From NCBI GenBank assembly GCA_913061285.1, contig CAJXVR010000013.1, forward strand, positions 1 to 48,205: a stretch of DNA of 48,205 nt, written 5' to 3'. The stretch's first letter is position 1, and each line of letters opens with the position of its first letter. The DNA comes from an uncultured Verrucomicrobiota bacterium (GTDB taxonomy: Bacteria > Verrucomicrobiota > Verrucomicrobiia > Limisphaerales > AAA164-E04). Shown here piece after piece: positions 1 through 48,205 of the stretch. Below the pieces are notes generated by a model that saw only the letters and a program-made list of their open reading frames with translations, made no database searches and had not been told where the DNA came from. A program made the position numbers and the translations under genes.

Positions 1-1
1 G

Positions 2-3000
2 GAATTCTTAGGGAATGCCTTATGGAAGGGAGACGAGGAAGATCTGTTCAAAGTCTATCCCCCGGGCTCTCCGCAACGGGCTGCCTTGGCGGGGCGAAGT
101 TTTGGGGTCGATTATTTCCCTCATGGTGGAATCGTGGCGGCCGGCAGCATCGCACTGCCTTCTCTGCTTGCGGATGCGCCTCCTGAAGCGCTGGGGGTCC
201 TATTCGGTGATGGCGATATCTTTGCGAAGTTGGAGGCGGCGGCCGAGGTGATTGATGACTACATCTTGAATGTGACACCTGCGGGGAGTATCGCTACCTA
301 TCTGCCGGCTCCGAATCCGCCGATCTTGACGGACGATGAAGGTGGTGCCTTAAGCTCTCAGGAGATGATGGAGGCTATCTTGTCAGTTGATCCCACTCAA
401 GTGGCTCTTGCACCACTTTATCCTGCTGAATTGATCTTTCTCGAAGGCACGTTAAACGGTCAGTTTCTTGGCGTCCCGATTGTGGAAGCCTCGGTTGAAG
501 GAAAGTTTGCGAATGCCCAGACAGGCGAACCTGGTGGCTTGGAAGCTATATCTCGTGTGCCCGATGGTTCGTGGCTCAGTCCATTTCTGGCGTCTGCTGA
601 GTTGGCGGTTCGATTCACTCAAGCTCCTCCAATGAGCATTGAGGACTTCTTTTTGACGGTGCGAGAGCGTATTCAGACGGCTCTCGATGCGGGGCGGGAT
701 CAGGATCCTGCCGAGCTAGCTGCGCTGGTAGAACAAGTCCGAGAAGATTTCATACTCGGAATGCCTCGGACGGCCATTACCGCTTCACTGGATCGTCTGC
801 GCGTGCCGACGCCTTTCTCGACCTGGTTTGTTCCGGGGCAAGCATCGGCGAGCTTTTCGGCCTTTTCCCCTTACTTCGATCCCGAACCTAGCGAGGAAGA
901 TCCCTTGGCAGAGGTGAAACGCAAGGGGGGGATTGCGGTAGAAGCCAGTGGCTCCTTTGGCGGATTCCTGAACATGCCCGAGCTAGTGCTCTCGATGACG
1001 CCTCCGACATTGAACGAGCTACCGTCCCTGCATGCGACCGGGAGGGTGGCTCCTTTCGAGTTTCCGCCTAGTGTCGCTCGTCCGTTGATTCGCCTGGAGT
1101 CGTTAACAGGGCAGGCATTTATCGATGGCGCTGCTGATTTCGGTTCGGATGGGGAAGTGAGTGTTTCCCTCAGTCCGATGGCAGTTTCATCGCCCGTGCT
1201 CACGTCTGTCACTCCGATGCGTCTGTACGGAGCAAGCCCTGAAGATCCGGTGATCCTTCGCTCCAGTGGCGAGTGGGCGGCGACGCTGGAAATGGGCGGT
1301 ACGATAGAACTGAAACTTCCTGACGGAACGCCTGCACTTCGTTTTGGAGATGGCGATGATGCCTTCCTCGCTCAGATGAATGGGACGGGATTCAATCAGG
1401 CTGCGATTCATCTCACCTTTGATCAGACACTCGTCGTTACGGCCTTCCCGGGAAATGGCTTGTTGGAACAGACCATCGCGTTGAGCCCTGGATTCGATCA
1501 GTCGTTAGAACTTTTTGTTAGCAGTGATGGAACCTTCTTCATGGAAGGCACAGTCGGTGAGGCTTTCGCTGCGCCTCTGGGCAACCTTCCTGTTTCGAAT
1601 CTGAGATCTGGGGCTCGCGTGCGAATTAGCAATACGGGATTAACGATCAATGGTGAGTTTGGTGGAGGGGCCCTGGACTTGGTGGGGATTCCCGAAGTGA
1701 CCGGTTCCTTGAACATTAGTTTGGCGAATGGAATCAGTTTTGAGGCGGATGCCTCGATTCCGCCCACATCCTTGCCGCTACGCTATGGGGTGTTCCAGGT
1801 CGATGCGATCGATGATGATGCGGGGATTCCCTTGGAGGTTTCTACCGATGGCTTCGTCGTCGGAGGCGCCACGCTCCGTGTGCCGGGTATCAGTACCGAT
1901 CTCCTTAGGCTCGAAGCCTTGCAGTTGAATGCGAATGGGGATTTCGCGGGCAGCGCTCGTAATGGCAACTTCTCGATTCCCGATTTCTTCACCCTATCCG
2001 CAGGAAATATCTCGTTTGTCAAAGAAGGCGAAGAAGTCTCACTTTCCTTCTTGTCTCCGAGGCTAACCCTCTTGCCGAACTCGCCGATGCAAACGACCAT
2101 GTTAGCACCGGTGGATCGGATCGAAATTCAGTCCAACGGGCGGATGTATGTCGATACCGAGACGCGGACCATTCCACTACCGGGAGGGGGCACCGCATCG
2201 GGACGACTCGAGTTTGGCTATGAACCGGACGGAGCGCTGCCGCTGCCCGAGGTGGACGTGCGAGTGGTTGATTTTGGAGGCGTCGAATTAGGGCAAAATG
2301 CCGTTCAAACAGTTCGCCTGACAAACATCGGGGGGGCAACATTGGTTGGCTCCAGCGTGGTCGAAGAGGGGGTTCCGGTTTTCCAAGTGTCGCCGCCTCT
2401 TTACGTGTTGGAACCGGGTGAGGCCATTGACCTTCAGGTGTATTTCTTTCCTCGCTCATCTGGGACCGTGAATGGGGTCTTAAATCTACCGAGTACTCGC
2501 TTCGAAGATCTCAGGCTGGTCCTGACCGGGAGCGGGATCTCGCGCCCCATCTTCCACTCGAGCGTGACTGAGACAATGAGTTTTGGGGATCAGCCCGTTG
2601 GCGGTGGAACGAATCGGCAGCTGCTCGTCAGTAATATTGGCACAGAGATCTTACAGGTGACTGACACGCAGCTGGAGGGGCCGGTTACCGTTTCACCGTC
2701 TTCGTTCATGCTGGAACCTGGAGACTCGCAGCGCTTGTTCTTAAGCTTCCGACCGACCAGCGAAGTCGCTTATGAATCGACACTCACGTGGTATACCAAC
2801 GAATCAGATGAAACGCGCACCCTTGAACTCGCAGGAGTCGGGACGCAATTCCGTTGGTATGAGCAGCGGGATGGGAGCCAGATTGTTCGTGATATCTACA
2901 TGGTGGATGAGAATTTGGGATGGGCTGCGGGCGATCAAGGTCTCTTGCTTCGGACCACGAACGGTGGTCGAGCGTGGTCGTCAATGCGCTCTCCGACGTT

Positions 3001-6000
3001 TAGCACCCTAAATGCCGTCGCTTTCACGAGTGATGGGGGAACAGGGTGGATTGCTGCGAACGGAGGCTTGGTTTACAAGACAGAGGATGGGGGATTGAGC
3101 TGGCAAGCCGTCACCCACGAGTTTGTGCAGGATCCGATTTATTCTTGGAAAGATCTAGCCGTCTATGGCGATCGCGAGAGAGTTATTCTTGTGGGAGAGA
3201 ACTCAAGTAACGGCCGAGCGGCCCTTACCTGGCAGAACACCAACACCAGCTATCGAACCCTCGATGTCGACGGAGGACCTAGCCTTTATGGAGTTTCGGC
3301 TCAGGGAAGAATCATCGCTGCCGTAGGATCGGATGGATTGCTCGTCTATACCTTGAATACGATTCGATGGAACGAGGAGTCTATTGAAGGTGCCAATACG
3401 ATGACGCTTCAAGGCGTCACCGTTGATGAGGAGGGGGCTGCCGTCGTTGTGGGCGCAAACCAAATCTTCCACACCTCGGAGTTGGGCGAGTTTTGGACCC
3501 AAGTGGAGGATCCGGGAACCTCTCAGTTGCTCTACGATGTCGATCGTTCTGGAAATCTGGTTTGGGCGAGTGGCGAGAGTGGCGTTGTGATTCGTAGTGA
3601 GGATGGTGGGCTTAGCTGGACGCCAGAGTCCGTCAACACAGGCTCGAGTATGTATGCGATTGCCGTGAAAGGTTCGGCGGTTTGGAGTGGGGGGCGTCGG
3701 GGTGAAATCCATCATCGACCGGATAGTTTTCCCACTCATCCGCTCTTAGTTGCCAGTTCGGATCGCGTAGACTTTGGGGTGAGAGCCCCTGGGCGGGCCG
3801 TGGCCCAGACCCTGCTCTTGCGAAACGTGGGCCCTGATGTGCTGACGTTTTCAAGTCCTTCGATTGTCAGTGATTCTGAGTTTAGTATTCAGGGAGCGGA
3901 TATAACGGAGCTCGCTTCGGGGCAAACTGCTCGTGTGCGGGTTGTGTTCTCGCCTGGCGAACCTGGTGTGCGGACGGGACAGATTGAGTTGCAACCAGTG
4001 GGAGATTCGATCGAGTCGTTCACGATAGCACTTGTCGGCGAAAGTGCCGGGACGTCGTGGGGGCCTATGATCTCTCCGACTAGTGATCAGTTCTGGGATA
4101 TTCAGTTCGTCTCAGACAAGCGCGCGTATGCCATGACTGAGGATGAAGTCTATCGGACAAGCGACGCTGGGGAGAACTGGGTGGCACTCAACGCCAATCC
4201 TCCTGGGCCCTTGGGGCGGTTGTATTTTGTGAATGAACGTCTTGGCTTTGTCGTTGGAGGAACCAGTGGAAGTCGGAGCTTTGGGCTGACAGAACAAGGT
4301 CAGAGCACGATTCTTAAGACGACGAATGGCGGTGACACGTGGCAGGTGTTGACGACGGGTGTGAAGCATCGGATCACTGACATCTTGGTGCCGAATCCGA
4401 ACGATGAGGATCGCATATACGCGATGACTGAAATGTACACCTCGGGCAACAGTAATCGATTTGCTGTCATTCTCCGGTCGATCGACGGAGGGGCGAGCTG
4501 GACGACATTGGGAGTGCCTAACAGCGTCTTTCTTGGGGGGCAAGCCCTCTATGTCACGCCGGACGAGGGGACTCTCTTTGTAGCAGGGGGGAATGTGCTC
4601 TATCGGTCCACCAATGGGGGAGACGCTTGGACTGAAGTCATTAGCTTCCGGGGCACGCAGTTGATCTACGACATTGAGTTTATTGATGCCGATCATGGTT
4701 GGTTGGTTGGAGAAAGTGGTTTGTTTCGAAGGACGGAGACAGGGGGGGCGAGCTCGATCTCTTGGCTAGCGGCTACCAGACTTCAAGCCGGCACGCTACG
4801 GCGAGTTCATTTCACCGACGAAAATGTTGGGTGGATGGCCGGCGAAGGATCGGGATTGAACAACGCGGAACCCTCTCTCTTCCGTTCTCTGGATGGCGGC
4901 AGAACTTGGGATAACACCTTAATCGATGGATCATTTACGGTCCGTTCCGTATCCGGGCTTTCTGCTGAAGAGGCTTATGCCTGCGGTAGCGATGGCGTGA
5001 TCATGAAGTTCGCGCCGACAGAGTCTGTCTTGTTTGGTTTGGTGGTCGCCAGCGAGGTTATCGACTTTGGTGAGGTGTCTCGTGGAGAAGAAGTGGAGCG
5101 GACTCTCGAATATGTCAATGTGGGCAATGAGACCGTTCGCATCCAAGGACTGCAGTTCGCGACCGAGGGAAGTGGAGGAGTGTTTGACTACGACGGCGTT
5201 GTGCCATCGCAATTGGAGCCAGGAGAATCCTTTAGCGTCTCGGTGCGTTTTGCAGGGCGTCGGCCAGGCGTTTACGATGGCGAATTCCGCTTGGCCAATG
5301 ACGGATTGAATGCCTTGGTGTCGACGGATGTGTCGGCCGTCGCAATGGTCGAGGATGAGGTTTTGATGTTGGACACATTCCCCACGGGCTTGTCTTTGCT
5401 GATCAATGGAGAATCTCGGACGACACCTATTGCCATCACGATTCGCCCGGGAAGTCTCGAGGATGGCGTGGTTCAACCCGGAGATGAGCTCGCGATCGAG
5501 GCGCCAGAGAGTTTTGAGGAAGGCGTCCTTGGCTACAACTTTACCGGATGGAAGCCTCGAGCAGAGCGGAGCTTTAGTCTGGAAGTGCCGCTCGAATCGG
5601 TGAGCTATACTGCGCACTACGACACGCAGATTGAGCCGACATTGCCGCTCATCAAAGCGCTTCCCGCGAACAGGCGTCAAGCGGCATTGAGACCTGCCGC
5701 TGTATTGGCTCCTGTCTTCATCTCCGAGTTCATTCCAACGGTGGATGCGCCTCCGGGGCCTTGGGTCCGCTTGTCGGGACCCGCGCTGGGTGAAGCAGCG
5801 ACGATCGCCTTTCCAGGATTGGGGGCGTTTCCCTTGAATGTCTCCGCATACTTGTCTTCGGCTGGATTTGACATGAGCTTGCAATCCAAACCGCTACAGA
5901 TTCCAGCCGATGCGTCGGCTGGACAGGAATGGCTCGCGATCAACCCGGGGTCGGTTGACTTAAGCTATGAGCGGGGTGGCCTGTTCCGTTTGTTCGCGGC

Positions 6001-7099
6001 CTCTGGTTCAGTGAGCGTGCTGGGAGCTCCATCGCCGGGAACGAGTCACGTCACGTTTGGGTTCGATCCTACCAAGGTGGGCTACTTGGCTTCCCTGACC
6101 CTCGACTCCGATACGCCGATCCTCCAGGGCCTGTGCGAATTTGGGGCGGGTAGTCGATTGACGGTGGATGCGCGGTCGGGGCTTGAGTTAGCGTTTGATG
6201 GTCGACTACGTTTATTCAATCAACCCGACGGAAATTGGGTCTACAATCGGGATTATCAATTTAAGACTGGTTTTCAAGACTTCGAAATCGAAGTGAATGA
6301 TCTCTTGGCGAATAGTCCAATCTGGTCGGAAGGCCCCTTGTCGCTCTCGGCTGGAACATCGAGTCCTCGCTTGTTCATTCGACGGAATGGGAATAGCTAC
6401 GAAGCGGGCCTTGCTAATGTTCGTCTAGGTGTGTTTGGAAATAATCTGACAATCAACGAGGCGGTATCAAACAGCAGCGGGCTGGTTGAAATGGAGATCG
6501 ATGAGATCGACATAGATTTCAATGAATTGATTCGTTTCACGACGACGTCTGAATCGAGCATGGAATGGAATATCATTACCGGTGCTTACGCTTTGCGATT
6601 GTCGAAAGGAAATTTGGGTATTGTTGGAAATAACCATTGGCCAAGTGCTGGAGTCGAACTGCCTGCCTTTTCCATCGAACAGGAATCCTTCGTAAAAACA
6701 TTCCCATTCGATGCCTTCAACTTTGCCGGTCTGAATCTTCCAGGAGGTTCGCAGACAGATGCCGAAAATGGCGATCGCTACTTCCGTTTAACGGCGAATG
6801 GCGGATCGGTTGGGTTTGCTGCTAGGACGGAAGTGAGCACGGCCATCGCAGATTTTGCGGTCGAGCTGAATGCGAATGCGGTGTCATTGTCGGGTTCAGC
6901 CATTGGAAAGATCGAGGTGGATCCGATTTTTCCCTTTATCAGGGAAGAAATCGAAATTGCCGGCGCGGAACTTTCCTATCGTTCGTGGGACGGTGATTAT
7001 CCGTTTCGTGGGACGGTCACCTTTGGCGCCTTGGACCTTTTCGCCCGTTGGGGGCCGACAGTGGCAGAGGTGTGCTACAGAGGGATCTGCGTTGATTAA
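2..7099 (+). CDS. Giant secreted multidomain protein (ASH / Asp-box repeats), 5' end missing
   Basis: The reading frame is open from base 2 with no start codon or signal peptide visible, so the N-terminus lies outside the window; an internal TTG at 86 is not the true start. About 2,365 codons remain. In order I see a long unassigned beta-rich region (to about 2250); two ASH/choice-of-anchor-D type Ig-like domains (about 2260-2540 and 2560-2845, with DFG/SFG starts and LEPG motifs); a beta-propeller-like stretch with eight Asp-box motifs of the S/T-x-D/N-G-G-x-x-W type (2951-3620 and 4153-4910) interrupted by a third ASH domain (3755-4050); a fourth ASH domain (5045-5340); a bacterial-repeat module with a Phe-x-Gly-Trp motif (about 5370-5630); and an unassigned tail. 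Asp-box propellers resemble YCF48/sialidase/sortilin folds. No catalytic residues are identifiable. The likely role is structural or adhesive at the cell surface. Stop TAA at 7097-7099. Confidence 0.85.
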   Translation, partial: EFLGNALWKGDEEDLFKVYPPGSPQRAALAGRSFGVDYFPHGGIVAAGSIALPSLLADAPPEALGVLFGDGDIFAKLEAAAEVIDDYILNVTPAGSIATYLPAPNPPILTDDEGGALSSQEMMEAILSVDPTQVALAPLYPAELIFLEGTLNGQFLGVPIVEASVEGKFANAQTGEPGGLEAISRVPDGSWLSPFLASAELAVRFTQAPPMSIEDFFLTVRERIQTALDAGRDQDPAELAALVEQVREDFILGMPRTAITASLDRLRVPTPFSTWFVPGQASASFSAFSPYFDPEPSEEDPLAEVKRKGGIAVEASGSFGGFLNMPELVLSMTPPTLNELPSLHATGRVAPFEFPPSVARPLIRLESLTGQAFIDGAADFGSDGEVSVSLSPMAVSSPVLTSVTPMRLYGASPEDPVILRSSGEWAATLEMGGTIELKLPDGTPALRFGDGDDAFLAQMNGTGFNQAAIHLTFDQTLVVTAFPGNGLLEQTIALSPGFDQSLELFVSSDGTFFMEGTVGEAFAAPLGNLPVSNLRSGARVRISNTGLTINGEFGGGALDLVGIPEVTGSLNISLANGISFEADASIPPTSLPLRYGVFQVDAIDDDAGIPLEVSTDGFVVGGATLRVPGISTDLLRLEALQLNANGDFAGSARNGNFSIPDFFTLSAGNISFVKEGEEVSLSFLSPRLTLLPNSPMQTTMLAPVDRIEIQSNGRMYVDTETRTIPLPGGGTASGRLEFGYEPDGALPLPEVDVRVVDFGGVELGQNAVQTVRLTNIGGATLVGSSVVEEGVPVFQVSPPLYVLEPGEAIDLQVYFFPRSSGTVNGVLNLPSTRFEDLRLVLTGSGISRPIFHSSVTETMSFGDQPVGGGTNRQLLVSNIGTEILQVTDTQLEGPVTVSPSSFMLEPGDSQRLFLSFRPTSEVAYESTLTWYTNESDETRTLELAGVGTQFRWYEQRDGSQIVRDIYMVDENLGWAAGDQGLLLRTTNGGRAWSSMRSPTFSTLNAVAFTSDGGTGWIAANGGLVYKTEDGGLSWQAVTHEFVQDPIYSWKDLAVYGDRERVILVGENSSNGRAALTWQNTNTSYRTLDVDGGPSLYGVSAQGRIIAAVGSDGLLVYTLNTIRWNEESIEGANTMTLQGVTVDEEGAAVVVGANQIFHTSELGEFWTQVEDPGTSQLLYDVDRSGNLVWASGESGVVIRSEDGGLSWTPESVNTGSSMYAIAVKGSAVWSGGRRGEIHHRPDSFPTHPLLVASSDRVDFGVRAPGRAVAQTLLLRNVGPDVLTFSSPSIVSDSEFSIQGADITELASGQTARVRVVFSPGEPGVRTGQIELQPVGDSIESFTIALVGESAGTSWGPMISPTSDQFWDIQFVSDKRAYAMTEDEVYRTSDAGENWVALNANPPGPLGRLYFVNERLGFVVGGTSGSRSFGLTEQGQSTILKTTNGGDTWQVLTTGVKHRITDILVPNPNDEDRIYAMTEMYTSGNSNRFAVILRSIDGGASWTTLGVPNSVFLGGQALYVTPDEGTLFVAGGNVLYRSTNGGDAWTEVISFRGTQLIYDIEFIDADHGWLVGESGLFRRTETGGASSISWLAATRLQAGTLRRVHFTDENVGWMAGEGSGLNNAEPSLFRSLDGGRTWDNTLIDGSFTVRSVSGLSAEEAYACGSDGVIMKFAPTESVLFGLVVASEVIDFGEVSRGEEVERTLEYVNVGNETVRIQGLQFATEGSGGVFDYDGVVPSQLEPGESFSVSVRFAGRRPGVYDGEFRLANDGLNALVSTDVSAVAMVEDEVLMLDTFPTGLSLLINGESRTTPIAITIRPGSLEDGVVQPGDELAIEAPESFEEGVLGYNFTGWKPRAERSFSLEVPLESVSYTAHYDTQIEPTLPLIKALPANRRQAALRPAAVLAPVFISEFIPTVDAPPGPWVRLSGPALGEAATIAFPGLGAFPLNVSAYLSSAGFDMSLQSKPLQIPADASAGQEWLAINPGSVDLSYERGGLFRLFAASGSVSVLGAPSPGTSHVTFGFDPTKVGYLASLTLDSDTPILQGLCEFGAGSRLTVDARSGLELAFDGRLRLFNQPDGNWVYNRDYQFKTGFQDFEIEVNDLLANSPIWSEGPLSLSAGTSSPRLFIRRNGNSYEAGLANVRLGVFGNNLTINEAVSNSSGLVEMEIDEIDIDFNELIRFTTTSESSMEWNIITGAYALRLSKGNLGIVGNNHWPSAGVELPAFSIEQESFVKTFPFDAFNFAGLNLPGGSQTDAENGDRYFRLTANGGSVGFAARTEVSTAIADFAVELNANAVSLSGSAIGKIEVDPIFPFIREEIEIAGAELSYRSWDGDYPFRGTVTFGALDLFARWGPTVAEVCYRGICVD

Positions 7100-7897
7100 G
7101 GCTGGGTATCGGGGCTTAGTTCTTGAAAAACGCGATGCGATTTATCCGATGCCTAGTGGTTTTTTGGCAACCAATCGTGAGTGAATGTGCCAACGTGCCA
7201 AACGAACTATCAATCCCCGTGACAAGCGTCTTGAACTCAGACCGGTTCAATGACGGTGTGGCGTTCTTTTCAACGGAACACTTTAGGACACGGGCTACCC
7301 ACATTCAGTGCGCTTCTTCGTCAACCGAGAGAGTCCTTGATTGGAGTGGCGAACGCTCGTTTGAAACGAGTTAGAAGTGAAGCTTGATCGGCTATGTGAA
7401 TTAAGTTCTCTACTTAGGGCGTTGATTGCCGGGATAGGGCTGCGAGGAGGGAAGGGCGTTTAAGTGTTCAGTGAGACGGGGGAACCTTTCCAGGTAATAA
7501 ACCTAAACGACCGGACCGCCCAGACTTGATTCTCAATTGAGTAACAATTCTACTTGGGAGATCGCTATATGGAGATCGGCAGCTCGAAATCGTCCAATGC
7601 AGAGGGTCCATAGCCGGGAGACTAACCAATCTTCCATCTTCAAACCTTTGGCATTGCTGGGGCTAGAGCTTGGCCTGTAAAATTAGCCCATGACTTGCGA
7701 TCCGCTATCCTATATCTGCTCGGTATGATCCAGGAGCGGCTAACGTGCTGGCATGCCGGAAGAGGCTTCCGCCTAGCCAACGTACACGGCCGGGCGTTCC
7801 CAACATGCTGGGCTAAACAGAAAAAGGCACCATTCGTGTTCACTACCGAATGGCCCGATTTGGAATAACAGATTCAGGAAGCAGAAGGAACGCTCAG
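7100..7897. other. Intergenic stretch without a convincing gene
   Basis: The roughly 800 bp between the giant protein and the first sulfatase hold only short ORFs with no recognisable motif. The one structured element is a perfect 6-3-6 inverted repeat at 7757-7771 (CGGAAG / CTTCCG) with no following T-run, so it is not a typical terminator. Around it, similar short words (AACGTGCTGGC at about 7743 and AACATGCTGGGC at about 7802) occur as an imperfect direct repeat. I cannot assign a function. Confidence 0.5.
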
Positions 7898-9679
7898 ATG
7901 CACATTATTGGAACTCTATTTTTTGCCATTCTACTTGCCCTGCCTCTGCATGCAAAGCCAGTGAATATTGTCTGGATTGTTATTGAGGACGCGTCTCCCC
8001 ATATCGGCTGCTACGGGGAAACGGTCATTAAGACGCCGAATATGGATCAGATGGCAAAGGATGGCGTTCGTTGCCACCATGCGTTCGTCACCAGTCCTGT
8101 GTGTTCACCCAGTCGGTCTGCGATGGTCAGCGGGATGTATCCGATGACGCTCGGCGCGCACAACCACCGGAGTCAAACGACCAAGGGAAAAGGGAGGGGA
8201 GCGCCTGCTTATCACGATAGTTATCGCCTGCCGGTGAAGCTGATTCCTGAATTATTTCGCGATGCCGGTTACTTCGTGACCAACATGGGGAAGACTGACT
8301 ACAATTTTGTTGCGCCGGACGGGCTTTACGATGGCTCCGAGTGGAAGAAAGCGAATGTCGACGTGCCGATCTTTGCCCAGTTTCAGCTTTCCGGTGGAAA
8401 GAATCGTAGTGCCCCTGTCCGAGCCAATCCGGCAGCGTTAAAACTCCCGCCCTATTATCCCGACCACGCCGTGATTCGTCAGGACTGGGCGAATTACTTG
8501 AACTCGTGGGTGCAGACGGATAGAGAGGTCGGGAAAATACTAGCTGAGTTAGATGCCGCGGGGCGCCTCGATTCGAGCGCGGTGTTTCTATGGGCTGATC
8601 ATGGTATCAGCCATTTGCGCGGCAAACAGTTCTTGTATGAGGAAGGCGTACGCGTGCCTTTGATTGTCCGTCTTCCGGGCAGACAGTATGCTGGCGAGGT
8701 GCGAGACGACCTTGTTGAACACATTGATATTGCGGCGACGTCGCTAGCTCTGGCTGGTATCGAAACTCCGGACTATGTTCAAGGCCATGACTTTCTGGCT
8801 ATGGACCATGTGCCGCTCGATCACGTGTTCATGGGGCGTGACCGCTGTGACGAGACGGTTGATATTATCCGCGGTGTTCGTGATGAGCGATACAAGTACA
8901 TCCGCAACTTCATGTCGCACGTTCCCCACGCGCAACCGAGTCAGTACAAAGACTTAAAGGATATCGTACAGACGATTCGCAAACTGCACGCGGAAGGTGA
9001 ACTGAACGAATTGCAGTCGCGGCCGTTTGCCTCCCGTCGTCCTCCAGAGGAGCTTTATGATCTCGATCTGGATCCGCACGAAACGATGAACTTGGCCACC
9101 AAACCAGACCATCACAGACGATTGGTGGCCATGCGCGAACTCACCTACGGTCGGATTCTGAAAGAACGGGACATGGGACTCGTTCCGGAACCCATTCTCG
9201 AAGATCTCGGACGGGAAGCTGGGACGAAATACGAGGCCTTCCTCGGGACGGATCATAGTGGGCAGACGAAGCACCTGATCGACGTCATCACATCGGGCGA
9301 AGCGAATGATGCGAAGTCTCTACTGGCATTTGCTGGCTCCGCCGATGCTTCTGTGCGCTACTGGGCGGCCGTGTGGCTTGGTGTGAACAAAACGAAGAAC
9401 GCGAAGGCGGCATTGGTGAAGCTTGCCGCCGACGAATCTCCGACTGTCCGGGTGGCGGCGGCACAGGCTATGGTCAGACTTGGGGACGTCGAACAGATCA
9501 AGTTGTTGATTCATCATATTGATGATCCGAACTATCTTGTGGGTATGTATGCTCTGCGGGCGATCGAGGAGCTCGGAGATGCGGGCAAAGGCTACAAGCT
9601 TGAGATTGCGGCTGCGCAGAATTCTCCCTATGAATTCTCACGTCGTATCGCGAGGCGATTGACCAATAAGTGGAACTAG
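7898..9679 (+). CDS. Exported formylglycine sulfatase with C-terminal HEAT-like repeats
   Basis: A 593-residue sulfatase of the alkaline-phosphatase superfamily. The ATG at 7898 is preferred over the upstream ATG at 7850 because it begins a clean signal peptide (MHIIGTLFFAILLALPLHA) and has an AAGGA-type ribosome site about 9 bases upstream. The formylglycine motif C-S-P-S-R places the modified Cys at residue 69, followed by SGMYP. The N-terminal metal site is E-D-A-S rather than the commoner D-D-L-G, and W-A-D-H-G near the middle is the second metal site. The last 110 or so residues form HEAT-like repeats (VRYWAAVWLG, VRVAAAQAMVRLG), a tail known from PVC-group sulfatases. It should hydrolyse sulfate esters on a carbohydrate in the periplasm or outside the cell; the substrate cannot be read from sequence. 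The next gene, 104 bp downstream, is a second sulfatase. No formylglycine-generating enzyme gene is in the window. Confidence 0.9.
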   Translation: MHIIGTLFFAILLALPLHAKPVNIVWIVIEDASPHIGCYGETVIKTPNMDQMAKDGVRCHHAFVTSPVCSPSRSAMVSGMYPMTLGAHNHRSQTTKGKGRGAPAYHDSYRLPVKLIPELFRDAGYFVTNMGKTDYNFVAPDGLYDGSEWKKANVDVPIFAQFQLSGGKNRSAPVRANPAALKLPPYYPDHAVIRQDWANYLNSWVQTDREVGKILAELDAAGRLDSSAVFLWADHGISHLRGKQFLYEEGVRVPLIVRLPGRQYAGEVRDDLVEHIDIAATSLALAGIETPDYVQGHDFLAMDHVPLDHVFMGRDRCDETVDIIRGVRDERYKYIRNFMSHVPHAQPSQYKDLKDIVQTIRKLHAEGELNELQSRPFASRRPPEELYDLDLDPHETMNLATKPDHHRRLVAMRELTYGRILKERDMGLVPEPILEDLGREAGTKYEAFLGTDHSGQTKHLIDVITSGEANDAKSLLAFAGSADASVRYWAAVWLGVNKTKNAKAALVKLAADESPTVRVAAAQAMVRLGDVEQIKLLIHHIDDPNYLVGMYALRAIEELGDAGKGYKLEIAAAQNSPYEFSRRIARRLTNKWN

Positions 9680-9783
9680 AGATGGAAAAGATGACGGTGC
9701 AATATTTGTCTATCCCGTCTTCAACCACGAAGGATGCTTTGAGCAGTTCGACAGTCCAGGCAGAAACAATCTTGGATAAATAA

Positions 9784-11127
9784 ATGAGCCGTAAAATACT
9801 TCTCTATCTCTTTCTCTTCCTTGGCCCGACCCTCGCCATTGCTGAGAAACAACCTAACATTGTCTTTATCATCGCGGATGATCTCGGGTGGGCGGATGTT
9901 GAGTTTCATGGGGGAAACACTCCAACCCCGAATCTGAACCGTCTTCTCTCTGAAGGTGTGGAGTTGCAGCAACACTATGTCGCACCCGTTTGCAGCCCAA
10001 CGCGGGCGGGATTCCTCACCGGCCGATATTGGAGTCGCTTCGGGATCACCACTCCGATTAACAACCGGGGCTTGCCTTTCAAAACGGTGACGGTCGCCAA
10101 GGCGCTGGGTGATGCAGGTTACTCAACCGCCTTGATCGGCAAATGGCATCTCGGTTCGAAACCGGCCTGGGGACCAAATCACTTCGGCTTTCAGTATAGC
10201 TACGGCTCTCTGGCGGGCGGCATCGCACCCTACAATCACTCTTACAAAAAAGGGCCCTATTCCACTACCTGGCATCGAAACGAAGAACTAATCGTTGAGA
10301 AAGGGCACGTCACCGATTTGCTCACCGACGAAGCGGTGAACTGGATTGCCGAACAGACATCAGCCAAAAAGAAAAAGCCGTTCTTTCTCTACCTGCCTTA
10401 CACTGCCGTCCATCTACCGATTCGCGAGCCGGACGAATGGATGGCGAAAGTCCCGGACAACATCAAAGGCGAAGTTCCACGTCAGTATTCCGCTTGCATT
10501 CTTCACTTCGATGACGCGGTGGGGCGAATCGTGGCCGCGATTGATAAAGCGGGGCAGAAGGAAAATACCCTCATTATTGTCACCAGTGACAACGGCGGTT
10601 CTACCGCCGATAACAACGATACAAAATATCCTGATGACAATTGCCCGAGCGGTAGGTTGCCGGGAAATAACAAACCCCTCCGGGGAGAGAAAGGTGAGCT
10701 TTACGAAGGCGGAATTCGTGTCCCCACGATCGCTCGTTGGCCGGGAACGCTGGGAAGCGGGGGGAAACTTGACTCACCGGTCTGCATTGTCGATTGGATG
10801 CCGACCTTCTGTGGCCTTTCGGGAGCCAATACCGATCGGCGATTCTTAGAATGGGATGGGATAAATTTATGGCCGGCCTTGACCGGTACTGGGAAATTAT
10901 CGGAGAGGAACCTCTATATCACTGGAACGCGCGGCAATCGATGGGCGCTTCGTGAGAAGGACTGGAAACTGATTTTTTCCGAAGGCAAAACCGAATTGTT
11001 TGATCTAGCCGGGGACCCTAACGAAAAAAACAACCTCGCCGAAACCTATCCCGATATCGTGACCAGAATGAAAGTGAAACTGAGCGAACACCGTAAGCGG
11101 GATATTGCGTCGCGGGGCGGTCTGTAG
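9784..11127 (+). CDS. Exported arylsulfatase (S1 formylglycine type)
   Basis: A 447-residue compact sulfatase with signal peptide MSRKILLYLFLFLGPTLAIA. Visible family motifs are PNIVFIIADDLGWADVEFHG (first metal site), V-C-S-P-T-R-A-G with the formylglycine Cys at residue 70, GKWHLG, VTSDNGG (second metal site) and RGEKGELYEGGIRVP. It ends with the usual LFDLAGDPNEKNNLA segment and has no extra domain. It probably acts with the preceding sulfatase on a sulfated polysaccharide. The two share family and direction but are only distantly similar. The gene converges on the COG0523 GTPase gene, with 36 bp between stops. Confidence 0.92.
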   Translation: MSRKILLYLFLFLGPTLAIAEKQPNIVFIIADDLGWADVEFHGGNTPTPNLNRLLSEGVELQQHYVAPVCSPTRAGFLTGRYWSRFGITTPINNRGLPFKTVTVAKALGDAGYSTALIGKWHLGSKPAWGPNHFGFQYSYGSLAGGIAPYNHSYKKGPYSTTWHRNEELIVEKGHVTDLLTDEAVNWIAEQTSAKKKKPFFLYLPYTAVHLPIREPDEWMAKVPDNIKGEVPRQYSACILHFDDAVGRIVAAIDKAGQKENTLIIVTSDNGGSTADNNDTKYPDDNCPSGRLPGNNKPLRGEKGELYEGGIRVPTIARWPGTLGSGGKLDSPVCIVDWMPTFCGLSGANTDRRFLEWDGINLWPALTGTGKLSERNLYITGTRGNRWALREKDWKLIFSEGKTELFDLAGDPNEKNNLAETYPDIVTRMKVKLSEHRKRDIASRGGL

Positions 11128-11163
11128 CCCTTTTCGGTAAGCGAAACCAGCGTTGGAAGCGTT

Positions 11164-12213
11164 TCATCTTTCGATGGGAGTCTTCGTTGATTCCGTTGCT
11201 TCGGGAATAGCGTGTTTTCCAAACTCCCTCGCAACCAGGCGATCCAGGGCTCTGGTGTCTAGTCGTGGTCCAATACACAACATTGAAGAGGAGGAATTGT
11301 GAATATTTTGGATAGGCATTGGGTGAGGAACGACTTCGGTGCCGACTCTTTCAAAGAGCCAACGGCACCCGGGTTGCTCGACAAGTTTGACGAGTGCTTT
11401 GGCCCTGAGGACCCATTCTGGTAAGCGAGCGAGAAGTCGTAATATGGAAACGGTTCTTACTTTAAGAGGGAGGCGGGCGTTGTAACCGGTGAAGTGGTGA
11501 GAGAGTTTGTGTGGTGCATCGCTAAGACTCCGAGGAGTCTTAGCGGTTTTAATTTCATCGGATGCAAGGAGGCCGGTTGAAACTGTCAGTTTCCCTTTGG
11601 TGCCCGTTTCGTTCGGGCTCCCTTCAATATGAGCTGTTAGGGTTTGGAGTATCTGAAGGGCGTTTGTTTCGAGTGAATTTGGAGCGTTCTTGGCGAGGGA
11701 ACTTCTGACTTCAGTGAGTCGAGAATGACTGACCTTTTCGGAGTGGGTCAGAGCCCAAAAGCCAGCGGTCTCGAGTTGTCGTTGCTCCAGGAGGGCGAAA
11801 TTGTTTCGCCTTCCCCAGTGGCGCGCATCGATCACGCATACTTGGAGCCTTGGGAAGAATGGGAGACGTTCTTCTAACAGAGTGAAGGATTCAAGAAGCG
11901 CCAGTGGGTCAGCCGTACCGTTAAGTTCGAGAATAAGGAGGTCGGCTGTACTGCGCTTGGCCGTTTCACAGAGAGCAACTAATTCGTCGAGGCTCTCGCA
12001 GCAGGCGCAACCCGCTGCGATGGGCGACACCGTTGTCGCTGATGATTCTTGGAGCGTCGCCGTGTCGATCTCAGCATTGGCGAAATCGTTGAGGATAACA
12101 TCAGTGTAGAACTTAGTCCTATCGAGGGCGGCAAGGATTTGGCGTAGAAACGAAGTCTTTCCAGCACCAAGAAACCCAGAGACAACGAGAAGTGGTTTTG
12201 CTTTGTCGATCAA
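11164..12213 (-). CDS. COG0523 (CobW/YjiA-like) GTPase, putative zinc metallochaperone
   Basis: A 349-residue G3E-family P-loop GTPase. Walker A is GFLGAGKT (residues 13-20). The family metal motif C-x-C-C is at residues 69-72 (GCACCESL), and LILELNGTADP is the switch region. The C-terminal CobW_C half is present but divergent (SHHFTGYNARLP, later PQ/H-poor). Start is a TTG at 12213. COG0523 proteins near Zur-type regulators deliver or conserve zinc during limitation. Here the gene is last in a leftward unit zur-hisI-cobW (80 bp after hisI), which supports a zinc role rather than cobalamin or nitrile-hydratase maturation. Metal specificity is inferred from context. Confidence 0.85.
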   Translation of the reverse strand: MIDKAKPLLVVSGFLGAGKTSFLRQILAALDRTKFYTDVILNDFANAEIDTATLQESSATTVSPIAAGCACCESLDELVALCETAKRSTADLLILELNGTADPLALLESFTLLEERLPFFPRLQVCVIDARHWGRRNNFALLEQRQLETAGFWALTHSEKVSHSRLTEVRSSLAKNAPNSLETNALQILQTLTAHIEGSPNETGTKGKLTVSTGLLASDEIKTAKTPRSLSDAPHKLSHHFTGYNARLPLKVRTVSILRLLARLPEWVLRAKALVKLVEQPGCRWLFERVGTEVVPHPMPIQNIHNSSSSMLCIGPRLDTRALDRLVAREFGKHAIPEATESTKTPIER

Positions 12214-12292
12214 GTTTCAGTCGTGTGTCGCGCTTGGCTTTCTACGGGATTCGTGCTGGTGCTTGGGGGACGCTTCGATATCCACACTTTCT

Positions 12293-12814
12293 CTACAGCT
12301 TAGTCGGATTCTCTGTGCCCTGGTAGACGGTTTCCGGATTGAATGCTTTCTCGCCTCCGATGAATTGCAGCTGTGGTCCGTTTTCGGAAAGGTGCACTTC
12401 TCGGTAGAAGCATGTTCGATAGCCGACGTGGCAGGATGCCTCGTTACCACCTGACGATGGAGGTGTGAGGGTGACACGAATGATGACGCAATCCTGATCG
12501 TCGTCGATGAGGACTTGCTGAACGTGCTGATACATGCCGGAAGTTTCTCCCTTTAGCCAAAGCTTTTGACGCGACCGAGACCAATAGTGCGCGAGTTGTT
12601 TATCGATGGTTTGGCGCAATGCTTCCTCGTTCATGTAGGCGAACATGAGGATCTCTCCGGTGTCGGCATGTTGGGTGATACAGGGCAAGGTGCCGTTCTC
12701 GTTAAACTTGGGGGCGAGGTCGTTGCCTTCTTCGACCTGCTCGACGCTTTTCCTAGGCTCAAAATTCCAACTGAGGGACTGGGATTCAGATTTGGGTTGG
12801 TTCTTTGTTGGCAT
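12293..12814 (-). CDS. hisI: Phosphoribosyl-AMP cyclohydrolase, likely zinc-stress copy
   Basis: A 173-residue HisI-type enzyme (third step of histidine synthesis: opening of the phosphoribosyl-AMP ring). Visible motifs are MFAYMNEEAL, ARHYWSRSR-like AHYWSRSRQKLWLKGETSG, the acidic cluster D-D-D-Q-D of the metal site, and SCHVGYRTCFYR with the zinc-ligand cysteines. About 30 extra N-terminal residues precede the core. No other histidine gene is nearby. It lies between a Zur-like regulator and a COG0523 GTPase. HisI is a zinc enzyme, and duplicated zinc enzymes under Zur control are a known pattern, so this is probably a back-up copy made in zinc scarcity. Whether a second hisI exists elsewhere cannot be seen here. 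Confidence 0.9.
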   Translation of the reverse strand: MPTKNQPKSESQSLSWNFEPRKSVEQVEEGNDLAPKFNENGTLPCITQHADTGEILMFAYMNEEALRQTIDKQLAHYWSRSRQKLWLKGETSGMYQHVQQVLIDDDQDCVIIRVTLTPPSSGGNEASCHVGYRTCFYREVHLSENGPQLQFIGGEKAFNPETVYQGTENPTKL

Positions 12815-12907
12815 TCGTTCGATTGTCTGACTGTTGATGAGGGAGCTGTGAATGTCTCGACCTCTAAGTGTGAGTGTCTCCTGGATAAATCTTCTAGCGG
12901 GGGCGAG

Positions 12908-13309
12908 CTATTCGCATTGATGGCAGTGGCCACGGAGTAGCACTTCCGTGACTTCACGAATCTTTCCGGCCGATTCGAATCCGCTCTCAGTTAGGTCTAT
13001 CTCTGGTAGGCAGGAAACACTGCCGCAATCCACGCAAAGAAAATGCGGGTGGGTATTGCGCCTGTGTTTCCCGTCGGTGATGAGTTCGAAGCGCCATACA
13101 TGATCTCCCAGTTCGGCCCGCCGCACGATTCCTGCCTCGTTCAAGTCGTTGAGATTTCGAAATGCGGTTGCTTGGTTCACTCCTATTTGCGCCAAGTGTT
13201 TTGCGACATCAGCATGCGTAACAGGAGAGGCGACTTTCTGGAGTAATTCTAGGGTCGCAACTCGTGCCGCGGTAGCCCGTAGACCAGCGGCACGAATCAT
13301 TCTTTTCAT
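12908..13309 (-). CDS. zur: Fur-family metalloregulator, probably Zur
   Basis: A Fur/Zur/PerR-type repressor of 133 residues from the ATG at 13309, chosen because AAGGAA lies a few bases upstream; an in-frame ATG at 13333 would add eight residues but has no such site. The N-terminal winged helix reads LRATAARVATLELLQ...THADVAKHLAQIGVNQATAFRNLNDL. The dimer domain carries H-P-H-F-L-C-V-D-C-G and a terminal H-C-H-Q-C, giving the two CxxC pairs of the structural zinc site. It heads a leftward unit with hisI and the COG0523 GTPase and is divergent from the large zinc-uptake set, with two copies of a 15-bp palindrome between them. Zur rather than Fur or PerR is inferred from these neighbours. Confidence 0.85.
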   Translation of the reverse strand: MKRMIRAAGLRATAARVATLELLQKVASPVTHADVAKHLAQIGVNQATAFRNLNDLNEAGIVRRAELGDHVWRFELITDGKHRRNTHPHFLCVDCGSVSCLPEIDLTESGFESAGKIREVTEVLLRGHCHQCE

Positions 13310-13360
13310 TGTTTCCTTGTCCCGGTTTTCCATCGCTTGTGCGGAGTCTGCTGTTCTATT

Positions 13361-13375
13361 TGCATATGTTTTGCA
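13361..13375. promoter_or_regulatory. Putative Zur operator 1
   Basis: The 15-mer TGCATATGTTTTGCA matches the palindrome TGCAAA-N3-TTTGCA with one mismatch. It sits 52 bp upstream of the chosen zur start. Its centre is 31 bp, about three helical turns, from operator 2. Confidence 0.6.
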
Positions 13376-13391
13376 ATATTATCTTGCCAAT

Positions 13392-13406
13392 TGCAAAGGA
13401 TTTGCT
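13392..13406. promoter_or_regulatory. Putative Zur operator 2
   Basis: The 15-mer TGCAAAGGATTTGCT matches TGCAAA-N3-TTTGCA with one mismatch, in the last base. It lies 22 bp upstream of the rightward ATG at 13429. A perfect copy occurs 19 bp upstream of the paralogous gene at 45.09 kb, so position relative to the start is conserved. Confidence 0.6.
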
Positions 13407-13428
13407 TTTGAATAGCTGCATCGTAGTT

Positions 13429-13809
13429 ATGACAGCCGATCAGGAGAAAATATTTTGGCGCCGTTGCGTCTCGCTTCTGTTAGCTGCTGCGGTCTTGTTG
13501 GTTTCTCTCGGCGGTCAAAGTGTGGCCTTTCACGCGTGGGTGCATGGGAGCGAGCTTGACTGCTCACTGGTCTCTCACTCTCCTGCACAAGAGACTCCTG
13601 CAGAAGATTCGACGGATGGGGAGGGGCATGAGCACGGTGATCCTCTTGAGCCGTTTTGCCAAGGCGGGCACCTACTGCAGGTTAGCTTAGAGATCTCGTT
13701 TCTAGATCGTCCACGGGTGTTTGAACCCGTCATTCGGCACTCCTTTGAATTTGCTTTTCCCCGATTCTGCGCCTCTCGCCCGACCCGGGCTCCTCCTGTC
13801 TCTATCTAG
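13429..13809 (+). CDS. Small exported His/Cys-rich protein (copy 1), first gene of zinc-uptake set
   Basis: A 126-residue protein from the ATG at 13429; an in-frame TTG at 13408 with AAAGGA upstream is an alternative start. The N-terminal hydrophobic segment (SLLLAAAVLLVSLGGQ) is a signal peptide or anchor. It is followed by FHAWVHGSELDCSL, an acidic His-containing linker (DGEGHEHGD) and PLEPFCQGGH. The frame F-H-x-W-V-H...C...H...D-P-L-x-x-F-C-Q is shared with the protein at 44710-45090, so these are paralogues of a small family I do not recognise. Conserved His and Cys residues in an exported protein next to a Zur-type operator suggest metal binding, but this is inference. A DUF1559 pseudopilin gene follows in both loci. 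Confidence 0.7.
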   Translation: MTADQEKIFWRRCVSLLLAAAVLLVSLGGQSVAFHAWVHGSELDCSLVSHSPAQETPAEDSTDGEGHEHGDPLEPFCQGGHLLQVSLEISFLDRPRVFEPVIRHSFEFAFPRFCASRPTRAPPVSI

Positions 13810-13910
13810 ACCTTTCCGTCGTGCTGCTGGATCTCCAGCCTGCATCCTTGTCGCCGACACTGCCTGAGTGCGTTGGCGGCTCCTGAAAGTCCGGATACAA
13901 GACATTTTAC

Positions 13911-14675
13911 GTGAAATTTCCCTTACCTGAGCCCTCCGTTTTTTTTGGGGGGGCGCGAAATAAAAATCGGTACGCGTTTACCCTGATTGAGCTGTTGGTT
14001 GTTATCGCCATTATTGGTGTTCTCGCCGCTATGCTATTTCCTGCTCTCGCAAAGGCTTCTGCCAAGGCCAGGCAGATCAAGTGCTCGTCAAACCTTCGGC
14101 AGATTGGGCTGGGCATTAGCATGTATGGGGACGATTTCGAGGGACGGCTTCCTCAAACCGCTCATGAGACCCTCAGTACGAATAAGATTTGGATTCGAAA
14201 AATTCTACCCTATGTGGGGAATTCTGAAGCGATTCGCTTGTGCCCTGCTGATCCGACACGGATTGATCGGCGGGAAAGTGGCGGAACCAGTTATATTCTC
14301 AATGAATTCGTCTCGGTCCCGGTAGTCGATTCGTTCGGCCAGGTGCTGGTGCCGATGCCGAAATTGGAGCAACTGCGCAATCCGACGGAAACGATCCTCT
14401 TATTCGAAGTTGCTGACGAGTACGGCCCCTCCATCTTTTCCGACCATACCCATTCGCGGTCTTGGTTGCGAAGTGGTTGGGAAGGGGTGATTGCCGATGT
14501 TCAAACAGATCGGCATCGGACGGGGGCGTCAAATCCAGATCGCACCGGGGGGCAGGCAAATTACTTGTTTGTGGATGGCCACGTGGAGTCGATCGCAGCC
14601 CTTGAGATCAAGCGTCAGATTGACGCTGGAATTAATGTGGCCCAGCCACCCGAGTTTCGCCCTGCAATCCGTTAG
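13911..14675 (+). CDS. DUF1559-type pseudopilin (copy 1)
   Basis: A 254-residue protein starting at GTG 13911. It has a type IV prepilin-like signal ([20 protein letters not shown]) cleaved before Phe, then the PVC-type DUF1559 body with [17 protein letters not shown] and the C-terminal H-X9-DG-like segment [12 protein letters not shown]. It is about as long as, and very similar throughout to, the protein at 43840-44604 (for example [15 protein letters not shown] near both C-termini). Such proteins are exported by a type II secretion or type IV pilus-like machinery and anchored by the N-terminal helix. Its place between a small His/Cys protein and a surface repeat protein ahead of a zinc ABC transporter suggests a role in metal capture at the envelope. 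Confidence 0.88.
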
Positions 14676-14684
14676 AATCCGATA

Positions 14685-14701
14685 GCTCGGTGCTTCCGAG
14701 C
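14685..14701. other. Intercistronic hairpin
   Basis: A perfect 6-bp GC-rich stem (GCTCGG / CCGAGC, 5-base loop) begins 9 bp after the pseudopilin stop, with no T-run after it. It may stabilise the upstream message or weakly attenuate reading into the repeat-protein gene. Confidence 0.35.
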
Positions 14702-14808
14702 GAGACAAGGCTTCAATTGGAGCCCTTCATTCAGATGACCACATAGATGGTTTGTTACTTGAAAGCTTTATCAAAGAAAAACGTTAGACCCACTACCACT
14801 GAAACACG

Positions 14809-17800
14809 ATGAAACTAAAATTCTATCAACTTCTAGCGCCGCTATTTCTGGCCGCAGTCGTCCATTCGGCAAATGCCGAAGAGAGGCAGCTCTGGACGGA
14901 CGGGCATGGAGATCTTCAAGTCGGATACAGCAATGGAACCTGGAATTGGGGAGCGTGGCTCAACAGCAGTCCAGACGAGGTTTCGATCGGCCTTACTGAG
15001 GATTCAAAGGCCTTCATCCCGGACAATCCCAATTTTGATTTTCTCGGTCAACCGGGAGATCCTTTGTGGATCGCACCCCAGGTCGATCGCGAAGGGGTCG
15101 TGTTCTTAGGAATCAATACCTCCTCGACTCCCGTTGGAACGTTTGACGGAAACCGCTTTAATATACGGTTGACGAGCGTTTCTGGTCCCGGTGACTTCAT
15201 TATGTGGATCACGGGGGGAGCGGGGACAGTCGATGTGCCGCTGAATTCCCGAGATGGAATTGACGAAAATGATAAGATTGATTCTCCCGCCCCGGGCCAT
15301 TTTCATGAGAACTGGGGATTCACGTCACCGGGGACCTACGATGTTGGCCTCGCGGCGGAAGGAAATCTAGCGGGGCAGTCGACTCCGATTGTGAGCGACG
15401 AGCAGATCTATCAATTCGCAGTCAATGTGTTTGATCGTGGGGAACTGGACATGGAAGTGGCTTATGAAGGTGGCGAATGGGAGTTGGTGCTACTCGATGA
15501 AGCGAATGAGAAGGAAATCGAGGCAGGCGACGCAGCCCTCCATGCGGGGCCGGAGACCTGGCAGACAGTTCCTTCGAATCCTGCATATTCATTCCTAGGA
15601 AATCCGGGTGACGGTATCTTCATTCTTCCTCAAGACGAAAAAGAAGGTGTGCTCTTCTTAGGCATTGCTGGAGATGAAATTGAAGCGGGCGTTTTTGAGA
15701 ACGATCAAGTGGGGTTGAACCTTGCTAGTGTTGACGGTCCTGGAGCCATCTATCTCTACTCGACCGATGAATTCGGCGCGCCAACAAAATACTTTGATTC
15801 CGCCGATGGCATTGGTGAAGAAGATCAATTCCCTGTCAGCGTCGGTGGCCATTCTCATCAAAACTGGGCTTTCTCGGCTCCTGGAATTTATCGCGTTGGA
15901 TTGACTGCGTCTGGCGTTCTGGCAAATGGCACTGCCGTTGCGAGCGATACAACGGAGTTCCTCTTTGAGGTCTTCGGTCCCACGATCTTTGGAGAGGGCG
16001 AACTCGATTTGGAAGTAGGGTTTGAGGATGGTGAATGGGAGCTAGTTGGATTGGATGAAGCCAACGAGCGTGAGATCTGCGCTGGCGATCTGGTTATCCG
16101 GGGTTCGAGTGACACCCAAACGGTGGTGCCCGAAGATCCTTCTTTCTCCTTCCTTGGAGCACCTGGAGATCCGATCAATGTTCTGCCACAGGAGGAATCC
16201 GAGGGGGTGATCTTCCTAGGAATCGCGGGTGATGAGATTGAGTCCGGTGTGTTCCAGGGCGACACGGTTGAGCTGAAACTGGTTTCATCGACCGGTCCAG
16301 GCCAGGTTTCGCTTTATGCCGTCGATGAGTTCGGGAGTCCCTCTGTGTTCTTCAACACGGCCGATGGCATCAGCGATAGTGATGCCTTCCCCGTCAATGT
16401 CGGTGGGCATTCCCACCAGGCCTGGGGATTCACCCAGCCTGGACTATACCGTGTTGGCTTGCAGGCTTCTGGGCAATTGGTAGGGGATAGTACCGAGTCT
16501 TTGAGTGAGATCGTCGAGTTTACTTTTGATATTCAAACCTCGAATACCGCACCTGAAGTCTTCTCGCAGGGTGAAATAGATTTAGAGGTGGCGTTTGAAG
16601 AGGGCGAATTTGAGCTTGTTCTTCTCGATGAGGCGAATGAGCGAGAGATTCAAGCGGGCGATGGTATCCTGTCTGGAGTAGCGTCAACTTTGGAACCCGT
16701 TCCGAGTGATCCCGCCTTCGGCTTCTTAGGGAATCCGGGCGATCGTATCTTCATTCTCCCGCAGGATGAACAAGCGGGAATCCTCTTCTTGGGGATTGCT
16801 GGTGATGAGATTCCTGCCGGAGAGTTTGAGAATGACTCCGTCGGTCTACACCTGGTTGGAGTGAATGGTCCAGGGAATGTGTTCCTCTACGGAACCGATG
16901 AGTTCGGCAGTCCAACCACCTACTACAACTCGGCCAATGGGCTTGATGGAGACGATGTTTTTCCTGTCAGTGTCGGCGGCCATTCACATCAGAACTGGGG
17001 CTTCTCAGCTGCCGGGCAATATGAAGTGAGTCTTCAGGCCTCGGGTGTTACCACAGGAAGCGGTGAGACTTTGCAAAGCGAAGCGATCACTTTCTTCTTC
17101 GAAGTGTTGGAGCCTGAAGTTTTCAACCAGGGTGAGCTCGATATGGAAGTCGTTTACGAGGGCGGCGAATGGGAGTTGGCCTTGTTGGATGAAGCGAACG
17201 AGCGAGAGGTCGAACCGAATGAAGCCTTGCTGCAAGGTGTGAGTGCGACTCGACAGTTGGTTCCCGAGGATCCCGCGTTCGGATTCTTAGGTGCCGCGGG
17301 AAGTGGTGTCTGGGTCCTGCCACAGGAAGAGACGGAAGGCGTGCTTTTCTTGGGAATCGCGGGGGATGAAATTGAATCAGGTGTCTTTGAGAATGATTCG
17401 GTTGATCTTCAACTGCTTGACGTGAGAGGTCCTGGAGATGTCTCTCTCTATTCGGTCGATGAGTTTGGAGCGCCGACTGTGTTCTTTAGCTCGGGAGATG
17501 GGCTTGATGATAGCGATTCGTTTCCTGTGAGTGTCGGTGGACACTCGCACCAAAACTGGGGTTTCTCGGCTCCTGGGGTCTACAAGGTCACACTTCAAGC
17601 AGCGGGTTCGCTAGTCGCCGGTTCGGAAAGAATTCAGAGTGAGAGTGTCGAGTTCGCCTTTGAGATCGAAACGATGGCCAGCGAACTGTCGATCGCTCTT
17701 GGAGCCAATGGGGCTTTGGTCTTGAGTTGGCCGACGACTGAGGGCGTGGCCTATCAAATCGAATCGATTGCGGCGTTCAACGGAGGACAGTGGTCCGCTG

Positions 17801-17910
17801 ACGGTGATGTTGTTATCGGGAATGGTGAGACAATCGAACAAATCGTTCCGATGAGTGAACAAGCTGATTCTCGTTTCTATCGGCTTGTCGAAGGCGTTGC
17901 TGGAGAATAG
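14809..17910 (+). CDS. Surface protein with five anchor-M-type repeats, partner of the zinc transporter
   Basis: A 1,033-residue exported acidic protein (signal peptide about residues 1-24, ending in NANAEE). It consists of five tandem repeats of about 180-190 residues. Each begins G-E-L-D-x-E-V or similar, contains LLDEANEREI, a LPQDE/EGVLFLGIAGDEI segment and TDEFG/VDEFG, and ends with G-G-H-S-H-Q-N-W-G-F-S-A-P-G-x-Y. The H-x-H-x-x-W element resembles the choice-of-anchor M / TIGR03769 repeat, which in Actinobacteria strictly accompanies a dedicated ABC transporter of the ZnuABC/MntABC type. The last 75 residues form a beta-rich domain ending in FYRLVEG, like C-terminal domains of other Verrucomicrobial secreted proteins. 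The transporter genes lie just downstream, so a role in metal capture or display is likely. Its many Asp, Glu and His residues would suit this. Confidence 0.82.
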   Translation: MKLKFYQLLAPLFLAAVVHSANAEERQLWTDGHGDLQVGYSNGTWNWGAWLNSSPDEVSIGLTEDSKAFIPDNPNFDFLGQPGDPLWIAPQVDREGVVFLGINTSSTPVGTFDGNRFNIRLTSVSGPGDFIMWITGGAGTVDVPLNSRDGIDENDKIDSPAPGHFHENWGFTSPGTYDVGLAAEGNLAGQSTPIVSDEQIYQFAVNVFDRGELDMEVAYEGGEWELVLLDEANEKEIEAGDAALHAGPETWQTVPSNPAYSFLGNPGDGIFILPQDEKEGVLFLGIAGDEIEAGVFENDQVGLNLASVDGPGAIYLYSTDEFGAPTKYFDSADGIGEEDQFPVSVGGHSHQNWAFSAPGIYRVGLTASGVLANGTAVASDTTEFLFEVFGPTIFGEGELDLEVGFEDGEWELVGLDEANEREICAGDLVIRGSSDTQTVVPEDPSFSFLGAPGDPINVLPQEESEGVIFLGIAGDEIESGVFQGDTVELKLVSSTGPGQVSLYAVDEFGSPSVFFNTADGISDSDAFPVNVGGHSHQAWGFTQPGLYRVGLQASGQLVGDSTESLSEIVEFTFDIQTSNTAPEVFSQGEIDLEVAFEEGEFELVLLDEANEREIQAGDGILSGVASTLEPVPSDPAFGFLGNPGDRIFILPQDEQAGILFLGIAGDEIPAGEFENDSVGLHLVGVNGPGNVFLYGTDEFGSPTTYYNSANGLDGDDVFPVSVGGHSHQNWGFSAAGQYEVSLQASGVTTGSGETLQSEAITFFFEVLEPEVFNQGELDMEVVYEGGEWELALLDEANEREVEPNEALLQGVSATRQLVPEDPAFGFLGAAGSGVWVLPQEETEGVLFLGIAGDEIESGVFENDSVDLQLLDVRGPGDVSLYSVDEFGAPTVFFSSGDGLDDSDSFPVSVGGHSHQNWGFSAPGVYKVTLQAAGSLVAGSERIQSESVEFAFEIETMASELSIALGANGALVLSWPTTEGVAYQIESIAAFNGGQWSADGDVVIGNGETIEQIVPMSEQADSRFYRLVEGVAGE
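14908..17670 (+). repeat. Five tandem coding repeats (about 560 bp each)
   Basis: Repeat units begin at about 14908, 15439, 15997, 16570 and 17131. Units 2-5 are highly alike at protein level (GELDMEVxYEGGEWELxLLD at the start, GGHSHQNWGFSAPG near the end). Unit 1 is more divergent (starts GDLQVGYSNGTWNWG) but keeps the PGHFHENWGFTSPGTY motif. The spacing of 558-573 bp between units 2-5 and their protein similarity suggest duplication within the gene. Confidence 0.85.
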
Positions 17911-17934
17911 TGCTCTGAGGCCGAGGAGGGCTGG

Positions 17935-17964
17935 GGCACTTGGCATGACGGCATGTCAGGTGCC
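17935..17964. other. Stem-loop between repeat protein and merC-like gene
   Basis: GGCACTTG (17935-17942) can pair with CAGGTGCC (17957-17964) through seven Watson-Crick pairs and one G-T pair, around a 14-base loop. No T-run follows, so reading into the next gene is expected. It could separate expression of the abundant surface protein from the transporter genes. Confidence 0.35.
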
Positions 17965-17993
17965 TCTCAGTAGCTTAAGAATATTCTGAGCAA

Positions 17994-18506
17994 ATGATGA
18001 ACGTGAGAGAATCTTGTATTGATCCGATAAAATCGTTCGTGAGCTCACTTGCGACCAACTTGGGGGTATCTTGGGATCGTTTTGGGTTTGTGGCGTCGTC
18101 GCTTTGTGCGGTCCACTGCATTTGCTTGCCGTGGCTCGTGCTTGCGATGCCATTTCTTTCTCGGTCCTTAGTGGCCGACCCGTTCATTGAGCGGATGTTT
18201 GTGATCGGCTCGGTTTGTTTAGCGATGCTATGTGCGTTGGTAGGGTTCAAGCGTACGGGCGTGTGGTGGCCGTTGATACTCGTGTGTACAGGAGCAGTCA
18301 CTCTTCTCTATGTCCACGCCACGGCTCCCCCAAGTTGCTGTGCTCGTGAGATCGAATGGACCCAGGCTATTGGCTCAGGTTTTGGAGGGGGGATGTTGGC
18401 TGCCTCTCACTTTGTTGGCCTTCGCTTGAGGCGAAAGGGAAATGGGGTGTCTCGATGTCAGGCGGCCGATTGCTGTTGTGGAGATTCGGGCGACGCAGGT
18501 GCCTAG
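17994..18506 (+). CDS. MerC-like small membrane protein
   Basis: A 170-residue protein with about four membrane segments and the MerC-type motif S-S-L-C-A-V-H-C-I-C-L-P in the first one. A second Cys pair (PPSCCARE) lies in a loop and a Cys cluster (CQAADCCCGDSG) at the C-terminus. MerC proteins move soft metal ions such as mercury across the inner membrane using paired cysteines, but many MerC-domain proteins are outside mer operons and of unknown specificity. No merA, merP or merR is present. Set 47 bp ahead of the zinc-binding lipoprotein gene, it more likely handles zinc or a related metal. Two ATGs in tandem (17994 and 17997) are both possible starts. Confidence 0.75.
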   Translation: MMNVRESCIDPIKSFVSSLATNLGVSWDRFGFVASSLCAVHCICLPWLVLAMPFLSRSLVADPFIERMFVIGSVCLAMLCALVGFKRTGVWWPLILVCTGAVTLLYVHATAPPSCCAREIEWTQAIGSGFGGGMLAASHFVGLRLRRKGNGVSRCQAADCCCGDSGDAGA

Positions 18507-18553
18507 AAGGCCGGCACTCTAATGGCAATGATTGATTCTTAGACATTCTGATT

Positions 18554-19666
18554 ATGAAAGTAGAAAAGTATTTGAGTAGGGCGCTCAATGCCGTTCTGAT
18601 GGCAACGATGCTTAGTCTTTTCCTCGTAGGCTGTGGCGGGCCAAAAACGGAGTCTGCGCTCGATGGCGAGGCCCATGCTGAGGGACTACCATGCGTCATC
18701 GTGTCCACGACAGACCTCATGGGGATTGTCGAAGCGGTTGCGGGTGATTTGGTGGAGCTTCACTGTTTCGGAAAAGGGAATCAGGATCCTCATTCTCTGG
18801 ATATTCTTCCGAGTTACGTTCGTGAGATGAATGATGCCGATCTCTGGATTCAGGTTGGCAATGACATTGAAGCGGCTTGGTATTCCGATTTGATGGCCAA
18901 CGTGAAGAATACCAAGATTGCTGAAGGGGCTGACGGCTTCATTGATACGTCGAATCTCGTGATGCCACTTGAGGGAGCTGTTGGTTCTGTTACCGGTGTT
19001 GGGCATTCGAGCGGCTTGCATCCAGCAGGGAATCCTCACTACCTACTGGATCCCATCGAAGGGATTCGAGCTGCCAAGCTGCTTGCGGATCGATTGAGTG
19101 TCATTATGCCGGAGCAGAAGGGAGTGTTGCAGCAGAATTACGATTCGTTCCGTAAGCAACTAGCGGAGGCATTGATCGGGGCGGCCTTGGCGGAACGTCA
19201 CGATGTCATTGAGATTGCGGATCTTTATCTGAATGACGGGCTAACGGATTTTCTCAGCAAACAGTCCCATGAGATTACTTTGGGAGGGTGGTTAGCGAAG
19301 CTGGAAAAACACCGAGGGACTCCCATTGTGGGAGATCACGATTTATGGCCTTACTTTAGCCGTCGGATTGGGCTTTCTGTGGTGGGCTATTTCGAGCCGG
19401 AACCCGGCTTCCCCCCCACGACCAAACACCTTCGAGTCTTGATTGACCAGATGAAGAAGGAATCGGTTCCTGTGATTTTCTCGGCGCCCTATTTTGATGC
19501 TCGGCATGCCCGGTTTGTTTCCGAAAACACGGAGGCTGAAGTCCTGCCCATGTGTCATCAGACGAAGGCGCGTCCTGGCACGGATTCCTATTTTGATATG
19601 GTTCGCCACAACATGGAGACCGTTATTACAGCCCTGGGCGGGGGAGCCAATGGGAACCTCAACTAA
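18554..19666 (+). CDS. znuA: Zinc/manganese ABC transporter substrate-binding lipoprotein
   Basis: A 370-residue cluster A-I (ZnuA-like) binding protein. A lipobox L-V-G-C places the lipidated Cys at residue 27, so it is tethered to a membrane. Metal-ligand candidates in the expected order are His80 (NQDPHSLD), His162 (GNPHYLLDP) and His262 (GDHDLWPYF). The His-rich loop typical of ZnuA is short (VGHSSGLHPAGNPH). Unlike the actinobacterial homologues that pair with anchor-M repeats, it carries no repeat of its own. It is 15 bp upstream of the ATPase gene. Zinc is favoured over manganese by the Zur-type context. Confidence 0.9.
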   Translation: MKVEKYLSRALNAVLMATMLSLFLVGCGGPKTESALDGEAHAEGLPCVIVSTTDLMGIVEAVAGDLVELHCFGKGNQDPHSLDILPSYVREMNDADLWIQVGNDIEAAWYSDLMANVKNTKIAEGADGFIDTSNLVMPLEGAVGSVTGVGHSSGLHPAGNPHYLLDPIEGIRAAKLLADRLSVIMPEQKGVLQQNYDSFRKQLAEALIGAALAERHDVIEIADLYLNDGLTDFLSKQSHEITLGGWLAKLEKHRGTPIVGDHDLWPYFSRRIGLSVVGYFEPEPGFPPTTKHLRVLIDQMKKESVPVIFSAPYFDARHARFVSENTEAEVLPMCHQTKARPGTDSYFDMVRHNMETVITALGGGANGNLN

Positions 19667-19681
19667 GACTACCGACTCAAA

Positions 19682-20557
19682 ATGAGCGAAGACATTCTTA
19701 AACAACTGGGCCTTGACCGTCCTTCTCGGCAGGGCGAGGCGGCTGCCAACAAGCCGAGTGGGAAGTTCATTGACAAGACTCCTGCGATAAAAAATCCCAT
19801 TGTCGAGATTCAGGAAGCCAGCTTCGCATACGGTCGGAATGTCATCTTAGAATCGGTGGCGATGAAGATTCATGACAGTGAGTTTTGGTGCTTCATCGGT
19901 CCGAATGGGGAAGGGAAAACGACGCTAATCAAGGCCCTGCTCGGGGCGCTCCGTCCCAAGCGTGGCTTGGTTCGTCTGCGAGCGGATTTTGCGCGTCGGA
20001 CGCGGATTGGGTTTGTGCCTCAAAAATGTGACCTCAATCCCAGTGTGCCCACCACAATTCAGTCGTTCGTGACACAGGGCACGGCCGGGCTCGCGGTGGA
20101 CCAGTCAAAGTTGAAACGCCGAGTCCAGAAATCGATGGATGTCATGGGGATTCAGCGTATTCGGGAACGGAGTATTTGGAAGGTTTCCGGGGGGCAACGC
20201 CAGCGGGCGATGGTCGCTCGAGCCTTGGTGCGAGATCCTCTGTTGATGATCGTCGATGAACCTACCGCTGGCTTAGATCTCGCGGCTTCCTCAGGACTCT
20301 TGAAGACGATTACGGAGTTGAATCAGCAGCATCGAATCACCGTGATTTTTGTGACCCATGACCTGCAGCTCGCAGGGCGCTATGCCACTCACCTTGCCGT
20401 CTTTAAGAACCGACGGGTGAAATGTGGTCCTGTCGGGAATGTGCTGACGGGAGAGAATTTGGAGATGGCGTTTGGGGTGCCCACCGAAGTGACGGCGGAG
20501 GCATCGGGAGGGTATACCGTGCGGGCAAATGTGGAACATCCAGAGTTAGTGTCATGA
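19682..20557 (+). CDS. znuC: Zinc-type ABC transporter ATP-binding protein
   Basis: A 291-residue ATPase with a 40-residue N-terminal extension before the core. Walker A is G-P-N-G-E-G-K-T-T (residues 73-81), where the common sequence is GPNGAGKST. The Q-loop is VPQKCDLNP, the signature SGGQRQR (169-175) and Walker B LLMIVDEP with catalytic Glu193, followed by the D-loop AGLD and the H-loop VTHD. Its stop overlaps the permease start by four bases (ATGA), so the two are translationally coupled. It energises the ZnuB-like permease. Confidence 0.93.
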   Translation: MSEDILKQLGLDRPSRQGEAAANKPSGKFIDKTPAIKNPIVEIQEASFAYGRNVILESVAMKIHDSEFWCFIGPNGEGKTTLIKALLGALRPKRGLVRLRADFARRTRIGFVPQKCDLNPSVPTTIQSFVTQGTAGLAVDQSKLKRRVQKSMDVMGIQRIRERSIWKVSGGQRQRAMVARALVRDPLLMIVDEPTAGLDLAASSGLLKTITELNQQHRITVIFVTHDLQLAGRYATHLAVFKNRRVKCGPVGNVLTGENLEMAFGVPTEVTAEASGGYTVRANVEHPELVS

Positions 20558-21387
20558 TTGCGGAGTTTCTTGAATCGTGGTCTTTGTTTTCTAGCACGTA
20601 CATCAGTGCGTTGCTGATTGGGTTATCCTTGTCGCTCATGGGCGTTGTCGTGGTTGCGCGTGGGAATGTGTTTGTTGCGGCAGCCGTAGCCCAGGCTTCG
20701 ATGTTAGGCGTTGCTTTGAGTTTGTTTTTTAGCCTGGGACAACCGGTGTTGACGGCAGTTTTCTTCTCGGTCGGAGCATCCCTGTTAGTGGCACGGAAAC
20801 ATCAGGAGGGGGGGGATTCCACAAGTGAAGAGATGACGGGTTGGATATTCTTGGCCAGTGGAAGTCTTTCCGTGCTTCTGTTGGCAAGAATGCCGTATGG
20901 ACTAAAGGAAATTCAGTCCCTTTTCTCGTCGAGTATCATTGGTGCTGGCTCGTCAGATATTGTTGTGTTTGGAGTGCTGGTCGCCTTCTTCGTGGTTTTT
21001 CTGCTGCTGAGGATGCGTCGATTGACGCTGTACTTATCGGATCCAGTGATGGCCGCTGCCGTCGGAGCGAACATTTTTCTGTGGTCAATTGCCATCGCCA
21101 GTTCCTTGGGCTTGACCACGGGCTTGGCGATTCGATCTTCGGGGATGTTGTTCACATTCGGTTGCATGGTTTTACCTGCTCAAATGGCCAAGAATTTGTG
21201 CCGCGACATTCCTGGAATGTTCTGGGTCGCTCCGCTGCTGGCGTTCGGATGTGTCCTATTTGGCCTGATCTTCGGCAATTTCTACGATTTGCCTCCAGCT
21301 CAGACAGTGGTTGCCCTGATGTCTCTCATGCTTTTGTTGACATGGGGATTTCGATCCGCACGCGAAACCGTCTTTTCCAGCGCCTAG
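20554..21387 (+). CDS. znuB: Zinc-type ABC transporter permease
   Basis: A 277-residue ABC-3 family permease starting at the ATG that overlaps the ATPase stop. A longer open frame begins inside the ATPase gene, but that part is its shadow. There are about eight hydrophobic helices. Family features include YISALLIGLSLSLMGVVVVARGNVFVAAAVAQASMLG near the start and a long SLFSSSIIGAGSSDI loop. Two-fold use of this subunit with the ATPase is expected. Within the family it is closest in type to permeases for zinc, manganese and chelated iron; context argues for zinc. Confidence 0.92.
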   Translation: MIAEFLESWSLFSSTYISALLIGLSLSLMGVVVVARGNVFVAAAVAQASMLGVALSLFFSLGQPVLTAVFFSVGASLLVARKHQEGGDSTSEEMTGWIFLASGSLSVLLLARMPYGLKEIQSLFSSSIIGAGSSDIVVFGVLVAFFVVFLLLRMRRLTLYLSDPVMAAAVGANIFLWSIAIASSLGLTTGLAIRSSGMLFTFGCMVLPAQMAKNLCRDIPGMFWVAPLLAFGCVLFGLIFGNFYDLPPAQTVVALMSLMLLLTWGFRSARETVFSSA

Positions 21388-21417
21388 AGCGACCCGAATA
21401 GAAATCTCCAGCTTGAA

Positions 21418-23994
21418 TTGAACGCCCGCAGCCGATTTAGCCTAGGATTACTCCTGACCGTACTCAGCGGGGCGGCTGCCTTGTCTCATCAGCTCCTCTG
21501 GACTCAACGCATGACCGATCTCCTCGGTTCAAGCGTGGAGTCGACGACTCGGGTCTTTGGCTGCTTTTTTCTGGGCTTGTCATTGGGGGCTGGAGTGATT
21601 GCGTTCTATATCGCGAGAATCACCCGTCCGTGGCGGGCGATGGCTTTGGCCGAGTTCGGAGTCGCTCTCTTTTGTCTTCCGGTCCTGGGCCTGTCGCGTT
21701 GGACGGATTGGATTTGGCCGTGGCTCGGTAGTGAGGGGCTCATGGGCTGGCAAGGCGCCTTGATCAAGCTGGGGCTTTCGGTGGCAGTTATCTTCCTCCC
21801 GGCCTTTGCCATGGGCATGGTGTTCCCGTTACTTGTTAAGGGGGTTGTCGCTGAGACGAGCGCTGAGAGTGCCACGAGCGGTTGGCTTTACGCTGCCAAT
21901 ACTGCGGGTGGTGTGATTGGGCTGGGGGTGACCGCGGGATATGCGCTTTACTCATTGGGAGTGAGCGGGGCTCTTTGGTTGGCCTTGTTGCTGAATGTCA
22001 TTGTTGGCCTCGTGGCCTATTGGCTTGACCGGCAGACGAACAAGGCTGCAGGGAAGAAGGTGCTGGGGAAATCTGCTTCTGTTGGACGGGATCTTCTGAA
22101 AGCCCTTGGTTGGAAGTTGATTCTGAGCGCTTTTCTGTCTGGAGCCGTGATTCTCGGGCTCGAGATCTTGGCTATGGAGCTGGTCATGCTCGTGGCGCCC
22201 TTGTCGTTTTATGCGCCCGTCTCCGTCTTGGCTTCGTTTATTTTGGCCTTAGCAGTTGCTGCGGGCTTGGTTCCGGTGATTGGGAAATATGTGGCGACGT
22301 CGAACACATTCTTGTTTGGCGTGTTTATGGCAGCGGGCGTGGCGACGGTGATTGCGCCGATCACGTTGGTGCGACGGGGGGTCGAATCTGGGGGGCTGCA
22401 AACCTTCGATGGTCTATTTGGATTTACGATCTCGATGTCAGGCTTGGTTCTCCTTTCATTTGGTCCCGGATTGCTCATTGCGGGAACCGTGTTTCCGACG
22501 CTCATGAGGATGCTCCCCAAGCAATCCGATCGTAGTGCTGCGATTGGGACTCTCTTGGCTGTTAACGGATTTGGGGGACTTGTCGGCGCGGAATTGGCTT
22601 ATCGAGTTTTGGTTCCTTCGGTGGGAATCTATCTCGGGATGGGAGTGGTTGCGCTAGTCTACGTGCTCGCCGCGAGTTTGTGGATGGGAAGGGCTGACTC
22701 ACAACGATGGTGGAAGCGAGGTTTCGTAGTGCTTGGCGTTGGTTTCGTCGTTTTTGTTTCCGCGGTTTCGTTGCGGCATCTTCCGGTCGTGAATCCCAAT
22801 ATCGGGCTCAAAGTCCTCGAACTCAAAATGGGGAGAGAGGGGAAACTGGCCGTTGTTGAGCATGAGAGTTTTGGGCGTGGCCTATTGTTTTCCAACCAAT
22901 ATCTCCTCGGCAGTACGAACGTGCGTTACGATCAAGAGCGCCAGGCCCATGTGCCGCTACTTTTGCATCCAGAACCTAAACAGATTTGTTTTCTCGGGCT
23001 GGCGACCGGTATCACGCCATCCGCCGCACTGCAGCATTCCACGATTGAATCGATTGAGATCGTCGAATTGTCTCGCATGGTTGTCGAGGCTGCTGGGGAA
23101 TTCTTTTCGGATTACAATGCAGGTATTACCGAATCGCCAGCCGCGCGGATCGTCGTGGAGGATGGGCGAACCTTCATTGCTTCCCAGCCGAATCGGTATG
23201 ACGTCGTCATCGGTGACCTGTTCCTCCCATGGCGAGCTGGTGTGGGACGATTGTACAGTGTGGAGCATCTTCAGGCTGTGAAGGCATCGCTACGCTCAGG
23301 AGGCCTGTTTTGTCAGTGGCTACCACTCTATCAATTCACCGCAGAACAATTGGAACTGGTAATGAGCACGTTCCAAGTCGTGTTTCCCAAGGCCTATCTA
23401 TTTGAGGGCAAGCTGGAACTGGGGGCCCCAGTTCTGGCGATGGTGGGCTATCGTGATGGAGATCTTAATTGGCAGGACGTGGAGCAGGCTTGTGATCGGG
23501 AACGGCAGCTGAACCGAATCAAGGATCCCACCGTTCGTCATGTCGAGGGGCTCGCCCTGTTATTTCGTGGGGGCTTGGAAGAGAAATTTGTCACGACGGA
23601 TATCAATCGCTTGAACAACATGGAACTCGAACTCCAAGCGGGCCTTCATCGGATTCTCGATAGTTCTGGGAAGAACTATTTGATTGGTGAGAAATGGGCA
23701 GCACAAACCGTTCAACGAGTTGCATTCGCAGAATCATATTTGGAGCAACAGGGAATAAGTAATCTTGGAACACTCCCGAGGCAGGGTAGGCAGATTAGCT
23801 TGCTTCGCAATGGGCTTGAGGGGCCTGAACCCGGGCGAAGTTCGATTCTTAAACGTGTGTTTGCCATGATTCCTCAGATGCTCCGCGGTGATCGCGATGC
23901 CGATTGGAGGAAATGGGCAGGGCCAGCGATAGGGGTTCGCTGGAAACCAGGTGAAGCGGAGCAGAAGGAACGAGAGACAACTGAGAACAATTGA
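21418..23994 (+). CDS. Membrane-fused spermidine-synthase-like protein
   Basis: An 858-residue fusion. The first 450 or so residues hold about 12-14 membrane helices (start TTG at 21418, opening FSLGLLLTVLSGAAALSHQL, typical of this family). Residues 470 to about 720 form a spermidine-synthase/SAM-methyltransferase fold with ICFLGLATGITPSAAL, IEIVELSRMVVEAAGEFF, VVEDGRTFI and YDVVIGDLFLP. The normal spermidine synthase GGGDG loop is replaced by G-L-A-T-G-I-T, so aminopropyl transfer is not assured. A soluble tail follows. Such fusions are common in Planctomycetes and Verrucomicrobia, mostly without known product. Here it lies 30 bp after the zinc permease and 18 bp before an exporter gene, which suggests a metal-linked task, for example making or moving a small polyamine-like metallophore; that is speculation. 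Confidence 0.8.
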   Translation: MNARSRFSLGLLLTVLSGAAALSHQLLWTQRMTDLLGSSVESTTRVFGCFFLGLSLGAGVIAFYIARITRPWRAMALAEFGVALFCLPVLGLSRWTDWIWPWLGSEGLMGWQGALIKLGLSVAVIFLPAFAMGMVFPLLVKGVVAETSAESATSGWLYAANTAGGVIGLGVTAGYALYSLGVSGALWLALLLNVIVGLVAYWLDRQTNKAAGKKVLGKSASVGRDLLKALGWKLILSAFLSGAVILGLEILAMELVMLVAPLSFYAPVSVLASFILALAVAAGLVPVIGKYVATSNTFLFGVFMAAGVATVIAPITLVRRGVESGGLQTFDGLFGFTISMSGLVLLSFGPGLLIAGTVFPTLMRMLPKQSDRSAAIGTLLAVNGFGGLVGAELAYRVLVPSVGIYLGMGVVALVYVLAASLWMGRADSQRWWKRGFVVLGVGFVVFVSAVSLRHLPVVNPNIGLKVLELKMGREGKLAVVEHESFGRGLLFSNQYLLGSTNVRYDQERQAHVPLLLHPEPKQICFLGLATGITPSAALQHSTIESIEIVELSRMVVEAAGEFFSDYNAGITESPAARIVVEDGRTFIASQPNRYDVVIGDLFLPWRAGVGRLYSVEHLQAVKASLRSGGLFCQWLPLYQFTAEQLELVMSTFQVVFPKAYLFEGKLELGAPVLAMVGYRDGDLNWQDVEQACDRERQLNRIKDPTVRHVEGLALLFRGGLEEKFVTTDINRLNNMELELQAGLHRILDSSGKNYLIGEKWAAQTVQRVAFAESYLEQQGISNLGTLPRQGRQISLLRNGLEGPEPGRSSILKRVFAMIPQMLRGDRDADWRKWAGPAIGVRWKPGEAEQKERETTENN

Positions 23995-24012
23995 GAGATT
24001 GAGAGTGTCGAA

Positions 24013-24969
24013 ATGAGTACAGGTAACCTATCAAGCGGATGGCAGCACGACCACTCCTTTGGGCAAGAAAAGAAGCGGACCGGCGAGAGCCGAACCATCC
24101 TCGTGATCGCGATCACTGCGTCAATGATGGGGATCGAGATTGCTGCTGGTGTGGCGTTTGGATCAATGGCCTTATTGGCTGATGGTCTGCATATGGCATC
24201 ACACGCTGCAGCGCTTTCGATTTCCGCGTTTGCCTACTACTTTGCAAGAAAGCGAGCTCACGACCGTTCGTTCAGTTTTGGGACGGGAAAAGTGAACTCT
24301 CTCGGTGGTTACACGGGGGCTGTTTTGTTGGTGCTATTTGCCTTGTTGATGGTCTGGGAAAGCGTTCATCGGCTGATCGCTCCGGTGGCGATTTCATTCA
24401 ATCAAGCGATTTCCGTGGCGTTGCTTGGATTGATTGTGAACGGTGTGTCCGTTTTCATTCTTGGCCATGAGGAGCATCATCATCACGGACATGAACATGG
24501 TGGCGAGGGTGGAGATCATCATCATGATCACAACCTACGGGCTGCCTACCTTCATGTATTGGCGGACACATTGACGTCCCTCCTTGCGATTATTGCGCTG
24601 CTCGCTGCGAAGTACTACGGCTGGATCTGGATGGATCCCTTGATGGGCATTGTTGGTGCTATTCTCATCTCGAAGTGGTCGATGGGATTGCTCAAACAAT
24701 CGGGAGCTGTGCTGCTGGACCGTCAGGGTCCCGACGCACTCATCGAAAACGTAGTGAAGCGAATCGAGTCATTGCCATGCAATGGCGAAATTGTTGATCT
24801 CCATGTCTGGGCTATTGGGCCAAATATTTATTCGACTGCGATCACCGTGGTTGCTGACACCGAAAACGTTGCGGCCCTTCTTAAATCCGAACTGCGCAAT
24901 CTCACCTCGATCGTTCACTCAACCATTGAAGTGCATCAGCGCCGGAGCGGACTCGAGAAGACCGAGTAA
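24013..24969 (+). CDS. dmeF: DmeF-like cation diffusion facilitator
   Basis: A 318-residue CDF exporter with six membrane helices. The N-terminal H-D-H-S-F is characteristic of the DmeF (cobalt/nickel efflux) branch. The transport-site motifs LLADGLHMASH and YLHVLADTLTS provide the Asp/His ligands. A His-rich cytoplasmic loop (HEEHHHHGHEHGGEG and more) lies between helices 4 and 5. The C-terminal domain (DLHVWAIGPNIYSTAITVV) is the usual metal-sensing ferredoxin-like fold. It is the last gene of the rightward zinc set. An exporter in an uptake operon may remove cobalt, nickel or excess zinc let in by a derepressed importer. Confidence 0.88.
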   Translation: MSTGNLSSGWQHDHSFGQEKKRTGESRTILVIAITASMMGIEIAAGVAFGSMALLADGLHMASHAAALSISAFAYYFARKRAHDRSFSFGTGKVNSLGGYTGAVLLVLFALLMVWESVHRLIAPVAISFNQAISVALLGLIVNGVSVFILGHEEHHHHGHEHGGEGGDHHHDHNLRAAYLHVLADTLTSLLAIIALLAAKYYGWIWMDPLMGIVGAILISKWSMGLLKQSGAVLLDRQGPDALIENVVKRIESLPCNGEIVDLHVWAIGPNIYSTAITVVADTENVAALLKSELRNLTSIVHSTIEVHQRRSGLEKTE

Positions 24970-25537
24970 ATGACTTCTGACCGGCGATTTTGCCATCCTG
25001 AGAATCGGAGATGCTGATGTGGAAGGCGTGTGAACGATGGGCGAGTTCGTTGTCTTCTGAGATTCGTTTGGGATCCCGTCTATCGTTCGGGGCCAAAAAA
25101 GTCATCCGTGTGGGGATGACTGTCGATTTTCAAGGGTTTACGCAGATTCAATCGGTTGATGGATTTACAATTCCAAGTCTTGGTTTGTATGTTCGCGGGT
25201 TGGCTGAATCGGCAGTAGCAGGCAGTGATAGAAGGTCAGAGGGAGGACATTCGGTGCTTCCGCCATCAAGTGTAGAGGTTGGTATCCAAGGTTGTTGTCT
25301 TTGAAGAGCTTAGCTTCGGATCTAGGGATTGAGTAGATCTATTCTCGCACTCCGATGAGCAGTAAGGCTGTTTTTCTCTGATAACAGTGGGTTTTCTTTG
25401 CCGCTGAAAGTAGATTGTAGCAGTGTATGAACGAATTGAGTGTTTCTAGACTACGGGTTAGGTTGCAACGGTTCTGGTCACTGCTGCTCTAGCCATGGTG
25501 ATCATTTCCTGGTCCAATCCTAAGACCCGATATCAGC
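24970..25537. other. Intergenic region after the zinc operon
   Basis: No convincing gene. An open frame at 25011-25304 (97 codons) has no recognisable motif and I leave it out. The only clear element is the hairpin at 25095-25121 described separately. Confidence 0.5.
25095..25121 (-). terminator. Rho-independent-terminator-like hairpin
   Basis: On the minus strand an 8-bp stem (AGTCATCC / GGATGACT, 6-base loop) is followed directly by six T. In the plus direction the same stem is followed only by GTCGATTTT. It lies 130 bp past dmeF, so it may end the rightward unit weakly. No minus-strand gene that would need it is evident. Confidence 0.45.
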
Positions 25538-26415
25538 ATGCCTAGGCAATTACCATTAGCGTTCCTTTTGATTGGACTCCTATCCTTCGCCGGATTGATA
25601 GCCTGCAAGCCCAAACCACCAGCTCTCTCGTCGAGCATTGTTCGGCAGATCGACCATATTCTGATCGCATCAAGGAATCCCGATGCATTGTTTTCGCTAT
25701 TAACAGAGACTTTGCAATTGCCCGTGGCCTGGCCAATGACGGACTACGGCGCCTTCGCGAGTGGTGGCGTAGCGGTGGGCAACGTCAATTTGGAGATCAT
25801 CAGAGAGACCGAACGTGTTGCGGACAATCTGAAGTCTCGGTGGATAGGTTTTGCTCTTGAGCCCGAGCCTCTACGGAGGAGCATTGCTGAGATGGACGCT
25901 CGCGGCATCCGTCATGGGACGCCTTCACCATTCAAGTCGAGTCTATTCAAGACGCGATGGACGACAGTTGGATTGCTGGACTTGTTGGCGGGTGGTTCGC
26001 AAATCTTTCTCTGCGAGTACACAGAAGATGTGTCGACACGAAGGCAACTCCTGCTCGAGCAGTTACAGGAACGAGGTGGGGGCCGCTCAAGGTGCTCGCA
26101 ATCAAAGAACTGGCGCTGGGCGCAAGAGAGATGAAACGAATGGAAGGTCTCTGGAGGAAACTCTTAGACCAAGGTGGGGCATCATCCAGAAGTGCTTGGG
26201 CGCTCGGTGCTGGGCCGGCCATTGCCCTGACGCAAGCCGACAAGGACGGAATCAAAGGGTTGGTGGTCTACGTCGAGTCACTGCAGGAAGCTCGACGCTA
26301 TCTCAAGGAGCATGATCTACTCGGTGCAGAGCGACCGGACTCAATCGAGATCGGGGGCTCTCAACTTCAGGGTTTGAACATTACACTTATCGAACAGCCT
26401 TCTGGACGTTTGTAA
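25538..26415 (+). pseudogene. VOC/glyoxalase-like lipoprotein, interrupted by a frameshift
   Basis: The first part (from ATG 25538) has a lipoprotein signal with lipobox L-I-A-C (Cys23) and a vicinal-oxygen-chelate-like domain (IVRQIDHILIASRNPDALF...). After about residue 180 the sensible reading moves to another frame, giving PLKVLAIKELALGAREMKR...LLDQGG and a second VOC-like half ending LIEQPSGRL at 26415. The switch falls at the run of five G at 26078-26082; one more G would restore a single frame of about 292 residues. This is either a real decay mutation or a base miscalled in the homopolymer. Function is unknown; metal binding by the VOC fold is possible but the ligands are unclear. Confidence 0.7.
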
Positions 26416-26560
26416 CGCGGCGAGCCCGTTCTTTGGAGAAACTCGATTCGCTAGCTTGTTGTTTTGAGAAACCGAGATTTCTCAATTCAATGAGCCTCGA
26501 GATCGTGCGAGTTGCTTGCCTTTTGAGGGCGTTTGGAACCTGAGGGTCGCGAATTGTTAC

Positions 26561-27160
26561 TCAGGCGACCTTTGGCATTTGGAAACGTCCGTTGGAGCGT
26601 GAATCCCAGGAGTATTTTTCAAGGCTAGATATCCTGGGTTCGAGCTTGTGGTGGCGATCTCCTTTGTTCCAAAAGACTAGTTGATCAAGATATTCACGAC
26701 GGGTAGTTCCGATTGGCCGTTCCACAAAAGGATGCGAAATGGGGGCAAAGGAATCGCGTAGATTGGGTTTATTATCAAAGACTCGAGTTTCGGTGCCCAA
26801 CGGTCGAAATGGTAGAGTGGATCGTAGTCCGTGCTCAAATACTTCGGTGTTGGTATGTTTGGGGCAATCTCACGAAGCATACTACAGAGGGCTTCACCGC
26901 TGACATCGCCACGATTGACAGCGAAACCGATGATTCTCCTGGAATACTGGTCCATAGTGACCATTGCCGATTACGATTTTAGGAGAATTGGTCTGAAAAC
27001 AACGGCTGTTTGTTGAAGGCGTCTGGCAGACAAAAGCGTCAGAAAGAACGCGAGCCAGATACGGTTGTAAAGGCGAGATTGATGGAGCACGTTTACGTTT
27101 AGGTTTGGGGATGGTGAGTTGCTGTTTGAGTATGAGCTTCTGGGCGACAACCGCCTGCAA
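26561..27160 (-). pseudogene. Decayed integrase/transposase (rve family) with internal deletion
   Basis: Three out-of-frame pieces on the minus strand fit one integrase. From 27160 leftward: VAQKLILKQQLTIPKPKRKR...FRPILLKS (N-terminal part), then directly VTMDQYSRRIIGFAVNRGDV (catalytic core), KYLSTDYDPLYHFDRWAPKL, and HPFVERPIGTTRREYLDQL...FWN (C-terminal part) ending QMPKVA. The helix-turn-helix region and first core strands normally between ILLKS and the MDQ segment are missing, and the C-terminal part is also shortened. It is inactive. A remnant of the same family, in the same orientation, is at 43228-43620, beyond the carbon-uptake genes. Confidence 0.75.
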
Positions 27161-27211
27161 TCCGTCCTTCCAGCAGAGTGGGTCGACGCATCTCAGGAAT
27201 TGGGCGAGCAG

Positions 27212-27955
27212 CTAGAATTCGTTACCCGCTGGCTGGCCTGAACTCAATGAGAATATCAGGGTGTGGTTGTTTTCCCAAACGCTGCCGGATCTTTGCTGGA
27301 GGGTTTGCTCCATGAAACCGAACTCGCACTTAATGTGTTTCCGAATTCGTTTTCCGATTCCAATGTAAGCTCGGTTCTGATCGAAATGATTGTGTGCGAC
27401 ATCGCTGCCTACGTTGACAAATACTTCGTCATAGAGCCGTAGGTAGATTTCGGATCCTCCAAGACATCTCATGGACATAATGGTCTGAAGGCGGTAGCGG
27501 AACCTGTTTTCAAAGCGAAACCTGTAATCCGTCGCAGTGAGCGACGTCGGTGTACCCAGGAAACGCTGTTCCCAGCGGAACCGATGTTGCCAGTTTTGCC
27601 CCCAAAGCGGGGTGTCAACGGAGATTTGCTCGTAAATCCGGTGCTCTGGAAGTTCAAAGGGAACGGGATGATCTCCATAGGGATCTGTTTCCATGTATCC
27701 GTAGCCGAGACCGAGTTTTACACGGTCGTTTATTTCGTAATTGATGCCGGGTTGGATGAGAAACTGTTGCCATTGGCGGCCGTAGTCTGCTCTCCGTATC
27801 TGCGTATCCAAGTGAATCTGCCATGGGGAGTTTTGAATTGGGTGATCTCCAAAGTAGTTTAACCAAAGGCTGGCGTTGTGGTCTCCTCCTCCTCGAGCTG
27901 ATTGAGCCCCCAGGGTGATGGTGAAAATCAAAATGAGTAATCTGCATTGATTCAT
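27212..27955 (-). CDS. DUF2490 outer-membrane beta-barrel protein
   Basis: A 247-residue protein from the ATG at 27955, chosen because it begins a clean signal peptide (MNQCRLLILIFTITLGAQSARG); the open frame runs 36 codons further upstream. The mature part matches the DUF2490 pattern: NASLWLNYFGDHPI, IHLDTQIRRADYGRQWQQFLIQPGINY, KLGLGYGYMETDPYG, PEHRIYEQI, RFRWEQRFL, RFRFENRFRYRL, EIYLRLYDEVFVNVG, FDQNRAYIGIGKRI. Alternating aromatic strands indicate a small outer-membrane barrel. The function of the family is not established. It stands alone next to the decayed integrase. Confidence 0.85.
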   Translation of the reverse strand: MNQCRLLILIFTITLGAQSARGGGDHNASLWLNYFGDHPIQNSPWQIHLDTQIRRADYGRQWQQFLIQPGINYEINDRVKLGLGYGYMETDPYGDHPVPFELPEHRIYEQISVDTPLWGQNWQHRFRWEQRFLGTPTSLTATDYRFRFENRFRYRLQTIMSMRCLGGSEIYLRLYDEVFVNVGSDVAHNHFDQNRAYIGIGKRIRKHIKCEFGFMEQTLQQRSGSVWENNHTLIFSLSSGQPAGNEF

Positions 27956-28668
27956 TGGGGCACGCTGACGCAAAGAGCATGCCAAGGCTAAAGGTGGGCG
28001 TTTTGGTAGTTGACGATATGTCTTGAGCGAAGCTGCTTGCAGATGCTGTGCAGAGGATTGCATCTGTGCTGATCTTCGGCTGCGGTGGGTGGGGGCTTTT
28101 TGCCGCGTTTGACAGTATTCGCGTGACTCTTGATCGGTGAGATCGGTTTCGAAGTTTCAGAGCTATCAAAACCGCTTACATGAATTCTGTGAGTGATTTC
28201 GTTTTTCAACCATTCTCTATTGACGAGGTTTCTTCTCCGACCTGTTCTTCGAAATAGGTATAGAATCAAGCAAGGATCCTGGGCTCCTGTCGTTCACCAT
28301 TCGGAAGAAGTGAACCGAATCGTGTTGGAAGTAAATCAGTCAGAGTTTTCGAATTCAGAAATTCGGTTTCTCGTGGGAAAGCAGCAGTTTCGATTTTATG
28401 ACTGTCGTTCGAATGGACGGAGCTGCATGAGGGGTTCGGTTTTGCCGCCTCATGAGTGTCCTCTACACGCATGGCTTCTAGCCCTACCTGGTGATTCGTA
28501 GGGAAGGCGTGCTGCTGGGGTTTTTTAAGATGGTCAGCCGATTCTTTGAGTGCCGAAAGATTCGTCGCACGAATGGGCTACTATTGAAATTCAAGTGGGC
28601 ATGACTCCTTCGACGGTTTAGATCCAGAACTGAGAGGTGAAGGTCTTGCTTTCTCTACCTGAAAATGC
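27956..28668. other. Intergenic region without a convincing gene
   Basis: About 710 bp between the DUF2490 gene and the PTS-IIA-like gene. The open frames here (for example 28193-28501 plus strand) lack family motifs, have no convincing start region and overlap each other. I see no hairpin with a T-run and no palindrome like those upstream of zur or dabA. Confidence 0.5.
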
Positions 28669-29130
28669 CTAGAGGGACACGTGTGAAACATTGGGTCCGG
28701 ATCGAGTATCTGAGTCGATCAAGAGTTGGTAGATTTTGTCGGAGCTTGGCTTGTGGCTAAGTAGAAATCTGAGGCCTTTTTCGCGTCCAAATGCTGCAAT
28801 TCTACTCAGAATCTCGATGTGTGCGTGCCGTGCCACTTGTGGGGACAGTAGGAGTAAGACGAGTCTGACGGGTATTTTATCTGGAGCTCGAAAATCAATC
28901 CCGGAATCCGAAATACCTAGTGTTCCAGTGAACTCTGCTACCTCTGGAGTTCGAAGATGAGGAATGGCGATGCTCGATCCGATAGCCGAAGAGCCTGCTT
29001 CCTCTCGCTCTAAGATCTTGTTGAGAATAGATTGAAAGGCAAGAGGTGACAGCAGGCTTTGACGAGTGCACAGTTTTAGTAGCGCTTGAATTGCCTGCCG
29101 ATAAACATTGAATGAATCGAGTCTTAGCAA
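28669..29130 (-). CDS. PTS IIA (fructose/PtsN type) domain protein
   Basis: A 153-residue stand-alone EIIA domain of the PtsN/fructose class. The phosphorylatable His is His58 in GSSIAIPHLRTPEV, and HAHIEILSRIAAFGREKGL is the conserved second motif. The TTG at 29130 is a provisional start: the same frame stays open upstream and reads VRLSDIFESKSL, which looks like the normal start of the domain, but no ATG/GTG/TTG lies in that frame. An ATG with a suitable sequence occurs in the neighbouring frame at about 29216, so one base may have been lost or miscalled. The gene follows the sigma54 regulator by 170 bp. PtsN-type proteins usually regulate by protein contact, often of potassium or nitrogen metabolism. 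Confidence 0.75.
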   Translation of the reverse strand: MLRLDSFNVYRQAIQALLKLCTRQSLLSPLAFQSILNKILEREEAGSSAIGSSIAIPHLRTPEVAEFTGTLGISDSGIDFRAPDKIPVRLVLLLLSPQVARHAHIEILSRIAAFGREKGLRFLLSHKPSSDKIYQLLIDSDTRSGPNVSHVSL

Positions 29131-29300
29131 TGACTTGCTTTCAAAGATATCAGAGAGACGGACACCTGGGCTTGTTTGTTGTGCTCTCGTTCCTCTTCGA
29201 GCCGAGTTCGTTCCATGTTTGACTAGGGCTAATGGTTCTCTTGACCTATCGACACTGTGCCGGTCGCAGTAAGCATCGTTCCAGCCGTGTTGGGAGCATT

Positions 29301-30659
29301 TTAGTGGAGGCCGTAACGATTCATTTTGTAGTGAAGGGTTCGAACACTGATGCCAAGTGCTTTGGCGGTTGCCCCCCGATGGCAGTCGTTTGCTGAAAGT
29401 GCGAGTTTGATCACTTCTTGCTCAGCAACCTCTGCGGCTTCGGCGAGAGTGGTTAATTGGTTGGGGCGTTCTTTTGTGCGGGGGGCCAAGTCATTTGGGA
29501 GATGCTCAACTTTCACAATCTCGTCAGGCACCGTGACAACGATTCTCTCAATCAGGTTTCTCAGTTGTCGAATATTTCCTGGCCAATTTGCTAGTGACAA
29601 CGTTTGTATCGCGTCTGAGCTGAATTGTTTCTTGGGGCGATTGTGGCGGTGGCAGAAGTGCCGCATATAGTGTTCAATGAGGAGAGGAATGTCGTCTCGA
29701 CGCTCGCGGAGTGCCGGTAGCTTGATGGGGACAATATAAAGGCGGTAATAGAGATCCTCTCGAAATGTACCGTCCTCAATAAGTTCAAGAATATCCTTGT
29801 TCGTTGCAGAAACAAGCCTCGCGTCTGTAGTCAACAGGGCTTCGCCGCCAATTCGGTTGAACTGCCCAGTCTCGAGGACTCGCAGTAGGTCTACCTGGCT
29901 TTTGGGAGGCATCTCGGTGACTTCGTCCAGGAAAAGCGTTCCGCGTGATGCCCTTTCGAAGCAACCGGGTTTCATGCGGGCAGCACCCGTGAATGAACCC
30001 TTTTCGTGGCCGAAGAGTTCACTTTCTAGAAGTGTTTCGGGGAGGGCGCCAAGATTGACTGGGACAAAGGATGCTTCTTTCCTTGGACTGAGATCGTGGA
30101 GAGCTCGAGCGATGAGCTCCTTGCCCGTGCCGCTCTCCCCGTGAATGAGGACTGTCGCATCGGTTTGAGCCACCTGCCGTACTTGACGGAAGACGTCCTG
30201 CATCGCGGCACATTTCCCTATCATGCCTGCAATTTCTCCCGCATCCGCTAGTCGTGTTTTCAATTCGCGGTTCTCAGCCTTTAAAGACTGGTGTGCTAGA
30301 GCCTTTCGGACTTGCTGGCGAATCAATTCTAGATCGACTGGTTTGATAATAAAATCAAAGGCCCCTCTGCGCATGGCGTCAACGGCGGTCTCCAAGGTGC
30401 CGTGCGCCGTAATTACGATGACTGCGGTGCCAGGGTTCCTTTTTAAAACCTCCGACGTCAGTTCTAGCCCGCTCATGTCGCCGGGCAGACGCACATCAGC
30501 GATGATTAGCTGATAGTTTCTGTGAGAAATTGATTCGAGCGCTTCGTTCGCGTTCTCAGCCGTGTCGACATGTTCCGCTTCCCTTGCAAGCCCTTTTGCT
30601 AAGCCCCGCCGAATGTTTGGCTCGTCATCGACGACTAGGATGTTTGCCTTATTGCTCAT
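29301..30659 (-). CDS. NtrC-family sigma54-dependent response regulator
   Basis: A 452-residue regulator. The receiver domain has acidic residues DDE at 11-13, phospho-acceptor Asp55 (IIADVRLPG) and Lys in FIIKPVD. The AAA+ domain has Walker A GESGTGKE (174-181), the sigma54 contact loop as G-S-F-T-G-A (221-226; the common form is GAFTGA), LFLDEV as Walker B and FREDLYYRL. The C-terminal Fis-type helix-turn-helix is GATAKALGISVRTLHYKMNRYG. It overlaps the kinase gene by four bases (ATGA), so the two form one two-component system. The likely target is the divergent dabA promoter, which has a sigma54 -24/-12 match and inverted repeats upstream. Confidence 0.93.
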   Translation of the reverse strand: MSNKANILVVDDEPNIRRGLAKGLAREAEHVDTAENANEALESISHRNYQLIIADVRLPGDMSGLELTSEVLKRNPGTAVIVITAHGTLETAVDAMRRGAFDFIIKPVDLELIRQQVRKALAHQSLKAENRELKTRLADAGEIAGMIGKCAAMQDVFRQVRQVAQTDATVLIHGESGTGKELIARALHDLSPRKEASFVPVNLGALPETLLESELFGHEKGSFTGAARMKPGCFERASRGTLFLDEVTEMPPKSQVDLLRVLETGQFNRIGGEALLTTDARLVSATNKDILELIEDGTFREDLYYRLYIVPIKLPALRERRDDIPLLIEHYMRHFCHRHNRPKKQFSSDAIQTLSLANWPGNIRQLRNLIERIVVTVPDEIVKVEHLPNDLAPRTKERPNQLTTLAEAAEVAEQEVIKLALSANDCHRGATAKALGISVRTLHYKMNRYGLH

Positions 30660-32023
30660 GTTGTCGTTTGGGGCGCTGTTCGAGGCTGTTGCCGTGGCAG
30701 GGTAAGATGAAATGTCGTTCCTTCCTTATTGCTTGTGAAATCAAGGATTCCGTTGTGTTGTCTCGCGATCTTATCGCAGAGCGCTAGTCCCATTCCTGTT
30801 CCCCCACTCTTTGTTGTGAAGTAGGGGTCGAAAATCTTGTTTTTGATTTTTGCTGGTATGCCTGATCCGGTATCGCAGATGCTCACTGTGGCTCCCTCAT
30901 TTTCTTGATGAATTGAGAGCGTGAGCGTTCCTTTCTGTGCAATCGCTTCCATCCCATTGAGCATGAGATTTAGCAAAACTTGTTCCAAGCGACCCCTGTC
31001 TGCCTCGATTGGGACCTTGGTTTCAGGGCTATGAATCTTTAGTTCAACATTAATCTTTTGGGTCTGGGCTTGGGGGCGAATAAGACTGACTTGCTGTCTG
31101 ACAAGGCTTACCAGGTCTATGGATTCGATATTGAGCCGGTCGATCGATGCGTAGTCGCGGAAATTCTCGAGAACCCCACCAACTCGATGGACTTCCGATC
31201 GAATGATTGCCAATGTCTCCTGGGTTTCTTTGGAGCTCGCTTCTTCCAATTGTTCATCGAGTAGTTGGACGTGAAGAGAAAGGGCGGCGAGGGGGTTTTT
31301 TATCTCGTGGTGGAGTCCGGCCGCGAGGGAATCGAGTCCCATGAATCGCTCGATTCGGCGTAGCCGATCCTCAGTTAGCGCCTGCTCCGTAATATCGCGA
31401 ACTTGAATGACACTGCCGATGATTTCTTCTTGGTGGCTTCGGAGTGGTTGGCAGTTCAAGCGAAGGGTCGTTGCGGGCGATGGGGAAAGATTCTCGCTCC
31501 GACCCTGTCCTTTCCTAAACGCAGAGCGCTGCCAAAATGCCTCGAGTGGGAGTTCTGTGGATAAGTTTGCCAATGGTTGATTGATGGAATCGGAAGTGGT
31601 GTGAAGAAGTTCGAATGCTCTGCGATTCATGCTAGTAATGACGCCACTAAGGTCTGTCGTGATGATCCCTTGATCGACACTGGTAAGGATGTCGCTTGCC
31701 AAGGCTTTGATGCGCTGGAGGTTTCGTTGCGAACTTCGGTAGGCATTCCACAGGAGTTGAATAGCGAAGCCGGTTACGATGAGGTTTAAGACGACGAGTA
31801 GCGCAAGTCTGAACTGCCAACGAAGTTCTCCCGCAAGCGTTCTAGCTTCATCGGCAGGACCGTCGGGAAGTTGCTCAATGAGGTGGTGCACTATTTCCTG
31901 CTCTTTGAGGAAATCATACATGATCCACAGGGTGATTCCCAGAGCGGTCATACTTAGTAGGAGAAGGCCGATGATCGCTAGGCGGTGTCCCTTGCTTGAG
32001 TCTTGGGGCTGTGTCCGAAACAT
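30656..32023 (-). CDS. Membrane PAS-type sensor histidine kinase
   Basis: About 455 residues from the ATG at 32023; the open frame extends to 32137, but the extra 38 residues are polar and would push the first membrane helix away from the N-terminus. Two membrane helices (about 15-35 and 72-95) bracket a short external loop rich in Glu/Asp/His. A PAS-like domain follows (ILTSVDQGIITTDLSGVI). The dimerisation helix carries H-E-I-K-N-P-L with phospho-His239, and the ATPase domain has NLMLNGMEA, DTGSGIP and GGTGMGLAL. The signal is unknown; with carbon-uptake genes opposite, bicarbonate, pH or a cation are candidates. Confidence 0.9.
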   Translation of the reverse strand: MFRTQPQDSSKGHRLAIIGLLLLSMTALGITLWIMYDFLKEQEIVHHLIEQLPDGPADEARTLAGELRWQFRLALLVVLNLIVTGFAIQLLWNAYRSSQRNLQRIKALASDILTSVDQGIITTDLSGVITSMNRRAFELLHTTSDSINQPLANLSTELPLEAFWQRSAFRKGQGRSENLSPSPATTLRLNCQPLRSHQEEIIGSVIQVRDITEQALTEDRLRRIERFMGLDSLAAGLHHEIKNPLAALSLHVQLLDEQLEEASSKETQETLAIIRSEVHRVGGVLENFRDYASIDRLNIESIDLVSLVRQQVSLIRPQAQTQKINVELKIHSPETKVPIEADRGRLEQVLLNLMLNGMEAIAQKGTLTLSIHQENEGATVSICDTGSGIPAKIKNKIFDPYFTTKSGGTGMGLALCDKIARQHNGILDFTSNKEGTTFHLTLPRQQPRTAPQTTT

Positions 32024-32132
32024 TATCTTGTCTAATTGCTGCTGGTTGTAGCTGGTTTTCCCTATGCGGGGCAATGTTTTGCTGCTTGAACTATCGAATC
32101 TTGCTTCAGGGCAAGGATCATTGTGGGCGATG

Positions 32133-32157
32133 TGCAAAAAGTTGCAGTCTTCTGCAA
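32133..32157. promoter_or_regulatory. Overlapping inverted repeats, candidate upstream activator sites
   Basis: TGCAAAAAGTTGCA (32133-32146, 5-4-5) overlaps TTGCAGTCTTCTGCAA (32142-32157, perfect 6-4-6), with a further GCAA-G-TTGC just after. They lie 105-130 bp upstream of the sigma54-type promoter match, the usual place for binding sites of an NtrC-type activator. Confidence 0.55.
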
Positions 32158-32263
32158 GTTGCTGCCTGCCCGCTTAGGGATCCGATGTCTCTTACAGTCG
32201 GTTCTTATCAGAATTTCTGTGTTACGGAGGAAGTGAAGGGATCTTCGATAGTGAATTCCAATT

Positions 32264-32280
32264 CGGCATGGCAGCTGCTT
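32264..32280 (+). promoter_or_regulatory. Candidate sigma54 (-24/-12) promoter for dabA
   Basis: CGGCATGGCAGCTGCTT keeps the invariant GG (32265-32266) and GC (32277-32278) ten bases apart, with CGGCA and TGCT close to the TGGCAC / TTGCT consensus. Transcription would start near 32290, leaving a leader of about 58 bases before dabA. An NtrC-type regulator is encoded on the other side of the same intergenic region. Confidence 0.55.
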
Positions 32281-32347
32281 GAAGACGTTAGATGCAGTGT
32301 GAAAAAGTAATAAGGCTGTGGGGCTTTGTGGGTAACCAGTCTAAGCC

Positions 32348-35300
32348 ATGAAGTTTTCCGCTGAATCCACGGATCCAAGTTCTGAGGTCTCTAGAAATGT
32401 AGGCGACGCTCACTTGGCGCAACTACGAGAGACGATTGAACATGCGGCTCATTACTTGCCTTCCCAAGGTCCGATTACGGTCTTTGTTCATCACAATAAC
32501 TTACATTCATTCGAGCATTTGCCATTTGAACAGGGGGTTGTTGAGGGGGGGCGCCTTTACGGGTGTAACGCGTTTTTGCCTGAGGAGCGCTATCGGCAAA
32601 AACTCGCTAGGGGCCGCATTCGAAGAGAAGATTTGGAGGCCGTCTTGTCGGTGGAGCTTTCTGGTGACGACGAGAAAAGCGTGGGGGCATTGTGTTCCCA
32701 GGCTGAACTTCGCCTTGCATTGTTGGAGGTGCCTCTCCGTTCTGGGACTCGAGCCGAACTCAGTTGGTTGGTTTCCGGTACGAATGCCCTTCGGTCCTTC
32801 GCGAATGAAGTTAACTCCGAGACTCGGTCGCAAATCGTTGAGCAGACTCGTCACTGGGTTATGAGGGATCTGAAGACGCAGGAATCTGGTTCGTCTCTCA
32901 TTCAAAAGGATGTTCTTGATGAAGCGCTAAGTGAGTTTGATCTTTCTGATGCTGAGATTTGGGCTGAAGGGAAATGGGAGGAGCTTACGATCTATCTGCT
33001 TTGGAAGATTGTCCGAACGAGGGTGGGCGGTTGCACTTGGGACCGTTCGGAGAGGACGTCGCCGCCTAAGGTCCGGCATAGAGATGTACTGCTAAAAGCA
33101 ACCGGGGATGATTCGGATTTGTTGATCAACGATACGCTTGTTCGGTTTTGGTCTGCGTATTTGGATCAAGGTTTTGCCAATTGGGCGTTTTCGGAACGGG
33201 AGAAAGGACCCTTTCTTCGGTTCCTTGAATTAGCTTCGTGTGAGCGAAGTTCTCCTACGCTTTTCTCTAAGTGTGTGGCTGCTGAAGCGAAACGACTCCT
33301 GGACGATCGGGTAAGTGCTGAGCAGGCAATTGAAGAATCTCTGCACATACTAGGGGTCGATGAATCTGAGGAAGAGTCCTTTATTATTGAGACTCTCTTA
33401 GCATTTCGAGGTTGGGCTGGCATGGTTTGGCAAATGGAGACCAATGCTCCTTGGGAACCTCATCCTGCTCCAAAGGGTGCACTAGTCCAGTATCTCGCTG
33501 TTCGACTATTACTGGAGCGGGTGGCTCTTAGGATTGTCGTCGATCGCAACCTTGACTCTTCCCTTCCATTGGATCTCCTTCGAGAAGCGATTGATGAGGG
33601 CCCAGAGAGTAAACCGGAGTTCTCTGCTGATCAAATGGCGTTTGCAATTTTCGAACTAGCGCAGCATCGAGGGTGGGGGCCAGAGCGAATGGCGCAATTG
33701 AGGCGATCGGATTTTGAGAGTCTAATTGGGGGAATACGTCGCTTTGACTCCCTTGCTCGTCGAAAGGTCTATCATCTGGCGTTTGAGCGCAAATACCGCA
33801 ATGAGACCTTAGATGCCGTTCTTCACCATGCTCAGCGGCTCAGAGGGCAAGGCGCAAAGAAGCAGAAGAAACGCAAGCTCGCTTCTTATCAGGTGGTTTG
33901 TTGCATCGATGAAAGAGAGGAGTCTTTTCGTCGTCATCTAGAGGAGGTGGATCCTGAGAGCGAGACTTTTGGCGTGGCTGGTTTCTTTGGTGTTGCGATG
34001 TATTATCGAGGGGTTGAGGAAGCCCACTTCCGGCCGCTCTGTCCTGTGAATATCACGCCTCAGCACTACATTGTTGAGGACCCATCTTACTCGGTTCAAC
34101 ATTCTGAGTCCCTACGCGTCGGTTTGCGACGTCGACTAGGCAAGGCTACTCACCGGGCCCACCGAGGTAATCGTACGTTTATGGGGGGGATTCTCTCAGG
34201 GCTGCTCGGAGCAATCGCCGTTTTTCCATTGGTGGCTCGAATACTCTTTCCGAGAAGTACCGCTCAGTTTCGTCGGTTTTTTGGACGGATGGTGAAAACA
34301 CCCGCGACGGAACTTCGCCTGGAACAAAGCGACTGCAATGCTGGTCGGAGTGAGGAGAGACATGGCTACTCGGTTGAAGAGATGGCTCAGATTGTGGAAG
34401 GAGGGCTAAGGGCTATCGGTCTGACGCAGTCGGAACAATTTACGTCGTTGGTGGTTATTTGTGGGCATGGATCGGCTAGCCTCAATAATCCGCAGGAAGC
34501 CGCTCACGATTGTGGCGCTTGTGGGGGCGGTAGAGGAGGACCGAACGCAAGAGCGTTCTCGCAAATGGCTAATGATCCGAGGGTTCGGACAATTTTAGCC
34601 AGCCAAGGAATTCCGGTGCCTGCAGAGTCTTTATTTGTGGGGGTCTATCATAACACCTGTGACGATAGCATGACTTGGTACGATCTGGAGCGAATCCCAA
34701 GATCGCACAGAACCGTTTTTGAGCGCGTGCGGGATGCGATTGATGAAGCCCGTGCTCGAAGTGCCCACGAACGGTGTCGCCGCTTTCATTCAGCGGATCT
34801 TGAGATTTCCGTTCTGGACGCGCTGCGCCATGTGGAAGGTCGTGCCGAAGATCTTTCTCAACCGCGTCCGGAGTACGGGCATTGCACTAATGCTCTTTGT
34901 TTTGTGGGACGTCGTTCGTGGAGTCGTGGACTTTTTCTTGATCGTCGTGCCTTTCTAACTTCTTACGATCCTACTCAAGATGATGAGGCTAGCTCCATTC
35001 TAGAACGGCTTCTGCAGGCTGTGATTCCGGTCTGTGCAGGTATCAATCTCGAGTATTATTTCTCTTACGTCGATCCAACAGGCTACGGTTGTGGAACGAA
35101 GTTACCCCACAACATTACCTCCCTTCTTGGAGTAATGGATGGCGCCGCAAGCGATCTTCGCCCTGGCCTCCCGTGGCAGATGGTTGAGCTTCACGAACCG
35201 GTTCGACTCCTGTTCGTCATTGAGACGTCGCCAAGTGCGATTGAGCGAATCATCTCCGAGAATGAAGCCATAGCCCGTTTGGTCAATGGGAATTGGGTGC

Positions 35301-35491
35301 AGCTAGCAATATTTGATGCCGACGCTTTGAAGATTCTCCGGTATGTGGACGGCAAGTTTGTCACTTACGATCCTGAAACGTCTGGTATTCCCTTGGTCCG
35401 CTCTTCTGTGGATTGGTATCGAGGTTGGCGTGACCACCTTGGGTTTGCGTCGATTGGAGAACAGTTCGTCCCCACGGGCTCTGAAGGATAG
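32348..35491 (+). CDS. dabA: Inorganic carbon transporter subunit DabA (DUF2309)
   Basis: A 1,047-residue cytoplasmic DUF2309 protein. DabA has a beta-carbonic-anhydrase-like zinc site and, with the membrane subunit DabB, takes up inorganic carbon using a cation gradient. The N-terminal [16 protein letters not shown] is a family signature. The expected zinc/active-site residues are present: Cys519 and Asp521 (CCIDEREE), His707 (ICGHGS) and Cys722 ([12 protein letters not shown]), with the His-Cys spacing of 15 as in characterised DabA. The ATG at 32348 lies soon after a candidate sigma54 promoter. The NuoL-like gene begins two bases after its stop, so they are almost certainly co-translated. 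Confidence 0.93.
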
Positions 35492-35493
35492 CT

Positions 35494-36894
35494 ATGGAGA
35501 TTATTTGGGAACCCTTTGTCTCGGTGCTTGGTCTTACCGTTGTCTTCAGTCCCGCAGTACTGTTCGCGCTACTCTGTGGTGTTTCGCTTGTCGGAGCACC
35601 GCTGAGTGAACGAACGATCGCTAGATCTATTCAGCTGGCTGTTTCCGTTGGATTCGTAGCGGCTCTTGGACTCTTGCTCTCAATGTTGGCAACGGGCCTT
35701 CACGAGTTGTCGCTTGAATTGGGAGATTGGGTTGCGATTCCTGATCAGCATTTTCATTTCCATCTTAAATTTGTCTTCGATCGTCTTTCGGTTCCATTTG
35801 TTATTCTGGTGTATGGACTGTGCGGGATTGTTGGAGCGTTCACGACTCGTTATCTTCATAGGGAACCAGGGTTTGGACGCTTCTTTGTTCTATACTCTGT
35901 CTTCTTGATGGGGATGGTTTTTTCAAGCCTGGCTGGTACTATTGAGGCTCTTTTCTTCGGATGGGAGTTGGTTGGTTTGTCTTCCGCTCTCCTGGTTGGC
36001 TACTTTCATGAAAGGGCGAATCCAGTCCGTAATGGTCAACGTGTGTGGAGCGTCTATCGGATTGCTGATGCGGCGTTCTTAGTTGCTGCAATTTTAGTGC
36101 ATCATCTTACGGGATCGGGCGACTTTAGTGTGTTGATGGGCGATGGGCTTTGGCCGGCGGGGTCGGTTGCACTAAGCGAAAAGCATGCTTTACTTGTCGG
36201 TCTCTTATTGTTGGCAGCAGCGGCTGGCAAATCTGCTTTGGTTCCGTTTTCTGGCTGGTTGCCTCGTGCGATGGAGGGCCCGACCCCCTCGAGCGCTGTT
36301 TTTTATGGAGCTTTGTCTGTGCACTTGGGAGTTTTCCTTCTCCTACGTGTTGGGGGGCTCATCGAGCGATCCATCGTCTTGATGGTGGTCGTGAGTGCTC
36401 TCGGATTGGTTACCGCTGTGTATGCGATGCTGGCGGGACGGGTGCAGAGTGACATCAAGAGTGCGCTTGCTTTTGCCTCCCTAACACAAGTTGGAATAAT
36501 CGTATTCGAAATTGGTGTCGGACTAAGGTTTTTACCTCTCGTTCACATTATTGGCCATGCCTGTCTCCGTACGCTTCAGTTGCTGCGGGCGCCGACCCTA
36601 TTGCATGATTTTCATTGGATGGAGAATGCTGTAGGGGGACATCTTACGAGTGAGATTTCGGTTTGGCATCGATGGATTCCAAAATGGACTCGCCTCTGGC
36701 TTTATCGCTTCTCATTGGAACGCGGATTCTTTGATGAATTACTAGATGAGTATGTGGTGCGACCTGTGATTCGTCTCTTCCGCTGGAGCAATCGAATGGA
36801 GGAACGATGGACTCGGTGGCTCTCCATGGAATCGACCAGCTCAAAGCCACCTAGGCCAGCCTCTGAAAGCTCGCTGGAGGACTACGCGAAATGA
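35494..36894 (+). CDS. dabB: DabB-type NuoL-like membrane subunit
   Basis: A 466-residue polytopic protein of the proton-translocating NADH-quinone oxidoreductase family. Family segments include [17 protein letters not shown] (with the conserved Glu), [24 protein letters not shown] and [16 protein letters not shown]. It partners DabA in coupling H+ or Na+ entry to inorganic carbon uptake. Its C-terminal 100 residues are soluble and basic. It starts two bases after dabA and overlaps the next gene by four bases (ATGA). Confidence 0.9.
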
Positions 36895-38357
36895 TGGAGC
36901 TACATTTGCCATGGTTAGAACTGGCTATCCTGATACCCATTCTTGGGGCTCTTTGGATTGGTAGGATTCGAGAGGCTAAGCTGGTCCGAAGGCAGACCCT
37001 TTTTGTCTGTGCGATAACGCTCGGGCTTGCGATCGGAGAATGGATTGATTTCGGGACATTGCATACTTTCGAAGCGCATGATCACTGGGATTTGGTCCAC
37101 CGGGTGACCACGGTCGACATTCTTGTGGTTGACGAACTGAGCGCTCCGTTGCTCCCGCTAACAGCCCTTGTATTTTTGATGACTGTTCTGTCCACCTTGC
37201 CAAGCAAGGCTGGAAGGTTTCCGTTTCGATCGGCTCTTATTTTACTGGGCATGTGCATGGCGATCCTAAGCTGTCGTGAGCCTTGGGTGATTGTCTCGTT
37301 AGTGAGTCTAATGTGTGTGCCAGTTGCTGCTAATATTCGGGAACGAAAGCGGTCTAGTACCGTCTTCTATCTACATATGGGAATGATGTCTGCCTTGCTT
37401 GGTGGTGGGCAGCTTGTCCTCTCCTTGCCTGGTGTAGAAGGAAACGTGCGTCTAGGCGGAGTTCTTCTGTTGACGTTTGGGTGCTTGGTTCGAAGCGGAA
37501 TTGTGCCTGTGCACTGTTGGCTGACAGATATGTTTGAGAAGGCGAGCATGGGGATTTCTTTGCTCTTTGTATCGCCCATGATAGGTGCCTACCTAACGAT
37601 GCGCCTAGTGTATCCTGTGGCGCCGAGCTGGCTTTTGAAGGTGATTGCTGGGGTGTCATTGGTCACCGCAATTTATGCTGGGGGAATGGCCTTGGTTCAG
37701 GTTCATTCACGACGCTTTTTTTGTTGTCTTTTCCTAGGGTTCTCATCTTTGGTGCTAGTCGGCATCGAACTGGCCACCCCGATTGGATTAACCGGGGCTC
37801 TGTGTATTTGGCTGTCTGTTGGGCTTTCTTTGGCCGGCTTTGGTCTTTCTCTCCGGTCCCTGGAAGCTCGCACGGGACGTTTATCCCTTCGTGACTATCA
37901 TGGGCTATACGAGCATACCCCCAAGCTGGCTGCATTGTTCTTGCTCACCGGATTGGCCTCAATTGGGTTTCCTGGAACGATAGGGTTTATTGGGACGGAG
38001 CTTCTAGTTGAAGGGGCTGTGACCTTCTTTCCTGCCGTGGGAATAGCGGTTGTGACTGCTGCAGCACTAAATGGAATTGCGATTCTTTCGGTGTATTTCA
38101 AGGTGTTTACTGGAACGGTTCACCAGACAACGGTCGACCTTCGCTCACAGCCTCCAGAACGGATTGCATTACTAGTACTCGCCGTCTTGATTATTGGAGG
38201 CGGAATCGTACCTCAACCCGGAGTCGCTTCGCGCTATCATGCGGCTCGTGCTTTGTTAACTCAACGGGAACGGATGTTAGCTACAGACGGGGAGAGCTCT
38301 CCATCTATTCCAGCGCTCCACGGTCAAATTACTGAAAAAGCCGGACGCATGAAGTAG
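36891..38357 (+). CDS. Second Nuo-like (NuoM-type) membrane subunit of the Dab system
   Basis: A 488-residue polytopic protein with about 13-14 helices, distantly NuoM-like ([28 protein letters not shown] corresponds to the K-P-x-H-x-W-L helix; [22 protein letters not shown] is the family segment near helix 12). Typical Dab systems described to date have one such subunit; here two are encoded in tandem with overlapping stop and start. It could widen the ion path or act as an alternative DabB. Several charged residues of true NuoM appear replaced, so it may not pump. The identification as part of the transporter is from position and family. Confidence 0.8.
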
Positions 38358-38506
38358 TTCGAATGGTTTGAGAAATGGTTATCAGTTGTCGGACTTTCCT
38401 GGATCTCGAGATCGCGGTCGTTAGTTGGGGCCATTAATGGCTTCTGTCGCCGTTGGTTGAGACAAGAGAAACGCTCACAACGATATAGAACGAAAGAAAA
38501 ACACGT

Positions 38507-40489
38507 ATGACAAACTCGGTGCCTCGCGGGAATTTTGAGGGATTTGTTCAGAATCTCAAAAAAGATCTGACCTCTGGATTCTTAGTCTTCTTAATAGCAT
38601 TGCCTCTCTGCTTAGGTATCTCGCTCGCTTGTGGCTACCCGCCGATTGCAGGAATTTTTACTGCAATTATCGGTTCAATCTTAACAACTTTCATCAGCAA
38701 CTCTGAGCTGACGATCAAAGGGCCAGCGGCAGGCTTGATCGTGATCGCAATCGGATGCATTGAGGACTTCGGAGGGAATGGAATGGTCGGGGGATGGACG
38801 AATGCAGATATATCTGCCTATCAGGCTGCTCTCGCTGTGGGGGGCGCGGCAGCCGTTCTGCAGATCCTTTTTGGTCTCTTTAGGGCGGGAATTCTTGGTG
38901 AGTTCTTCCCGCTTTCCGCGGTGCACGGAATGCTCGCTGCGATCGGGGTCATCATTATTATCAAACAGTTTCCGGTTGCCTTAGGTGTTTCCGCTGGAGG
39001 CGAACCAATCGAGATGTTGCGGGAAATACCTCACTATATCACGGAGGCGAACCCTGCCATAGCTGCGATCGGATTCGTGAGCGTGCTGATCATGTTTCTG
39101 TGGCCATCACTAGGGAAAAAGCTTGGGTCACTGCGTGCTGTACCTGCTCCGATGGTGGTGCTTCTTGTGGCTGTCCCAATGGGGATGGGGTTTGATCTGC
39201 TCCATGAACACGCTTACACCTTGCAGGGACACCAGTATCAACTAGGTGAACAATATCTCGTCAAGATGCCCGATCGCGTCTTTGGAATGTTCGATGATAT
39301 CACCACTCCCTCATTTGCAGTCTTGTCACAACCGAAAGCTTGGAAATGGGTCATGATGTTCTTCATTATCGGAAGCTTAGAATCTCTATTGAGCGCGAAA
39401 GCGATAGATCTCCTCGATCCATGGAAGAGGAAGACAAGTATGAATCGTGATATGGTCGCGGTTGGAGCCGGGAACCTATGTGCTGCCTTAGTGGGGGGCT
39501 TGCCAATGATTTCTGAAATCGTGCGTTCGAAAGCAAATATCGATAATGGCGCGCGAACGCGGTTTGCTGACATGTGGCATGGTATTTTTCTGTTGGCATG
39601 CGTGGCTCTCATACCAACGATTCTCCATCGTATCCCGCTTGCCGCGCTTGCTGCCATGCTCGTGTATACAGGGTATCGTTTGGCTCACCCAACGGAATTT
39701 GTTCACGTCTATCGAATTGGAAAAGAGCAACTCGCGATTTTCGTGACGACCTTGGTTGTCGTTCTGGCAACAGATCTATTGATTGGGGTGGCTGCCGGTA
39801 TCATGCTCAAAATGCTGATTCATGTTGCCAATGGAGTGCCTTTGAGATCGATGTTCAAACCCTATCTCGAAGTGCAGGAAATTGATGGTAGCACGAGCAA
39901 GATTGTTGCAAGGGAGTCGGCTGTTTTCAGCAATTGGATTCCTTTCCGTCGTCAAATCGAGCAAATCGGTTTGGTGCAGAAGCGAAATCTTGTTGTGGAC
40001 GTTTCTGATACGAAGTTAGTGGATCACTCGGTGATGGAGAAACTCGACGAAATTGAGCGAGACTTTCGACAAGAAGGGCTAGAGTTTACTGTGGTAGGAT
40101 TGGATTCCCTTCAGCCCTTCACGAGCGATTCTCACTCTGCGAGGAGGCAGGGGCTGGTCTCCATGAAACGACTCACGATAGTCACCGAAGCCTCTTTAGA
40201 GAAGAAGCTTCGAGAGCATTTTCCGAAGGTGGGAGCTACCGGATACACGAGTGTGCCCTGCACAGGTGCAGGGCGCCGAGGTGTCGATGTAGGTAACAAA
40301 TCGTCGAAAGCTCTCGTCCGGCTGGAAGTCGTGTGTCCGAACGATGTGGCCCAGGAACTTCTGATGCATATCCGCAATCAATTCATGGTCCAGCACCCCG
40401 TTACAGTATGTGTTGAATCAGTGGATGTGGTTCGACGAGATAACTTCATGCCACAACCTCCGGATGCGATCCTGGAGCATGCCCAGTGA
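38507..40489 (+). CDS. SulP-family anion (bicarbonate) transporter with STAS and C-terminal PII-like domain
   Basis: A 660-residue SulP/BicA-like transporter. The membrane part opens with [30 protein letters not shown] and has [17 protein letters not shown], the SulP signature region. Bacterial relatives include sodium-bicarbonate symporters. Residues about 460-540 form a STAS domain ([22 protein letters not shown]). Residues about 552-650 are extra and read like a PII-type signalling domain: [49 protein letters not shown] and [14 protein letters not shown], with the G-Y-T and V-x-V-V-R landmarks. An ATG at 40163 with AGGGG nine bases upstream could also start a free PII-like protein. The gene follows the NuoM-like one by 149 bp. 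Bicarbonate as substrate is inferred from dabAB and carbonic anhydrase nearby. Confidence 0.87.
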
Positions 40490-40958
40490 AATGGGGCGAG
40501 CTCATTGATGTCTAGACTCACCCATGGGATTTTGCGAACAGCACAACGAGTCCAAACACAAGGGGTAGGGCCGCAAACTTGGTTCTCAAAAACGTGCTTA
40601 CTGATTGTTTTAGCGAAGCCACAGGTCCCGACGGTGTCGGCTACATCAGCACTAAATTGGCTCATGATTGCAAGGGAAGAACGCCCAACAAGGGCGCCTA
40701 GGAGTGGAGCGACTACGAGGAATCCACTTCCGGTGATAGAAGCCGGTGGCGTCATGACGATCTGCATCGCTAATTTAACTCCCGTTTTCGGCTCGAGAGT
40801 TGCCAGTTGGCAAAAACGGCAGTCAACAAGACGATCCAATCGACAGGTTTGATATGTTAGGTAAGCGGAACGGATACTGGGGCGTAGGTGTAGGAAGTAA
40901 GGGCTTCCACGTGCCCCTGTCAGGGGGCTTTGGCTCGGTTGTCTGAAAAGGTTTCGCA
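40490..40958. other. Gap between SulP and TrkH genes
   Basis: No convincing plus-strand gene. A minus-strand frame is open across the gap (40378-41157) but overlaps both neighbours and has no family match. Minus-strand hydrophobic stretches occur in different frames: SITGSGFLVVAPLLGALVG near 40700, FAALPLVFGLVVLFAKSHG ending at a stop at 40518-40520, and VDWIVLLTAVFANWQL near 40820. They may be chance or the remains of a decayed membrane-protein gene. Confidence 0.4.
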
Positions 40959-42434
40959 GTGAATTTTCGTCAAATATCCAAACTTCTGGGCTATCTTCTC
41001 TTGTTTGTCTCTCTCGGGCAAACGGCTTGTCTTGGATTCGCTTACTGGGACCACGAATGGGGGACCCCTCGGATTGACGCCGCTGAAGGATTTCTGAATT
41101 CCTTGATTTCAAGTTTGCTCGGAGCCCTCGGCTTAATTGCCTTTGGGTGGCGGGCAAGCGGTGATCTCTTGCGTCGTGAGTCGGTGTCTGCGGTTGGATT
41201 TGGGTGGGTCGTTTGTACCTTGTTTGGAGCGATTCCTTTCGCCCTCTGTGAACCTCGATTGGATGTTGCGGGAGCGATCTTCGAGTCCGTATCAGGGTTT
41301 ACAACGACCGGTGCATCAGTGATTGAAGACCTAGAGAACGTACCTCGCAGTGTACTCTTGTGGCGTAGTCTGACGCAGTGGTTTGGGGGGATGGGTATCT
41401 TGGTTCTGTTTGTCGCTCTCGTCGCGTCAATAGGGGCGAGCAGTAAGGCGTTGTTTCGGCATGAGTCCTCGACAATGGAAACAGAGGGCTTCTCGCCTCG
41501 AATTCAACGAATTTCATCGCAATTATGGGGTGTCTATTTTTGCTTTACCATCGTCGCATTCCTGGGGCTGTATGCTTTGGGAATGGGGAAATTTGAAGCG
41601 GTATGCCACACGTTTGCCGTCGTTTCGACTGGCGGATTTGGAACCCATAGTTTGAGTGTGGCGTATTTTGATAGCATGGCGATTGAGCTGTGGCTGACTC
41701 TCATGATGGTAATCGGGTCCATTAATTTTATGCTCTATGGATGGTTGGTTCGGGGGAGGTGGGATCGCTGGCGCCAGGACGAAGCGAGTCGATACTTTAT
41801 TCTGACGATTTGTCTTTCGACTCTGATCATCGCTACAGATCTAATGATATTCGGAGGGGAGGAATCCATTCTAGATAGCTTTCGGATCAGTTTGTTTCAA
41901 GTTGTCTCCATAATGTCGACGACCGGATTCACGACGGCTGACTACGGACGTTGGCCGGCGCTCTCGGATGTGATATTGCTGTTGCTGATGTTGGTGGGAG
42001 GTTGTGCCGGCTCAACGGCAGGCGGTATTAAAGTTGGACGGTGGATTCTCTTCTTTAAGATTTTGCGCCAAAAGTTGGTTCAGACTTTCCGTCCTAACCT
42101 CGTTTCTAGACTGACGTTGAATGGTAATCTCGTAACGGATTCCCTTCGAGTTGACTGTTTGTTTCTCATTGTCGTCGCGGGCGTGTCGATTGTTTTTGGG
42201 ACGCTCTTGGTGAGTTTGCTCCAACCTGAAATGGACATCGATAGTTGTCTCTCTGCTACGATTGCAACCTTGTTCAACATCGGGCCGGGATTGGGGGCGG
42301 TTGGTCCCGTGGAAAACTATGCGTTCTTGCACGCGCCAACCAAATTGGTGCTCGCGTTTCTCATGCTGTTGGGACGGTTAGAGTTTTATGCGCTCTTGGT
42401 GATTTTTGTGCCATCCCTTTGGAAAAAATACTGA
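40959..42434 (+). CDS. trkH: TrkH-family potassium/sodium uptake channel
   Basis: A 491-residue TrkH/KtrB-type cation channel with GTG start at 40959. The four selectivity-filter loops are visible: [33 protein letters not shown] and [12 protein letters not shown], each with the central Gly. The membrane-interior segment [15 protein letters not shown] is also present. No TrkA/KtrA regulatory subunit is in the window. Between a SulP transporter and a carbonic-anhydrase gene it probably balances charge or supports the cation gradient used for inorganic carbon uptake. The PTS-IIA-like protein nearby belongs to a class known to touch potassium transport in other bacteria. Confidence 0.9.
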
Positions 42435-42517
42435 CCAGGGAAGGGACCAGGGTAGCTAGTTTTCTTGGCTGTATTTTTTTTCGAAGCGGCAGACCGGCTG
42501 GTATTGCGGTGGATTAG

Positions 42518-43225
42518 ATGATTATTTCTGGAATGAAGCAAACGTATCTACAAAAACTGAAAGTGCCTCAGAGGCGTATGGGGGATGTCCTCTCACGTGG
42601 GACGGATAGGAATGTTCTTATTGAAGCCCGCTCAAACGAATATTCAGCCGAAGAACGATGGTTGGTAGAGCTTGAAGAGGGATATCGTCGCTTCCAGCGT
42701 AAGAGGGAAGGGGGAGGTGGCCATCGTCAAAAAACAGCACTGTTTTCTTCAAACGACGAAGACCTTGCCCCGGACACCATCGTGCTGGGCTGCTCTGATT
42801 GTCCCTACACGCCCGAAGCTATTTTTGGTTGGGCGTTTGGATCTCTTGTTGTGACTACAAATCTTGGCAATCGAGTCGCAACAGACGTTATCGACCAGAT
42901 TCGCGACGTGCTGTCCAAGCGATCCATCGATTTAATCGTAGTGTTGGGACACGAGAAATGCTCTGCTGTGGAGACCATGGTAAACTTTCAAGCAGATCCA
43001 AAGTTTTCTAAATCCCTCTCGAACTATTTAGGGAATGCGGGTGAGGAAATTAAGTTGATCCAGCCAGTGGAAAGCCAAGAGAATTTTGGTGCAACTTGGG
43101 CTGAGAAGAATGTGATCGCCGGCGTCGAGAAACTGAAAAACCTAGATATCGGTGAAAGCTGCAAAATCTCAGGGATCGTGGTTGATCTGGAAACGCTTGA
43201 TCGTTCCTTTCGCACCTACGTCTAG
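42518..43225 (+). CDS. Divergent beta-carbonic-anhydrase-like protein
   Basis: A 235-residue protein with GGTGGA a few bases before the ATG at 42518; an ATG at 42533 is a second option. The beta-carbonic anhydrase fold is indicated by IVLGCSDCPYTPEAIFGWAFGSLVV and LIVVLGHEKCSAVE. Zinc ligands Cys92, His145 and Cys148 are kept, and Asp94 is present, but the Arg of the usual C-x-D-x-R dyad is Pro96 and the RNAGN loop reads TTNLGNR. Activity is therefore uncertain; it may be slow, allosteric or a binding protein. It closes the dab-SulP-TrkH set, 83 bp after trkH, where it would interconvert CO2 and bicarbonate. Confidence 0.82.
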   Translation: MIISGMKQTYLQKLKVPQRRMGDVLSRGTDRNVLIEARSNEYSAEERWLVELEEGYRRFQRKREGGGGHRQKTALFSSNDEDLAPDTIVLGCSDCPYTPEAIFGWAFGSLVVTTNLGNRVATDVIDQIRDVLSKRSIDLIVVLGHEKCSAVETMVNFQADPKFSKSLSNYLGNAGEEIKLIQPVESQENFGATWAEKNVIAGVEKLKNLDIGESCKISGIVVDLETLDRSFRTYV

Positions 43226-43227
43226 GT

Positions 43228-43620
43228 TTATTCTCGATGATGTGTCCTGAAATCGGTGGACAGCCGATTTTCTTTGTCTGGCAGGTGCCTAGCCAATTGC
43301 AACTCAGGCAACAAGGCGCATTTGGAATAGACCGGGGTAGTGTGACTACCAGGACTAGTTCGCGTGGCTAACAATCCGGCCACTTTCTCGTCGGATCGCT
43401 GATTTGGGCGATTGCCGTCGATGTCGGTGTGGACTCGATGTTCGTTGAAAGAGTCTCGGAATTGATCGAGCTTGTAATGGAGATCTCGTGCGTTCCAGAA
43501 GAAGAGTTGATCAAGATATATTTGACGTGGCATTCCCCAATAGGATGTGAAATGTCTGTCAGTGGAGTCGAATAGATTGGGGGTATCATCGACGCTCTGA
43601 GGCCAGGTACCAAACGTTCG
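43228..43620 (-). pseudogene. Integrase remnant (C-terminal part, same family as 26561-27160)
   Basis: The minus strand reads RQIYLDQLFFWNARDLHYKLDQF...EHRVHTDIDGNRP, the C-terminal segment of an rve integrase (compare RREYLDQLVFWNKGDRHHKL in the remnant at 26.6 kb). At DNA level both contain TTGATCAAGATAT at the same place. The catalytic core is missing or unreadable, and the piece continues in another frame toward 43613. It is inactive and lies just beyond the carbonic-anhydrase gene. Confidence 0.65.
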
Positions 43621-43646
43621 AATGGGTAGCGGGAGTCGTTGTTCAG

Positions 43647-43816
43647 ATGAGCGCTTCCGCGACGGCGAATGGAATCACTATCGCTTCGTTGCCAACGGGG
43701 CGGTGATCGAAACGTGGATTAATGGAGCAAAGGTCACGAAGTTAGGTGACGAAGAGATCTATCGGACGCATCCGATAGATCTTATCGGGCTTCATGTTCG
43801 CGGCGGTGGCAATTAA
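43647..43816 (+). pseudogene. Fragment of a DUF1080 (3-keto-disaccharide hydrolase) domain
   Basis: The segment GEWNHYRFVANGAVIETW, followed by INGAKVTKL and THPIDLIGLHVRGGGN, is the C-terminal strand region of a DUF1080 beta-sandwich. The start is missing (integrase remnant precedes it) and it stops short of the usual end. It is the relic of a gene cut by insertion. Confidence 0.6.
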
Positions 43817-43839
43817 CTTGTCCCTTGAGAAGAAGCTTT

Positions 43840-44604
43840 CTAGCGTGGATGGGTGCGAAACTCGGGAGGCTGGGCGATATTAATTCCGGCGTCGAATTGT
43901 CTCTTAACTTCCCATCCGGCAATCGCTTCCACATGACTGTCGACAAATAGATAGTTGGCCCGTCCTTTTGTACGATCTGCGTTGGAAGCTCCTGTGCGAT
44001 GACGGTCAGGGCGGATATCATCAATGACACCTTCCCAACCGCTGTTAAACCAAGTTCGTGCATGGGCGTGATCCACGGAAATGGTTGGGCCGTACTCGTC
44101 TGCAACCTCAAAGGAAAGAATGGTTTCAGAGGGATGGCGGAGTTGGTCCAACTTGGGCAATGGGCTGAGGACCTCCCCAAACGAGCCAATGAGAGGAACG
44201 GCAATAAAATCATTCAGAATATAGCTGGTTCCGCCGTTCTTGCGTCGATCCGTTCGCGTGGGGTCAGATGGGCAGAACCGGATGGCTTTGGTGTTCCCTA
44301 CGTAAGGCAATACTTTGGTGAGATACATCTCATTCGTGTTGAACGTTTCCTGTCCCGTCTTGGGAAGTCGTCCGTCGAAATCCTCGACATACATGGCGAT
44401 TCCGAGTCCGATTTGTTTCATGTTTGAGGCGCATTTGATTTGTTTTGCCTTGGCGGAGGCTTTGCCGATGGCAGGGAGGAGCATTGATGCCAAGATGGCA
44501 ATGATCGCGATGACCACGAGCAGTTCTATCAGCGTAAAGGCGCGATGATGATGCACTGGGATTGGCCTCCCCAAGCGAGAGCTAGGTTCTGTGAATGGGT
44601 CCAT
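43840..44604 (-). CDS. DUF1559-type pseudopilin (copy 2)
   Basis: A 254-residue paralogue of the protein at 13911-14675, the same length and alike from end to end. The prepilin signal is [20 protein letters not shown]. The body contains [61 protein letters not shown] and a final [11 protein letters not shown]. It follows the second small His/Cys protein gene by about 105 bp, in the same order as in the zinc island. Envelope location and zinc control are inferred from this arrangement and the operator at 45110. Confidence 0.87.
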
Positions 44605-44709
44605 TTTTGAATTGTGGAAATTGTGGTTGAGAGACGTCTATCGAATTGCCGGTGCTCGTACGTGCACGGCAAGAACAGCCGCAAGAGAGTTGCGGCTTTG
44701 TGAACGGCA

Positions 44710-45090
44710 CTAAACCCAGGACGGGGGAGCTCTTGGAGGGGATGCAGGCGAGAATGGCCTTGAGTGGACTTGACTGGCTTGATGAGCCGGCTGATCCAAT
44801 GCGGGGCTGTCGTCGGGCCCCACTTCACTGGTATCGACTTGGATATCGAATGCTGCTTGGCAGAATGATTGAAGTGGGTCAGCTGACGTGCCTTCTGCGT
44901 CTGCCGGAGAATTGGTCCGCTGGGAGTCAGCTTTCTTGAGTGTGTGCTTTAGACAGCAACTGACTTTAGTCTCGTGAACCCAATCGTGGAAGACTTGACT
45001 CTGAGAGCCAACCGAAACCAGCAAGACCACGGCAGTCAGGATCAGTGCTGATCCTGACTGCATCGTAAGCTTGTTTCGGAATCGACTCAT
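44710..45090 (-). CDS. Small exported His/Cys protein (copy 2)
   Basis: A 126-residue protein from the ATG at 45090 (the open frame runs 34 codons upstream through the operator, so the shorter form is chosen); an ATG at 45063 is a further option. The hydrophobic N-terminus (ALILTAVVLLVSVGSQ) and the pattern FHDWVHETKVSCCLKH...DPLQSFCQAAF match the protein at 13429-13809. The acidic middle has fewer His than copy 1. The length, 126 residues, equals that of copy 1. A perfect 15-bp palindrome lies 19 bp upstream. The family is not one I recognise. Confidence 0.68.
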   Translation of the reverse strand: MSRFRNKLTMQSGSALILTAVVLLVSVGSQSQVFHDWVHETKVSCCLKHTLKKADSQRTNSPADAEGTSADPLQSFCQAAFDIQVDTSEVGPDDSPALDQPAHQASQVHSRPFSPASPPRAPPSWV

Positions 45091-45109
45091 TCTTCGAAAA
45101 TGACGGTAG

Positions 45110-45124
45110 TGCAAACTATTTGCA
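45110..45124. promoter_or_regulatory. Putative Zur operator 3 (perfect palindrome)
   Basis: TGCAAACTATTTGCA is a perfect 6-3-6 inverted repeat. On the minus strand a TTGTCA box (45141-45146) is 17 bases from GCAAAT inside the palindrome, so a bound repressor would cover the -10 region. The two near-copies between zur and the zinc-uptake genes share the same half-sites and spacing. Confidence 0.62.
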
Positions 45125-45233
45125 TTAAGCAAGACTCTTCTGACAAACGTTTCGCCCCAGTTTAAGGGCGCCTTGGGGAGCGGGGATGTCAAACGGCGTT
45201 AGAAGATCGAAGCTAGCTCGAATCCATTTCTTC

Positions 45234-45537
45234 TCACTCAACTATCTTCCATCCACCCACATTTTTCGAAGCCAAGTAAATATTGTGAGAATACGACTCG
45301 ATCCGAATCGATAGCGTTTTGGCTCCTGGTCTTTCCAACACATCAGCTGCAGTTATCGAGACGCCCAGCAAAAGGCCCATCGTATCGATCAATGTGTGGG
45401 GATTGCGGCCCTGATATAATTCCTGCATCAAAGCCGGCTTCCCTTCCATGGGAGGCAGATTTTACGTTTTGACTGTCAAGAATGGCGAAGGGAGGATGCG
45501 AATGCTTGCCAGTCTGTGCCGAAACTTTGTTTCGCAT
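45234..45537 (-). pseudogene. IS5-type transposase remnant
   Basis: Two frames on the minus strand carry parts of a DDE transposase: FAILDSQNVKSASHGREAGFDAG (45343-45537), then in another frame PHTLIDTMGLLLGVSITAADVLERPGAK (45234-45449). In IS5-family enzymes these are consecutive (IDSQSVK...GYDAGKK...RHxLVDTxGLLL...A). There is at least one frameshift, and both ends are missing. Confidence 0.7.
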
Positions 45538-45559
45538 TTAAGTAGGCGTGGTATGACAA

Positions 45560-45717
45560 TTCGCGACCCACTGGTCGGCAAGAGTCACCTGATCCGAAAC
45601 CGTCAGGGTGTCGAAAACGAACTGCTGACACCTAAAGAATTCGCTAAGGACGGGCCAATTGAATGCCAGAGCGAGCTGGGAGGAATGCTCAATTTCTACT
45701 ATCGGAAAGCAGCCTAA
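45560..45717 (+). pseudogene. C-terminal fragment of another integrase
   Basis: The plus strand ends with IRNRQGVENELLTP...GPIECQSELGGMLNFYYRKAA and a stop. R-x-Q-G-x-x-N-x-L and C-x-x-x-L-G-G-x-L-x-x-Y-Y-R-x-A-A are the usual last residues of a different rve integrase group. The rest of the enzyme is absent. Confidence 0.6.
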
Positions 45718-45903
45718 AACGCCGTCGGATGATTAAATTGGCCCCACAGGCAACGATCTTCATTTGAAATCGGAGGGAGTTGATTTGGCAAAGGGAGGCC
45801 ATTGCGACCATGGAAGTCGCTCACATGATAGTGTTAGTGAAATTTTTGGGTGGGGGAATACTAGAATTTCGAAATCATCCGGCCTGACGGTCCCTATTTG
45901 CCC

Positions 45904-47142
45904 ATGAATACATTCGACTGAAGAGGATTCCTGAAACGTAGTCTGGCCTTGAGCGCCGGCTTGGCTCTGACGCGATCGGCCCCGTCAGCTCAGGCGGCCG
46001 CGGTGAAGACCACCCAGATGGAGACCAAGGGGTTCTTCACGCTCGGCAAGCGAAAGGATCATTGTTGGCTCATTACGCCGGACGTGAAGCCGTTCTTCAC
46101 GATGGGCTTGAATCACATCGATCCCGCGAGCCTGCGCTATCCAGAGAATATTCACATCTGGAAACAGAAATACTGTGGAAGCACGGTACGCTGGATCAAA
46201 GAGTCGGTTGTTCCCAATCTCAAGGATTGGGGATTCAATACGGTAGGGTGGGTGCAGGAAGTGACCGTCAAGAAGTGGCAGCATTCGCGTCCATTCACCA
46301 ATGACGAGTATCAGGCCTTGGGCATACCTTATTGCCACCTGCTCCCTTTCATTGAATCGCATCAATGGGAGACGCACACGGTGCATTACGATTTTCGAAG
46401 TGAGGACTGGAAGGAATGGTGCGACTACGTTGTGCGTTCGCACTGCGCTGAATTGGCAGACGATCGGAACCTGATCGGTTACTTTTACAGTGACTGTCCT
46501 TGTTGGATTCACGAGCGTCCACACAACGCCTGGCGCGGTCCGATGTTCGGTCCCGAACGCCTCAAGTCGGATGCCGGTCGGAGAGAACTGAGCGCACTCG
46601 CCGAGATCTACTACCGGACGACCCTCGACGCCATTCGCCGCTACGACAAGCATCACTTGATCTTGGGAGATCGCTACGAAGCCAACGCGCCGATCGGGAT
46701 GGAAGTGCTTCAAGCAGCACAATCGTATGTCGACGTGTTCTCGTTCCAGGATTTTCGTGATCCGGTGACTCACCTTGACGAATGGTATCAGAAAACCGGC
46801 AAGCCGGTGTTGCTCGCGGATGCTGCCGGGCTAAACTATCGTAGCCAATCGTTTTACAAGCCGAACAATGGCAAATGGTATGCCGACACACTGGCGGCGC
46901 TGCACAAGAATCCGGGTTGTATCGGATTTCATCTTTGGGGCGGCTAGCAGCGCAACAAGGCTCGCCGTCGCGGATTGCTGGACGAAATGGAGAATCCGGA
47001 TACCGGGCAAATTGATCTGATGAAGGCGGCCAATCAGAGGATCACGCGTGGATGGAACGCGAAGTCTGATACGCTCGACCGGGCGTTGCCAGCTCCCGGA
47101 AAACGACGCCCCCAACCAGCATGTCGGTTGGGAGAAATATAG
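45904..47142 (+). pseudogene. Tat-exported glycoside-hydrolase-like (agarase-like) gene with two in-frame stops
   Basis: From the ATG at 45904 the frame reads MNTFD, a TGA stop (45919-45921), then RGFLKRSLALSAGLALTRS, which looks like a twin-arginine signal with its start damaged. The body (KGFFTLGKRKDHCWLITPDVKPFFTMGLNHIDP, NLKDWGFNTVGWVQEV, LIGYFYSD, LILGDRYEANAP, PVLLADAAG, GFHLWGG) resembles TIM-barrel glycoside hydrolases annotated as agarase-like in PVC bacteria. A TAG at 46945-46947 interrupts it, but the same frame continues with QRNKARRRGLLDEMENPD and LMKAANQRIT, normal for the family, to a stop at 47140-47142. Two stops with otherwise intact coding point to recent decay. A separate ORF starting at the TTG 45949 would give a truncated, untargeted protein. 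Confidence 0.68.
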
Positions 47143-47207
47143 GAAGAGCTAGGTGGTTGCGGTCTGAAAATATTCGTGATAGTACCACTTCTGTTTCTTT
47201 TGAGATT

Positions 47208-48044
47208 ATGAAAACGCGGTTGGTCAAAATCCTGTTGTTTGCGATCCTCGGCTCGCAAAGCGCTAGCGCTGAAGTAAATGAAGTCCTGTTGGCAAATTGG
47301 GCCAGCTTTACACTCGATGTCGACGGCGATGAGATGGCTGATTTCAAGGGGAGCACGAGCAACACGGAAAACATCACCTTGATAAATGTCGCGGAAGGAA
47401 ACGCGTTCACCGTTCAGAATCTGCCAGGAACACGACCGGGACAGGGAACCTTGGGTAGCTCCTTTAATTTCGCCACCATAGCCGCTATTCAAGCGGATGC
47501 GATCTACGCCGGCTCTGTTTCCATCAATACGCCTCAAATCATCAACACGCTGCACCTTGCAGAGAACTCCTCGGTAGTCTTCAATGCGAATGAGACAACG
47601 CCTATTTTGGCGGGTTGGAGATTTGGCACATCGGGGACGGGCAATGACCCGCTCACTATCATCGGGTTCATTCTTGATACCACGGAGTTTTTCAGTTCTG
47701 GGGGCGCTGCGCCCATCAAGCTCTACACGCATCTCTACGGGGTGCTTGGACCGGGCGACCCCGCCCTTTCAGTATCGTTGGCAACAGCGCTCGGGGTGGG
47801 TGGTGGATCGGCAGCCGTGGGGGGCGTTCTTCCTACCACCTCATCCTTCACAGGTCCCAAATCCGGCTCCATCACCACTCCGTCGGTAATAGGAAAGACC
47901 TACCGCCTTCACCGACTCGCGAACCTGGGGGCAAGCGCTACGGTCGTGGACACTCGTAGCGGGACCGGAAGCGAGATCGTCTTCACTTTCGATGATTCAG
48001 ACAGAAATGTCAGCCAGGCATTCTACTACGTGACAGAAATGTAG
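47208..48044 (+). CDS. Secreted protein of unknown function with C-terminal beta domain
   Basis: A 278-residue protein from the ATG at 47208, preferred over the longer open frame from 47121 because it begins a signal peptide (MKTRLVKILLFAILGSQSASA). The mature part is rich in Thr, Ser, Gly and small hydrophobic residues. It ends with a segment of the form TTPSVIGKTYRLHRLANLG...FYYVTEM, similar in layout to the tail of the repeat protein at 14809-17910 (YQIES...FYRLVEG), a domain common at the ends of Verrucomicrobial secreted proteins. I recognise no catalytic motif. Confidence 0.72.
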   Translation: MKTRLVKILLFAILGSQSASAEVNEVLLANWASFTLDVDGDEMADFKGSTSNTENITLINVAEGNAFTVQNLPGTRPGQGTLGSSFNFATIAAIQADAIYAGSVSINTPQIINTLHLAENSSVVFNANETTPILAGWRFGTSGTGNDPLTIIGFILDTTEFFSSGGAAPIKLYTHLYGVLGPGDPALSVSLATALGVGGGSAAVGGVLPTTSSFTGPKSGSITTPSVIGKTYRLHRLANLGASATVVDTRSGTGSEIVFTFDDSDRNVSQAFYYVTEM

Positions 48045-48177
48045 ACTGCCTGATTTGCCGCCCCTGCTCAGCCTCGGGTAAGCAGGTCCTCGACTCATAC
48101 AGCAAGCTTTCCTGGGGGCTTGAGGGATCATTTTGTCCAGAAGGTCCCGCCGCGGCCTTCCGTCTGCATGACATAAT

Positions 48178-48205
48178 CTGTCTCTTATACACATCTGACG
48201 CTGCC
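48178..48205 (+). other. Nextera transposase adapter sequence (artefact)
   Basis: The 19 bases CTGTCTCTTATACACATCT (48178-48196) are the Tn5 mosaic end used in Nextera libraries, and the following GACGCTGCC (48197-48205) is the start of the adapter arm. It is not genomic. Minus-strand frames beginning MYKRQ and MCIRDR here arise from it. Confidence 0.97.

Follow-up and report, generated by a model that had tools for sequence, protein, structure and literature searches.

A three-gene Dab inorganic carbon transporter of Planctomycetota and Verrucomicrobiota in which DabB and a NuoM-like subunit may share one proton path

The window analysed here, the whole 48,205-nucleotide stretch of DNA from an uncultured Verrucomicrobiota bacterium, carries three consecutive same-strand genes that encode the DUF2309 protein DabA, a short NuoL-like DabB and a further membrane protein, DabM (Table 1). 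The PF10070 profile matches DabA with an E-value of 1.9e-229 (764 bits against a cut-off of 25), and this copy is the sole DabA in the host genome. A sequence-only reading of the locus had called the third protein NuoM-like, and this wording is right both by profile and by fold, the structural matches being NuoM chains at Z of about 45. No other nuo genes were detected among the larger ORFs of the window that were searched against Pfam, and no member of the MrpA-G set was found among window ORFs of at least 200 aa.

Table 1. Genes and features of the dab locus and its surroundings in the window
Feature	Positions	Strand	Profile or remark
2337-aa protein	86-7099		HYDIN/ASPM-type Ig-like domains and BNR-like repeats
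CobW-type GTPase gene, ZnuA/ABC zinc-uptake-like set, cation efflux gene	11164-24969		upstream of the zinc-dependent dab cluster
Neighbouring gene with a same-genus homologue	21418-23991		75% homologue
Sigma-54 response regulator	29301-30659	-	divergent from dab cluster
Histidine kinase	30656-32137	-	divergent from dab cluster
dabA, long type, 1047 aa	32348-35491	+	PF10070
dabB, short NuoL-like, 466 aa	35494-36894	+	PF00662 and PF00361
ATGA stop/start overlap, dabB/dabM	36891-36894	+	
dabM, NuoM-like, 488 aa	36891-38357	+	PF00361; best NCBIfam match NDH_I_M
SulP family transporter	38507-40489	+	C-terminal P-II domain
TrkH-like cation transporter	40959-42434	+	neighbour of dab cluster
Beta-carbonic-anhydrase-like protein	42518-43225	+	active-site motif altered

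Several of the surrounding genes merit a brief description. In 34 of 71 loci the gene immediately after dabM encodes a SulP transporter. Several other loci of Planctomycetota and Verrucomicrobiota (e.g. L052, L123 and L139) also have a histidine kinase and a sigma-54 response regulator next to the Dab cluster, and the divergent pair in the window is a possible regulator of the dab cluster. The beta-carbonic-anhydrase-like protein has CSDCP in place of the CxDSR motif of beta-carbonic anhydrases and retains HxxC; judging from the motif, the Asp-Arg dyad seems to have lost its Arg, and the protein is possibly inactive or a sensor.

The earlier reading took the four-base overlap of dabB with the second Nuo-like gene as a pointer to a three-part complex and proposed that dab loci be surveyed for tandem Nuo-like genes. 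A scan of GTDB genome contigs with a three-sequence DabM alignment yielded 80 loci, which their record titles place in Planctomycetota and Verrucomicrobiota, and genome searches contributed two further loci, L140 (genome G046) and the very diverged L137 (genome G292). Both genes are readable in 75 loci, and in every one of them dabB comes first, with dabM following on the same strand. The two genes overlap by four bases in 32 of these loci and by one base in 18 (50/75 together), so the overlap in the window is not a chance arrangement. The dabA gene is readable in 60 of the 75 loci and is on the same strand in every one of them. Schlesneria sp. RYN_441 has two copies of dabM, in a dabA-dabM locus and a separate dabB-dabM locus (L086 and L102); DabM thus accompanies either partner.

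Since these loci were collected through DabM itself, we also used a test that is independent of it, selecting genomes by DabA alone and then searching them with a DabM profile. As in the window, DabM was found in all six genomes with a clear long-type DabA, with scores of 126-557 bits; this range includes a further genome, G040, which also has a DabM match and whose long-type DabA is represented by an ambiguous fragment only. In the 24 genomes with canonical DabA only, the same search found DabM in none (0/24), the top score being 73 bits, a value typical of ordinary complex I or Mrp subunits. On plasmids the DabM matches were only weak (24-25% identity, in Rhizobium). The idea that dabM is an unrelated transporter gene merely sitting beside dabAB is therefore very improbable: the linkage in 75/75 loci together with the DabA-selected genomes leads us to reject a chance or independent neighbour, and the tight overlap and the split A-M and B-M loci argue in the same direction. 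A three-gene form of Dab thus exists in Planctomycetota and Verrucomicrobiota, and gene order, co-occurrence and the correlated sequence changes described below support A-B-M well as a three-part unit at the gene level, as the earlier reading had suggested.

The structure of DAB2 from Halothiobacillus neapolitanus defines the zinc ligands of DabA2 as C351, H524 and C539, next to a D353/R355 dyad (PMC13144422). The equivalents in the window DabA, a zinc subunit resembling beta-carbonic anhydrases, are C519, D521, R523, H707 and C722 (for C351, D353, R355, H524 and C539, respectively), and all five zinc-ligand and acid-base residues are retained in 60/60 DabA proteins of the clade. In contrast, Glu444 of the DabA finger, whose replacement by Ala or Gln abolishes DAB2 activity (PMC13144422), has no equivalent in any of these 60 proteins, which carry Ala, Gly, Thr or Ser instead; the 26-residue finger stretch of the window DabA likewise lacks it. 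The residue is present in 32/32 canonical DabA proteins, a small sample made up of 23 from the host's phylum (23/23) and nine from plasmids of Pseudomonadota, Actinomycetota and Halobacteria (9/9). No acidic substitute for Glu444 occurs in the aligned column of the 60 clade members, and their finger remains a single hydrophobic stretch. In the DabA tree all sampled ABM members group in a single clade, whose local support is full. The correlated changes may accordingly represent one historical event and not repeated co-evolution; with one clade, a single origin is enough to explain them.

The AF2 model of DabB (pLDDT 83) comprises eleven TM helices followed by a 33-residue C-terminal helix, which we take to be the lateral helix (HL) of NuoL. 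The model aligns, with a gap, to residues 1 to about 562 of NuoL. Helices TM12-15 are missing from the clade: the number of predicted TM helices after TM11 is zero in 71/71 clade DabB proteins versus two to five in 19/19 canonical ones. Conversely, GluTM5 is present in 71/71 clade members and in none of the 20 canonical DabB proteins compared, again a small sample. The remaining NuoL ion-pair residues (Arg, Asp and LysTM7) are invariant in the clade, and the window DabB retains E158, R189, D192, K246, K322, H351 and H355. Two further positions are changed throughout, H260 to Tyr and K347 to Arg. DabB2 (9rd0_B) matches DabB by sequence and is not among the best 50 fold matches of the DabB model. 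In DAB2 the GluTM5 position of DabB is occupied by Ile151 (PMC13144422).

DabM presents a different combination of an intact fold and decayed residues. Its AF2 model (pLDDT 92.6) shows the NuoM fold in full and aligns to NuoM chains at 2.2-2.8 A across 439-457 residues (for 4he8_G, Z 45.6 with 439 residues at 2.2 A). We compared the key positions of 72 DabM proteins with those of 30 NuoM/NuoN/MrpD-like proteins from related genomes. GluTM5 is found in 0/72 DabM versus 30/30 of the comparison proteins. LysTM7 is Arg in 70/72 (R201 in the window), the Lys of the DLKR motif is Arg in 72/72 (R274), and the TM11 His, present in 29/30 comparison proteins, is absent from nearly all DabM (V310 in the window). 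The TM12 Glu is gone from its own position, and a Glu is found one residue later in 71/72 DabM proteins (E370 in the window). These losses bear directly on the possibility that DabM is a second working pump in a complex with a stoichiometry of at least two ions per CO2. Such a role would suit the full-length NuoM fold, and it is in line with a published proposal for operons of this kind (PMC5700660); with GluTM5 absent, Arg at the LysTM7 and DLKR Lys positions and the TM11 His lost, we judge two full pumps unlikely. The 'two antiporter-like subunits' of the earlier reading, if understood as two pumps, hence find no support in a DabM without the NuoM proton-relay residues and a DabB without TM12-15.

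What, then, could a conserved NuoM-like subunit without its relay residues contribute? In complex I, NuoM adjoins NuoL on its GluTM5 face. The cytoplasmic half-channel of DAB2 consists of DabB TM4-11, and its periplasmic half is formed by the DabA finger with Glu444 together with DabB TM12-13 (PMC13144422). Given that Glu444 has been lost from DabA and TM12-15 from DabB, the periplasmic side is most likely contributed by DabM; and since the relay residues are lost in DabM and the helices in DabB, there is probably one proton path shared by the two proteins and not two pumps. As the simplest reading of the gene linkage, the folds and the residue and helix losses, we propose that DabA, DabB and DabM would assemble into a three-subunit, PMF-driven complex for vectorial CO2 hydration. 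DabA would trap CO2 as bicarbonate at its cytoplasmic zinc site, as in DAB2, and DabB would provide a NuoL-type cytoplasmic half-channel in TM4-11 with GluTM5, Arg, Asp and LysTM7 plus the central Lys and His residues. DabM would dock on the GluTM5 face of DabB, as NuoM does on NuoL, and would provide the periplasmic side, with the TM12 Glu (E370) as the protonatable residue through which the proton passes; rather than acting as a second pump, it would complete a channel shared with DabB. In our estimation the chances that DabB and DabM share a single proton path, with DabM on the periplasmic side, are about even. Somewhat more tentatively, we suggest that the clade may have lost the periplasmic half-channel of DAB2 (Glu444 plus DabB TM12-13) and may use in its place a separate NuoM-like subunit that is otherwise inactivated, which would amount to a clade-wide different proton exit and to one channel split across two proteins.

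In the main rival to the shared channel, DabM carries no protons and has a structural or gating role: it would clamp DabB and set the open or closed state of the GluTM5/LysTM7 ion pairs, while protons would exit through DabB and DabA alone. The periplasmic half of DabM is itself not intact, the TM11 His and both Lys being gone, and these losses keep the clamp or gate alive as an explanation. It is also consistent with the absence of GluTM5, LysTM7, the DLKR Lys and the TM11 His from nearly all DabM proteins and with the invariance of the NuoL-type ion-pair set in DabB; moreover, DAB2, which has no such neighbour, has one of its ion pairs dissolved, and restoring Glu at position 151 halves its activity (PMC13144422). 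A silent subunit does not readily account for the nearly invariant E370 in TM12 (71/72), nor for the fact that Glu444 has no acidic replacement in the aligned DabA column and TM12-15 have no replacement helices in DabB. We therefore regard the clamp or gate as a serious possibility but a rather doubtful one, and retain the shared channel as our preferred reading.

The origin of the cluster in its host can be addressed from the DabA tree, in which the window DabA nests among Planctomycetota; G046, a genome of the same order as the host, groups with the Verrucomicrobiota rows, and by this kinship the host appears to belong to that phylum. DabA was not found in congeners of the host, and a nearby gene of the window (21418-23991 in Table 1) has a 75% homologue in a genome of the same genus. 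Taken together, these observations indicate that the cluster was probably acquired horizontally. Mis-binning of the contig was considered as the source of the Planctomycetota-like sequence; we prefer horizontal transfer given the same-genus homologue, although some doubt remains. Note that the host genome measures 8.0 Mb versus 4.8-4.9 Mb in three same-genus genomes, which may be a large expansion or a mixed bin and leaves some doubt on mis-binning. No RuBisCO match was found in the host genome (assembly 89% complete), and use of the bicarbonate in biosynthetic carboxylations is for this reason more likely, we infer, than use in the Calvin cycle. Dab carbon uptake is here placed in a host in which RuBisCO was not found.

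Dab loci with an additional antiporter-like gene were already known, and the premise of the earlier reading, that described systems are usually a DUF2309 protein plus one NuoL-like protein, is incomplete: the pair is described, but both the 2017 COGNAT analysis and the functional three-gene DAB1 had added to it. In its accessible text, COGNAT described NuoM and SulP genes as frequent members of operons in which ybcC (DUF2309) lies upstream of nuoL, and suggested that additional membrane subunits translocate additional ions (PMC5700660). Its 'clade C' ybcC-nuoL-nuoM-SulP operons, with dabA upstream of nuoL, COG1008 (NuoM) and COG0659 (SulP), match the present locus by gene arrangement; as far as that text goes, the report was an observation of gene neighbourhoods without analysis of residues, helices or mechanism, made when the function was still unknown (PMC5700660). 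The DAB1 operon of H. neapolitanus, which is functional in E. coli, has three genes, and the interstitial one belongs to PF00361 (PMC7714395). Like the ABM form, DAB1, with a relative in Nitrobacter hamburgensis, combines three genes, a long DabA (about 1040 aa) and an additional membrane protein of the PF00361 type (PMC7714395), but its order is B-X-A with an X of about 253 aa, whereas the ABM order is A-B-M with an M of 488 aa. In the Nitrobacter DAB1-like system DabA has Glu444 and DabB has TM12-15 and lacks GluTM5. The middle gene of the Nitrobacter locus (L160, 3890-4651) matches the C-terminal half of NuoM weakly (E 0.0016), which suggests a half-NuoM subunit. The DAB1 middle protein gave no Pfam match and no significant hhalign match to DabM; with the weak NuoM match (E 0.0016) as the only hint, its homology to DabM is left as a lead.

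MpsAB of Staphylococcus aureus likewise pairs a DUF2309 protein with a NuoL-like one for inorganic carbon supply; it differs in that, in the available description, there is one NuoL-like subunit, Na+ use is proposed and a NuoM-like partner is not described. With NuoL and NuoM of complex I the ABM subunits share their folds, and DabB has all four NuoL ion-pair residues, but DabM lacks the NuoM proton-relay residues and nuo genes were not found among the neighbours searched. The closest mechanistic reference is DAB2 (DabA2-DabB2; PDB 9rd0; PMC13144422). Both systems have the DabA zinc site with its Asp-Arg dyad and a NuoL-like DabB TM1-11 with equivalents of LysTM7, K310, H339 and H343. The ABM clade differs in having no Glu444, no DabB TM12-15 and an added NuoM-like third subunit; its DabB has GluTM5 for Ile151, Tyr for H260 and Arg for K347, and its gene order is A-B-M, as against B-A in the canonical loci examined.

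The new part thus appears to be the anatomy, namely the loss of Glu444 and TM12-15, the retention of GluTM5 and the decay of the relay residues in DabM; these correlated changes were not found in the literature searched, a search whose scope did not extend to many subscription papers. According to the 2026 DAB2 structure, the coupling of proton flow to CO2 hydration centres on Glu444 of the finger and on the TM12-13 region of DabB, and here a clade spanning two phyla keeps the catalytic site, has lost both of these elements and has a conserved third subunit instead. If the ABM complex works, coupling without Glu444 is possible, and the clade would be a natural experiment on how antiporter-like subunits share a proton path, a question that is open for complex I too.
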